NCBI GenBank assembly: GCA_949285735.1
Contig: CASEAQ010000018.1
Coordinates: 1-45,793, forward strand
DNA length: 45,793 nt
Direction: 5' to 3'
Source of the DNA: an uncultured Bacteroidales bacterium
GTDB lineage: Bacteria; Bacteroidota; Bacteroidia; Bacteroidales; Muribaculaceae
Part shown: piece after piece, positions 1 to 45,793 of the stretch
Layout: every line of letters starts with the position of its first letter
Numbering within the stretch: the first letter of the stretch is position 1
Made by a program: the position numbers and the translations under genes
Notes under the pieces: generated by a model
What the model was told of the DNA's origin: nothing
Database searches by the model: none
Seen by the model: the letters and a program-made list of their open reading frames with translations, nothing else

Positions 1-30
1 CGCATTACCCTAAACAAATTAACCTAAATA

Positions 31-1119
31 ATGAGAAAATTCACACTTTTGATTGCAGCCGCCTGTGCTGCAATTGCATTTGCGCCTGTAATGCAGGCTC
101 AACAGAAATTTATCAACGCCACCTACTCGGTAAGCTCGTGGTTCAAGTCGCAAAACGAAATAGTGGCTGAAGAGCTGAAAGACTTCGACTTCATCTATTT
201 CTCGGCAGCTCCAAAATGGGAAGTGGCAGACTTCGACCTGCCACAAAGCGAAATCAACAAAAAATACGTCGAGCAACACACCTACTCCGACCCCAAGTTC
301 ATCAACAAGTTTGTCGCCACCGTGCACGAAACCGGCGGAAAAGTCCTCTGCTCGTTCCCCGGGCAGGAATTTATCGACATTGCCTCCTCGCCCGAGCGTA
401 GCAAGAAGTTTGCACAGATGATGGCACAATTTGTCAAGAAATATAACTACGACGGCATCGAACTCGACTGGGAGCACACCATCACCGAAGAATTGCACAT
501 CAGCTTCATGCAAGACATCAGGAAGGCTCTCACCGACCTCGGCAACGGCAAACGCCAATACTGGCTCACCACAGCACTGCACCACTATCGCAATTACACT
601 CCCGAGCAGGCAAAACAGCTCTGCGACTGCGCCGACTGGATTAACATCATGTTCTACGACATGGGCGGCGGAATTTGGGGAAAGACGGCTACACACAACA
701 CGCCTCTCGACCAAATAAAGAAATCAATCTCGACCGAATGGAAACATTTCCCCCACAAGAAACTGCACATAGGGCTGGCAAGCTACGGATTCTACTACAA
801 GGGCATCAAGCCCGGCGAAACCATTCCCAAGGGCAAGAAACTTAGCGACTATGGCAAATATTGCAACTACACCGAACTCCCTCCACTGCTCGCCGACGGC
901 TGGCAGGAACAATGGGACGACGTGGCTCAATGCGCCTACTTCGTGTCGCCCGACAGAAACGAATTTATGACCCTCGAAACCAAGCGGTCGATCGATGCCA
1001 AACTCGATTGGATCGAAGAAAGCGGCTTCGGCGGCGTGTTCTGGTGGGAATATTCGTGCGACTGGATTAGACCCAAAAGAGCGGCGAGCGAGGCACCCAC
1101 CTCATCATCGACCACGTAA
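31..1119 (+). CDS. GH18 family glycoside hydrolase, secreted; probable 3' frameshift
   Basis: Residues 1-23 form a Sec signal peptide ending near MQAQ. The rest is a TIM-barrel GH18 domain. The motif DGIELDWE at residues 141-148 matches the GH18 consensus DxxDxDxE, with Glu148 as the acid and Glu144 in place of the third-position Asp. YDGIELDWE, the later MFYDMGGG and the C-terminal FWWEYS are GH18 hallmarks, so activity on beta-1,4-GlcNAc linkages (chitin-like or N-glycan) is likely; which of these cannot be read from sequence. The last 12 or so residues (from RAAS, rich in Ser/Thr) look foreign. Reading one base back from the A-run at 1075-1078 gives a natural-looking tail (GERGTH, then LIIDHVTN) ending at 1143-1145. 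One lost A in the run would explain this. ATG at 31 fits the signal peptide. The upstream context is outside the window. Confidence 0.85.
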   Translation: MRKFTLLIAAACAAIAFAPVMQAQQKFINATYSVSSWFKSQNEIVAEELKDFDFIYFSAAPKWEVADFDLPQSEINKKYVEQHTYSDPKFINKFVATVHETGGKVLCSFPGQEFIDIASSPERSKKFAQMMAQFVKKYNYDGIELDWEHTITEELHISFMQDIRKALTDLGNGKRQYWLTTALHHYRNYTPEQAKQLCDCADWINIMFYDMGGGIWGKTATHNTPLDQIKKSISTEWKHFPHKKLHIGLASYGFYYKGIKPGETIPKGKKLSDYGKYCNYTELPPLLADGWQEQWDDVAQCAYFVSPDRNEFMTLETKRSIDAKLDWIEESGFGGVFWWEYSCDWIRPKRAASEAPTSSSTT

Positions 1120-1157
1120 CCAACCGAATCAAAAACAACAAGTAACCCCCAAAAAAG

Positions 1158-1196
1158 AATAGGACGGCGTGCGTTTGAAGTGCCGTCCTATTTTTT
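1158..1196 (+). terminator. Rho-independent terminator after the GH18 gene
   Basis: A perfect 11-bp stem (AATAGGACGGC at 1158-1168 with 1182-1192) has a 13-nt loop and runs into Ts. An A-run at 1151-1156 gives Ts on the other strand too, so it may also end the convergent GH16 transcript. It lies just past the restored GH18 stop at 1143-1145. Confidence 0.85.
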
Positions 1197-1216
1197 ACTC
1201 TTGTCCTGGCTGCGGG

Positions 1217-2011
1217 TTATTCTTTCACGTAATATTTCACCCAGTCAACTTCCATCTCTACGGGCAATTCGGCGGGGTCAACTTCTCCCACCCACTTGCC
1301 ACCGAGCTGCATGTCGATCAACAGGTAATATGACTGGTAAAATGGATATTGTTCGAGCGAATCGGCAAGTTCTGCCTTGCGCACATAGGCAAAATTCCGC
1401 TTCCCGTTGACGTGGAACACTATGCTGTCGCGATATATGTCGGCACCATACACGTTGAAGTCGTCGGCATTTATGGCTATGGTGTCGGTGCTCGGCGGAT
1501 TGGTCGTGTTCTTGAGATTGTAGGTGTAATGCGAGTGCACCGTCTGATACACAAACCCGTCGTGGTTCAACCGCTCCATGATGTCTATCTCCCCGTCATT
1601 GGGCCACTTCTTGCCGTCGTAGGGCAGCAGCCATATTGCGGGCCATGCACCGCGCGCCGCCTGCAATTTAGCCCTCACTTCAATCCTTCCCGGGGCAAAC
1701 TCCTTTTTCCCCTTTGTGAAAAGTCCTCCGCACAGGTATGCCGATGTGTCGGCTTCCAAGTCGTCGTTCACAATGCCCCTTAGCACCAAGTTGCCATCGC
1801 GGAAAGCAAAGCAACGCTCGTCGTGCGACTGCGTTTTCGCCCAGTCGGCACCGCCGCGCAGCGTCTTGCTCCACACGGTGTCATCTATCTTTTCCGATTC
1901 AAAATTCTCTTCCCATGCAAGTTTCCACCCGTCGCCGCTGCTGCTTGAACCGCACGAAGTAGCTGCAATCACTGTCAATCCAGTCAATAGTCCGATAATC
2001 GTTCTTCTCAT
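1217..2011 (-). CDS. GH16 family endo-beta-glycanase lipoprotein
   Basis: The 264-aa protein has a lipoprotein signal with lipobox AATSC (Cys20) followed by a Ser/Gly linker, so it should be lipid-anchored at the outer membrane or periplasm. The GH16 core holds GEIDIMER, with Glu141 as nucleophile, Asp143 assisting and Glu146 as acid/base, plus the preceding aromatic-rich WPAIWLLP strand typical of laminarinase-like GH16. Members cleave beta-1,3 or beta-1,4 glucans or galactans; the substrate cannot be fixed from sequence. It is the last gene of the PUL by position, but it is separated from GH53 by a terminator and has its own promoter, so it can be expressed independently. The start is the ATG at 2009-2011. 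Confidence 0.9.
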   Translation of the reverse strand: MRRTIIGLLTGLTVIAATSCGSSSSGDGWKLAWEENFESEKIDDTVWSKTLRGGADWAKTQSHDERCFAFRDGNLVLRGIVNDDLEADTSAYLCGGLFTKGKKEFAPGRIEVRAKLQAARGAWPAIWLLPYDGKKWPNDGEIDIMERLNHDGFVYQTVHSHYTYNLKNTTNPPSTDTIAINADDFNVYGADIYRDSIVFHVNGKRNFAYVRKAELADSLEQYPFYQSYYLLIDMQLGGKWVGEVDPAELPVEMEVDWVKYYVKE

Positions 2012-2035
2012 ATTTCAAAATTTGCAATTATTCGT

Positions 2036-2066
2036 CAAAGATAGTGAAAAGTGAGTACAATGACAA
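2036..2066 (-). promoter_or_regulatory. Bacteroidota-type promoter for the GH16 gene
   Basis: On the minus strand TATCTTTG (2043-2036) matches the -7 consensus TAnnTTTG, with a TTG at 2066-2064 after a 20-bp spacer. Transcription should begin near 2029, about 18 nt before the GH16 ATG. A nested palindrome (ACAATG/CATTGT at 2057-2062 and 2084-2089, with CAAAC/GTTTG inside) overlaps the -33 region and could be an operator. Confidence 0.7.
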
Positions 2067-2119
2067 CAAACTCGTTTGATTGGCATTGTCGAACCGCAGT
2101 AAACAACGGCTATCCGCAC

Positions 2120-2159
2120 AAAAAAAACGAAGGTCCCCGACTCCACGCCGGGAACCTTC
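2120..2159 (-). terminator. Rho-independent terminator after GH53
   Basis: The arms 2129-2139 and 2149-2159 form an 11-bp stem with one mismatch and a 9-nt loop. On the minus strand the stem is followed by eight Ts (A-run 2120-2127). It sits 77 nt past the GH53 stop and separates the PUL operon from the GH16 unit. Confidence 0.85.
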
Positions 2160-2235
2160 TCCACCATGTTAATTAAGCAATCTGCTTTGCATAAATACAA
2201 ACTGACCTAAAAACCATACATCTTTTATTACAAAT

Positions 2236-3288
2236 CTATTTAAAGGCATCGAGAGCAATAGTGGGCGCGCCATCGGCAAATGCGCCCATGTTGTAACCGC
2301 CGTTATACCCTGCCGGTGCTTCGGGCTCCCAATAGAATATACCCTTGCACATGCCGCCAGTGGCTGTCTCGCACTGGTTGCGCAGGTAGGTAAGCATCTC
2401 GTTGGCGACATCTGCCTGGTCGTATGCCATGCCCACCTCGCATATCATCACCGGCTTGCCATACGTTGCCGACACGGCATTGATATTGCTCACGCAGGCA
2501 TCCACTTGCGACTGCCACGTGTCAACATCGGGATATAGCGACATTCCTATCATATCATACTTTCCGCCGTATTGCGACAAGTTGCCAAATATGCGGGTGT
2601 AGAGCGACAGGTTGTCGCCGCTGTCGAGGTGGATTATTACTTGTGCATCGGGGAATATGGCTTTCACAGCATCATAGCCGGCATTGACCAGCGACGCATA
2701 GTTGCCGCCATTATCGTAGTGCCCGAGCGGATGCAACATTCCGTTGCGAGTCTCGTTGCCTATCTGCACCCACTCCGGCTCTATGCCAAGCTGCTGAAGC
2801 TGTGTGAGCAAATCAGTGACGTGGGTTGCAACGGCAGTCTGCAACTGATTGATGTCGTAGCTTGCCCATGCGGCAGGCGTCGTCTGATTGGAAGGGTCAG
2901 CCCAAGTGTCGCTGAAGTGAAAGTCAATCATCACGCGCATACCCAAGTCGTTGGCGCGACGTGCCTTCAACACCACGTCTTCGATGTTGCACCAGCCGCT
3001 CACGGGATTGACCCACACGCGCAGCCTTATCGAGTTCATGCCACAATCGTCGCGCAACAGTTGCATACACTCTGTCTGCACACGGTCCTCACGCGTGTAA
3101 AACACTTCGCCCTCTTTTTCGAGTTGCGTCAGCCAGCTCACGTCGGCACCCTTGGCAAAGGTCGTGCGGTCGATTACAATCTCCTCTTTCTCCACTGGAG
3201 GATTGGTAATGGGGCTGTCCTCGGTGCATGCCGCCATCAATGAGGTGGATGCCACGGCTACCGCCATCAATATTTTTGAAATCTTCAT
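2236..3288 (-). CDS. GH53 endo-beta-1,4-galactanase lipoprotein
   Basis: The 350-aa protein starts with a lipoprotein signal (lipobox MAAC, Cys21) and a short Pro-rich linker. The GH53 core begins at FAKGADVSWL, a family hallmark, followed by IRLRVWVNP and DFHFSDTWADP. The clan GH-A catalytic pair is Glu179 in VQIGNET (acid/base) and Glu284 in MICEVG (nucleophile). Length and motifs fit endo-1,4-galactanases that cut galactan side chains of pectin and type I arabinogalactan. As a surface or periplasmic lipoprotein behind SusC/D/E, it would supply oligosaccharides to the transporter. It is 27 nt downstream of the SusE-like gene, in the same operon, and gives the best indication of the PUL substrate. 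Confidence 0.93.
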   Translation of the reverse strand: MKISKILMAVAVASTSLMAACTEDSPITNPPVEKEEIVIDRTTFAKGADVSWLTQLEKEGEVFYTREDRVQTECMQLLRDDCGMNSIRLRVWVNPVSGWCNIEDVVLKARRANDLGMRVMIDFHFSDTWADPSNQTTPAAWASYDINQLQTAVATHVTDLLTQLQQLGIEPEWVQIGNETRNGMLHPLGHYDNGGNYASLVNAGYDAVKAIFPDAQVIIHLDSGDNLSLYTRIFGNLSQYGGKYDMIGMSLYPDVDTWQSQVDACVSNINAVSATYGKPVMICEVGMAYDQADVANEMLTYLRNQCETATGGMCKGIFYWEPEAPAGYNGGYNMGAFADGAPTIALDAFK

Positions 3289-3315
3289 GACTTTTTTCCT
3301 GTTTTTAATGGTTAA

Positions 3316-5031
3316 TTATTCTATCGAGTAGGTTCCTGCACACAAGTCAACGGTGAGCGTGTAGCTGCCCGGGGAAAGCGACGCATCGTCGGTGATGTTG
3401 CTGCCATAGAGGTACAGAATGCCGTCGCTGCCGCCAAAGTAGGTGTTCCAGTCGCCATTGATTATAATCTGGAAACCCCAAGCCGAAGCCTGCGTGATTT
3501 CTATTGCCGCCGTATAGATCCCGGCATCGGCAGTGGCAGTCATATCCACGAGTTCCCAGCTGTCGTCAGCACCAGCGTTCAACCCGGCATAGCCAACAGA
3601 AGTTATGGCAGTCGTCTCATAGGTCAACGCCGACATCGACACGTCAAAGAGGTAAAGCCCTTCGCTTGGCGCAGTGATGTTGCCGTCACCCTCGGCAATG
3701 ACGAGCGAACCGCTTTCGGCTGTGCCGCCGTCAACCATCGTGTAGGCTGGCTCCCACTCTTGTGCGGGATAGATGCGGTAGCCCCACAGGGAGTTGACGT
3801 AGCAAGCTCCACCGTATGCGTTGCTGTCGGCGTTGTAGCGGCGCAGGTAGTTGTCGAACGTCCAACTGCCACCATTTACCCCATCGTCGATACCGCTCAA
3901 ATAGATGAAATCGCCAAACTCGTCTCCTGGTTCTGGATCAACGCCACCTGTCTCGACGGTGCAAGTATAGTGGCTCGGGTCGCTGAGGTTGAGCGTGAGC
4001 GTCACATCGCCAGCTGCCGGCACTTCCACCGAAATCGTGCTGGCTGCGTCGCCAAATTCCACTGCGTCGCCGTTTTGCGAGAATCCGAATGTGGCAGGAG
4101 TCGAAGACGAATCGCCAGTGTTGATATTATATTGTTCGCCGCTGCCCGAGATTGTGATGTTGACAGTACCAGCCGAGGCGGCACTGAACGGCAACGTCCA
4201 GCTGTTGGTCGAACGCGTGTAAGTCATTTCGCCCGACACATCGCCTGCAACAGTCAGCGATGACATATATAGTGCCGACCATTCAAGCCCGACGGTGTTG
4301 ACAATGGTGTAGTAGCAACCAGTTGCACCCGGATACCACATATTCCAATGTGTCGAAGCCGAGCTGATGAGGAACGGAGTGCCAGCCTCGCCGTCGTTGC
4401 CCCAGATGGTGCCGTCGCCCTCGCGCATGTAGAAGTTCCACCAGCTTGCACAGCCCACGAAGCCTGTGTAAACGCCGTCGCTGTTGGGCGAGTAGAGCGT
4501 TATGCCCGAATCGCTTTGGTCGCTGTTGAGCAAGTAGCCTATGGTCATGTCGATGACGTAGGGTGTCACGTTCAGGTTCATCACGTTGCTATACGTCGGA
4601 TCGATATTCTCGCCGAGCCGCGATTCCACCCTGATGTATAACGGAGCTTTCACGCCAGCCTCATAACCAAGCCCGTTGAGGATGGCATTAAGCTCGAAGT
4701 GGGTGAATTGCATCGAAAACTCGCCTGCATCGGCTTCCTGCTCCGACACCGTTGCAAAGTCTTCGGAGGCAGAGAATTGCACCGTGTTGACAGTGGCGTT
4801 ATCGGGCGCAGCCACCAACGGGTTGCTCAACGAGATTTCGCCGTTGTCGCTCCAGTACACCGTCAATGCCAAGTCGTTGATTTGGTCATAGTTCAGCACT
4901 ATGTCGCCGCCGTTTCCCGACAAGGACACATCTTCGGTGCCGGTCACCGTCAAGAAGTCGCCGTCCTTGTCACATGCCCCTGCGGCAAGTGCCATCGCCG
5001 CAAGCAACATTATATGTTTGAATCTCTTCAT
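3316..5031 (-). CDS. SusE/SusF-like outer-membrane glycan-binding lipoprotein
   Basis: The 571-aa lipoprotein has lipobox AAGAC (Cys20). The N-terminal third (about residues 25-160) has the SusE-type beta-sandwich. It is followed by two or three aromatic-rich carbohydrate-binding-like modules that end in similar strands (DVTLTLNLSD near residue 350 and SYTLTVDLCAGTY at the C-terminus). Trp and Tyr cluster in the predicted binding faces (CASWWNFYM, HWNMWYPG). It lies between susD-like and GH53 genes, the normal SusE place, so its likely role is binding the polysaccharide at the cell surface. Sequence is poorly conserved in this family, so the call rests on layout as much as on motifs. Confidence 0.85.
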   Translation of the reverse strand: MKRFKHIMLLAAMALAAGACDKDGDFLTVTGTEDVSLSGNGGDIVLNYDQINDLALTVYWSDNGEISLSNPLVAAPDNATVNTVQFSASEDFATVSEQEADAGEFSMQFTHFELNAILNGLGYEAGVKAPLYIRVESRLGENIDPTYSNVMNLNVTPYVIDMTIGYLLNSDQSDSGITLYSPNSDGVYTGFVGCASWWNFYMREGDGTIWGNDGEAGTPFLISSASTHWNMWYPGATGCYYTIVNTVGLEWSALYMSSLTVAGDVSGEMTYTRSTNSWTLPFSAASAGTVNITISGSGEQYNINTGDSSSTPATFGFSQNGDAVEFGDAASTISVEVPAAGDVTLTLNLSDPSHYTCTVETGGVDPEPGDEFGDFIYLSGIDDGVNGGSWTFDNYLRRYNADSNAYGGACYVNSLWGYRIYPAQEWEPAYTMVDGGTAESGSLVIAEGDGNITAPSEGLYLFDVSMSALTYETTAITSVGYAGLNAGADDSWELVDMTATADAGIYTAAIEITQASAWGFQIIINGDWNTYFGGSDGILYLYGSNITDDASLSPGSYTLTVDLCAGTYSIE

Positions 5032-5052
5032 TATTCGTGATTTTAAAAACGA

Positions 5053-6663
5053 TTAATAATTAGGGTTGCTAAGGTTGCCGTTCGCAGCAATCTCATTGGC
5101 TGGTATGGGATACACGTTGTAACGGCTGTTCACTCCGCGCCCGTTGACAACGCCACCCTTCCACTGCCACACGTGCTGGTCGCTCGTGAAGCGGCCGAAG
5201 CGTATCAGGTCGGTGCGGCGCACACATTCGAGGTACAACTCACGCGCACGCTCGTCGATTATATAGTCGAGATTCATCTGCGCATCGGTTATGTTGCCCG
5301 ACTGGTCGCCATAGGCGCGCTCACGCAAATCGTTGAGGAAGCCGAGTGCATCGGTGCGGGTATATCCTGTACCTCCCCGAATCACCGATTCGGCTATCAT
5401 CAAGTAAACATCGGCAAGACGGAATACCGGGAAATCGGTGCTGACACCGTTGGATTGCGTATTGGAGGCAACTTCGCCGGCATCGGTCAGGTTGGTCCAC
5501 TTCTCGCTGCGGTAGCCGGTGTTGTCGTCGCCCACACCGTTGTTGAGCCACGGGTCGATAGTGGTGTCGCCATTGCCAGTGAAGAGCATGCAACGCTTGT
5601 CGGCAGAAGTGGTGGCATCGCCCCACAAAGCCGAGAACTCGCCACGCACGCGATACGACCCCCACCCCGAAGTCAAGCCATAGGCGGCAGGGTCTTGCAG
5701 GCTATTGTCGTTGCTCACCGCGCCGCAGCACAAATAGGTGGTAGAACCCCACGAAACAGTGGTTGTTGCGTCAACTACAAACGGGAATATAATCTCGTTG
5801 GTGCGCAAGTGGTTGTCGGCATTGAACAACTTGGCATAATCGGTTTCGAGGCTATACACGCCGCTACCCACGATTTTCTTGCAATAAGTGATGCAATCGG
5901 TCGAGTGGTCAACGCCCGTGTAAACGCTTGCGTTCAAGTAGAGCCTTGCAAGCAACGCCCATGCGGCAGCCTGGTCGGCCCTGCCATACTCGTTGGTACC
6001 CGGCGGCAGGAGCGCATTTTCCACATTGTCGCGCAACTCGCTCTCGATATAGTCGAAAATCTGCGACGACGAATATGCCTCGGGCAAATAATCAACATTG
6101 GGTGTAGTCTCATCGACAAAGGGGCCCTGCCCGAAAAGGTCGAGAGCATAATAGTAGGCAAGAGCCCTCAAGAAACGAGCCTCGGCACGGTAGGTGTGTA
6201 CTTCGGTCTGCTCATCGGGGGTAAAACCTGCTATCGCGTCGTCGGTGGTATGCTTCAAGAAGTCGTTGCACAATGCTATGGTATAATAAATGCGATAGTA
6301 GCAGTCGGTCACCCACGGGTCGCTTGCGTCCCACGACAGATATGTTATGTCGAGCAGGTTGTCGCCGCTCGCCCATGTATATACCATCTCGTCGGTGCCG
6401 GCTTCCTGCAAATTGATGTAGCAGCGCATCAAGTCGAAACTCTCGCTGCCGCTGGTGCTGAGGTCGGCATCGCCGCCGCCAAATTCCTGTCCAGCTATCA
6501 CAAACGAGACATACAGTTTGCCCAATGCTTGGCGGCAACCGAAGGCGCTGTTGTAAACCGTTTCGGCACTACCCTCTATGATAGGGGTCTGGTTAAGGTC
6601 GTCGAGGCACGAGGAAAGCCCGAGCACCAAGGCAGCCATCACCGTATATAATATTTTTTTCAT
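5053..6663 (-). CDS. SusD/RagB family nutrient-binding outer-membrane lipoprotein
   Basis: The 536-aa lipoprotein has lipobox LSSC (Cys19) and the family N-terminus CLDDLNQTP. Tetratricopeptide-like helices follow (EARFLRALAYYYALDLFG, typical SusD signature), with a C-terminal RxxDLIRFGRF region and a final YPIPANEI segment before the end, both hallmarks of SusD/RagB. It caps the SusC barrel and presents oligosaccharide at the surface. It is 22 nt downstream of susC, and its length is typical. It is assigned to a galactan-like substrate only through the neighbouring GH53. Confidence 0.95.
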   Translation of the reverse strand: MKKILYTVMAALVLGLSSCLDDLNQTPIIEGSAETVYNSAFGCRQALGKLYVSFVIAGQEFGGGDADLSTSGSESFDLMRCYINLQEAGTDEMVYTWASGDNLLDITYLSWDASDPWVTDCYYRIYYTIALCNDFLKHTTDDAIAGFTPDEQTEVHTYRAEARFLRALAYYYALDLFGQGPFVDETTPNVDYLPEAYSSSQIFDYIESELRDNVENALLPPGTNEYGRADQAAAWALLARLYLNASVYTGVDHSTDCITYCKKIVGSGVYSLETDYAKLFNADNHLRTNEIIFPFVVDATTTVSWGSTTYLCCGAVSNDNSLQDPAAYGLTSGWGSYRVRGEFSALWGDATTSADKRCMLFTGNGDTTIDPWLNNGVGDDNTGYRSEKWTNLTDAGEVASNTQSNGVSTDFPVFRLADVYLMIAESVIRGGTGYTRTDALGFLNDLRERAYGDQSGNITDAQMNLDYIIDERARELYLECVRRTDLIRFGRFTSDQHVWQWKGGVVNGRGVNSRYNVYPIPANEIAANGNLSNPNY

Positions 6664-6685
6664 TGCTTTTTAAGTTTTGTAATGG

Positions 6686-9661
6686 TTAAAAGTCAAGTCC
6701 TATTGTCAACGAATAGATGCGCGGACGCGGATAAACCGAGTTGTCGATACCCGATTGAACCTCGGGATCTACGCCCGAATACTTGGTGACGGTGAACACA
6801 TTCTGCACCATAGCCGACACATTCAGGCTAAACCACTTGCACACCTGTCCAAAGTTGTAGCCAAGCTGTATGTTGTCCATCTTCAAGAACGATGCGTTCT
6901 CCACATAGTAGTCGCTCTGGTACTGGCGTTGCGTGAAGCGTGTTTCCAGGAAGCTGCTGCTAAGGTTGTTGAGCTGGTAGGCATTGTACGACAGCGTGTT
7001 CAATGCGCCCGTGCTCATGGCTGAGCCGTTATACACATAGTTGCCTATGCTGGCACGCAGGCTGGTGCTGAGCGTCCATCGCTTCCAGCGCAGGCTGGTG
7101 CTCAAGCCGAGCATCCAGTCGGGAGCTGGCGAGTGGTAGAGGTAGCGGTCGTTGGAGTCAACCGTGCCGTCGCCGTTGAGGTCGGCATACAAGCCCTCGA
7201 TGGGGCGGCCCGTCTCCTGGTCATATATTTGCTTATACACATAGAAGGCATACGGCTCTGCGCCCTCGGTGAGCGTCTGCACATAGTAGCTGTCGAAAGC
7301 CGTGCCGGCGTTGGTATAGGTCTTTGTCGAAGAGTTGGAATTGGTGCTCAGGTTGGTAATCTCGTTGGTCAGCCAAGTGGCATTTGCGCTGATGCTCCAA
7401 GTCCAGTCCTTGGTCTCGATGGGTGTCGCATTGAGGGCGATTTCCACACCGCTGCTCTTCACGTTGCCCACGTTCGACAACATCTCGCGGGCGAAGTTGA
7501 TACCGGCAGGTATCGACACCGTGGCAAGCAAGTCGCTCGTCTTGCGGTTGTAATAGTCAACCGAACCGTTAATCCTGTTGTTGAGGAAGCCAAAGTCGAT
7601 ACCCACGTTGAAAGCCTTGGTTGTCTCCCACTTCAAGTTGGGGTTATACGCCTCGGGACGGTAGGTGTAGAGTGGAACTCCACCGAAAACGGCTTGCGCG
7701 CCATCTTGGCTGATGGTATAGACAGGCATGTAGCTATAATTGGCAATACCGTCTTGCTGGCCCGTGACACCGTAGCTGAAACGCAACTTCAAGTCGTTCA
7801 TCACGTGGCTGATGGGGCGGAAGAATTCCTCGTTCGAGATGCGCCATGCGAGAGCCACCGACGGGAATGCACCCCAGCGGTTGTCTTCGGAGAAGCGCGA
7901 CGACCCGTCGTAACGCATCGTGGCAGTGAGCAAGTAGCGAGAGTCGTAGGCATAATTCACACGTCCGTAGAACGAAATCAAGCCGTGTATCTCGTTGGCT
8001 GCCGCGCTAGTCGATTGTGCCACGCCAGCCACGTTCAGCTCTTGCATCATTGCATTCTTGTATTCCCATTGCTGCCAGTCGTAACCAGCAGTCACGTCGA
8101 GCGTGCTCTTTATGGCATCAAACTCCTTGTTGTAGTTCAAGTAGGCTGTCAACAGCTTGTTGTAGTTCTCCTGCGGCCCATAGTGGTAGTTGCGACCACC
8201 CGAAGTGTAGTAGCTGTAAGCCTCGGCAGGAACATACACGTCGCCGCTGCCGTGCGAGTAGTCATAACCAAGCGACACGTGGGCGCGCAAGTCGGGCAGG
8301 AAGTGCATCTTGTAGTCAACATCGAAGTTCAATATGTAGCGATACACCTTGCTCTTGTCCTCGCGCTGGTTGATTTCGCCCACGGGGTTTGCCATTGCGC
8401 CCGTCACCACCGACTCTTGCCCTGCGGGGTGAGCCTCGGTGTAGCCGCCAAACATCTCCTCGCCCGAATAAACGGGAATCGTGGGGTTCATCGCCGATGC
8501 GTTCCATATTGTGCCGGTCGGGGCAAAGCGGTTGTTGTTCCATGTGCCCTTGGCACTGATGTTAAACTTCAGATAATCGTCGAAGAACGACGGCGACAGG
8601 TTCACGTTGGCTGTGTAGCGCGTAGAGTTGTCGGTGCGCAAAATACCATCTTGGTTGGTGTAGCCAAACGACACACGGAAGGGGAAATTCTTCATCAGCC
8701 TGCCCGACACGCTCAAGTTGTTGTCGGTGCCGTATGCAGTGTTGAATATCTCGTCGTTCCAGTCGGTATCGGCAGTGCCAAGCAATGCTTTTTGGGCATC
8801 TGTGCCATACTGGTTCACCACGTCGATAAACTCGTTGCGGGTGAGCATCTCGGCAGTCTTGGTCTTGGTCTGGAACGACTGCGTCGTCTGCAAGCTCACT
8901 TTTATCTTGTCCTCGCCGCCCTTCTTGGTAGTGATTATTATAACGCCGTTAGAGGCGCGGCTACCATAGATTGCCGTCGAAGAGGCGTCCTTGAGGATAG
9001 TCATGGTCTCGATGTCGTTGGGGTTGATGAGGCTCAGGAAGTTGCCGCTGCCGCTCACCGAGCCGCCAACTTCCATCGGCACTCCGTCGAGCACGATGAG
9101 AGGGTCGTTGCTGGCGTTGAGCGACGCACCGCCACGAATGCGAATGGTGCTGCCTGCCGTCGGCGAACCGCCTGCACTGACGATTTGCACACCGGCAACC
9201 TTACCGTTGATAAGCTGCTCGGGCGACGAAATCAAGCCCTCATTGAAGTCTTTCTCGCCGACAGCCGTAATCGAGCCGGTGAGGTCGTCCTTCTTCTGCG
9301 TTCCGTAGCCAATCACCACCACCTCGTCCATCACTTGCGAGTCGGGGGTCATTTGCACGTTCATTGCATCGCCTGCGATGGCGAGCGACTGCTTGCTGTA
9401 GCCTATGTAGGAAAACTCAAGCGTCGTAGCCCCGGCAGGAACTTTAATCGAAAAATGTCCATCAATGTCGGTGCTCGTGCCGGTGTTCGTTCCAGGAACA
9501 AGCACAGTGACACCAAACAAAGGCTGTTGCGCCTCGTCGATCACAGTACCCGTGACGATGCGCGCGTCCTGTGCCATTGCCGACTGCGGCAGTGCCATTG
9601 CCAAAACCAACAGCAACAACGGCAGCAATCGACCGAGAAATGTCAATTTGTCTTTCCTCAT
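6686..9661 (-). CDS. SusC/RagA family TonB-dependent outer-membrane transporter
   Basis: The 991-aa protein has a signal peptide ending SAMAQ, then a carboxypeptidase-regulatory-like domain (about 33-115, with GVTVLVPGTNTGT and IDGHFSIKVP). The SusC TonB-box region follows (DEVVVIGYGTQKKDD), then the plug (IRGGASLNASNDPLIVLDGV, GSRASNGVIIITTKKG) and a 22-strand barrel ending in a C-terminal aromatic strand (LTIGLDF). It imports oligosaccharides with SusD using TonB energy. No N-terminal STN domain is present, consistent with regulation by the hybrid two-component system and not by an anti-sigma factor. It lies 135 bp after the clan GH-A gene. Confidence 0.96.
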   Translation of the reverse strand: MRKDKLTFLGRLLPLLLLVLAMALPQSAMAQDARIVTGTVIDEAQQPLFGVTVLVPGTNTGTSTDIDGHFSIKVPAGATTLEFSYIGYSKQSLAIAGDAMNVQMTPDSQVMDEVVVIGYGTQKKDDLTGSITAVGEKDFNEGLISSPEQLINGKVAGVQIVSAGGSPTAGSTIRIRGGASLNASNDPLIVLDGVPMEVGGSVSGSGNFLSLINPNDIETMTILKDASSTAIYGSRASNGVIIITTKKGGEDKIKVSLQTTQSFQTKTKTAEMLTRNEFIDVVNQYGTDAQKALLGTADTDWNDEIFNTAYGTDNNLSVSGRLMKNFPFRVSFGYTNQDGILRTDNSTRYTANVNLSPSFFDDYLKFNISAKGTWNNNRFAPTGTIWNASAMNPTIPVYSGEEMFGGYTEAHPAGQESVVTGAMANPVGEINQREDKSKVYRYILNFDVDYKMHFLPDLRAHVSLGYDYSHGSGDVYVPAEAYSYYTSGGRNYHYGPQENYNKLLTAYLNYNKEFDAIKSTLDVTAGYDWQQWEYKNAMMQELNVAGVAQSTSAAANEIHGLISFYGRVNYAYDSRYLLTATMRYDGSSRFSEDNRWGAFPSVALAWRISNEEFFRPISHVMNDLKLRFSYGVTGQQDGIANYSYMPVYTISQDGAQAVFGGVPLYTYRPEAYNPNLKWETTKAFNVGIDFGFLNNRINGSVDYYNRKTSDLLATVSIPAGINFAREMLSNVGNVKSSGVEIALNATPIETKDWTWSISANATWLTNEITNLSTNSNSSTKTYTNAGTAFDSYYVQTLTEGAEPYAFYVYKQIYDQETGRPIEGLYADLNGDGTVDSNDRYLYHSPAPDWMLGLSTSLRWKRWTLSTSLRASIGNYVYNGSAMSTGALNTLSYNAYQLNNLSSSFLETRFTQRQYQSDYYVENASFLKMDNIQLGYNFGQVCKWFSLNVSAMVQNVFTVTKYSGVDPEVQSGIDNSVYPRPRIYSLTIGLDF

Positions 9662-9731
9662 GTTAGTATAATTTTTTAAAGGTTTATGTTTTTTAGGTTA
9701 AAAAATCGAGGTTGACGACGTGGAATGTCAC

Positions 9732-9758
9732 GAACGAAACCTCAGAAACAGTTCGTTC
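9732..9758. repeat. 7-bp inverted repeat between the GH-A gene and susC
   Basis: GAACGAA at 9732-9738 and its complement at 9752-9758 flank a 13-nt loop in the 135-bp gap before susC. There is no T-run, so it is not a clear terminator. It could be an mRNA processing or stability hairpin, but chance is not excluded. Confidence 0.35.
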
Positions 9759-9796
9759 TACAAAAAACTCAATTATAAGGGAGGGGGTGCGATGGC

Positions 9797-12337
9797 TTAT
9801 TGCAACCAGATTCCGCCTATCGAAACATGGCTCTCGCTCCCCGGCTCGATGCCGCCCACTATCAAGCCCACGCGCTCAACGTCGGCAATGCTTGGCACCG
9901 CTGCCCCGTCCACCATCACCTTACGGTTAAGGAACATGGGGAATGGCTGCGGACAGATGCGAGTGTAGTCGGGAGTGAACATGCCCATGTCGGCTTCGAC
10001 CTTGCCACCATTCACCTCCACCGGACAAGTGTATGTGGCTCCTATCTTGGTCACCACCATCAGCCGCAAGCCGCGCACGTTGTTGCTGGCAGCGACCGAG
10101 ACACACAGCTTGCGCCCCTCCAAGTGCCCAGCCAACGGGGCAATGATGTCGCCCACATACTTCATGGCGACCACTTCGGCAGTGTCGCTCGACATGGTTG
10201 CCGTCAATTCGTAGCTGTCAACTGCCAACGGGGCATTTGCCGAATAGCGGCACTGGAAGCGTTGGCCGTCGGGGATGGAGGATATTTCCATTCCATCCCA
10301 GTCGGCACTTGCGGTAAGGAGAATTAACGGCGACTCCTCTCCCACGACTGGTACAGAATATTGCGCTGTTCCCATGTAGTCCCAGTCGAGAGGAGTACCA
10401 CCCTCATTCTGAGGGAATGTGACAGCTTTCCCACCCGAAAAAGCAACAATGTTGTAACTACAATCTTTTTTACCTTGTTCTATCTTCACCTTTACTTGAT
10501 ATTCATAGCGGCTCGTGCGCTCCATCTTGTAGAGCGTGTTGGTTTCGTTCCAGAACGATACTTCCGTCGGATAGACCACCACCGAATCGACATCGCCTGT
10601 CACTGTAGCCTTGATGCACAGCTCCTCGCCAGCCCATGCCGCCTTTTGCGGCTCGTGTACCACAGCCACCTGCACGGGGCGTTGCTCGGGAGCTACATAT
10701 TCGCCCACCTTGATTGCCCCATACCGCGACTCGGCACTCCATGCCAAATTGGCTGCACCATGGGCTGTGAGCAAGTATGTGCCAGGATAAACATCGAAGC
10801 TGCCACCGCTTGCGCGACCGCTACGCTTGTTCCCCTCGTTTATACCTTGATAATCGAAGTTTTCGCCGAGCGACGGCAGGTTGATGCTTATCTTTTCGTT
10901 GCAATATATAATCTCACCCACACGGCGTTTCAACGATGGTTTCTCAAATGGGTCGCAAGTGAGCACCACGTCGGGCATCACTTCGAGCCTCCAAGTGTTG
11001 CTGTCGAGGCGGTCGAGGAAATATGCGCCAGTACCCTCGTAGCCCACCACGGGCGAGCTGCCCACACCAGCCACCTGCGTCAACGCCTGCAAGTTGCGCG
11101 GGCGTGTGTCGGTGTTGTTGGTGTAGAAGAATTTGTCTTCGGCATTATATTCGCTCAGGTTCTGCACATAGCTCACGCGAAAGTTGCCAAAAATTGTGTC
11201 GTTGGGATAGCTGCCGAAGTCGGCACCGCGCTCCACTTCGTGCGCCACCATCGAGGCAATCTTCATCGCCATTGCCTTGCCGGGAGTGTAGGCAAGGTTG
11301 AGGAAGTGTGTCTGGTATTCGGTGTTCGACCACGCCATATCTATCGGGTCGTAGGCAAATTGCGTAATCCACTGGAATCCTGCCTTGCGGAAAGTGCGCA
11401 CTGTTGCCGGGTAGAGGCACGAATACAAGTTGTCGGCTGGGTCGAACTCATATATCATGCGCGCCATCTTGTCGAAACGCTTCACGTTGCTGAAGGGTAT
11501 GTTGAAGTCCTCGACGTAGGGCAGGAAATTGCCCTTGCGCTCATGCCCTGCAACCAGCCCGAGCGGATACCACTGGTAGGTAGTACCCTGTATGTCGGCA
11601 GAGAAAAAGCCCTCGATACAGTGCATGTTGTGGCTCACGTTGTAGAATACAGGTTTCTTGAAACCGCCTTGCTTCAACGCCTTCACCATGCGGTTGACGT
11701 ATGCTTTGGCTGCCTCGACATCGCCATTGTGGCAAGGCTCGTTGTTGATTTCGACGGCTATGATGCGCTCGTCGGCTGCATAGGTCTTGCCAGTGTAGCG
11801 GTTGTAGTGCGACACGAGTGCCTTCAGGTAGCGTTCCTGTATGGCGATTGCCGCAGGATCGTCGTGAATGCCGCACTTGGGGAAGTCGTAGGTGAACGCC
11901 CCGGTATCGACGTTGCGCTCGGGGTAGCCGTTACCAAAGTTGGTCTGGGCTGTAAGCACCACGCTGATGCCACGCTCCTCCATCTTGTATATAAGATAAT
12001 CAAGCAAGTCGAGGTGCTCGTTTTCAATCAGGTTGCCTTGCGCGTCCGATATTTCCACATCCCACACGTGAATGCGGAAGGCATCAAGCCCAAGACGGGA
12101 AAAGTGGTAAACATCCCGGTCGATTGCCGCCTTGCGGTCGATGCCGAGGTAGCCCAGCGCGCGATAGGCGTGGGCGAAAGGCACGGTGTAGTTAGCTCCA
12201 TAAAATGACACTTCGCTGCGGTCGTCGCTGCGGCGCATCACTCCATCTTTGTCAACAATGATGTTATAGCCACTCACTGGCATGGCAAGCACCACCATGA
12301 TGACAGTGAAAAACAGTTTACTTAATTTCTTGTACAC
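9797..12337 (-). CDS. Clan GH-A glycoside hydrolase, possible beta-galactosidase/galactanase
   Basis: The 846-aa secreted protein has a signal peptide with a KKLSKLFF n-region. I chose the GTG at 12337: an upstream TTG at 12364 would lie on the -7 promoter box, and the first ATG (12298) would cut the signal peptide. The N-terminal half is a (beta/alpha)8 barrel with YGANYTVPF and FRIHVWD. The acid/base is Glu200 in VEINNEP, and the probable nucleophile is Glu297 in MIYEFD, 97 residues later as expected for clan GH-A. The C-terminal half (about 470-846) is beta-rich and ends near SESHVSIGG. It may belong to GH147 or a GH5/GH2-like group; family assignment needs a profile search. Its place just before susC and together with GH53 suggests it trims galacto-oligosaccharides. 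Confidence 0.8.
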   Translation of the reverse strand: MYKKLSKLFFTVIMVVLAMPVSGYNIIVDKDGVMRRSDDRSEVSFYGANYTVPFAHAYRALGYLGIDRKAAIDRDVYHFSRLGLDAFRIHVWDVEISDAQGNLIENEHLDLLDYLIYKMEERGISVVLTAQTNFGNGYPERNVDTGAFTYDFPKCGIHDDPAAIAIQERYLKALVSHYNRYTGKTYAADERIIAVEINNEPCHNGDVEAAKAYVNRMVKALKQGGFKKPVFYNVSHNMHCIEGFFSADIQGTTYQWYPLGLVAGHERKGNFLPYVEDFNIPFSNVKRFDKMARMIYEFDPADNLYSCLYPATVRTFRKAGFQWITQFAYDPIDMAWSNTEYQTHFLNLAYTPGKAMAMKIASMVAHEVERGADFGSYPNDTIFGNFRVSYVQNLSEYNAEDKFFYTNNTDTRPRNLQALTQVAGVGSSPVVGYEGTGAYFLDRLDSNTWRLEVMPDVVLTCDPFEKPSLKRRVGEIIYCNEKISINLPSLGENFDYQGINEGNKRSGRASGGSFDVYPGTYLLTAHGAANLAWSAESRYGAIKVGEYVAPEQRPVQVAVVHEPQKAAWAGEELCIKATVTGDVDSVVVYPTEVSFWNETNTLYKMERTSRYEYQVKVKIEQGKKDCSYNIVAFSGGKAVTFPQNEGGTPLDWDYMGTAQYSVPVVGEESPLILLTASADWDGMEISSIPDGQRFQCRYSANAPLAVDSYELTATMSSDTAEVVAMKYVGDIIAPLAGHLEGRKLCVSVAASNNVRGLRLMVVTKIGATYTCPVEVNGGKVEADMGMFTPDYTRICPQPFPMFLNRKVMVDGAAVPSIADVERVGLIVGGIEPGSESHVSIGGIWLQ

Positions 12338-12361
12338 GGTCGTCTTGTTTTTAGGTCGTCG

Positions 12362-12369
12362 CAAAACTA
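12362..12369 (-). promoter_or_regulatory. Candidate -7 element of the PUL operon promoter
   Basis: TAGTTTTG on the minus strand fits TAnnTTTG and lies 25 nt before the GTG start. No convincing -33 box is seen, as expected for a promoter that needs an activator. The inverted repeat at 12402-12454 lies directly upstream. Confidence 0.5.
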
Positions 12370-12401
12370 ATAATACCTCGCCCCGACGACGCGTACAGAA
12401 C

Positions 12402-12454
12402 GGACAAATTAGGAAAATTTTAAGACACGTGGCAAAAAATTTCCTAATTTGTCC
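12402..12454. promoter_or_regulatory. 15-bp inverted repeat, candidate operator of the PUL regulator
   Basis: GGACAAATTAGGAAA at 12402-12416 is repeated as its exact complement at 12440-12454 around a 23-bp A/T-rich centre. It sits about 33-85 bp upstream of the candidate -7 box of the PUL operon and just after the regulator gene. That position suits an AraC-type activator dimer. A transcript hairpin closing the regulator mRNA is the alternative, but the stem is A/T-rich with no T-run. Confidence 0.5.
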
Positions 12455-12476
12455 ATTTTAGAATGTCAGACGACAT

Positions 12477-15400
12477 CTAATCGTCTGAAAAACTATGTTT
12501 TTCGGCATATTGTCGGGGTGAACACCCAAACTGTGCCGTGAAGCACTTCGAGAAGTAGGAGGTGGAGCTGAAGCCCACCATGTACATCACTTCCGACACC
12601 GTGAACTTGTGCTGCTGCAATAGCATGGCAGCCTTCTTCAGCCTTATCTGCTTGATATAATCGACAGCCGACACCCCGGTGTAATTCTTGAGCAGGCGGT
12701 AAAGCTGCTTCGACGACAAACCCAACTTGTCGCACACGTAACCGACGTTCATGTCGGGATCGGCAATGTTGTCTTCCACCACCTTCGTCACTTCGGCAAG
12801 CAACTTCTCATCGGCAGATTCCACAGCCTCCTGCTTTACGGCGGTGATACTTTCCACCCTCAGGTTGCTGCGCATCGCCTCTTTCGACTTCAGCAACTGT
12901 TCCACCCTGCCAAGCAGCATATCAGCCTCAAATGGTTTCGACATGAAGGCATCAATACCAATCTTGATGCTCTCTGCCTCGGTGAGGCGGTCGTCCTTGG
13001 CTGTGAGCAATATTATGGGCACGGCGGCGAGACGGCTGCTGCGCTTTATGCGGCGGCACATCTCCAGCCCGTCCATCACGGGCATCATCATGTCGGCAAT
13101 AATCAGGTCGGGCTGCACCGAGTTGCACACCGCCAACCCAGCCTTGCCGTTATTGGCTATGGTGCAATTATAGGTGTCTTTCAGTATGTCGCGAATGAAC
13201 GAGGCTATCCCTGCATTGTCTTCGACGATGACCACGCGCAACTTCCCTGCAACATCGGCACTGTCGCTCACAGCTTCGGACTTGGTGTCATCGACATCGC
13301 CCACGGGAATGGTTATCGTGAACACCGCCCCCACGCCCTCGGTCGAATCCACCTGTATCGTTCCGTGGTGCATCTCCACATAGGTCTTGGCAAGATACAG
13401 CCCTATGCCTGTTCCCTCTTTGTTTCCCTTGGTGGCTGACGACTGGTAGAGCCGCTGGAAGATGAGCGGCAATTCGTCTTTGGGAATACCCACGCCGTCG
13501 TCGGAAACCGCAATCACCACATCGCCCCCCTTGCGTTCCATCGACAATGCCACGGTAGCCCCGTCGCCCGAGTACTTGCAGGCGTTGGAGAGGATGTTGT
13601 TTATCACCGACTCCATCTTCACCACGTCGGCACTGACAAATATGCGTTCATCGGCACAGCTGAACACAAATTGCTTCGCCGGGAAGCTCTCGCGGTAGGT
13701 GTCGAATATGCTGCGGCAAAACTGCACCATTTCGACTTGCGAATATATGAGCATATTGTCGGGCAGCGCGTCCATGCGGTTCACTTCGAGCGCGCGGTGG
13801 ACGAGCGTGTTGAGCTTCAACGCATTCTGCTGTATCACGCCGAGGTGGCGGCGCGTTTCGGGATTCTTCTCCTCGTTGAGCATCTTGCTCAAAGGGCCTA
13901 TAATCATCGACAACGGCGTTTTCAACTCATGCGATATGTTGGTGAGAAATTCCATGCGGCTGTTGACCATCTCGAGCGTCTTTTCGCTGCGCACCCGCTC
14001 CATGCGCAACTTTATCTTGAGCCGCAAGAAATTAAGCACCCACAACACAAACAATATACCTATCAACACATAAGCCGTTATCGCCCACCACGAGGCATAC
14101 CACGCGGGCTTCACCTCTATGTCGAGCTTCCGAGTCGCCACAGGTGGCTCGGAGGCGGCATCGGCAGGGCGTATTTCGAGCACATAGTCGCCATGCCCCA
14201 TGCCCGACAACTCGATACGGTTGTCGTCGGGCGGTAGCGCAATCCATTCGTCCGACACCCCAGCCATGCGGTATTCAAACCCCTTGCGGTTGGTGGGGCT
14301 GTAATCAAAGTCAGAGAACTCCACCATTATGTGGTTTTGGTCGTGCGACAGTTCAATCCGCTCGATGTCGGCTACCGTGCCCACGTATGGCTCGCCATTG
14401 ACATACAATGCCGTCAGCGCAATCTCCCTGTGCGCTTCGTTGCGCTCGACAATCAGCGGGTCAACCACCGTCAGCTCTTCAAAGCCGCCAAGCAGCACCA
14501 TCTTCGTGGCTCGGTCGTAATATATGCTCGTGTATAGCTTGCCAGGGAGGCGCAGGTGCTGCATCTCGCCCGTCTTGGCATTCAACACCCACACGCCACG
14601 TGAGGTCGTAATCCACAAGTTGCGCCTCACAAGGCACATGGCATAAACGTCGATATCGGAAGTTCCGGGGAAAGTGTGCCGGCTCACCACCGTGTCGCAA
14701 TCGGCGACCAAAGCAAAACCATTGTGATAGCCACACCACAGACCGCCGCAGCGGCGGTCGGGAACAATATACTGTATGTAGGAATCACACACGTCGAACA
14801 CCCGTACCTCGTCGCTCCCGTCAGCCTTCTCGCCGATGTGGACAATTGCTCCCGACTTGTAAAGCGATGCCCAGCGGCTGCCATCGCGCGACATTGCCAC
14901 TTGGTTTATCATATTGTTGGGCAACTGGTTGGTACTGTTATAACTCTCCTCAGCCACACACTTGCCGCCACCCGATGCCACAAGGCGGTCGCGACCGACG
15001 GCGAGCAGTCCGCCAAGGTAAGCCCCTACCCACATTCGCCCCTTGTTGTCCTCGACGATGCCATACGCCCAGTTGGCGTTGTAAACGCCAGTGCTGTCGG
15101 TAATATCGTAATTGACAAACTGTTCCGAAATATAGTTATAGCGGTTTACGCCACCATCGGTGGCTATCCACAATTCATATTTGCTATCCTCGTAGATGCT
15201 GCGCACGCGGTTGTGCCTGAGCGGATATTCCTTGCTGTCCATCTGGTACCACTTCACCTCGCCGTTGGTAGAACGGCGTATCAGCCCGTTGGTGCCGCCA
15301 AGCCACAAGTAGCCGCGCGAGTCGCGAAAGATGGCGTAGAAACGACTGCCGTCGCTGCTCCCCGTGAGCTGGTAAATCGGCACGACGCTGAAGTCGCCTC

Positions 15401-16352
15401 CGTTGACCCACTCCGACAAGCCCGACTCGGTGCCAGCCCACAAATTGCCGTCGCGGTCAACCATCACGCTCCACACCACGTTGTTCGACAACGACGTGGC
15501 AATGCGCGAATCGTGGCGGTAACATTCCAAGCGATGTTCCGAATAGATATACAACCCATTGTCGGTGCCCACGACAAGATTGCCGTCGGCATCGGTGGCA
15601 AGCGACTTTATCGACTGCCCGTCAAACTCTGCCATGCGCGCCACCTCGCCACGCCCGTAACCCAGGCGGTAAAGCGCACCCTCGGTACCGACCCACAGGC
15701 AGTTGCGCGTCGTGTCGTCGGCAAGGGCGTTGACAAACAGGTTGTTCTTGCGCCCCTCGATGGCAGGCGACACATCGACAAATTTGCCGCCGGCGCGGTC
15801 GAAACGGCACAACCCATTGTAAGTGCCCACATACAAGTCGCCATGCTGCGTAAGCTCCACGGCATACACCGCCTGATGCGGCAGCTCGCGCGAGAAATCA
15901 TGCAGGCTGCCCGCGCTTGCGTCATACTGGTAAAGCCCCTTCAACGACCCCACCCACAACTTGTCGCCATCGAAAGCCATCGACCGCACGTCGGTTGGGA
16001 ACGCAATGCCATGCGGCACATACTGCCCCACCGACACGTCATAGACCAGCACACCGGCATCAGCCCCGGCATAGAGCAAGTCGCCGCGCATCATCAGGCA
16101 ATTGACATTGGTGTTGTTGCCAGCCTCGTTGCCCAGGTGGCGGTGCAACTGGTAGCCATCGTAGGCGAGCAAGCCCATGTTGGTACCCACCCACACCATG
16201 CCCGCGCTGTCTTGGCACAACGAGTAATACACCACACCGGCTTCGGCTTCCATATTTATGTTGACAAACGTCTTTGGTGCTTCTATCGACCGCCCGAAGG
16301 CAATGACGGGCAGCATCGACAGCATGATAATCTGTAACAGTATTCTTGGCAT
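12477..16352 (-). CDS. Hybrid two-component system regulator (HTCS) of the PUL
   Basis: The 1291-aa regulator combines sensor kinase and DNA-binding output in one chain. A signal or anchor segment is followed by two beta-propellers made of Reg_prop repeats (WVGTNMGLLAYDG, LWAGTESGLSEW, about residues 30-640). Then come a Y_Y_Y domain (about 670-745), a transmembrane helix near 752-773, HisKA with His808 in SHELKTP, a HATPase (about 880-1015, DDGVGIPKDEL), a receiver with Asp1087 in IIADMMMP, and an AraC-type HTH (about 1195-1290). The periplasmic part senses oligosaccharide and the HTH activates the adjacent operon. I chose the ATG at 16352 because the promoter at 16383-16413 lies inside any longer reading. 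Confidence 0.95.
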   Translation of the reverse strand: MPRILLQIIMLSMLPVIAFGRSIEAPKTFVNINMEAEAGVVYYSLCQDSAGMVWVGTNMGLLAYDGYQLHRHLGNEAGNNTNVNCLMMRGDLLYAGADAGVLVYDVSVGQYVPHGIAFPTDVRSMAFDGDKLWVGSLKGLYQYDASAGSLHDFSRELPHQAVYAVELTQHGDLYVGTYNGLCRFDRAGGKFVDVSPAIEGRKNNLFVNALADDTTRNCLWVGTEGALYRLGYGRGEVARMAEFDGQSIKSLATDADGNLVVGTDNGLYIYSEHRLECYRHDSRIATSLSNNVVWSVMVDRDGNLWAGTESGLSEWVNGGDFSVVPIYQLTGSSDGSRFYAIFRDSRGYLWLGGTNGLIRRSTNGEVKWYQMDSKEYPLRHNRVRSIYEDSKYELWIATDGGVNRYNYISEQFVNYDITDSTGVYNANWAYGIVEDNKGRMWVGAYLGGLLAVGRDRLVASGGGKCVAEESYNSTNQLPNNMINQVAMSRDGSRWASLYKSGAIVHIGEKADGSDEVRVFDVCDSYIQYIVPDRRCGGLWCGYHNGFALVADCDTVVSRHTFPGTSDIDVYAMCLVRRNLWITTSRGVWVLNAKTGEMQHLRLPGKLYTSIYYDRATKMVLLGGFEELTVVDPLIVERNEAHREIALTALYVNGEPYVGTVADIERIELSHDQNHIMVEFSDFDYSPTNRKGFEYRMAGVSDEWIALPPDDNRIELSGMGHGDYVLEIRPADAASEPPVATRKLDIEVKPAWYASWWAITAYVLIGILFVLWVLNFLRLKIKLRMERVRSEKTLEMVNSRMEFLTNISHELKTPLSMIIGPLSKMLNEEKNPETRRHLGVIQQNALKLNTLVHRALEVNRMDALPDNMLIYSQVEMVQFCRSIFDTYRESFPAKQFVFSCADERIFVSADVVKMESVINNILSNACKYSGDGATVALSMERKGGDVVIAVSDDGVGIPKDELPLIFQRLYQSSATKGNKEGTGIGLYLAKTYVEMHHGTIQVDSTEGVGAVFTITIPVGDVDDTKSEAVSDSADVAGKLRVVIVEDNAGIASFIRDILKDTYNCTIANNGKAGLAVCNSVQPDLIIADMMMPVMDGLEMCRRIKRSSRLAAVPIILLTAKDDRLTEAESIKIGIDAFMSKPFEADMLLGRVEQLLKSKEAMRSNLRVESITAVKQEAVESADEKLLAEVTKVVEDNIADPDMNVGYVCDKLGLSSKQLYRLLKNYTGVSAVDYIKQIRLKKAAMLLQQHKFTVSEVMYMVGFSSTSYFSKCFTAQFGCSPRQYAEKHSFSDD

Positions 16353-16382
16353 TATTTTTGGCAGGTTTATGCTTTCTTTCCA

Positions 16383-16413
16383 CAAATATAGCGAAAGTCG
16401 AGTGCAATACAAA
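16383..16413 (-). promoter_or_regulatory. Promoter P1 of the HTCS gene
   Basis: On the minus strand TTTG (16413-16410), a 19-bp spacer and TATATTTG (16390-16383) give a near-perfect promoter. Transcription should start near 16376, 24 nt before the ATG. The spacer carries CGACTTTCGC right before the -7 box. The upstream sequence can fold (GCAATACAA with TTGTATTGC across 16405-16442). Confidence 0.75.
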
Positions 16414-16463
16414 AAAAGAATTTATTCATTTTGTTGTATTGCCGAGACGCAGCCTATATTATC

Positions 16464-16495
16464 CAAATATAGCGAAAGTCGAGCGCACCGCCAAA
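16464..16495 (-). promoter_or_regulatory. Promoter P2 of the HTCS gene (tandem copy of P1)
   Basis: An 80-bp unit is repeated 81 bp upstream of P1. It keeps CTCGACTTTCGCTATATTTG exactly and has TTTG at 16495-16492 after 20 bp. The rest of the unit (A-run, TTCATTTT, CGAGAC) is also similar but diverged, so this is an old tandem duplication or two insertions of a dispersed module. Confidence 0.6.
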
Positions 16496-16596
16496 AAGAA
16501 CCCGTTCATTTTTTGCTTTACCGAGACAACCTTCATTAAACAAGCATCGCGAATAAGGCACCCACCAACCGCACACCCATTGAAGCCCCTAAGGGG

Positions 16597-16616
16597 GCGG
16601 CGGAGCCGTCCAACTT
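16597..16616 (+). repeat. Solo hairpin of the GGCGGC/GTCCAAC repeat family
   Basis: A stem GGGCGGC, loop GGA, GCCGTCC and flank AAC matches the end hairpin of the 300-bp elements at 20263 and 33899. A GCCCC-TAA-GGGGGC hairpin lies directly 5' of it. It is probably a decayed or partial copy, between the HTCS promoters and the MNT gene. Confidence 0.65.
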
Positions 16617-16702
16617 CGCGCTGCCCTTGACTTTATTTTTGTAATAACAGAGCCCATCTATACATTATGAAATACATTACGCCAAGATTCCGATTTTTTT
16701 CA

Positions 16703-16710
16703 TACCTTTG
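16703..16710 (+). promoter_or_regulatory. -7 promoter element of the MNT-HEPN-MNT cassette
   Basis: TACCTTTG matches TAnnTTTG, 16 nt before the ATG at 16727. The -33 region is not clear. Its position argues against the longer reading that would start at 16667. Confidence 0.6.
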
Positions 16711-16726
16711 TAAAAAAGGCATATTA

Positions 16727-17026
16727 ATGAAGCTGATAGAAAACAACATACAGAAGATTATAGCTTTGTGCAAGAAGCATAAAGTAAACAAACTGTTTGT
16801 ATTCGGCTCAATCCTCACCAACCGCTTCAATGACAATAGCGATGTTGACCTGGTGGTTTCGTTCAACAAGGCAGAAGTAAACGACTACTTCGACAACTAC
16901 TTTGATTTCAAATACTCCTTGGAAGAATTATTTGGCAGGGAAGTGGACCTGCTGGAAGAACAAACAATAAAAAATCCATACCTGAAAAAGACCGTTGACG
17001 CAACAAAAGCCCTAATATATGGATAA
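16727..17026 (+). CDS. MNT-domain nucleotidyltransferase, MntA-like antitoxin
   Basis: The 99-aa protein has a minimal nucleotidyltransferase fold. The catalytic motif GSX10DXD is intact: Gly27-Ser28, Asp39 and Asp41 (FGSIL, then SDVDLVV), with a third acidic residue likely in EVDLLEE near residue 77. In studied HepT-MntA pairs, MntA neutralises the HEPN toxin by adding AMP to a tyrosine beside its active site. It overlaps the next gene by 8 nt, so the two are translationally coupled. The start at 16727 is preferred because a promoter -7 box lies at 16703-16710. Low GC and A-rich codons differ from the neighbouring PUL, which suggests recent transfer. Confidence 0.85.
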   Translation: MKLIENNIQKIIALCKKHKVNKLFVFGSILTNRFNDNSDVDLVVSFNKAEVNDYFDNYFDFKYSLEELFGREVDLLEEQTIKNPYLKKTVDATKALIYG

Positions 17027-17360
17027 CTCGATAAAGAAACACCTGCAAGACATTCTGACTGCCATTGAAGAAATAGAAAGTTTCTTTGGTGACAGACCGA
17101 AGTTGTTTGACGACTTTTACAGTAATCTCTGCCTTAGACGTGCAATAGAACGGAATATTGAGATTATTGGAGAAGCGATGAATAGAATTTTAAAAACCGA
17201 CAGAAATATAGCTATCACCAATTCGCGTAAAATAGTAGATGCACGAAATTATATCATACATGGATACGACAGCTTGTCGGCAGATATACTTTGGAGTATG
17301 GTAATCAATCATTTGCCAAAGTTGAAAAATGAAGTAACCGATTTGCTAAAAAATGAGTGA
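17019..17360 (+). CDS. HEPN-domain HepT-like toxin (DUF86 type)
   Basis: The 113-aa all-helical protein carries the HepT signature RX4HXY as Arg76, His81 and Tyr83 (ARNYIIHGY). The Arg/His pair is the RNase active site in this family, and the Tyr is the residue AMPylated by MntA. The upstream helix RAIERNIEIIGEA is also typical of DUF86. It overlaps both neighbours by 8 nt (17019-17026 and 17353-17360). Toxin activity is inferred from the family, not shown here. Confidence 0.87.
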   Translation: MDNSIKKHLQDILTAIEEIESFFGDRPKLFDDFYSNLCLRRAIERNIEIIGEAMNRILKTDRNIAITNSRKIVDARNYIIHGYDSLSADILWSMVINHLPKLKNEVTDLLKNE

Positions 17361-17664
17361 GGCGACTATTGACACAGGGAAAGCCATCGAAATAGCAAAA
17401 AAATATAAAGATTTGGTCGCAGAACGGTTGCCAATAAAGGCTCTTTATCTCTATGGCTCGTACAGTAAAGGCAACTATACCGACGACAGCGACATAGATA
17501 TTGCGGTCGTAGCGGAACGCATGAGCGACAACTACTTTGAGGACACCCCTTTATTGTGGAAGCTGAAACGCAAGATAAGCAATCTCATAGAGCCAATTTT
17601 GCTCACGGAAGACGCAAACAACCCTCTATACGCCGATATTCTCAAAACGGGAATACTGATATAA
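17353..17664 (+). CDS. Second MNT-domain nucleotidyltransferase of the cassette
   Basis: The 103-aa protein has its own intact GSX10DXD: Gly35-Ser36, Asp47 and Asp49 (YGSYSKG, then DSDIDIAVV). It differs clearly from the first MNT protein, so it is not a recent duplicate; GSYSKG resembles the KNTase/MNT group that often pairs with HEPN proteins of another type. It overlaps the HEPN gene by 8 nt. It could be a second antitoxin, the true partner of this HEPN, or the remnant of a second pair that lost its HEPN gene. A partial repeat element follows at once. Confidence 0.8.
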   Translation: MSEATIDTGKAIEIAKKYKDLVAERLPIKALYLYGSYSKGNYTDDSDIDIAVVAERMSDNYFEDTPLLWKLKRKISNLIEPILLTEDANNPLYADILKTGILI

Positions 17665-17698
17665 TCGCAACAGCACACGGCTCTTTCATTTAAAGTTT

Positions 17699-17793
17699 GT
17701 GGCGGTAGAGCCGTACAACTATCGGTAACCTACGGAAACGTATTCCTTCCCCCAGATAGAGGGGTTACTAAAAATTGGACGGCTTCGCCGCCC
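17699..17793. repeat. Partial copy of the palindromic repeat element
   Basis: A degraded left hairpin (GGCGGTAGAGCCGTACAAC from 17701) and an intact right hairpin (17775-17793, inverted) face each other about 55 bp apart, with GGTAACC and GGGGTTACT spacers that match the longer elements. The preceding GGCTCTTTCATT (17672 on) also occurs left of the element at 20263. It looks like a deletion derivative lacking the central CCTC hairpins. Confidence 0.6.
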
Positions 17794-17913
17794 CCCATTG
17801 GCACTGCATTACGAAACCCTCCGTCATCACACTTTCAATGAACGGGGCGTGCTACTCAATACCACCCCGAAATCAAAAACAAAGCATTTTCCAGAAAATT
17901 AATGCGCTCTGCC

Positions 17914-17945
17914 TTTGTTGGTTTCGGGAAAAAACACTAACTTTG
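17914..17945 (+). promoter_or_regulatory. rpsO promoter
   Basis: TTTG (17914-17917), a 20-bp spacer and TAACTTTG (17938-17945) give a full Bacteroidota consensus. Transcription should start near 17952, leaving a 35-nt leader to the rpsO ATG. Confidence 0.75.
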
Positions 17946-17986
17946 CACACCGAATTTTAGTAACAATTTATTTAATCTATTAGGAA

Positions 17987-18262
17987 ATGTATTTAGATCC
18001 TGAAAAGAAAAAAGAAATCTTTGGGACTTACGGAGCCAGCAATACTGATACTGGGTCGCCAGAGGCTCAGATTGCATTATTCTCAATCCGTATCACCCAT
18101 TTGACTGAACACTTGAAGTCAAATCACAAAGATTATACCACTGAACGTGCATTGAAGAAACTCGTTGGTAAGCGCCGCCGCTTGCTCGACTACTTGATGC
18201 GCAAAGACATCAACCGCTACCGCGCCATCATCGCCCACAAGGAGCTTGGTATCCGCAAGTAA
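17987..18262 (+). CDS. rpsO: 30S ribosomal protein S15
   Basis: The 91-aa protein matches S15 over its full length: DTGSPEAQIALFSIRI, LTEHLKSNHKDY and LVGKRRRLLDYL are hallmark segments, and the usual length is 89 residues. S15 binds 16S rRNA in the platform of the small subunit. An AGGAA just before the ATG may help initiation. It is a single-gene unit with its own promoter and terminator. Confidence 0.98.
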   Translation: MYLDPEKKKEIFGTYGASNTDTGSPEAQIALFSIRITHLTEHLKSNHKDYTTERALKKLVGKRRRLLDYLMRKDINRYRAIIAHKELGIRK

Positions 18263-18282
18263 CGGTTGCACAGGACACCACA

Positions 18283-18340
18283 AAAAAGACGACCAAGGTC
18301 ATGCCAGCACAACGAGCTGCCGCGCCTTGGTCGCTTTTTT
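18283..18340. terminator. Bidirectional Rho-independent terminator, rpsO / LRR gene
   Basis: CGACCAAGG (18290-18298) pairs with CCTTGGTCG (18325-18333). It is flanked by AAAAAAG on the left and CTTTTTT on the right, so both convergent genes can end here. Confidence 0.85.
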
Positions 18341-18351
18341 CTTAGGGAGAT

Positions 18352-19806
18352 TCAATAAACATCACGGCATATATATTTCTTGCCGCCACGTATGTAAACG
18401 TGCCCTTTAATCGGGTGCAACACTTTCCGCCCCATCAAGTCATATATAGTGTCGTCGCCACCCTGTGGAGTTGCAGTCACATTCGATATGGCAGACGTCG
18501 GGAAGTCGTCGGTCTCGACGAAATTATTGAAATACCCCCACCCCAACGACTGGCGATACAGCTCGGCAGTGCCACGTGGCACATACACGGGTATGACAAA
18601 CGACGTTGACGACTCGGGATAAACGCCAAACGCCGTGCTGGGGAAGCCCGCAGGATAGTCTTTAATCTCGCACACAGGCGGAACCAAGGCGGCACAATAT
18701 ATCCGTTCGAGCTTTGCCATGTTGGCGCAACTGCTCAGCCCGAGGTATTCCAAGGTCGATGGCAGCACAAGCTGTGTCAACGAACTGCACCCTTCCAGCC
18801 CGCCGGCTTCTATCCGCTTCAACCCCTCGGGCAACTCCAAGCTCTTCAGCCCGCTGCATTGATACAAGGCAGTTTGTTCAATCACCTCCAAGCTCTTTGG
18901 CAGCTCGATATTTTCGAGAAATTCGCACCCACTGACAAAATCCTCGGGTAACGTGGTCACGCCATCGGGCAACCGCATTTTTTTCAATTTAAAACAAGAG
19001 ATAAACTGTGCACCATCTGGGTCGAAAACCAAGTTGCCGGGCCCCTCGAAATTCACTTCCTCCAACCGCGTTCCCGCAAACGCCATCTCGCCCATTTCTT
19101 CGAGGCTTGCCGGGAAATTCATTCTCGACATCCTGCATTGATGAAATGCACCTACCCCGATTCTCCTTATCGTCGATGGCAGCACGATTTCGCCCGTTAA
19201 TCCCTCACAATACTCAAAACAACGGTCGTCAATCTCTTCCAATCCCTCGGGCAGCACCATCTTCTCGGCATTCAAGCGCCAGCAAGAATCAAAACTTCCA
19301 ATACCAATCCTTTTCAACGACGAAGGGAAATTAATAGTCTCCAAAAGGGTGGCATAGCTAAAAGCACCGTCGCCAATTTCGGTTATGCCATCGGGCAAAA
19401 TCACACGCCTCAGCATCACACTGTAAACATATCCAGTGCCCGTATCAAATTGCTCGTCATAATAAAAAAATGCGTCATCGGGTATCACGCCGCTTTCTAT
19501 CTCGGCATATTCCAAATTAAGCACCGAGAGCTTGCCATACAACGAAGCCTCACGCATGGTGTTAATGTCGCTACCGTTGACCTTGCCACGCACCACGAGC
19601 GAATCAATCTCGTTTGCCTCATCGCCCAATATGCTTGCAAGCTCTCCGCCATTTGCAAGAGTCACATCGCGATACACAAATTCGTCTGCTGCCCTTGCAT
19701 TCACGTCGGTGTAAAATTTAACCCCCGCTGGCACAGCCTCGCCCTCAGCCAATGCAGGGAACGCAACCAATGCCAACAACCCCAATATAAAAATCCTTGC
19801 TTTCAT
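18352..19806 (-). CDS. Secreted BspA-type leucine-rich-repeat protein
   Basis: The 484-aa protein has a signal peptide (ending PALAEG) and about a dozen 22-24-residue LRR_5 repeats between roughly residues 80 and 400 (pattern LPxGLxxIxxxxFxxCxxLxxIxLP). The C-terminus resembles the short tail common on Bacteroidales surface proteins (IYDLMGRKVLHPIKGHVYI, then GGKKY), which may be a retention or sorting element. BspA-like proteins bind host proteins or other bacteria, but the partner here is unknown. The gene stands alone between the shared terminator and a long A/T-rich gap; no consensus promoter was found upstream. Confidence 0.85.
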   Translation of the reverse strand: MKARIFILGLLALVAFPALAEGEAVPAGVKFYTDVNARAADEFVYRDVTLANGGELASILGDEANEIDSLVVRGKVNGSDINTMREASLYGKLSVLNLEYAEIESGVIPDDAFFYYDEQFDTGTGYVYSVMLRRVILPDGITEIGDGAFSYATLLETINFPSSLKRIGIGSFDSCWRLNAEKMVLPEGLEEIDDRCFEYCEGLTGEIVLPSTIRRIGVGAFHQCRMSRMNFPASLEEMGEMAFAGTRLEEVNFEGPGNLVFDPDGAQFISCFKLKKMRLPDGVTTLPEDFVSGCEFLENIELPKSLEVIEQTALYQCSGLKSLELPEGLKRIEAGGLEGCSSLTQLVLPSTLEYLGLSSCANMAKLERIYCAALVPPVCEIKDYPAGFPSTAFGVYPESSTSFVIPVYVPRGTAELYRQSLGWGYFNNFVETDDFPTSAISNVTATPQGGDDTIYDLMGRKVLHPIKGHVYIRGGKKYICRDVY

Positions 19807-20262
19807 AATTAATCTCCTGTTTTTGAAATACTACTCCATCGATTTGTAGTCCAGAAAAAACACCCTTCTTGAAAAATGCCTCTAACTCCAAATGAAATTG
19901 AAGTTATCTCGCCCCCCGACCTCATGGTACAAAGATTGGTGGTTCTATAATAATATGTATGGCGGTTCTTCCATAGCACAATAATATATTTAAACTATTA
20001 CGACCGAAAGTTAAGAAAAATAATTTAATTTACACGATATTTTTACCCCTCCCCGTTATATATTTTTAACAACACCTCCAATCATTCTTATAAAACGCTA
20101 CTTCATGAGCACAAAATGTGACATAATTTCACAGCCAGAACAAAAACAAACCCACAAAAAACAGTCGCAGCATTGCATAACAGGCGTTTCGGTAAAAGAT
20201 ATGCGAACAGAAGAGGCTCGGCTCTTTCATTCAATCAGTGACAACAGTGTGAAATACACCGA
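19807..20262. other. A/T-rich gap upstream of the LRR gene, no gene supported
   Basis: The 456 bp hold no convincing gene or RNA. AATCTTTG on the minus strand (19937-19930) is a poor -7 match for the LRR gene. A 60-codon reading at 20105 runs into the repeat element and has no promoter or family features, so I do not call it. Confidence 0.5.
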
Positions 20263-20560
20263 GGGCGGCGAAGCCGCCCAACTTTGATGTAACCGGCAGT
20301 GACACAGCCCCAGCGGGGCAAGGAACTGTCGGACACTGTCACCCCTCCCAGCCCTGGGGCCTCGAAGAGGTCCAACGGAGCGCCACTGCCACTCCTATGT
20401 GAAAGGACACTGCACATATACACCATGCTCGGCGGGTTGTAATGCCAAAGCGGCACGTTGGACTTCTTCGAGGCCCTCTGTTGCAGGGGCTGGCATTCCG
20501 ACGGTTCCTTGCCCACTTCGTCACCATCGGTTACATCATAGTTGGACGGCTTCGCCGCCC
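20263..20560. repeat. About 300-bp palindromic repeat element, copy 1
   Basis: Four 20-bp hairpin units lie in mirror order: GGCGGC type (20263-20282), CCTC type (20357-20376), CCTC type inverted (20457-20476) and GGCGGC type inverted (20541-20560). Each ends in AAC, and the last three have GTCCAAC. Outer spacers share GATGTAACC and GGGGCAAGGAAC in both halves; a GCCCC/GGGGC hairpin follows the first unit. The central 80 bp are unique. There is no ORF of known type. Copy 2 is at 33899-34207. Confidence 0.8.
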
Positions 20561-20656
20561 ACATATTCCGCAGCACACCCCTGCCATTTTCTGCGAAAGA
20601 TTGTGGGCGGTGGGATTTTTTTGCCACATTGAAACACAATTGTTACAATAATTTGC

Positions 20657-20664
20657 TTACTTTG
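20657..20664 (+). promoter_or_regulatory. Candidate -7 element for ppk1
   Basis: TTACTTTG differs from TAnnTTTG in one base and lies 30 nt before the ppk1 ATG. No good -33 box was found. Confidence 0.4.
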
Positions 20665-20694
20665 CGAATTAATTAAATCTCATACTAACCTGTC

Positions 20695-22806
20695 ATGGTC
20701 AAAAAGAAGCAGAACATACCCTATATAGAACGCGACGTGAGCTGGATGTACTTCAACCGCAGGATTTTGCAAGAAGCCTCGCGCGAACACATCCCGCTGC
20801 TCGAGCGCCTGTCGTTCTTGGGAATTTATTCCAACAACCTCGACGAGTTTTTCCGCGTCAGGGTGGCTACGCAAAGCCGCATCGCCGAATACAGCGACAA
20901 GTCGGCTGCCGACGAGAGCGAGAAAGCCACAAAGATTATAAAGCAAATCAACAAGCTCAACTCGCAATACAGCGTCGAATATGAGCACTCGGTGAAAGCC
21001 GTGACCGAGGAACTGAGGCAAGAGGGCATCTACCTCGTCAACGACACCGAGGTGAGTGCCGAGCAGCTGCAATTCATTCGCCAATACTACCGCGACCACC
21101 TCAACGGGCTAATCGTCCCGGTGTGGCTCTCGGCAATAAAAATGCTCGACAACGAGACCGACGAGAGCATCTACCTCGGCATCAAGTTCCACTACCCCGG
21201 CACCAAGCGCGCTCAAGTGGGATATGCCTACCTCGAACTGCCCGTGGCTGTGGCTGGACGGTTTGTGTGCCTGCCCGACTGCGACGGCAAGAAGTATGTG
21301 ATGTACCTCGACGACGTGGTGCGATGCTGCCTGCCGCTCGTGTTCGAGGGATTGGGGCTTAGCGACTTCGAGGCATACTCGTTCAAGTTCACACGCGATG
21401 CCGAGATGGAAATCGACAACGACCTGCGCACAGGCACACTACAGAAAATATCGAAAGGCGTGAAAAGCCGCAAGCGCGGGCAACCGCTGCGAGTGCTATA
21501 CGACGCCAACATGCCCAAGGACCTGCTCAAGCGCATACTCAAGAAGCTCGACCTCGACGCGCTCGACACCCTGCTGGCAAGCGGACGCTACCACAACCAC
21601 AAGGACTTCATGAAATTCCCCGACTTCGGGCGCAAAGACTTGAAATATCCCGCATGGTACCCCATATTGAAAAAGGAACTCGACGGGCCCGAAAGCCTGC
21701 TCGCCAAGATACAGCAGCGCGACCGCTTCATCCACGTGCCCTACTACAGCTTCGACTCGTTTATCCGCGTCTTGCAAGAAGCGGCGATGAGCCCGCTGGT
21801 GAAAAGCATAAAAATCACCCTCTACCGCCTCGCCAAGGAGTCGAAGGTGGTGAAAGCTCTCATCGGCGCGGCGCGCAACGGCAAGAAGGTGACAGTGTCG
21901 ATAGAGCTGCTCGCCCGCTTCGACGAGGCTTCCAACATCTACTGGTCGAAGCGCATGCAAGAGGCTGGCATCAACGTGATTTTCGGTGTCGAGGGGCTGA
22001 AGGTGCATTCCAAGATAACCCACATATCCATGACCAAGGGCCCCGACATCGCCTGCATAGGCACGGGCAACTTCCACGAGGGCAACGCGCGCACCTACAC
22101 CGACTGCATGCTCATGACAGCCTCGCGCCGCATCGTCAAGGAAGTTGACGCAGTGTTCAGCTTCATCGAACGCCCCTACAACCCCGTCAACTTCAAGGAG
22201 CTGCTGGTGTCGCCCAATGTGATGCGCAACCGCTTCACCTCAATCATCAACGACGTGATACGCAAGAGCCGAGAGGGGCTGCCGGCAAGCATCAAAATCA
22301 AGGTAAACCACATCACCGACCAACAAATGGTGAAAAAGATATACGAGGCTGCCGAGGCAGGTGTCGAAATCGACCTGCTGGTGCGCGGCAATTGCTCGCT
22401 CGTCGTGCCCGACAACGGGCGCATACGCATCACGGGCATCATCGACCGCTTCCTTGAACACTCGCGCATATTCATCTTCACCGTCGGCAACGAAGAACGC
22501 GTTTACATCGGCTCTGCCGACTGGATGACGCGCAACCTCGACAACCGCGTGGAGGTAGTCACCCCCATCTACGACCCCGAGATACGCGCCGAGATGAAGC
22601 GCATCGTCGAATATGGCTTGCGCGACAACATGCAAGGACGCATCGTCGATGGCAGGGGCGAAAACCTATTCCGCTTCAAGGAGGGCGACACACCGTTCCG
22701 TTCACAGGAGGAACTCTACAAGGAGTACCAAGCCGAGAACGAACGCTACCAAGAGCCTCAAGCCGGGCAAACCATTCCCGGCTCAACAGGCGGCGACAAT
22801 GCTTGA
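20695..22806 (+). CDS. ppk1: Polyphosphate kinase 1
   Basis: The 703-aa enzyme polymerises the terminal phosphate of ATP into polyphosphate and can run in reverse. The N-terminal domain (YIERDVSWMYFNRRIL) begins at residue 10. The head domain and the two PLD-like catalytic domains follow. The phosphorylated His lies in LKVHSKITHI (about residue 440) and the second catalytic His in LEHSRIFIF (about 590). GTGNFHEGNARTYTD and YIGSADWMTRNLDNRVEV are PPK1 signatures. Length is normal for the family. It is followed 156 bp later by the Ppx-type gene, so synthesis and breakdown of polyphosphate are probably linked. Confidence 0.97.
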   Translation: MVKKKQNIPYIERDVSWMYFNRRILQEASREHIPLLERLSFLGIYSNNLDEFFRVRVATQSRIAEYSDKSAADESEKATKIIKQINKLNSQYSVEYEHSVKAVTEELRQEGIYLVNDTEVSAEQLQFIRQYYRDHLNGLIVPVWLSAIKMLDNETDESIYLGIKFHYPGTKRAQVGYAYLELPVAVAGRFVCLPDCDGKKYVMYLDDVVRCCLPLVFEGLGLSDFEAYSFKFTRDAEMEIDNDLRTGTLQKISKGVKSRKRGQPLRVLYDANMPKDLLKRILKKLDLDALDTLLASGRYHNHKDFMKFPDFGRKDLKYPAWYPILKKELDGPESLLAKIQQRDRFIHVPYYSFDSFIRVLQEAAMSPLVKSIKITLYRLAKESKVVKALIGAARNGKKVTVSIELLARFDEASNIYWSKRMQEAGINVIFGVEGLKVHSKITHISMTKGPDIACIGTGNFHEGNARTYTDCMLMTASRRIVKEVDAVFSFIERPYNPVNFKELLVSPNVMRNRFTSIINDVIRKSREGLPASIKIKVNHITDQQMVKKIYEAAEAGVEIDLLVRGNCSLVVPDNGRIRITGIIDRFLEHSRIFIFTVGNEERVYIGSADWMTRNLDNRVEVVTPIYDPEIRAEMKRIVEYGLRDNMQGRIVDGRGENLFRFKEGDTPFRSQEELYKEYQAENERYQEPQAGQTIPGSTGGDNA

Positions 22807-22962
22807 CCCACTGCTTGCGACATCATTCCTGCGAAGATACTGCCTGCTATCACACTACCGCCACCTCTCGTCGTCCACCGACGACAAAGACCTGAAGGAG
22901 GGGGGCAGCAGGCACACGACATTATTAACCAACTCACATTTCATTAGATTCAACCATCTACT

Positions 22963-23889
22963 ATGGCAAACGACGAAAAAAAGATGAAAAGCGTCGCCTA
23001 CGCCGCAATCGACATAGGCTCCAACGCCGCCCGCCTGCTGGTGAAAAGCATCAAGCGCGACGGCGATGAAATAAAATTCTCCAAGGAAATACTGCTGCGA
23101 GTGCCCCTGCGGCTGGGATTCGACGTCTTCAAGCTGGGCCGAATTTCCGAAAAGCGCGAGAAAAACATGATGCGCCTCATGAAGGTCTATAACCACCTCA
23201 TGAAAATCTACGACGTTGCCGACTACCGCGCCTGCGCCACATCGGCAATGCGCGATGCCGCCAACGGCCTCGACATCATCAAGAACATAAAAAAGACCGT
23301 CGGACTCGACATCGAAATCATCTCAGGGCAGGAAGAAGCCAAGATGGTGTATAACAACCACATCGAGTGCATGGAAGACCGCAACGGCAACTATATGTAT
23401 GTCGATGTGGGCGGCGGCAGCACCGAAATCAACCTGCTATCGCAGGGCCAGCTCGTGTGCAGCCACTCCTACAACATCGGCACCGTGCGCATCCTCAACG
23501 AAGCCGTCACCGATGCCGAATGGCAACACCTGCGCGCCGACATGGCGCAAATAGCCACCGACTACCCCGGCACAAACATCATCGGCTCGGGCGGAAACAT
23601 CAACAAGCTATACCGCCTGCTCGGCAGCGACGAGAAAGACACCGAACAGAAGCGCATGCCCATCGACTCGCTGCGCAAGCTACACGGCAGCCTCAAGTCG
23701 CTCACGGTCGAAGAGCGAATGAGCCAGTTCAACCTCAAGCCCGACCGCGCCGACGTAATCGTGCCCGCCGGTGACATCTTCCTCACCATCGCCGAAATCA
23801 TCAAGGCACAATACATCTACGTGCCAGTGATAGGCCTCGCCGACGGCATCATCGACGGCCTCTACGCCCGCAACCACCCCTCCCTCTAA
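22963..23889 (+). CDS. Ppx/GppA-family exopolyphosphatase
   Basis: The 308-aa protein has the ASKHA-fold Ppx/GppA domain: phosphate-1 loop AAIDIGSNAARLLV (residues 11-24), YMYVDVGGGSTEIN (about 145) and NIIGSGGNINKL (about 206). It would release phosphate from polyphosphate or pppGpp. It is the short form without the C-terminal HD region found in enterobacterial Ppx. It lies behind ppk1 on the same strand with no separate promoter seen and ends in a strong hairpin. Confidence 0.92.
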   Translation: MANDEKKMKSVAYAAIDIGSNAARLLVKSIKRDGDEIKFSKEILLRVPLRLGFDVFKLGRISEKREKNMMRLMKVYNHLMKIYDVADYRACATSAMRDAANGLDIIKNIKKTVGLDIEIISGQEEAKMVYNNHIECMEDRNGNYMYVDVGGGSTEINLLSQGQLVCSHSYNIGTVRILNEAVTDAEWQHLRADMAQIATDYPGTNIIGSGGNINKLYRLLGSDEKDTEQKRMPIDSLRKLHGSLKSLTVEERMSQFNLKPDRADVIVPAGDIFLTIAEIIKAQYIYVPVIGLADGIIDGLYARNHPSL

Positions 23890-23915
23890 AAAAGCGATAG
23901 CGAAAAAATACACGA

Positions 23916-23947
23916 CAAAGGGTGTTGAACCAGTTCAACACCCTTTG
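23916..23947 (+). terminator. Hairpin terminator after the ppx gene
   Basis: A perfect 14-bp stem (CAAAGGGTGTTGAA with its complement) closes on a CCAG loop 26 nt past the stop. Only a short T-run (ATTTTC) follows. Confidence 0.65.
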
Positions 23948-24051
23948 CCATTTTCAATCATCGCCTATAATGAACAGCGACGTATTGTGTTTCAATATAT
24001 GAATGCCGTAGAGAGGCGATTTATTGCGTCTGAATGTGACAGACGTGCTAT

Positions 24052-25035
24052 TTAGAAGGTGTAGCAGGCGGTGAGGGAGAGGCGGGTGAGGCTCCATTTG
24101 TGTTTTTCCGCCTTGGTGGCGAGGTGGGGGGCGGCGACGGGGGATTGGTGGTAACGTGTATAGACGTAGCCCATGCCTATCTCGGCTTCCAAGGCGAAGT
24201 GGCTGCTCAGCGAGAAACGGTGACCATACAGCACTCCTGCCGAATAGAGGTTGCCATCGTAGCAATATTGTTCAAGGTTGCCGCCAAACAGGTCGATGTT
24301 GCCTATGTCGTAATTCACATAGCCGGCATACACGCCCACAAAGTCGCCGCTGTAATGCCCATCGTCGCCTACCCAATACTTAAATGCCGGGAACACGCCC
24401 ACGTGGTGCAGCCGCGCACCGCCCACAGTCCACTGGCTGACGCTCACGGGCAATTCCACCGAAAAATGTTTGCCCACTGCCATCTCGAAAGCCACGTTGG
24501 GCGACGTTGCAGCCCACAGCAGCGCATTGGTCTTCAGCGCAAATTTCCAGCCGCGTCCTGCCTCGCTCTTTGGCTGGGCGGTGTAAGGCACCGACGGCGC
24601 GCCGACGACGGTTGCCGCTTGTGGCATCACGAGTTGCGGCACAATCATGCCGCCAGCCTTGGCAGCCGCCAGCCGCTCTTCCCTCATCTGGCGGAGGTAT
24701 TCCTCGATTCGCTCGCGGGCTGCACGCTCGGCTTCTTCTGCCTCGCGTTTCTTGCGTCGTTCAATCTTAGTTTTGTCCTTAAGCAGGAAATAGCAACTGT
24801 CGTTGGCTTGCTTGTAGCTGAAGTCGGTATCGTCGAGCAGTGCCGACAAGCATTCGTCAACGTTATTGCCAGCCGGCACAGCATCGGCATCGACACCCCG
24901 CGTCAATGTGGGGCTGTATGATATGACCACCCCGTGCCTTTTGGCAACCTTGTCCAAAGCCGCCGACAAAGAAATAGCTGCCGCGGCAGTGATGCCCGAC
25001 AGCATTACAACCAATACCACAATTATCTGTTTCAT
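24052..25035 (-). CDS. STN domain fused to a DUF3575-type outer-membrane barrel
   Basis: The 327-aa protein has a signal peptide (to about residue 20) and an STN-like signalling domain (about 20-88: LSAALDKVAKRHGVVISY, LLDDTDFSYKQ, CYFLLKD). A charged Arg/Glu-rich helix, probably a coiled coil, covers about 90-130, and a DUF3575-type barrel follows to the C-terminal aromatic strand (LSLTACYTF). STN domains normally sit on TonB-dependent transporters and contact the anti-sigma factor. Here the barrel is small, so a signalling or structural role is more likely than import. It is the third gene of the sigma-FecR operon, 5 nt after FecR. Confidence 0.8.
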   Translation of the reverse strand: MKQIIVVLVVMLSGITAAAAISLSAALDKVAKRHGVVISYSPTLTRGVDADAVPAGNNVDECLSALLDDTDFSYKQANDSCYFLLKDKTKIERRKKREAEEAERAARERIEEYLRQMREERLAAAKAGGMIVPQLVMPQAATVVGAPSVPYTAQPKSEAGRGWKFALKTNALLWAATSPNVAFEMAVGKHFSVELPVSVSQWTVGGARLHHVGVFPAFKYWVGDDGHYSGDFVGVYAGYVNYDIGNIDLFGGNLEQYCYDGNLYSAGVLYGHRFSLSSHFALEAEIGMGYVYTRYHQSPVAAPHLATKAEKHKWSLTRLSLTACYTF

Positions 25036-25040
25036 ACTAC

Positions 25041-25919
25041 TTATTCAATTTTTTTCAGCACCACGTCATTGCCGTTGACCGTGTAATCAAGTCCGCACGA
25101 CATTAACACCATTTCGAGCGTCAAATCCTTGTCGCCTGCATAAAAATTGCCCGAGTAAGCAATGCCCTCGCATTTCTCCTCGTTGACCACGTTTATGCCG
25201 AAACGCCGTTCCATCTCTGCCACTACGTTAGCCAAAGGCTCGTTTCGGTAAACGACAACCTCGTCGCCGCTCGCCTCCTCTTCCTCTTTTTCGGCAGCTT
25301 TCTCGCTTGCATCGTCATCGCCTATAAGCGACACTTCGACTTTCTTGCCAGCTGTCACCACCACTTCTTCACCAGCGGCAAGCACCACTTCATCGGTTGC
25401 TTCACCATCGGCTGGCTTCACGCCCACGCTGCCCTCAAAGCACTGCACCACCATGCTCGTGTCTTGCTCCGACACCTTAAACTCGGTTCCAAGCACCGAC
25501 ACAGTGCCAAGGTCGGTCTTAACGGTAAACTCATTGCCCCGCGCCACGTCGAAGCAGGCAGTGCCGTCCAAGTCAACCGTCCTGCCCAGCCACTTCCACA
25601 AGCGTGGCTGGTAGCTGATTTCGCTGTAAGCGCCCACTTCCACTATCGAGCCGCAAGGCAACATCACCCGTTGACCGCTCGCCCCGGTTGTGACCGTCGT
25701 CACTTGCAACATGAACACTGCCGCCAAGACTACAGCTGTGGCAGCCACCGTGCACGACCACACGACAAACTTCTTCACGAAACGGCGGGCTGCGGCAGCC
25801 TCGGCTTCGCGCAACTCAGCCCGGCGAAGGGCAAGCTGCTCGCCAAGTTCTTCCTTCCTTGCAAACACCTCATGCCTCAAGGGGAAACTGCTTATGTCTA
25901 TCCGTTCAAAGTCCATCAT
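25041..25919 (-). CDS. FecR-family anti-sigma factor
   Basis: The 292-aa inner-membrane protein has a cytoplasmic N-terminus (about 1-50), one transmembrane helix (about 52-75: FVVWSCTVAATAVVLAAVF), a periplasmic FecR domain (about 80-200, with LPCGSIVEVGAYSEISY and TVSVLGTEFKV) and a C-terminal STN-like DUF4974 domain (about 225-292, ending NGNDVVLKKIE). An acidic Glu/Ala-rich insert (about 205-220) joins the two. It should hold the sigma factor inactive and receive a signal from the STN domain of the next protein. It is 6 nt downstream of the sigma gene. Confidence 0.88.
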   Translation of the reverse strand: MMDFERIDISSFPLRHEVFARKEELGEQLALRRAELREAEAAAARRFVKKFVVWSCTVAATAVVLAAVFMLQVTTVTTGASGQRVMLPCGSIVEVGAYSEISYQPRLWKWLGRTVDLDGTACFDVARGNEFTVKTDLGTVSVLGTEFKVSEQDTSMVVQCFEGSVGVKPADGEATDEVVLAAGEEVVVTAGKKVEVSLIGDDDASEKAAEKEEEEASGDEVVVYRNEPLANVVAEMERRFGINVVNEEKCEGIAYSGNFYAGDKDLTLEMVLMSCGLDYTVNGNDVVLKKIE

Positions 25920-25925
25920 GCGCCA

Positions 25926-26531
25926 CTATATAATGTAATACCTAAGCAATACCAATATGGCAGCTTCGCCAAAGTAGCGAGCAAGCACCTTGTTCTCCCT
26001 CAGCCGGGTAAGCGCATTGTTCGACGTGTTGTAAACCGTGCGCTTGCTCACGGCAAGAATCTCGGCAACCTCATCTATTCCAAGCCCCTTATAATAACGC
26101 AGATACAAAATCTCTCGCTGCTGTTTGCTCAGTTTGCCGAGCTCTTCCTGAAAAATGCGGTATTTCTCGCGCTCACCCTCGCCGGCAATAATCGCACTCT
26201 CGGCATCGAGTTCCAAGTCGAAATCATAGTCTTCTGCCACATTTTCGTCAAGGCTGTGGGTGTTGCGCGATGCCGCACTGTGCATCTCGTTTATTAGCAG
26301 GTTTTTCAACGACTGGCATAAATAGGCCGCTATGGAATTTGGCACGGCGAGGCTCTTGCGCTTCTCGAATATGTTCATGAACAACGCCTGTATGGCATCG
26401 ACCACAGTCGCCTCGTCGGCAATTATCTTCATTCCATAGCCGTAAAGCAAATCGGCATAGCAGTCATACAGCGCACTGTATGCCGCCTCGTCGCCTTTAA
26501 CGATGTCGTTCCACTTTACCGCCTCTTTCAT
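25926..26531 (-). CDS. ECF RNA polymerase sigma factor with C-terminal hydrophobic tail
   Basis: The 201-aa protein has sigma region 2 (AAYSALYDCYADLLYGYGMKI, then DAIQALFMNIFE) and region 4 (LSKQQREILYLRYYKGLGIDEVAEIL, VSKRTVYN) of the Bacteroidota ECF type. The last 15 or so residues are hydrophobic (EAAILVLLRYYII), unusual for an ECF factor and perhaps a membrane contact. I chose the ATG at 26531; the longer reading begins with a TTG at 26564 and adds residues that families lack. It leads a three-gene operon with FecR and the STN-barrel protein. Confidence 0.9.
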   Translation of the reverse strand: MKEAVKWNDIVKGDEAAYSALYDCYADLLYGYGMKIIADEATVVDAIQALFMNIFEKRKSLAVPNSIAAYLCQSLKNLLINEMHSAASRNTHSLDENVAEDYDFDLELDAESAIIAGEGEREKYRIFQEELGKLSKQQREILYLRYYKGLGIDEVAEILAVSKRTVYNTSNNALTRLRENKVLARYFGEAAILVLLRYYII

Positions 26532-26639
26532 AAAATAGACAAGATAATCGCCGATTTTTACCAAAAAATCGCCTTGATTTTTTAAGATAACATTTTACCA
26601 TACTCGGCAAGCACACGATGCCCGCCCCAAAAGGACAGA

Positions 26640-26671
26640 CAAATATAGTGCAAGTCGCACACATAAGCAAA
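26640..26671 (-). promoter_or_regulatory. Promoter of the ECF sigma operon
   Basis: TTTG (26671-26668), a 20-bp spacer and TATATTTG (26647-26640) lie on the minus strand. The spacer ends in CGACTTGCAC, which closely resembles CGACTTTCGC before the -7 boxes of the HTCS promoters. The leader to the ATG is about 100 nt and holds no clear structure. Confidence 0.7.
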
Positions 26672-26778
26672 TCACGCCCACAAGTTTTCCGCCGTTACTC
26701 ACCCTACGGCAGCAACCGCAACCTGCCATCTTAGCCGATGAAATAAGGGTTTTCGGGCAGCGAGGGCGGCTTGGCAAA

Positions 26779-26807
26779 AAAAATTTTCAACTTTATTGAA
26801 AATTTTT
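26779..26807. repeat. A/T-rich perfect hairpin upstream of the ECF operon
   Basis: AAAAATTTTCAA (26779-26790) and its complement (26796-26807) make a 12-bp stem with a 5-nt loop. A/T content makes it a poor terminator. It could be a regulator site or chance. Confidence 0.4.
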
Positions 26808-26923
26808 CTTCCAGGCATGGTAAAAACAGGTACGTCAGTTGTCACTAATATGAAAAGCATACAAAATACTATGTAGCTTCACAATAAAATTTGAGATGTA
26901 ATTGGATAACATATGTGTAGGTG

Positions 26924-26957
26924 TTGGCTTGATGGGAATCAAGTCAACATTTTTTTT
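26924..26957 (+). terminator. Orphan plus-strand Rho-independent terminator
   Basis: A 10-bp stem (TTGGCTTGAT/ATCAAGTCAA, one G-T pair), a GGGA loop and eight Ts form a good terminator on the plus strand. No plus-strand gene precedes it: the flanking sigma and ilvC genes are on the minus strand. It may end a small RNA or a tiny ORF from the 26808-26923 stretch. Confidence 0.65.
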
Positions 26958-27021
26958 GTTGCCTCGCAGCAACAGCCCCGTGAGATGCGACTAATCGTGT
27001 TTCCACGACATTGTGGCAACG

Positions 27022-27066
27022 AAAAAGCGAGCTTCCCCACTCGAAAGTTGTGGGAAAACTCGCTTT
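27022..27066 (-). terminator. ilvC operon terminator
   Basis: AAAGCGAG and CTCGCTTT (27024-27031 and 27059-27066) pair with an inner C/G-rich stem. On the minus strand the hairpin runs into TTTTT. It lies 38 nt past the ilvC stop, after a separate 8-bp GC hairpin at 27077-27096. Confidence 0.75.
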
Positions 27067-27103
27067 GCTTCTACGTCGCGCGCCATGGGGCGCGCGTGTG
27101 TGC

Positions 27104-28150
27104 TTAGTTGTTTTCGGGACGGAGCTTGCGCACGGTCTCACCTGTACGCCACATCTCGCTTTCACGCAATGCCTTCAGCTCGGCATTCAGCTTTTCGCGA
27201 TAGTCGGGCTGGCTATTGGTGTCAATCGAGATTTGAGCCTCGTTGCCAGTCTTCACGCTCTCATAGAGCTTTTCCATGACGGGCTTGATGGCATCGTGGA
27301 AGGGGCCCATCCAGTCGAGCGCGCCGCGCTGTGCGGTGGTCGAGCAGTTGGCATACATCCAGTCCATACCCTTGGCAGCAAACAGCGGCATGAGCGACTG
27401 CGTGAGTTCCTCAACTGTCTCGTTGAAGGCTTCCGACGGGGTGTGACCGTTTTCGCGCAACACCTCATACTGAGCCAAGAGCAAACCTTGGATTGCACCC
27501 ATCAGCGAACCGCGTTCGCCAGTGAGGTCGCTGTAAACTTCACGCTTGAACGTGGTTTCAAACAAGTAGCCCGAACCAACACCGATGCCGAGCGCGATGC
27601 AACGGTCGAGTGCCTTGCCCGTAGCGTCTTGATAAACGGCATAGCTTGAGTTGATGCCCCTGCCCTGCAAGAACATCGTGCGCAACGATGTGCCCGAACC
27701 CTTGGGGGCGACCATTATCACGTCAACGTCGGCAGGCGGAACGATGCCAGTGCGATCGCTGTAGGTGATGCCGAAGCCGTGTGAGAAATAGAGAGCCTTG
27801 CCGGCAGTCAACTGTGCCTTGATGGTGGGCCACAAAGCAATCTGTGCGGCATCGCTCAACAGATACTCGATGATGGTGCCGCGCTTGGCAGCCTCTTCAA
27901 TCTCGAAAAGCGTCTCACCGGGAACCCAGCCATCGGCTACAGCCTTGTCCCAAGTCTTGCTGTCCTTGCGCTGACCTACAATTACCTTGAAGCCATTGTC
28001 GCGCAAATTGAGCGCCTGACCCGGACCTTGAACACCATAACCGATAACGGCAATGGTCTCGTCTTTCAACACTTCCCTTGCCTTTTCCAACGTAAACTCG
28101 TCGCGGGTGACAACTTTCTCGTCAACACCGCCAAAATTCAAAATTGCCAT
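27104..28150 (-). CDS. ilvC: Ketol-acid reductoisomerase
   Basis: The 348-aa enzyme performs the second common step of valine and isoleucine synthesis, reducing and rearranging acetolactate with NADPH or NADH and Mg. The Rossmann motif is IAVIGYGVQGPGQALNLRD (residues 34-52). APKGSGTS and LTGERGSLMGAIQGL carry substrate and metal ligands (Asp and Glu in the SDLTGERG region). Length is near the class I size, with a small extension. It is the last gene of the ilv operon, 63 nt after the thioesterase, and a terminator follows. Confidence 0.97.
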   Translation of the reverse strand: MAILNFGGVDEKVVTRDEFTLEKAREVLKDETIAVIGYGVQGPGQALNLRDNGFKVIVGQRKDSKTWDKAVADGWVPGETLFEIEEAAKRGTIIEYLLSDAAQIALWPTIKAQLTAGKALYFSHGFGITYSDRTGIVPPADVDVIMVAPKGSGTSLRTMFLQGRGINSSYAVYQDATGKALDRCIALGIGVGSGYLFETTFKREVYSDLTGERGSLMGAIQGLLLAQYEVLRENGHTPSEAFNETVEELTQSLMPLFAAKGMDWMYANCSTTAQRGALDWMGPFHDAIKPVMEKLYESVKTGNEAQISIDTNSQPDYREKLNAELKALRESEMWRTGETVRKLRPENN

Positions 28151-28213
28151 AAGCTGTTTTCTTTTTTTTTTTCCGTATGTGTTATATAAATATTTATTCC
28201 GGTATAAAAACGG

Positions 28214-28978
28214 TTATTTCTCAAATTCGGTAAACCTGAACTTAGCGCGGCAATGCACTACCTCGCCATTGACAAGCTCGGCACGGCAGTCCTGCAAGTT
28301 GGTGTCGTCGATTTTCACATCGACAGCCATGCCATAGTGGCACTCTTTCATGAACACAATCTCGAAGCGCGACACCATGTAGCGGTCGTAGTGTTCGAGC
28401 GGCCACTGATTCATCAGCCGTTCTATGTAGCGCACCGTGTTGACGTGGCGGTTGAAATCGACATCGCAGTAGCCAAAGGCATAAGTCGTGCTTATGCGCC
28501 CTTGTTTCAATGAGGTCAACCTCGACGGAGGGGCGATGGGACAAGGCACGTCGGGCCTGACGGTTGCCGCCAGCTCATCAACGGTCGATATGTCGCTCAT
28601 GCGCCGCGTGTGCATGTCGATCATCGCCCACTCCGAGCGTACATACCCTACCACTTCGTCGTTGCAATAGATGGCAAAATTGCGGTACGACAGCAACTTG
28701 TTGGTAGTCTCAAGCCACGTCTTGAGCGTATAGCTATCATTCACCTGAGGATAACGTTGCATCTCGATGGCGAGCTTCAGAAGCACCCACCCCTTGCCCA
28801 TCGGGGCAAAGCGGGAATACCCCACGTCAATCAAGTTGGCGTGCTCGGTGGCAACCCTTATCAACCGATTGACAAGAAATGGCAGCGGCATCAAGCTCTC
28901 GGCGTTGCATTCACCAGCAGCGAGAAAGAACTCATGGGTGTAAATGCCGTCATGCTCCTCTATCTTTCTATCAAGCAT
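28214..28978 (-). CDS. Acyl-ACP thioesterase (FatA/FatB-like)
   Basis: The 254-aa protein has two hot-dog folds as in bacterial and plant acyl-ACP thioesterases. The N-terminal half carries GKGWVLLKLAIEMQRYP and NKLLSYRNFAIY. The C-terminal half has the family motif DVDFNRHVNTVRYIE with the catalytic Asn/His pair. It would release free fatty acids from acyl carrier protein. Its place inside the ilv operon, overlapping ilvN by 19 nt, suggests a link with branched-chain precursors, because branched acyl chains derive from the same keto acids. That link is inference. Confidence 0.85.
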   Translation of the reverse strand: MLDRKIEEHDGIYTHEFFLAAGECNAESLMPLPFLVNRLIRVATEHANLIDVGYSRFAPMGKGWVLLKLAIEMQRYPQVNDSYTLKTWLETTNKLLSYRNFAIYCNDEVVGYVRSEWAMIDMHTRRMSDISTVDELAATVRPDVPCPIAPPSRLTSLKQGRISTTYAFGYCDVDFNRHVNTVRYIERLMNQWPLEHYDRYMVSRFEIVFMKECHYGMAVDVKIDDTNLQDCRAELVNGEVVHCRAKFRFTEFEK

Positions 28979-29547
28979 CTTTCAACCTCCTCTTTTCGTC
29001 GGGCACGTTCTTCGATATACATCGTCACATATTCCTCGGGCGACTTGGTGACAGCTACTCGCCCGCTGCGCACAAACTGGCGTATGTCGTATCGTTTAAG
29101 CTCCTCAAACAGAGCTGTTGTCTCCTCGTCGTGCCCTGTTTTCTCGATAACCGTATATTCGTTGGTTATCTCAAGTATGCGGGCATTGTAGTGGCGTATT
29201 ATCGCCTCAAGGTTCTTCTCGTTGAGCAATTCGGCAGTGGGCACCTTGTAGAGTGCCACCTCCTGATACACAATCTCGTCGTCGCGGTAGTAGAACGACT
29301 TCAGCACATCGATGCGCTTCTCCACTTGCTTCACGAGCTTGGCTATGGTCACCTCGTCGGCATAGGTGGTGATGGTAAACTTGTGTACCCCCTTTATCGA
29401 CGACGGCGAAACCGACAGCGACTCGATATTGAGCTTGCGGCGAGTGAAGATTATCGATATTTGGTTGAGCAACCCCACCCGGTTTTCCGAGAAGACGGTC
29501 ACTGTAAACAGCTCTTTGCTGTTGCTATTGTTGTTTTCTTCTTCCAT
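28960..29547 (-). CDS. ilvN: Acetolactate synthase small (regulatory) subunit
   Basis: The 195-aa protein has an N-terminal ACT domain (TVTVFSENRVGLLNQISIIFTRRKLNIESLS, split by the family Gly-Leu-Leu) and a C-terminal IlvH-type domain. It gives valine feedback control and full activity to the large subunit. I chose the ATG at 29547: upstream Met codons would overlap the ilvB stop, while this one leaves 28 nt. It is slightly longer at the C-terminus than enterobacterial IlvH, with a basic ERARRKEEVER tail. Confidence 0.93.
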   Translation of the reverse strand: MEEENNNSNSKELFTVTVFSENRVGLLNQISIIFTRRKLNIESLSVSPSSIKGVHKFTITTYADEVTIAKLVKQVEKRIDVLKSFYYRDDEIVYQEVALYKVPTAELLNEKNLEAIIRHYNARILEITNEYTVIEKTGHDEETTALFEELKRYDIRQFVRSGRVAVTKSPEEYVTMYIEERARRKEEVERCLIER

Positions 29548-29575
29548 GTGTCTATCTCTATGCGCTGAGTGTGTG

Positions 29576-31288
29576 TTAGTTTTCATATATCTCGCCATTG
29601 CCCAGCAAGATGGTGCTTATGGGCGCGCCGGCAGGTGTCATCGGGTAAACAAGTTCCTCGGGGTCGATGTTTATGTTCAACAAGTAGGCTCCCTTGTGGG
29701 CAAGCATTCGCCCTATTGCGGCATCGAGCTGGTCGAGCGTCTCGACATCTTCGGCTGGTATGCCATAAGAGTTGGCAAGCATCACGAAATTGGGGTTCAC
29801 GAGCTGCGTCGCCGAAAAACGACGGTTGAAGAATAGCGTCTGCCACTGGCGCACCATGCCAAGGAAATTGTTGTTTAGCAGCACGATTTTCACATCAATG
29901 CCATATTGTAATATCACGCCAAGCTCCTCGACGGTCATCTGCAAGCCGCCGTCGCCGGTGAAGAAGCACACCGTGCGTTCGGGTGCTGCAATCTTCGCCC
30001 CTATCGAGGCTGGCAGTCCGAATCCCATCGTGCCAAGCCCGCCCGATGTGATGATGCTGCGCGGGGCGGTATATTTGAAATAGCGTGCCGAGAGCATCTG
30101 GTTCTGCCCCACGTCGGTCACCAGCACGGCGCCCTTGCCGGCTGCCTCTGCCACCTTCCGAGCCACGCGCCCCATGGTGATGCGGCTGTTGTCGTCGAGC
30201 TCGGGGGCTACCACATTCTCCTGCTCCACAGCCCAAGCCTTGTCGAAGCTGGCAAACCACTCGTCGTGCCGCGCAGGGGCGACCTTTGCCGCAAGCCTGC
30301 CAAGCACCTCGCGGGCATCGCCGTGAATGGTGGCATCGGGCTTGATTATCTTTCCAAACTCCGACGAGTCGATGTCGATGTGCACAATCTTCGCCTGGTT
30401 GGCAAAGTGGGCAACGTCGCCCGTCACGCGGTCGTCGAACCTCATGCCCACAGCCACAAGCAGGTCGCACTGCCCTATCGCCACATTGGCGGCAACGTTG
30501 CCGTGCATTCCCACGAAGCCCTTGAACAACGGCGAGTCGCTGTCGATTGTCGAAAGCCCGAGCAGCGTGGTCGTGACCGGTATGTGAGCCTTCTCGGCAA
30601 GGGCGAGCAACTGTGGCTCGCCGCCAGCGATTTCCACGCCATGCCCCGAGATTATCAACGGGCGGCGCGCCTCGTCAATCATTTTGGCAACAGTGTCAAC
30701 ATCGGCATCGCTGATTTCGGGAGCTGGCTCATAGGTGCGCACGAAATGGCACTTCTTGTAGCCCGTCCATTCCATCATCGCCACCTGCGCGTCTTTCGAG
30801 AAGTCGAGCACGACGGGTCCAGGCCGCCCAGTCGAAGCGATGTAGAACGCGCGAGCCACCGCCCAGCGCAAGTCCTCGACGTTGCGTATCTGGTAACTCC
30901 ACTTTGTTAATGGCTGCGTGATACCTATCACGTCGGTCTCCTGGAACGCGTCGGAGCCGAGCAACTCACTCGACACCTGCCCCGTAATTACCACCAGCGG
31001 AGTACTGTCCATCATGGCATCGCCCAGCCCGGTGATGACGTTGGTGGCTGCCGGACCCGAAGTCACCATCACCACCCCGGTGCGACCCGACACACGGGCA
31101 TATCCCTGCGCCGCATGGGTGGCACCCTGCTCGTGGCGCACGAGTATGTGCCTCAACTTGTCGCGATAGTCATACAAGCGGTCGAACACCGGAATTATCG
31201 CCCCGCCCGGGTAGCCGAATATCGTGTCAACGCCCTCTGCAACCAGCGAGCGCATCAATGCCTCGGCTCCTGAAATCATTTCACTCAT
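29576..31288 (-). CDS. ilvB: Acetolactate synthase large (catalytic) subunit
   Basis: The 570-aa ThDP- and FAD-dependent enzyme makes acetolactate or acetohydroxybutyrate from pyruvate. FGYPGGAIIPVFD with the following HEQGATHAAQGYAR holds the catalytic Glu. GDGGLQMTVEELGVILQY and NNNFLGMVRQWQ form the ThDP/Mg motif (GDG, about 28 residues, NN). I chose the ATG at 31288 because the first 25 residues of the longer reading overlap ilvD and lack homology features. It lies 71 nt after ilvD. Confidence 0.96.
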   Translation of the reverse strand: MSEMISGAEALMRSLVAEGVDTIFGYPGGAIIPVFDRLYDYRDKLRHILVRHEQGATHAAQGYARVSGRTGVVMVTSGPAATNVITGLGDAMMDSTPLVVITGQVSSELLGSDAFQETDVIGITQPLTKWSYQIRNVEDLRWAVARAFYIASTGRPGPVVLDFSKDAQVAMMEWTGYKKCHFVRTYEPAPEISDADVDTVAKMIDEARRPLIISGHGVEIAGGEPQLLALAEKAHIPVTTTLLGLSTIDSDSPLFKGFVGMHGNVAANVAIGQCDLLVAVGMRFDDRVTGDVAHFANQAKIVHIDIDSSEFGKIIKPDATIHGDAREVLGRLAAKVAPARHDEWFASFDKAWAVEQENVVAPELDDNSRITMGRVARKVAEAAGKGAVLVTDVGQNQMLSARYFKYTAPRSIITSGGLGTMGFGLPASIGAKIAAPERTVCFFTGDGGLQMTVEELGVILQYGIDVKIVLLNNNFLGMVRQWQTLFFNRRFSATQLVNPNFVMLANSYGIPAEDVETLDQLDAAIGRMLAHKGAYLLNINIDPEELVYPMTPAGAPISTILLGNGEIYEN

Positions 31289-31359
31289 ATTGTTGTTTAG
31301 TCTGTGTGTGTATATATCGTTCGTTTTCAGTTTTCGGTCTATTGTGACGTGCGTGTGCG

Positions 31360-33186
31360 TCACTCACGCACACCGCCACGGTCGGCAGAAGTCACCATCG
31401 AGGCATACGCCTGCAGCGCCTTCGACACCACGCGGTTGCGCTTCTTGGGCTTGAAGGCATCGCTGCCGCGGGCTTCTTCCTCGGCACGGCGCGCGGCAAG
31501 CTCGTCGTCGCCAAGCAGCACATTGATGCTGCGCTCGGGAATGTTGATGTCGATGATGTCGCCGTCGCGCAGCAGCCCCACGTTGCCGCCCCGGGCAGCC
31601 TCGGGCGAGATGTGGCCTATCGACAATCCCGACGTGCCGCCCGAGAAACGCCCGTCGGTGATGAGGGCGCACTCCTTGCCCAAGTGGCGCGACTTGATGT
31701 ATGATGTCGGGTATAGCATCTCCTGCATTCCCGGACCTCCCTTGGGACCCTCATAGATGATTACCACCACATCGCCAGCCTCGACCTTGCCGCCAAGTAT
31801 GCCCTCGACGGCATCTTCCTGCGACTCAAACACCTTCGCCCTCCCCTTGAAGTGGAAGATGCTCTCGTCAACGCCAGCCGTCTTCACAACACACCCGTGC
31901 TGGGCGATGTTGCCCTTGAGCACGGCAAGTCCGCCATCTGCCACATAGGCGTGCTCAAAGTCGCGTATGCACCCCGTGGCGCGGTCGGTGTCGAGCTCCT
32001 TGTAGTAGTTTTCCTGGCCGCCAAGCGTCACCGACCTCACACCGCCGCCCGGCGCGCTCTTCCACAGCCAAGCCGTGTTGGCGTCGAACTTGCTTCCCTC
32101 GATGGCATAACGGTCGATGGCTTCGCCAAGCGTAAGCCCGTCAACCCGCCGCAGCGAGGTATCGACAAGCCCCTTGCCGGCAAGAATGCCCATAATCGAC
32201 ATTATGCCGCCGGCACGGTTCACGTCTTCGATGTGGTAGCGCGAGTTGGGCGCGACCTTGCACAGCACCGGCGTCTTGCGCGAAAGCGCGTCGATGTCCG
32301 CCATGGTGAAGTCGGCACCAGCCTCGTTGGCAACGGCAAGCAGGTGCAGCACGGTGTTGGTGCTGCCGCCCATCGCTATGTCGAGCGTCATGGCGTTGAG
32401 CATCGCCTCGCGGCTCGCTATGCTGCGCGGCAACACGCTCGTGTCGCCGTCTTCGTAATATCGTTTGCAGTTTTCCATAATCAGCCTTGCCGCGCGGCGG
32501 AAGAGTTGCAGGCGGTTGGCGTGCGTCGCCACTATGGTGCCGTTGCCCGGCAATCCAAGCCCCAACGCCTCAACAAGGCAATTCATCGAGTTGGCGGTAA
32601 ACATTCCCGAGCAAGAGCCGCAAGTGGGGCACGCGCTGTTTTCCACCTCGGCAACCGATGCGTCATCGACGCTATCGTCGGCGGCATCCACCATCACGTC
32701 GATAAGGTCGAGGGCGCGCTTGCCCAAGTGCCCGGCTTCCATCGGTCCGCCCGACACGAATATCGCGGGAATGTTGAGCCTCATCGCCGCCATCAGCATT
32801 CCGGGCGTAATCTTGTCGCAATTGCTGATGCACACCATCGCGTCGGCGCAATGCGCGTTGACCATATACTCCACGCTGTCGGCAATAAGGTCGCGCGAGG
32901 GCAACGAGTAGAGCATTCCACCATGCCCCATCGCTATGCCATCGTCGATGGCGATAGTGTTGAACTCGGCGGCATAGCAGCCGAGCTGCTCGATTTCGCG
33001 CTTCACCATCTGCCCCACCTCGTGCAAGTGGGTATGCCCTGGCACAAACTGGGTGAACGAGTTGACAATGGCGATTATCGGCTTGCCCATCTGCTCGGGC
33101 TTCATGCCATTTGCCCGCCACAACGCGCGGGCTCCTGCCATGCGGCGGCCCTGCGTCGATACTGCACTTCTTAACGGAAAACTCAT
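31360..33186 (-). CDS. ilvD: Dihydroxy-acid dehydratase
   Basis: The 608-aa iron-sulfur enzyme dehydrates dihydroxy acids to the keto acids of valine and isoleucine. Family signatures are [16 protein letters not shown] (cluster-ligand Cys), [18 protein letters not shown] (second ligand) and [21 protein letters not shown] near the C-terminus (split here by length). It is the first structural gene of the operon, 224 nt past the leader peptide stop and 114 nt past the attenuator. Confidence 0.97.
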
Positions 33187-33299
33187 GACTTTATATCTCT
33201 CTTTTTTATTGTTCTACATTAATTATATGTGTGCGCGTGCCATATCGGGGGAAACGCCCCTCCCGCTGTGCCCGCCGCGCTGCGGCACATGGGCGTTAT

Positions 33300-33352
33300 A
33301 AAAAAACAGGAAAACCTTTCCGCCGCTGTCGTGTAGTTGGGAGGAAAGGCTT
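33300..33352 (-). terminator. ilv attenuator terminator
   Basis: On the minus strand AAGCCTTTCC (33352-33343) pairs with GGAAAGG plus TTT (33321-33312), with a 21-nt loop. A run of seven Ts (A-run 33300-33306) follows shortly after. TGGGAG just past the leader stop (minus 33406-33401) can pair with CTCCCA beside and into the 5' arm (minus 33343-33338), a candidate antiterminator. Confidence 0.75.
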
Positions 33353-33409
33353 CTACGTGTCTCTTTGTTTCTCTAATTGCGTCACTACGGCATCAACGCG
33401 CTCCCATCA

Positions 33410-33514
33410 TCATTCCACAATAATGCCCACGACAAATGCCACGACGCTAATCGACAAGACGACGTGCAGCACAATCGATAGAATATTGTTGTTGTTGATA
33501 GAAATTACGTTCAT
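33410..33514 (-). CDS. ilv operon leader peptide (34 codons)
   Basis: A 34-codon reading starts at ATG 33514-33512, 22 nt after the predicted transcription start, and ends in TGA at 33412-33410. It contains 7 Ile, 9 Val and 3 Leu, i.e. 19 of 34 residues, in runs such as ILSIVLHVVLSI and VVAFVVGIIV. That composition, the position between promoter and terminator, and the downstream ilvD-B-N-C genes are those of a transcription-attenuation leader: ribosomes stall at Ile/Val codons when charged tRNA is scarce and let transcription continue. A short membrane peptide is the alternative, but the layout favours the leader. Confidence 0.8.
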   Translation of the reverse strand: MNVISINNNNILSIVLHVVLSISVVAFVVGIIVE

Positions 33515-33542
33515 GTCCTCGTTGCTTTTTTATAGAGTGATG

Positions 33543-33574
33543 CAAAGTTAGGCAGGAATATCCAATGATGCAAA
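33543..33574 (-). promoter_or_regulatory. ilv operon promoter
   Basis: TTTG (33574-33571), a 20-bp spacer and TAACTTTG (33550-33543) on the minus strand form a full consensus. The start would be near 33536, just ahead of the leader peptide. Confidence 0.8.
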
Positions 33575-33682
33575 TCTTTCACACAAAAATTGTGCCCCAA
33601 ACAACAATCTAAAACCCCAACCCAACAAAACAAGAAAAAACATTTACACACCTCCCCCATTTGTGTGCAACAAAACCAGATC

Positions 33683-33762
33683 AATGAGGAATGAGGAATG
33701 AGGAATTTTCATTCAGACTGTAACGAGCAGTAGCAGTGAGTAACAAAAATCAATTCCTCATT
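33683..33762. repeat. GAATGAG heptad repeats as an inverted pair without a gene
   Basis: Three GAATGAG-type heptads (33683-33707) face AATTCCTCATT (33752-33762) across 44 bp. The same repeats flank the four-helix-bundle gene at 38523, so this may be an emptied copy of that unit. Confidence 0.6.
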
Positions 33763-33801
33763 AAACAATTTAAATGGTGTACTACAGAATACGGTACACT
33801 G

Positions 33802-33821
33802 GGGCGGCAAAGCCGTCCAAC
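33802..33821 (+). repeat. Extra left hairpin of the palindromic element, tandem to copy 2
   Basis: GGGCGGC, loop AAA, GCCGTCC and AAC form one more unit. The 77 bp after it (TTAACCGA, ATGACG, AGCCCCCGAAGTGGGGCGA) repeat the left spacer of copy 2, so half an element is duplicated in tandem. Confidence 0.7.
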
Positions 33822-33898
33822 CAGGTCTTAACCGACGATGACGCAGCCCCCGAAGTGGGGCGAGAAGCCCTCGGAACACCTCCCTCCGCCACCCAGCA

Positions 33899-34207
33899 GG
33901 GCGGCGAAGCCGTCCAACCATGCCTTAACCGATGGTGACGTAGCCCCCGAAGTGGGGCAAGGAACCGTCGGATACCACTATCTCCACACAATTTGGGCCT
34001 CGAAGAGGTCCAACGGAGCTCCACTGCCATTCTTACATGAATTAAAAAGCACATATCCACCACATGCTTGGTGGCTTGCAAGGCTGCTTAAGCACCTCCA
34101 AAGCGGCACGTTGGACCTCTTCGAGGCCCTGCCGTGTGGGTGCATATCATTCCGAGGGTTCCTTACGTCACCCTCGGTTACATCAAAGTTGGACGGCTTC
34201 GCCGCCC
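33899..34207. repeat. About 300-bp palindromic repeat element, copy 2
   Basis: Units lie at 33899-33918 (GGCGGC type), 33995-34014 (CCTC type), 34110-34129 (CCTC inverted) and 34188-34207 (GGCGGC inverted), the same order as copy 1. Shared segments include GGTGACG, AGTGGGGCAAGGAACCGTCGG and the central CACTGCCAT and AAAGCGGCAC. No transposase or ORF of known type lies within; readings through it are Pro/Arg-rich and differ between copies. Confidence 0.8.
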
Positions 34208-34416
34208 TCCGCTCCTTTTATGACTTACCGCTCGAAAAACACTTCCAATCACCCCCTCAAAAACTCAAAATTTTACCCCAAGGAACAAGCTGTACACAAA
34301 AAAATTTGTGTACAAAAACATATTTATCTGATTCCGTGACAGTTACACAAATCACCAAACAGGCTCTCGTACACAAAAAAAGCAACAAAAAATTTTATGC
34401 CCTTAATCCCACAACC

Positions 34417-34424
34417 TAACTTTG
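34417..34424 (+). promoter_or_regulatory. -7 promoter element before a 21-codon ORF
   Basis: TAACTTTG is an exact TAnnTTTG match, 25 nt before the ATG at 34449. TTTT at 34393-34396 is at -33 spacing (20 bp). Confidence 0.5.
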
Positions 34425-34448
34425 CATCAAAACAAAACAAACGAAAAT

Positions 34449-34514
34449 ATGAAATCATTAATCGGACACACCGCACCCACTATGCTTGCAAATAACACAC
34501 ATGAGTATGATTGA
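34449..34514 (+). CDS. Candidate 21-aa small ORF or leader peptide, unknown
   Basis: ATG to TGA encodes MKSLIGHTAPTMLANNTHEY plus a final Asp. It follows a promoter-like box with a short leader and is followed 9 nt later by a CGGGGT/ACCCCG hairpin (34523-34547). Three His/Thr-rich stretches are visible, but not the dense run expected of an amino-acid attenuator. I do not recognise it; it may be part of a small RNA instead. Confidence 0.35.
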   Translation: MKSLIGHTAPTMLANNTHEYD

Positions 34515-34642
34515 ATAATCCTCGGGGTGGGCAACATCGCTACCCCGCCCACTATTCGTCACACTCATGCCCCCCGCGCAGCAAGCCGCCACGGGAAATC
34601 GCGTTGCAACAAAACAATATTTGCAAAACAATTACACACATT

Positions 34643-34674
34643 TTTGCAATATTGGTTAATTATAGGTATTTTTG
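34643..34674 (+). promoter_or_regulatory. Promoter of the PH-domain / membrane protein genes
   Basis: TTTG (34643-34646), exactly 20 bp and TATTTTTG (34667-34674). The predicted leader to the ATG at 34842 is about 160 nt. Confidence 0.7.
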
Positions 34675-34841
34675 TATAAATTTCAAACCAATCAAATCGA
34701 TGTGGCGAAATTTGTCAACAAAACTGCCACACATTGTGAGCAAGCATAACATGCCGGCACAGCGCGCACGGGGCAGCCTTAAGGCTAAGGGAAGGGGGCA
34801 ACACCCACCAACTTACAGGAAAACTTAAAATCGCAATAAAG

Positions 34842-35258
34842 ATGGAAACAACGGTTTACAAATCAAAAGTTGACACATGGCTGGTGATACTCCTCGTCGG
34901 CTTCATTGCGGCAACTACAGTTCCCTTTCTCGTTATCGCTTTCAGTTGGATAGCCCTGCTGCTGACGGTGGCGGTGGTAGCAGCGACACTGGTGCTGATA
35001 TATGGCATTCGCTACACAATCGCGAGCGAACAGCTCATCGTGGAATGCAGCTTCATCAGGTCGAAGTTCGACATCGGCTCAATCAAGAGCATCAAGCCCA
35101 CGCGCTCGGTGTTGTCGGCACCGGCAGCCTCAATCGACAGGATAGAAATCAGGCTTTCCAACAGGAAGATACTCATCGTTTCGCCCAAGGAGAAAAGCCG
35201 ATTTGTAAACCAGTTGCTCGCCATTAACCCCTCGATCGACTGCTCCCCCGTCCTTTAA
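34842..35258 (+). CDS. Bacterial PH-domain membrane protein (DUF1200/bPH_6-like)
   Basis: The 138-aa protein has two transmembrane helices close together (about residues 12-55: LVILLVGFIAATTVPFLV, then WIALLLTVAVVAATLVLIYG) and a small beta-rich PH-like domain (about 56-130). The domain shows RYTIASEQLIVEC, IKSIKPTRSVLSAPAAS and IDRIEIRLSNRKILIVSPKE, the pattern of the bacterial PH_6 family. Function is unknown. It lies 33 nt before the next membrane gene, probably in one transcript. Confidence 0.7.
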   Translation: METTVYKSKVDTWLVILLVGFIAATTVPFLVIAFSWIALLLTVAVVAATLVLIYGIRYTIASEQLIVECSFIRSKFDIGSIKSIKPTRSVLSAPAASIDRIEIRLSNRKILIVSPKEKSRFVNQLLAINPSIDCSPVL

Positions 35259-35291
35259 CCATCAGAATAAAATCTAAAAAACAACTATATT

Positions 35292-36176
35292 ATGGAAATC
35301 GTCAACAAAAAACGCTTGATGGCAAGCAGCAACTACCTGTGGGCAACCACGTGGATATGCCTGTTCGTTGCCGTCTTCGCAACATGGCTCAGCGGCAACC
35401 TGCAAGCCGGCTGGGTTGACCAATTCGGCACGTTCTGCTACGGATTTGCCGCATTCTCCATCCTCGAAGCCTTCTTCGGCGGCAGGCTCAGAAGCAAGTA
35501 TTCGGGCAAAAACCTCATGGGCGACTACTACATCTCGAAGCGCGCCATGCCGTGGGCAATATGTTCGGCGGCATCGGTGATATGGATTGTGGCATTTGCC
35601 TCCACCCCCGGGCTGCTGCACAGCAACGCCGCCATCGTCGCCACGTGGGCACTGCTCTGCACCAACCTCGTGCTCGCCTCGATGATGCTGTCGTCGGCAA
35701 GAAGCGACTTCAAGAGCGACATCGAGCAAGCCAAAGCCGACTATGCCGCCGCATTCGAGCCAGCAGCCGCCCAAGCCACGCCCCAAGCCAAGCCGTCGGC
35801 AACGAGGCGCACGCTCTACTACGTGAGCCTTGCCGCGCTGGTGGCATTCCTCGTCAGCCTCGGCATCACAAGCCAGTCGGGCGGAATGATGGTGGGCGCA
35901 ACGGTGATGTATGCGCTGGCACTCGTGGCAGCACTCGCCATGTTCAACCTGTTGCCCACAAAGCACCTGCCCAAGGCATTCATCGAGAAGGACAGCCCCA
36001 TCAGCAACCCTCTGCTCGACATGATACTGATTGCCGGCATAGCTGCGGCATCAGCCTTGGAGGAAAATGTGATGACCGCAACTGGCATCTCAATCCTCGC
36101 ATTTGCCGCCGCCGACCTGCTGCTATGGGCAGTGATGTGGGTCGAACGCCGCCACGGCACCCACCGACAAGCATAA
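35292..36176 (+). CDS. Polytopic membrane protein of unknown function
   Basis: The 294-aa protein has about eight hydrophobic helices: roughly 20-36, 45-62, 85-103, 112-130, then after an Ala/Pro/Gln-rich linker (about 150-172, AAAQATPQAKPS) 178-196, 203-222, 245-260 and 268-287. I do not recognise a family. The linker separates two four-helix halves. Codon use is GC-rich with many Ala codons, like the ilv genes. It is probably co-transcribed with the PH-domain gene. Confidence 0.65.
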   Translation: MEIVNKKRLMASSNYLWATTWICLFVAVFATWLSGNLQAGWVDQFGTFCYGFAAFSILEAFFGGRLRSKYSGKNLMGDYYISKRAMPWAICSAASVIWIVAFASTPGLLHSNAAIVATWALLCTNLVLASMMLSSARSDFKSDIEQAKADYAAAFEPAAAQATPQAKPSATRRTLYYVSLAALVAFLVSLGITSQSGGMMVGATVMYALALVAALAMFNLLPTKHLPKAFIEKDSPISNPLLDMILIAGIAAASALEENVMTATGISILAFAAADLLLWAVMWVERRHGTHRQA

Positions 36177-36223
36177 ACGCCATCCCCACCTCACGCACCA
36201 ACCGAGCAGTTTATTAAAAAATA

Positions 36224-36264
36224 CGAGGGGCGCACACTCGATGAAAGCAACCGTGCGCCCCTCG
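36224..36264. terminator. Strong hairpin after the membrane protein gene
   Basis: A perfect 12-bp stem (CGAGGGGCGCAC and its complement) has a 17-nt loop, 48 nt past the stop. The plus-strand T-run is weak (ATTT), while an A-run at 36216-36221 would serve the minus strand. Confidence 0.65.
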
Positions 36265-36336
36265 ATTTACAACTGCCCTTACACATTCCATACCCCCTCA
36301 GCCACCACCGCCAAAGAATTTTTATCCTGCGAAAAT

Positions 36337-36368
36337 TTTGCTACACACCATGCTTTGCACTACCTTTG
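36337..36368 (+). promoter_or_regulatory. Promoter of the DUF4491-like gene
   Basis: TTTG (36337-36340), 20 bp and TACCTTTG (36361-36368) make a full consensus. The leader to the ATG at 36460 is about 85 nt. Confidence 0.75.
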
Positions 36369-36459
36369 CTGCCTCGGTGGCGCACCGCTTGCGTGGCAAT
36401 ATCCCCCACGCCGCACCACAATCTCACACTAAACGCAAAAAAAAGAAAAAAACATATAT

Positions 36460-36777
36460 ATGGATTTCATAAGCGACAACAACCTAATGGGCCTTGCGAT
36501 AGGCTTGTGTACATTCTTCATAATAGGGCTGTTCCACCCCATAGTGATAAAATGCGAATACTACTTCGGCACACGCTGCTGGTGGGGCTTCCTGCTACTG
36601 GGGCTGGCGTGCATCGGGCTGTCGATATTCGTCAACCACATCTTTGCCTCGGCATTGCTCGGCGTGACGGCATTCTCGGCATTCTGGAGCATTCTCGAAA
36701 TCTTCGAGCAACAAAAGCGCGTCGAAAAAGGATGGTTCCCGCGCAACCCCAAGCGCAAATACCCCTTCGACAAGTAG
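36460..36777 (+). CDS. Small membrane protein, DUF4491-like
   Basis: The 105-aa protein has three transmembrane helices (about 9-26, 42-58 and 62-78) and a basic C-terminus (WFPRNPKRKYPFDK). GLFHPIVIKCEYYFGTRCWW and the Pro-Lys end resemble the DUF4491 family seen in Bacteroidota. Its role is unknown. It is a single-gene unit with its own promoter. Confidence 0.75.
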   Translation: MDFISDNNLMGLAIGLCTFFIIGLFHPIVIKCEYYFGTRCWWGFLLLGLACIGLSIFVNHIFASALLGVTAFSAFWSILEIFEQQKRVEKGWFPRNPKRKYPFDK

Positions 36778-36845
36778 CCGCCCACAACTCACATGGGGCA
36801 AAAGCAAATTGTCGCCGTTGCTGCAAAAATAGACCATTGGCACTA

Positions 36846-36876
36846 TTGCATTTGGGCGGCAAAGGTTGTATCTTTG
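36846..36876 (+). promoter_or_regulatory. Promoter of the small secreted protein gene
   Basis: TTG (36846-36848), 20 bp and TATCTTTG (36869-36876). The leader to the ATG at 36978 is about 95 nt. No promoter is seen before ilvE, which may be read through from here. Confidence 0.65.
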
Positions 36877-36977
36877 CATATAGCAACATCGGGGGATTGG
36901 CTCGCCAAAAGCCCGATAAAAACAAAGATGCCAACACACACTCTGTGCGGCGCGACTTCGTGAATAAAGCGACAGAA

Positions 36978-37316
36978 ATGAAACGACTGTTTACATCGGC
37001 ATTGTTGGGCCTGGCAATCATTTTGTCGGGGTCGGTGCTTGCTCACGCACAACTCAAGTGGCAACACACCACCGACTCCATCATCGAGGTGGCAAGCCTC
37101 AACAACCCCGACGAGACCGACGGCATCGCAATCTACAGCCAGCAACAATCGATAATCATCAAGACCGACCACCGCGTTGACGTGCGCGTGTTCACTATAT
37201 TGGGGCAACTCGTCTCCCACGGCGAGGTGCTTGCCGGCACATCAATCCTCAACATCAACTCGCGCGGCATCTACATAGTGAAGATTGGCAACATCACGCA
37301 AAAGGTGGTACTTTAA
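36978..37316 (+). CDS. Small secreted protein made mainly of a sorting-domain-like C-terminus
   Basis: The 112-aa protein has a signal peptide (about 1-25, ending AHAQ), a 30-residue linker, and a beta-sandwich tail (about 60-112) with VRVFTILGQLVS and SRGIYIVKIGNITQKVVL. This is the pattern of type IX or Por secretion C-terminal domains. No passenger domain is present. The ATG at 36978 is preferred to longer readings because the signal peptide and the promoter at 36846-36876 fit only this start. The gene is 50 nt upstream of ilvE. Confidence 0.7.
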   Translation: MKRLFTSALLGLAIILSGSVLAHAQLKWQHTTDSIIEVASLNNPDETDGIAIYSQQQSIIIKTDHRVDVRVFTILGQLVSHGEVLAGTSILNINSRGIYIVKIGNITQKVVL

Positions 37317-37366
37317 GATATTAACATCAAACCACGAAAACTGACAAACTAAAAATAACACACACT

Positions 37367-38392
37367 ATGGAAGAAAATGCTAACTTGGACTGGGCAAACC
37401 TGTCGTTCGGCTACATCAAGACCGACTACAACGTGCGATGCACCTACAAAAACGGGGCATGGGGCGAAATCGAGGTTTCCGACTCAGAATACATCAATAT
37501 GCACATGGCTGCAACTTGCCTGCACTACGGGCAAGAAATCTTTGAAGGGCTGAAAGCCTTCAAGGGCAAGGACGGACGGATACGCATCTTCCGCCTCGAA
37601 GAAAACGCCAAGCGCATACAGCGCAGCGCCGACGGCATCATGATGGCTCCGCTGCCTGTCGAGAAGTTCCGCGAGATGGTAGAGAAGGTGGTAAAGCTCA
37701 ACGAGCGTTTCATTCCGCCCTACGGCAGCGGCTCGTCGCTCTACATCCGCCCCATCGAGGTGGGCATGACGGCTCAAGTGGGCGTGAAACCGGCTGTCGA
37801 TTACCTCTTCATCATCTTTGTCACCCCGGTTGGCCCATACTTCAAGGAGGGCTTCAAGCCGACAAAGGTGGCTGTGTATCGCGAATTCGACCGCGCCGCC
37901 CCATGTGGCACGGGCCGCTGGAAAGTGGGCGGAAACTATGCCGCAAGCCTCAAGGCTGGCGAAATGGCTCACAAGGGCGGATACTCGGCTGTGCTATACC
38001 TCGACCCGAAAGAGAAAAAGTATATCGACGAATGTGGTCCTGCCAACTTCTTCGCAATCAAGGGCAACAAATACATCACCCCGAAGTCTAACTCGATATT
38101 GCCGTCGATTACCAACATGAGCCTGCAACAGATTGCCAAGGACATGGGGCTGGAAGTGGAATGCCGCCCGATGCTGCTCGAAGAGCTCAACGAGGTGGAC
38201 GAAGCTGCCGAATGCGGAACAGCTGCCGTGGCTGCCCCCATAAGCGAGGTTGACGACATCGACGAGGGCAAGAAGTATGTCATCGCCAAGGACGGACAAC
38301 CGGGCCCCATCACCACCAAGCTGTATAACCACCTGCGCGCCATTCAACTCGGCGACGAACCCGACACACACAACTGGGTGACGATACTTTAA
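37367..38392 (+). CDS. ilvE: Branched-chain amino acid aminotransferase
   Basis: The 341-aa PLP enzyme interconverts Leu, Ile and Val with their keto acids. It is a class II (fold type IV) aminotransferase: HYGQEIFEGLKAFKG, SLYIRPIEVGM and the lysine region GRWKVGGNYAASL hold the PLP site and signature. AECGTAAVAAPISEV precedes the C-terminal domain. Length is normal for the group 2 form. It completes the pathway supplied by the ilvD-B-N-C operon on the other strand. No terminator was found after it; heptad repeats begin 3 nt downstream. Confidence 0.96.
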   Translation: MEENANLDWANLSFGYIKTDYNVRCTYKNGAWGEIEVSDSEYINMHMAATCLHYGQEIFEGLKAFKGKDGRIRIFRLEENAKRIQRSADGIMMAPLPVEKFREMVEKVVKLNERFIPPYGSGSSLYIRPIEVGMTAQVGVKPAVDYLFIIFVTPVGPYFKEGFKPTKVAVYREFDRAAPCGTGRWKVGGNYAASLKAGEMAHKGGYSAVLYLDPKEKKYIDECGPANFFAIKGNKYITPKSNSILPSITNMSLQQIAKDMGLEVECRPMLLEELNEVDEAAECGTAAVAAPISEVDDIDEGKKYVIAKDGQPGPITTKLYNHLRAIQLGDEPDTHNWVTIL

Positions 38393-38394
38393 CT

Positions 38395-38510
38395 AATTAG
38401 GAATTAGGAATTAGGAATTTTTTCAAACTACCTCCATTTTTGATTTTCAATCAAGGGGGAATGAGGAATTTCCGACTGCTTCATTTGGATTTATTAATTG
38501 ATGAGGAATT
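38395..38510. repeat. GAATTAG/GAATGAG heptads, left flank of the four-helix-bundle gene
   Basis: Three GAATTAG heptads lie at 38395-38418. Single GAATGAG-type units (AATGAGGAATT) lie at 38459-38470 and 38500-38510. They are inverted relative to the right flank at 38893-38928. Confidence 0.7.
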
Positions 38511-38522
38511 TTTTCTATAAAC

Positions 38523-38894
38523 ATGAAAGATAATGTCGTATTGACAAAAAGTAAAGATTTTGCCATACGCATAATCAATGTTTACAAGTACTTACGCGAA
38601 GAAAAAAGAGAGCCAGTCTTGTCAAAGCAACTGCTACGCTCGGGAACAAGCATAGGTGCCAACGTCAACGAAGCCGTTTGCGGAATAAGCCACAAAGACT
38701 TCTTGTCGAAAATGTATATTGCCTACAAAGAATGTTCCGAAAGCCTATATTGGCTGGAACTGTTGTATAAAACCAACTATCTGTCAACAGAGCAGTATGA
38801 ATCGATAAACAACGATTGTTTAGAATTAAGAAGATTGTTGAGCAGTATCACCAAAACCACCCGACAAGCACTAATTTCCCAATCAGGAAAATAA
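38523..38894 (+). CDS. Four-helix-bundle protein (S23/IVS family)
   Basis: The 123-aa protein matches the free-standing relatives of the 23S rRNA intervening-sequence protein and of Avd: LTKSKDFAIRIINVYKYL, LSKQLLRSGTSIGANVNEAV, KDFLSKMYIAYKECSESLYW and LYKTNYL are family segments. It forms a pentamer in studied relatives, and its function is unknown. Low GC and A-rich codons contrast with ilvE and the HD gene on each side. Heptad repeats flank it in inverted order, and its stop abuts the right repeat, so the unit looks inserted. Confidence 0.88.
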   Translation: MKDNVVLTKSKDFAIRIINVYKYLREEKREPVLSKQLLRSGTSIGANVNEAVCGISHKDFLSKMYIAYKECSESLYWLELLYKTNYLSTEQYESINNDCLELRRLLSSITKTTRQALISQSGK

Positions 38895-38928
38895 TTCCTC
38901 ATTCCTAATTCCTCATTCCTAATTAATT
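38893..38928. repeat. GAATTAG/GAATGAG heptads, right flank
   Basis: Alternating heptads (complement of GAATGAG, GAATTAG, GAATGAG, GAATTAG) end in AATTAATT directly before the HD gene ATG at 38929. They overlap the last base pair of the stop codon of the bundle gene. Confidence 0.75.
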
Positions 38929-39468
38929 ATGATTTCTTTTGAAAAAATAATTTCTCGTTTTTACGGGCGTGACACTGAGGCGGCGCGGCTGCTGATACAG
39001 CACAGCCGTCAAGTCGCCGACCTTGCGATGGAAATAGCAAGGAAGAAGCCCATGCTGGAAATCGACACCAACTTCGCCTACGAAGCCGCAATGCTGCACG
39101 ACATCGGCATTTTCCGCACCAATGCCCCCGAAATCTACTGCTTCGGCACCGAACCATATATCAAGCACGGCGTGTTAGGGAGAGAACTGCTCGAAAGCCT
39201 CGGACTGCCACGGCACGCACTGGTGTGTGAACGCCACACCGGCGCAGGGCTATCGCTCATCGACATACGCCAGCAACAACTGCCGCTGCCGCTACGCGAC
39301 ATGCTGCCAGTGACGATAGAAGAAAAACTTGTGTGCTATGCCGACAAGTTCTACTCCAAGTCGCACCCCAACCGAGCAATAACCTACGAACAAGCACACA
39401 AGAAACTCGGCAAGTATGGCGAAGCCACGGTTGCCCGTTTTGAAGCCCTGCATGAGCTATTCGGCTGA
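38929..39468 (+). CDS. HD-domain protein
   Basis: The 179-aa protein has an HD-domain core with His25 in IQHSRQVADLAMEIA, the HD pair in AMLHDIGIF (about 62-63) and later His/Asp residues (CERHTGAGL, VCYADKFYSK). This is the YpgQ-like or uncharacterised HDIG group, which hydrolyse phosphate esters of nucleotides with a divalent metal. The exact substrate is unknown. It converges with the GNAT gene and their 3' ends overlap by 12 nt (39457-39468). Confidence 0.85.
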   Translation: MISFEKIISRFYGRDTEAARLLIQHSRQVADLAMEIARKKPMLEIDTNFAYEAAMLHDIGIFRTNAPEIYCFGTEPYIKHGVLGRELLESLGLPRHALVCERHTGAGLSLIDIRQQQLPLPLRDMLPVTIEEKLVCYADKFYSKSHPNRAITYEQAHKKLGKYGEATVARFEALHELFG

Positions 39469-40014
39469 CGCCTTGCAGCCATACACCAGCCGGCGCACCT
39501 CGGCAACAGCCTTTTCGAGCATCGGCTGCGACACATCGCCATGGGTCATCAACTTCAGCTCAAGCGGGCTTTTATCGGACCCGTAAGGTGGCTGCACATA
39601 GGCAAAATCGCCCCACAACTTCAGCCCCAACGACTCGTAAAACCTGATGCGCTTCACTGCAATCACATCGACGGGAGGCTCCACCTCAAGCACGATGGTC
39701 GATGCCACCTCGTCGAGGAAATGGCTGAACACCGTGCGACCAATGCCCATGCCGCGCATCTGCGGTATCACGGCAAAATGTTCCAAATACATCATTCCCC
39801 CTGGCAGTTCCCAAAATGATATAAAAGACAACAGGCGCTCACCACCATCATCAAACGCCCCCAACACCGAAAAAGGCACACTGTCGTCGGCAAGCAATGA
39901 GGCAAATACTTCAAAATCACGACGCTCGTCGGGCGGAAACGCCGAAGTATATAATTCTTCAACCTGCTTTACTGCAGAATCATGATTGGCGACAAATCGG
40001 TAAATAATTCCCAT
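39457..40014 (-). CDS. GNAT-family N-acetyltransferase
   Basis: The 185-aa protein has the acetyl-CoA binding motif VIPQMRGMGIGRTVFSHF (motif A, Q/RxxGxG/A) and the preceding strand YLEHFAVI. The C-terminal FYESLGLKLW is the usual motif B. The acceptor is unknown. I chose the ATG at 40014; a longer reading starts with TTG and adds a basic stretch with no GNAT features. It is tail-to-tail with the HD gene. Confidence 0.85.
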   Translation of the reverse strand: MGIIYRFVANHDSAVKQVEELYTSAFPPDERRDFEVFASLLADDSVPFSVLGAFDDGGERLLSFISFWELPGGMMYLEHFAVIPQMRGMGIGRTVFSHFLDEVASTIVLEVEPPVDVIAVKRIRFYESLGLKLWGDFAYVQPPYGSDKSPLELKLMTHGDVSQPMLEKAVAEVRRLVYGCKASAE

Positions 40015-40220
40015 GAAATTCAAAATTTTGTTTATTGTTTTGTGATAAATCAATAATTAGTTTGTACCTTTATAACATGAATTAAAAACGTAGCGCAAGA
40101 TACGCATTTTTCACCTAAAGCACAAGTCCAACAAACAAGTCTGCCCAAGAGTGTAACTTCGTATCAAGCAAACAAATATGAAAGGCATTTTACAAAAAAA
40201 CTTAAAAACATCTTTTATAC

Positions 40221-40700
40221 ATGGCAAATTTCCAGTTAGATGAGTTAGACTGCAAGATTCTAAAAATGCTGTCCTCAAATGCACGCAAGCCTTATCTCGA
40301 AATAGCGCGCGAATGCAACGTATCGGGAGCTGCAATCCACCAACGTATCCAGAAACTTTACAGCGTGGGAGTGTTGAAAGGTTCTGAATCAAACATCGAG
40401 CCCACTTCGGTAGGTCTCAACACCTGCGCCTACGTGGGATTCTTCTTAAGCGACCCGTCGCGCTTCGACGAGATGGTAGAACGGCTGAAAGCAATGCCCG
40501 AGGTAGTGGAATGCCACTTCACCACCGGCAAATACGACATGCTCATCAAGCTGTATGCCCGCAACAACGAACACCTGCTTGCGCTCATACACGACCAACT
40601 TCAATCGATAGGCTTTGCTCGCACCGAGACGCTCATCTCTTTCAAGCAAGTATTCAAACGCCAAATCCCAATTTACGACAACCTCGTTGAAAATGACTGA
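40221..40700 (+). CDS. Lrp/AsnC-family transcriptional regulator
   Basis: The 159-aa protein has an N-terminal winged HTH (LDELDCKILKMLSSNARKPY, then SGAAIHQRIQKLYSVGVL) and a C-terminal RAM/ACT-like effector domain (GFFLSDPSRF, MPEVVECHFTTGKYDMLIKL). Family members sense amino acids such as Leu and control amino-acid genes; ilvE and the ilv operon nearby make that plausible here. Its ligand is unknown. TACCTTTA (40065-40072) is a weak -7 box. It overlaps the next gene by 8 nt. Confidence 0.93.
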   Translation: MANFQLDELDCKILKMLSSNARKPYLEIARECNVSGAAIHQRIQKLYSVGVLKGSESNIEPTSVGLNTCAYVGFFLSDPSRFDEMVERLKAMPEVVECHFTTGKYDMLIKLYARNNEHLLALIHDQLQSIGFARTETLISFKQVFKRQIPIYDNLVEND

Positions 40701-41484
40701 TTACAGCAGTTTGCTTTTGGATGCCGTGAATTGCGCGCAAGAAGCCGGAAAGATCCACCTCTACTACTTCCGCAAGGGCAACTTTGCCATACAAGCCAAA
40801 CACGGCAACGAAAGCGACATTGTCACCTCGGCTGACAAAGCAGCCGAGCAACACATCATCAATTTCATACATAGCCACTACCCCACCCATTCCATCCTCT
40901 CGGAGGAATCGGGTGAGGAAGTGGGCGATGCCCCGTTCCAGTGGGTCATCGACCCACTGGACGGCACCACAAACTTCAGTATGGGGCTGCCAGAATTTAG
41001 CGTGTCGATTGGCATCAAGCACCACGGCACCACCGTGGTAGGCGTAGTGTATGCCCCCTACCTGGGCGAGCTGTTCCATGCCGTCAAGGGCGAAGGGGCG
41101 TTCCTCAACGGCGAGCGGATAGCCTGCGGGGCAAAGCAGTCGCTCGACAGTTGCGTGGCTGCCACAGGATTCCCCGTTGACAAAGACCGAACCCTCGACA
41201 ACAACCTCGACAACGTCACCCGCATTCTGCCCCACCTGCGCGGCATAAGGCGGCTTGGCTCGGCTGCCGTTGACATCTCGTATGTCGCAGCCGGCTTCCT
41301 CGATGCCTATTGGGAACTCAACCTGCACGAGTGGGACGTGTGTGCCGGGTTGCTCATCGCCCAGGAGGCTGGAGCACAATTCCACCACTTCCGCCGCGAC
41401 CGCAACATATCGGTTCTGGTGGCATCGCCTGGCGTGTCGGCACTGCTGTTGCCGTTGCTGTCAACCACCCCTGCCGGCACTTGA
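40693..41484 (+). CDS. Inositol-monophosphatase family protein
   Basis: The 263-aa protein has both family signatures: EESGEE with WVIDPLDGTTNF (metal site, about residues 72-94) and WDVCAGLLIAQEAGA (about 212-226). The fold also serves CysQ-like enzymes and fructose-bisphosphatases, so substrate is not certain. I chose the ATG at 40693 because it gives the normal family length; it overlaps the Lrp stop by 8 nt, implying coupled translation. Confidence 0.9.
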   Translation: MTDYSSLLLDAVNCAQEAGKIHLYYFRKGNFAIQAKHGNESDIVTSADKAAEQHIINFIHSHYPTHSILSEESGEEVGDAPFQWVIDPLDGTTNFSMGLPEFSVSIGIKHHGTTVVGVVYAPYLGELFHAVKGEGAFLNGERIACGAKQSLDSCVAATGFPVDKDRTLDNNLDNVTRILPHLRGIRRLGSAAVDISYVAAGFLDAYWELNLHEWDVCAGLLIAQEAGAQFHHFRRDRNISVLVASPGVSALLLPLLSTTPAGT

Positions 41485-41511
41485 CAATGTCGCCACAAAT
41501 CACTACTTTTG
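41481..41511 (+). promoter_or_regulatory. trpS promoter
   Basis: TTG (41481-41483), 20 bp and TACTTTTG (41504-41511). The leader to the ATG is about 155 nt, long for this window, with a 33-codon reading (41533-41634) that has only one Trp codon. Confidence 0.7.
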
Positions 41512-41671
41512 CACCCACAATCGACACAAGGCATGAGCAAGGCAACAATGTGGAGGCACAATCTGCCCGTGTACACACATTACCACCGCCCATGCCCGAG
41601 TTGCATTTATGTAATAACACTTGCGACCTCATAACGACTGGCTCAGGTTGCAAAAATCGACACACACTGAT

Positions 41672-42733
41672 ATGAAAGAAATCGTATTGAGCGGAATACG
41701 CGCCACCGGGCAATTGCACCTTGGAAACTACTACGGCGCACTCAGCAAATTCGTGAAGATGCAAAACGACCCCGAAAGCAAGTATGTCAACTACTTCTTC
41801 ATCGCCGACCTGCACGCGCTGACCACCGCCCCCGACCCCGACAAACTGCACCAAAACGTCAAAAACATATTGGCTGAATACCTCGCCGCCGGCCTCGACC
41901 CCGAGAAGTCAACCATCTTCGTGCAGAGCGACATTCCCGAGATACCCGAAATGTACCTGCTGCTGAACATGCACGTGGGCATCGGCGAACTGATGCGTAC
42001 AGCCTCGTTCAAGGACAAGGCACGCAAGATGCTCGGCATTACAAGCGACAGCGACAACATCGAACAAGAAATCATCGGAGCAAACACCAACAAGCGCGTA
42101 AATGCCGGACTGCTAACCTACCCGACGCTGATGGCTGTTGACATCCTCATACAGAAAGCCACAAAAGTACCCGTGGGAAAAGACCAGGAGCAACACCTCG
42201 AGCTGACCAGGCGATTTGCCCGCCGATTCAACTCCTTCTACGGCGTTGATTTCTTCCCCGAACCCGCCAACTTCGACTTCGGTGGCGAACCGGTAAAAGT
42301 GCCGGGGCTCGATGGCTCGGGCAAGATGGGCAAGTCGGAAGGCAACTGCATCTACCTGCTCGACGACGAAAAGACGCTGCGCAAGAAAGTGATGCGCGCA
42401 GTCACCGACGAGGGCCCCAAAGAACCCAACTCGCCAATGTGCGATGCCGTGCAGAATCTCTTCACGCTGCTGAAGATTGTTTCCACCCCCGACAAAGTGC
42501 AATACTTCACCGATGCCTACAACAACTGCTCGATACGCTACGGCGACCTCAAGAAAGAAATAGCCGAAGACATATTGAAGGTGACAACCCCGATACGCGA
42601 ACGCATCATCGACATACAAAACGACGATGCCTACCTGGCGCGCGTGGTGAAAATGGGTGCCGAAAAAGCCCGCGAAACAGCATCTAAGACTCTGCGCGAC
42701 GTGCGCGAGATAATGGGCATACGCCCCTTCTGA
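41672..42733 (+). CDS. trpS: Tryptophanyl-tRNA synthetase
   Basis: The 353-aa class I synthetase has the HIGH-type motif as HLGNYYG (about residues 16-22) and the KMSKS-type motif as GKMGKSEGN (about 217-225). It charges tRNA-Trp. Start and length are normal from the ATG at 41672; a longer reading from 41621 adds a tail with no homology features. It is a single-gene unit with promoter and terminator. Confidence 0.96.
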   Translation: MKEIVLSGIRATGQLHLGNYYGALSKFVKMQNDPESKYVNYFFIADLHALTTAPDPDKLHQNVKNILAEYLAAGLDPEKSTIFVQSDIPEIPEMYLLLNMHVGIGELMRTASFKDKARKMLGITSDSDNIEQEIIGANTNKRVNAGLLTYPTLMAVDILIQKATKVPVGKDQEQHLELTRRFARRFNSFYGVDFFPEPANFDFGGEPVKVPGLDGSGKMGKSEGNCIYLLDDEKTLRKKVMRAVTDEGPKEPNSPMCDAVQNLFTLLKIVSTPDKVQYFTDAYNNCSIRYGDLKKEIAEDILKVTTPIRERIIDIQNDDAYLARVVKMGAEKARETASKTLRDVREIMGIRPF

Positions 42734-42767
42734 CGGTACACCGTCCACCACATACTCACACGATACC

Positions 42768-42820
42768 AAGCCAGCCCCACGCCAAGCCACAGCGGCACAA
42801 AGCGCGGGGCTGGCTTTTCC
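42768..42820 (+). terminator. trpS terminator
   Basis: An 11-bp perfect stem (AAGCCAGCCCC at 42768-42778 with 42806-42816) runs into TTTT. It is 35 nt past the stop. Confidence 0.85.
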
Positions 42821-43131
42821 TCCTCCCCCCCGAACGCGCACGTCTCTTTCATTTAAATTTTCAATGAGAGAGCAGTGCCACGCCCGACCGACGAGCCGAA
42901 CGGCATTTTCCATGCTTTTTGCTCACGGTATCCAGCATTCAGCAAGCCAAACGACATCAATAACAACAAGGAACTACCATAAAGACACACAAGGCGCAAA
43001 CAGGACACCCACCCTACTCGACCAGGCACAAAAAATTTTCGCAAAAAATAAAACAGCTTCTTGGATTTCTGCATTATTTATTCACATCTATTATGTATAT
43101 TCGCAGAGAATAACGCTCATGGTGAAAACTT
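42821..43131. other. Gap between trpS and the YitT-type gene
   Basis: 311 bp with no gene I can support. A hairpin-like TCTTTCATT/AATGAGAGA lies at 42844-42874. TATATTCG (43096-43103), one base off the -7 consensus, is a candidate for the next gene but lacks a -33 box. A 73-codon minus-strand reading (42853-43074) is hydrophobic in part but has no promoter or family features. Confidence 0.4.
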
Positions 43132-44118
43132 ATGTCTAAATTCAAAAAAGAAATATTGGGCAGCCTTAAAGATTATATCATGATAATCCTCGGGCTTGCA
43201 ATGTACGCCTTTGGCTACACGGCATTCATTCTCCCCGAAAAAGTCGTAATCGGCGGAATGCCAGGCTTGTCGGCACTCATCTACTTCAAGTTTGGAATTC
43301 CAGTCGCAATCTCCAATTTCACCCTCAACCTTGTGTTGCTTGCCTGCGCCTGGCACATCGTGGGGCGCACATTCGTCATTCGCACCATCTTCGGCATCAC
43401 CACCCTCAGCCTTCTGCTCGGCGTGATGCAACCCCTGTTCACCGCCCCCATCGTCGAGCAACAGGCATTCATGAACGTCCTGCTCGGCGGCTTGCTCTGC
43501 GGCATGGGCGTGGGGCTGGCATTCGTCCACAACGGCAGCACGGGCGGCACCGACATCATTGCCGCAATGGTGTCGAAATCGAGCAACGTCACCATCGGGC
43601 GCACCATGCTCTACGTCGATGTAGTCATCATATCCAGCTCCTACCTGCTCTTCCACAGCATCGACAAAATCGTGTATGGCTACGTCACGCTGCTCGTCAT
43701 CTCGTCGATGTGCGACCACGTCATCAACACCAACCGCCAAGCCGTGCAATTCACCATATTCTCCGAGAAATGGTCGGAGATAGCCGATGCCATCATCAGC
43801 GAAGCCCACCGCGGCTGCACACTGCTGCACGGCACAGGCTGGTACACCAAGCACGATGTGAAAATCCTCTTTGTGATGTGCCGTAAAATCGAGGCAGTGT
43901 CGATATTCAGGATTATCAAGACCATCGACCCCCATGCCTTCGTCACGCAAGCCAACGTCAACGGCGTGTACGGGCAAGGCTTCGACGAGGAAAAGATGAA
44001 GCAGCAAATCAAAAAAGCCCGCAACGCCAAAACCGCCAACGGCGACAAATTACCCTCTCCCGTCGGACAGGACAGCAAGATAGAAGAGACAGCCGACTTC
44101 TCCAAGAGGCAAATTTGA
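43132..44118 (+). CDS. YitT-family membrane protein with DUF2179 domain
   Basis: The 328-aa protein has five or six transmembrane helices (about 13-33, 47-68, 75-95, 103-130, 155-175) with the YitT hallmarks AFGYTAFILPEKVVIGGMPG and HNGSTGGTDIIAAMVSK. A cytoplasmic DUF2179 domain (about 200-280: GCTLLHGTGWYTKHDVKIL, KTIDPHAFVTQANVNGVYG) follows. A charged, unstructured tail closes it. The transported species is unknown for the family. Confidence 0.93.
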   Translation: MSKFKKEILGSLKDYIMIILGLAMYAFGYTAFILPEKVVIGGMPGLSALIYFKFGIPVAISNFTLNLVLLACAWHIVGRTFVIRTIFGITTLSLLLGVMQPLFTAPIVEQQAFMNVLLGGLLCGMGVGLAFVHNGSTGGTDIIAAMVSKSSNVTIGRTMLYVDVVIISSSYLLFHSIDKIVYGYVTLLVISSMCDHVINTNRQAVQFTIFSEKWSEIADAIISEAHRGCTLLHGTGWYTKHDVKILFVMCRKIEAVSIFRIIKTIDPHAFVTQANVNGVYGQGFDEEKMKQQIKKARNAKTANGDKLPSPVGQDSKIEETADFSKRQI

Positions 44119-44181
44119 CACATAACTTGTTCCAAATATCACAAAAAGGAAAGAAAGTGTTCAACGTGTCGTTTTTTTCAA

Positions 44182-44189
44182 TATCTTTG
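44182..44189 (+). promoter_or_regulatory. -7 element of the small barrel gene
   Basis: TATCTTTG is an exact TAnnTTTG match, 40 nt before the ATG. The -33 region is weak. Confidence 0.55.
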
Positions 44190-44228
44190 ATATACAGATA
44201 TAATCAATAATATAAATTCAACTGTATT

Positions 44229-44699
44229 ATGAGAAAATTTTTATTATCACTTATGTGTGTTGTTAGCGCGTTCTGCATCGCACGTGCCGACAGCGGCGAC
44301 ATTGCAATCGGTGTTCAAATGGGTCACGGTTCTAAACACAACCAAATAGGCCTCGGAGCAAAAGTACAAGTGGGCTTCACCGACGAATTGAGGCTCGAAC
44401 CGTCGTTCAACTACTTCTTCCGCCAAGACCACGTCGCAACATGGGATGTTGACCTCAACCTCCACTACATGTTCGACGTTGCCGACAGTTTCAGCATCTA
44501 TCCCTTGGCTGGTATCTTCGTATCGAACTGGGATTATGAACACATCAACGACTCCGACACTCGCTTTGGCGCAAACCTTGGTGGCGGTGCCGAATATGCA
44601 ATCACCGACGTCGTTTCGCTCACGGGCGAACTGAAATACATGCTCACGGGCGACTACCGCCAATTGGTTACGAGCCTTGGTGTCACATTCAAGTTCTGA
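44229..44699 (+). CDS. Small outer-membrane beta-barrel protein
   Basis: The 156-aa protein has a signal peptide (ending ARAD, about residue 20) and about eight amphipathic strands in the OmpA/OmpX-like style (GLGAKVQVGFTDELRLEPSF, NLHYMFDVADSFSIYPLAGI). It ends in an aromatic strand (SLGVTFKF). No periplasmic domain follows. Structural or adhesive role is possible; no substrate can be inferred. Confidence 0.8.
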   Translation: MRKFLLSLMCVVSAFCIARADSGDIAIGVQMGHGSKHNQIGLGAKVQVGFTDELRLEPSFNYFFRQDHVATWDVDLNLHYMFDVADSFSIYPLAGIFVSNWDYEHINDSDTRFGANLGGGAEYAITDVVSLTGELKYMLTGDYRQLVTSLGVTFKF

Positions 44700-44738
44700 T
44701 CATCCTTTTCAAATCGTTATACAATAACTACTTCTCAA

Positions 44739-44771
44739 GGGTTGTGGCTCTCACTCATACTGCCACAACCC
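44739..44771 (+). terminator. Terminator after the small barrel gene
   Basis: A perfect 10-bp stem (GGGTTGTGGC/GCCACAACCC) with a 13-nt loop is followed by ACTTTCTT, 39 nt past the stop. Confidence 0.75.
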
Positions 44772-44855
44772 ACTTTCTTACCCCTCACACCAAAGCCCTG
44801 TCGATTTGCAAAAATTAACTAATTTTGAAATAAAAATAATTAATCCAGTCTGTCA

Positions 44856-44887
44856 TTTGATTTTTTCAGTTAAAATATGTATCTTTG
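44856..44887 (+). promoter_or_regulatory. Promoter of the metal-binding lipoprotein gene
   Basis: TTTG (44856-44859), exactly 20 bp and TATCTTTG (44880-44887). Leader to the ATG about 63 nt. No clear Zur- or MntR-type palindrome was recognised around it. Confidence 0.75.
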
Positions 44888-44956
44888 CATAAGAAAACAC
44901 ATTACAACCTACGTTACTATAATATTGCACAACCAACCAAAGCTCCTACGCACATT

Positions 44957-45793
44957 ATGAACAGAAAAACCTTAATACGGTCAGTCATATTTATATGCTT
45001 TGCCTCTATTGCTTCCATGATACTGGCATCATGCAGCAATGCGGTGCAAGAAAAACGCATGATTACTGTGAGCATCCTGCCACAGAAATTTATGCTTGAA
45101 AAGATTGTCGGCGACAAGTTTGAAATATCGTGCATGCTCAACGAGGGAAACAACCCCGAAGCCTACGAGCCAAGCATGACACACCTGATGAACATCGAGC
45201 ACAGCGTGGCATACTTCTGCATCGGCTACATTGGCTTTGAATATGCCATCGTGGACAAAGCGCACATCAACAACCCCAACCTGAAAATATACAACAACAG
45301 TACTGGCGTGGAGGTAATCAACGGCACACACTTCACCCCCGAGGGGAAAGAAGACGAAGCCGACCCTCACTTGTGGACGTCGGTCAACAACGCAATTATC
45401 ATCTCGCAAAACATGCTCAACGCCGTTGTCGAACTTGACCCCGACAACGCCAAGACCTACACCGCCAACTTCAACAAGTTCAAGGCAGAACTGCAATCAC
45501 TCGACACCCGCATAAAAAAACTGCTCGCCCCGAAGCACGACACAGCGTTCCTCGTGTGGCACCCGTCGCTCAGCTACTTCGCCCGCGACTACGGACTGCG
45601 GCAAGTGAGCCTCGAATACGAAGGCAAGGAAATACCCATCGACAAGTTGCGTGAAAACATCGACACAGCGCGCAAAAGCGGCGCAAGCGTCCTGTTCGTG
45701 CAACGCGAGTTCGACAGCCGCCAAGCCGAAACCATAGGCTCTGAATTAGGCGTGAAGATGGTCACAATCAACCCCATGAGCTACGAGTGGGAA
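44957..45793 (+). CDS. Zn/Mn-type ABC transporter substrate-binding lipoprotein, partial
   Basis: The reading stays open for 279 codons to the last base, so the 3' end lies outside the window. It has a lipoprotein signal (lipobox LASC, Cys26) and the ZnuA/TroA (cluster A-I) fold: TVSILPQKFMLEKIVGDKF, EAYEPSMTHLM, DPHLWTS with its His ligand near residue 137, and WHPSLSYFARDYGLR. The first metal ligand His in the usual PHxYEP is replaced by Glu (NPEAYEPS). It delivers Zn or Mn to an inner-membrane ABC transporter whose genes probably follow. Confidence 0.9.
   Translation, partial: MNRKTLIRSVIFICFASIASMILASCSNAVQEKRMITVSILPQKFMLEKIVGDKFEISCMLNEGNNPEAYEPSMTHLMNIEHSVAYFCIGYIGFEYAIVDKAHINNPNLKIYNNSTGVEVINGTHFTPEGKEDEADPHLWTSVNNAIIISQNMLNAVVELDPDNAKTYTANFNKFKAELQSLDTRIKKLLAPKHDTAFLVWHPSLSYFARDYGLRQVSLEYEGKEIPIDKLRENIDTARKSGASVLFVQREFDSRQAETIGSELGVKMVTINPMSYEWE

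Follow-up and report, generated by a model that had tools for sequence, protein, structure and literature searches.

Two palindromic elements in the window (the whole stretch of 45,793 nucleotides that was analysed) are probably non-autonomous mobile repeats of the REPIN/MITE-like type, derived from an element whose Y1 HUH transposase bears the subclass 1.2 signature, and their family is best read as a system of the REPIN/REPtron kind whose architecture is new. A first-pass annotation had proposed a MITE- or REP-like mobile element, which is supported by dispersed copies, compensatory change in the stems, a linked Y1 gene and target duplications in the family.

Structure of the Elements

The sequence bears out two elements (20263..20560 and 33899..34207), each with four hairpins of the A/C type in mirror order. 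All four hairpins described earlier were found in each element, but in each half a further hairpin lies between the outer two, so that the half is an arm of three: A (GG/CC stem), the middle hairpin B and C (CT/AG stem). A and C carry C-GNA-G triloops and B carries a TA(A/G) foot, and with the arms inverted the same set of hairpins is found on either strand at its 5′ side. The right halves do repeat sequences of the left halves in inverted form; what had been taken for spacers (GATGTAACC and GGGGCAAGGAAC), however, are parts of hairpin B.

In element 1 the left arm (forward strand) consists of hairpin A at 20263..20282 (GG/CC stem, GAA loop, with G-C where most other copies keep G.T), B at 20293..20332 with its 5′ foot GTAA at 20289-20292, and C at 20357..20376 (CT/AG stem), and the right arm (reverse strand) of C at 20457..20476 (TT/AG variant), B at 20498..20530 and A at 20541..20560. 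Element 2 has its left A at 33899..33918, B at 33929..33971 (foot TTAA at 33925-33928) and C at 33995..34014 on the forward strand, and its right C at 34110..34129, B at 34152..34177 (without the inner stem) and A at 34188..34207 on the reverse strand. These cores have the extents first given, but the elements reach further out. A left terminal repeat of element 1 can be read directly at 20217..20235 on the forward strand (CTCGGCTCTTTCATTCAAT, three differences from CACGGCTCTTTCATTTAAA), for which no right partner was found, and element 2 has an extra outer arm at 33802..33892 on the same strand, a direct repeat with an A hairpin at 33802-33821 plus B (model match 60.5 bits). The window also holds a diverged partial arm at 16595..16648 (forward strand; A hairpin with a GGA loop; model match 25.4 bits, E 8e-5) and a small diverged unit at 17676..17793 (reverse strand) with the terminal repeat CACGGCTCTTTCATTTAAA at 17676-17694 and an A hairpin at 17774-17793, at which no target duplication was seen (1 of 9 positions agrees). 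The pattern GTTGGACNNCTTCGNNGCCC has 12 matches in the window at up to three mismatches versus 0.32 expected from shuffles; one of them (24496, three mismatches) is not a hairpin of the family.

Among 65 arms from the host genome 97.6% of the cells are paired, and 11 of the 26 pairs, among them 6 of the 8 in the outer stem of hairpin B, have changed on both sides; no shuffle reached any of these pairing and compensation measures (0/500). The G.T pair is kept in 62/65 A and 61/65 C hairpins. Compensation had originally been argued from the change between GG/CC and CT/AG. This switch exists, as do the G.T pair and the AAC flank, but it compares two different hairpins, and position-by-position compensatory change, which is indeed present, lies mainly in B. 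Stems that diverge without compensation, named at the outset as evidence against the proposal, are thus not what the 65 arms contain, B showing strong compensatory change. The foot of B is NTAA in the host's own repeat family.

Copies in the Host Genome and the Genus

A lack of further genomic copies would likewise have spoken against the proposal, but the host genome contains 102 + 100 dispersed hairpin matches (2 + 0 in the backward control), mostly grouped in mirror-order units of about 300 bp, and 121 arm matches. Strict four-hairpin units number 24 in the 39 sequences examined, and arms are present in 8 of 9 genomes of the genus (E ≤ 0.01). It should be noted that no tnpA gene was found (E ≤ 1e-10) in the arm-bearing genomes G002, G003 and G007 (92–99% complete) and G008 (85%), which counts against the best reading.

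The tnpA Gene and Its Protein

A linked RAYT-type transposase, which the first-pass annotation had suggested looking for, does exist in the form of a Y1, RAYT-like gene inside one copy of the family. Of two Y1_Tnp genes in the host genome, one, a Y1 HUH tnpA, is enclosed by the two C hairpins of an element with four hairpins, which makes the window elements look like derivatives that are not autonomous; the second lies inside an element that follows the same design but has diverged. Both proteins match PF01797 (72.8 and 64.9 bits; cut-off 23), as expected of IS200/IS605-type Y1 transposases. With NF033573 they score 58.1 bits (above the cut-off of 55) and 47.5 bits (below it), and with NF047646 (REP_Tyr_transpos) only 20.0 and 24.2 bits versus a cut-off of 80, which does not indicate a class 2 TnpA_REP.

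The HxH motif, the tyrosine and Q..HH are invariant in 10 aligned TnpAs (H53, H55, Y114, Q118, H121, H122), the profile of these 10 matches solved IS200/IS605-type TnpA structures, and HH occurs after residue 90 at 68/71 family loci and 78/80 named loci. Judged by motif, TnpA thus bears the signature of subclass 1.2 (HuH motif, Y...Q..HH). This subclass of TnpA_Y1 was reported to be without REP and generally without typical IS200 terminal structures (Quentin 2018). That description does not hold here, inverted arms being present round many such genes, which contradicts the description rather than the protein assignment.

Arms Round tnpA Relatives in Other Bacteria

Inverted arms round tnpA score above the 99th percentile of controls at 53/64 family loci and above 40 bits at 41/71 named loci (controls 1/60 and 0/69). 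The other 30/71 named loci, including the tnpA locus of Phycisphaerae (18.4), do not exceed 40 bits, which counts against the best reading. A strict arm grammar fits 107/293 gene-proximal arms (family 52/140, named 55/153) versus 0/272 distal ones (0/130 and 0/142), and on the other strand 7/140 and 16/153; the 186/293 proximal arms that miss it again count against the best reading. Among small hairpins, C-GNA-G loops are found in 128/520 proximal versus 0/145 distal cases at family loci (complement loop 14) and in 102/773 versus 2/196 at named loci (complement loop 28), with a polarity that, on either side of tnpA, is mostly directed toward the gene. At the foot of the longest hairpin, TA(A/G)C occurs in 39/138 and 13/153 proximal arms and in 0/125 and 1/139 distal ones. 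This foot on B, recurrent across TnpA families, replaced a GTTG foot on hairpin A that had been considered as a REP guide. The stems of GNA hairpins within one left arm are alike (0.455 versus 0.328 shuffled; 58 loci; maximum of 500 shuffles 0.374); this value stands in place of 0.53 for both arms pooled, a likeness that arises in part simply from the arms being copies.

Such genes are adjoined by the three-hairpin arm in Bacteroidota, Pasteurellaceae and Verrucomicrobia, and a genome of Phycisphaerae contains the arm as a high-copy repeat together with such a tnpA gene. The arms of the Phycisphaerae copies (L345-L364) continue into short tandem repeats, and target duplications there were judged by eye alone.

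Terminal Repeats and Target Duplications

Complete units in this genus are bounded by terminal repeats of 19 bp, and target duplications of 9 bp accompany them. Among 27 terminal-repeat units (77–776 bp) from three genomes of the genus, 12 have a duplication of 9 or 10 bp, as expected of MITEs, 10 have the 9-bp duplication at 8 of 9 positions or better (0.0 expected), and identity in the 9-bp register is 0.617 versus 0.263 in the control. The clear duplications come from short units, those on tnpA units being suggestive. Target duplications, a further feature to be looked for in a mobile element, are therefore found round complete copies of the family, but the window elements each lack a full pair of terminal repeats, and no duplication can be recognised at either.

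IS200/IS605 elements are not known to end in inverted repeats or to duplicate their target, so the sharp 9-bp duplication could instead be the work of a DDE enzyme that uses the terminal repeats. On this view a DDE transposase would recognise CACGGCTCTTTCATTTAAA and make the duplication, the units would be its ordinary MITEs, and arms and tnpA would be passengers or a captured REP system. This is somewhat unlikely, although several observations favour it. In some terminal-repeat units (e.g., L329) hardly any arm remains, or none, and 5/27 are without a GNA hairpin of at least 6 pairs. Also, the terminal repeat is hardly ever seen at tnpA loci of other genera: at up to 4 mismatches it occurs at 5/150 loci (all genera), with a close match only at L102 of the same genus. 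It was not found at up to 5 mismatches at the host's own intact tnpA copy (contig C56; TnpA of 150 aa), which counts against the best reading. On the other hand, no inverted pair among 66 terminal repeats (up to one mismatch; three gapped draft genomes) encloses a gene-sized DDE candidate, and no transposase was seen by eye in six frames of the only long pair (774 bp). Also, about 300 nt behind the decayed, arm-bearing tnpA copy L102 there is one such repeat. Moreover, direct repeats of 9–10 nt lie outside the arms of 5/104 tnpA units (0.19 expected), yet the same test at shifted positions gave 1/102, 2/100 and 2/98. Direct-repeat tests started from hairpin edges, which are not true ends, gave at best a weak signal, 5/39 at 9 nt or more (0.93 expected), with one of the five inside the terminal motif.

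It is likewise somewhat unlikely that the system is a domesticated REPtron, in which tnpA serves the host without moving and occasional processing is the only way in which the repeats spread. As in REPtrons, tnpA is of low copy number (1–2 matches in 54 of the 71 tnpA-bearing genomes of the family) and the arms are far more numerous than tnpA. However, 17/71 of these genomes hold 3–9 matches, and a decayed second tnpA copy in G001, with arms and terminal repeat, suggests together with the direct repeats at a few tnpA units that tnpA units have moved.

Insertion Sites and Transcript Function

At the place upstream of ppk where element 1 lies, G008 carries a diverged unit of the same design. The site of element 1 is therefore not shown to be a recent insertion, and the ppk locus was abandoned as proof of species-specific insertion; the claim of mobility stands without it because it rests on the target duplications. 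A nucleotide-exact empty site was not found, which counts against the best reading. For one G005 unit the flanks match G001 at 99% and 94% and the unit is absent, but another palindromic repeat lies between them, and this candidate was rejected. Two other G005 units gave no two-sided match in G001, and the G001 match of a further one has the unit present.

The shared unit at ppk, and compensatory change that suits RNA as well as single-stranded DNA, would fit the first-pass alternative of a structured RNA, or else a bidirectional terminator or an mRNA-stabilising element, kept for transcript function. This alternative has become very improbable. There is no Rfam match at gathering scores, and gene context is neutral, gene 3′ ends not being preferred (of 24 units 12 are tandem, 6 convergent and 6 divergent, the 6/24 that overlap a mechanical ORF being taken to overlap chance ORFs). 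Furthermore, the C-GNA-G polarity points mostly toward tnpA on both sides, and mirror symmetry and target duplications indicate mobility. The hairpin foot has look-alikes of the GTTRRRY/RYYYAAC motif of integron attC sites, but attC sites were rejected as an explanation because the copies are dispersed and mirror-paired rather than in one array.

Possible Mechanism

In a REPIN/REPtron-like system of this kind the hairpins would act as single-stranded DNA, a TnpA dimer would bind the folded arms, the TA(A/G) foot could serve TnpA as a guide, as in REPs, and the enzyme would cut at the unit ends. Since the same arms are available on the two strands, processing could take place on each of them and would account for the staggered target duplication. 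That a subclass 1.2 Y1 HUH transposase moves palindromic elements via both strands and makes the 9-bp duplication is doubtful, but if true it would be a third route of transposition besides single-strand peel-and-paste and DDE cut-and-paste, and a duplication made by TnpA would change a basic rule on HUH transposition. The three-hairpin arm is also the likely DNA partner for a group of transposases described without repeats and IS properties, and the many TnpA-arm pairs make it possible to test directly how hairpins are read by HUH transposases.

Comparison with Known Systems

The MITEs of Porphyromonas gingivalis (BrickBuilt, MITE239 and MITE464) are also intergenic repeats of Bacteroidales with terminal repeats and, in some copies, target duplications; the match of their terminal repeats, however, is to elements of the IS5 family, and tandem 23- or 41-nt repeats are contained in BrickBuilt and MITE464 (PMC4596501). 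The word "hairpin" is absent from the text and, unlike here, no Y1 gene is mentioned in its accessible parts. TIRtrons/TIRYT resemble the present system in a Y1-type gene between inverted repeats and in dispersed repeat copies (Di Nocera 2013, PMC3733652). A three-hairpin arm is not described in the available sections of that paper, which nowhere uses the word "duplication". Most TIRYTs share GGGG(A/T)(C/G)A(C/G), and 20/26 belong to subclass 2.1, according to the part of PMC6006769 that treats them.

With IS200/IS605 elements (TnpA subclass 1.1, e.g., IS608 and ISDra2) the system has in common the protein family, by Pfam and structure profile, and subterminal hairpins, but here the arms are inverted and short units have target duplications. 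With REPtrons and REPINs (RAYT, TnpA_REP subclasses 2.2, 2.4, 2.5, 2.7, and 2.8) it shares a Y1 HUH gene of low copy number with inverted hairpin repeats on either side, the dispersal of these repeats without the gene and, in part, the short 5′ hairpin foot, which is GT(A/G)G there and TA(A/G) before the B stem here. It differs from them in the class 1.2 signature Y...Q..HH instead of the Y...NP of class 2, in three hairpins per arm with GNA loops, in a gene inside the palindrome and, in this genus, in terminal repeats with a 9-bp target duplication.

Anatomy and Compensatory Change of the Hairpin Arms

The palindromic units of the window (element 1 at 20263–20560, element 2 at 33899–34207) are built from two halves, each of which is one arm of three hairpins, A, B, and C. 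Hairpin A is GGGCGGC-GAA-GCCGTCC-AAC; about 7 nt after it begin NTAA and the long hairpin B, composed of CCGANGGT, an internal loop, GCCC/GGGC, and ACCNTCGG; and hairpin C is GGGCCTC-GAA-GAGGTCC-AAC. The sequence description in the first-pass annotation holds, the hairpin pattern being found 12 times in the window with up to 3 mismatches (0.32 expected), and the mirror order noted there was recovered in both elements by inverted-repeat analysis. Further genomic copies, on which that reading depended, are plentiful: with up to 2 mismatches the whole draft genome of the host (2.6 Mb, 85 contigs, 79.76% complete) holds 102 forward and 100 reverse matches as compared to 2 and 0 for the pattern written backward. 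The window and 38 fetched stretches together contain 153 matches (up to 3 mismatches), mostly in the order GG-, CT-, CT+, GG+. From them 24 strict four-hairpin units were extracted. Judged by open reading frames, 24 units lie in tandem (12), convergent (6), or divergent (6) gene contexts, a count in which 6 of the 24 overlap a mechanically called ORF.

When 65 distinct arms with both A and C were aligned (arms lacking either were excluded), 97.6% of the cells were paired under a fixed structure, two-sided change was seen at 11 of the 26 pairs and in 58 cells, and no shuffle out of 500 reached the real arms in any one of five covariation measures. Versions with slid partners pair in 31–49% of the cells, but the fixed structure is favored in this comparison because it was derived from these same sequences. 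Compensatory change is strongest in the outer stem of hairpin B (6 of 8 pairs). The earlier claim of covarying stems therefore stands chiefly for this stem, and the switch between GG/CC and CT/AG, from which it had been drawn, is not the main evidence: since no pair of hairpin A is changed on both sides, the switch contrasts one hairpin with another. The covariance-model search proposed as a check was run on the genus with a model from the 65 arms (E ≤ 0.01, up to 150 candidates scored per genome) and found 121 arms in the host's own genome and 30, 21, 53, 0, 35, 76, 47, and 39 in the eight others.

A Y1 Transposase Between the Arms

A linked transposase, also proposed as something to look for, is indeed present: the host genome has two PF01797 (Y1_Tnp) genes, each inside such an element. 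One (locus L032, contig C56) is enclosed by the inner C hairpins of its element, which is of the four-hairpin kind and has additional A hairpins on its left side. The element around the other gene (L031, contig C33) has diverged but on direct reading keeps the hairpin plan, with GGCGGC-GGA-GCTGCC as outer, CCGCAGGT..ACCTGCGG as middle, and GACCTC-GGA-GAGGTC as inner hairpin. A profile of ten relatives of this transposase (TnpA) matched eight transposases of distinct sequence from the PDB, including ISHp608 TnpA (2a6m) and 2xm3, which we take to be ISDra2. HxH, Tyr, and Q..HH do not vary among the ten, and in passages of Quentin et al. (2018; PMC6006769) these form the signature of subclass 1.2. 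Four genomes of the genus (G002, G003, G007, and G008) have many arms yet no TnpA relative at E ≤ 1e-10; either the repeats have outlasted their transposase there or tnpA was lost in assembly.

At the same threshold, 71 of 149 genomes of the family contain a TnpA relative. Of the 142 matches 71 loci, mostly the better ones, were examined, and in those with at least 400 nt on each side (n = 64) the left-right inverted repeats lie beyond the 99th percentile of 213 mismatched control pairs in 53 and beyond the 95th in 58. A scan of named genomes gave at least 553 relatives among at least 588 stretches; by record title the best 80 loci are mostly from Bacteroidota, with eight from Pasteurellaceae, and include Verrucomicrobia, Lentisphaerae, Phycisphaerae, and others. 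Inverted arms above 40 bits were found in 41 of the 71 named loci with full flanks among these 80 (distal controls 1/60, mismatched controls 0/69), and not in the other 30, the Phycisphaerae locus included.

Loops of the type C-GNA-G occur in 128 of 520 small hairpins of 140 gene-proximal arms in the family, as against 0 of 145 in 130 distal arms, and in the best 80 named loci in 102 of 773 (155 proximal arms) as against 2 of 196 (142 distal). The complementary loop C-TNC-G is less common (14 in the family, 28 in the best 80 named loci), and the hairpins are therefore stranded, mostly on the strand reading toward tnpA. A strict grammar of an A hairpin, then a TA(A/G)C-footed B hairpin, then a C hairpin is present in 52/140 proximal arms of the family and 55/153 of the best 80 named loci, on the other strand in 7/140 and 16/153, and in distal arms in 0/130 and 0/142, respectively. 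GNA hairpins that share a left arm have stems with a likeness of 0.455 versus 0.328 when shuffled (58 loci; highest of 500 shuffles 0.374), as expected if one protein reads both A and C. Matches to CCCGAAGGG-N6-20-ATARCC number 93 (backward control 9) in 23 of the 39 genomes reached via named loci. One Phycisphaerae genome holds 32 of the 93, and in 20 stretches fetched from it A, B, and C repeat in order. In the Phycisphaerae stretches L345–L364, runs of short CGCAACC/TTCAACC-type repeats come after many arms.

Terminal Repeats and Target Duplication

Outward from A, complete copies in the genus extend to a terminal repeat, CACGGCTCTTTCATTTAAA. The target duplications proposed as a further check were found: 9/25 two-repeat units (G000, G001, and G005) have perfect direct repeats 9 nt or longer at their ends, compared to 0/5000 with swapped flanks. 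With the ends fixed at CACGG..CCGTG (n = 27 units), mean identity is 0.617 in the 9-bp register versus 0.263 in controls, and 0.30–0.35 in the 7-, 8-, 10-, and 11-bp registers. The 9-bp register matches at 8 or 9 of 9 positions in 10/27 units (0.0 expected), the 10-bp register adds 2, and 15/27 show no such 9- or 10-bp match; on a recount, neither outer octet has a mismatch in 9 of the 12 matching units, versus 1 of the 15 non-matching ones. These short terminal-repeat units have thus moved, and the 9-bp duplications at their ends indicate that insertion was staggered. GNA hairpins with 6 or more pairs are present in 22 of the 27 units and absent from 5, an uncontrolled count. One 774-bp terminal-repeat unit (L331, G005 contig C9) has an open frame, by eye not transposase-like, which is perhaps captured host sequence.

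A decayed tnpA copy with arms (L102, G001) has a single terminal repeat, about 300 nt away on the right; across all genera, 5 of the 150 tnpA loci carry this repeat at up to 4 mismatches, and only in L102 is it close. Direct repeats of 9–10 nt directly outside the arms occur in 5/104 tnpA units (0.19 expected from swapped flanks). As duplications they are suggestive only, since positions shifted by 60, 120, and 200 nt also give one or two each (1/102, 2/100, and 2/98).

Genomic Position of the Copies

Downstream of element 1 lies the polyphosphate-kinase gene ppk, present in 8/8 relatives. The window has a BspA-type leucine-rich-repeat gene (18352–19806) and element 1 between rpsO and ppk; in G001, G005, and G007 the gap is about 105–140 nt without an element. 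A diverged unit with C, C', B', and A' readable is found at element 1's place in G008 (L145), which means either an old common insertion or a preferred site; the core of this unit is very short. The remaining four relatives have no similarity to element 1 in the sequence covered upstream of ppk (about 400 nt in G006). Two species thus have a unit at this site and at least three have none, a pattern that by itself is no proof of recent insertion. Elsewhere, a G005 unit is absent from G001 between flanks matching at 99% and 94%, the corresponding G001 junction being occupied by another repeat.

Two neighbors of the repeats should be mentioned. A different repeat, about 175 bp long and also abundant, adjoins an arm unit (L262, 1271–1445) and is found at many places in G005 and G001, dozens among the matches listed. 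In the window, three overlapping genes (16667–17664), by Pfam read as MNT-HepT-MNT (nucleotidyltransferase/HepT-like toxin-antitoxin type), are flanked on one side by an A hairpin facing inward (16595) and on the other by a small terminal-repeat unit (17676–17793).

Possible Mechanism and Comparison With Known Systems

According to passages of PMC8266576, the REP is bound on one strand only in studied REPtrons, and the choice of the cut site involves GTAG in at least one of them. With this GTAG as model, TA(A/G) on hairpin B may be the guide. Inverted arms would put a cognate hairpin set at the 5' side of each strand, so that both strands could be cut, and insertion would then be staggered. 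The main rival to cutting by TnpA is a DDE enzyme recognizing the terminal repeats; that no DDE gene was seen between the listed terminal repeats of three draft genomes is weak evidence against it.

In the portions of open-licence full texts covered, among them passages of PMC6006769, PMC3733652, PMC8266576, and PMC4596501, neither hairpin arms nor target duplications are described for this group of TnpA proteins, and their novelty is therefore relative to the open-licence literature only. The arms and TnpA work like a REPIN/REPtron system. However, they do not belong among the described REPtrons, for their protein does not pass the class 2 test and the foot of their hairpins is not the GT(A/G)G of those systems. 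Nor are they a plain IS200/IS605 element, from which they differ by their inverted arms and target duplications.
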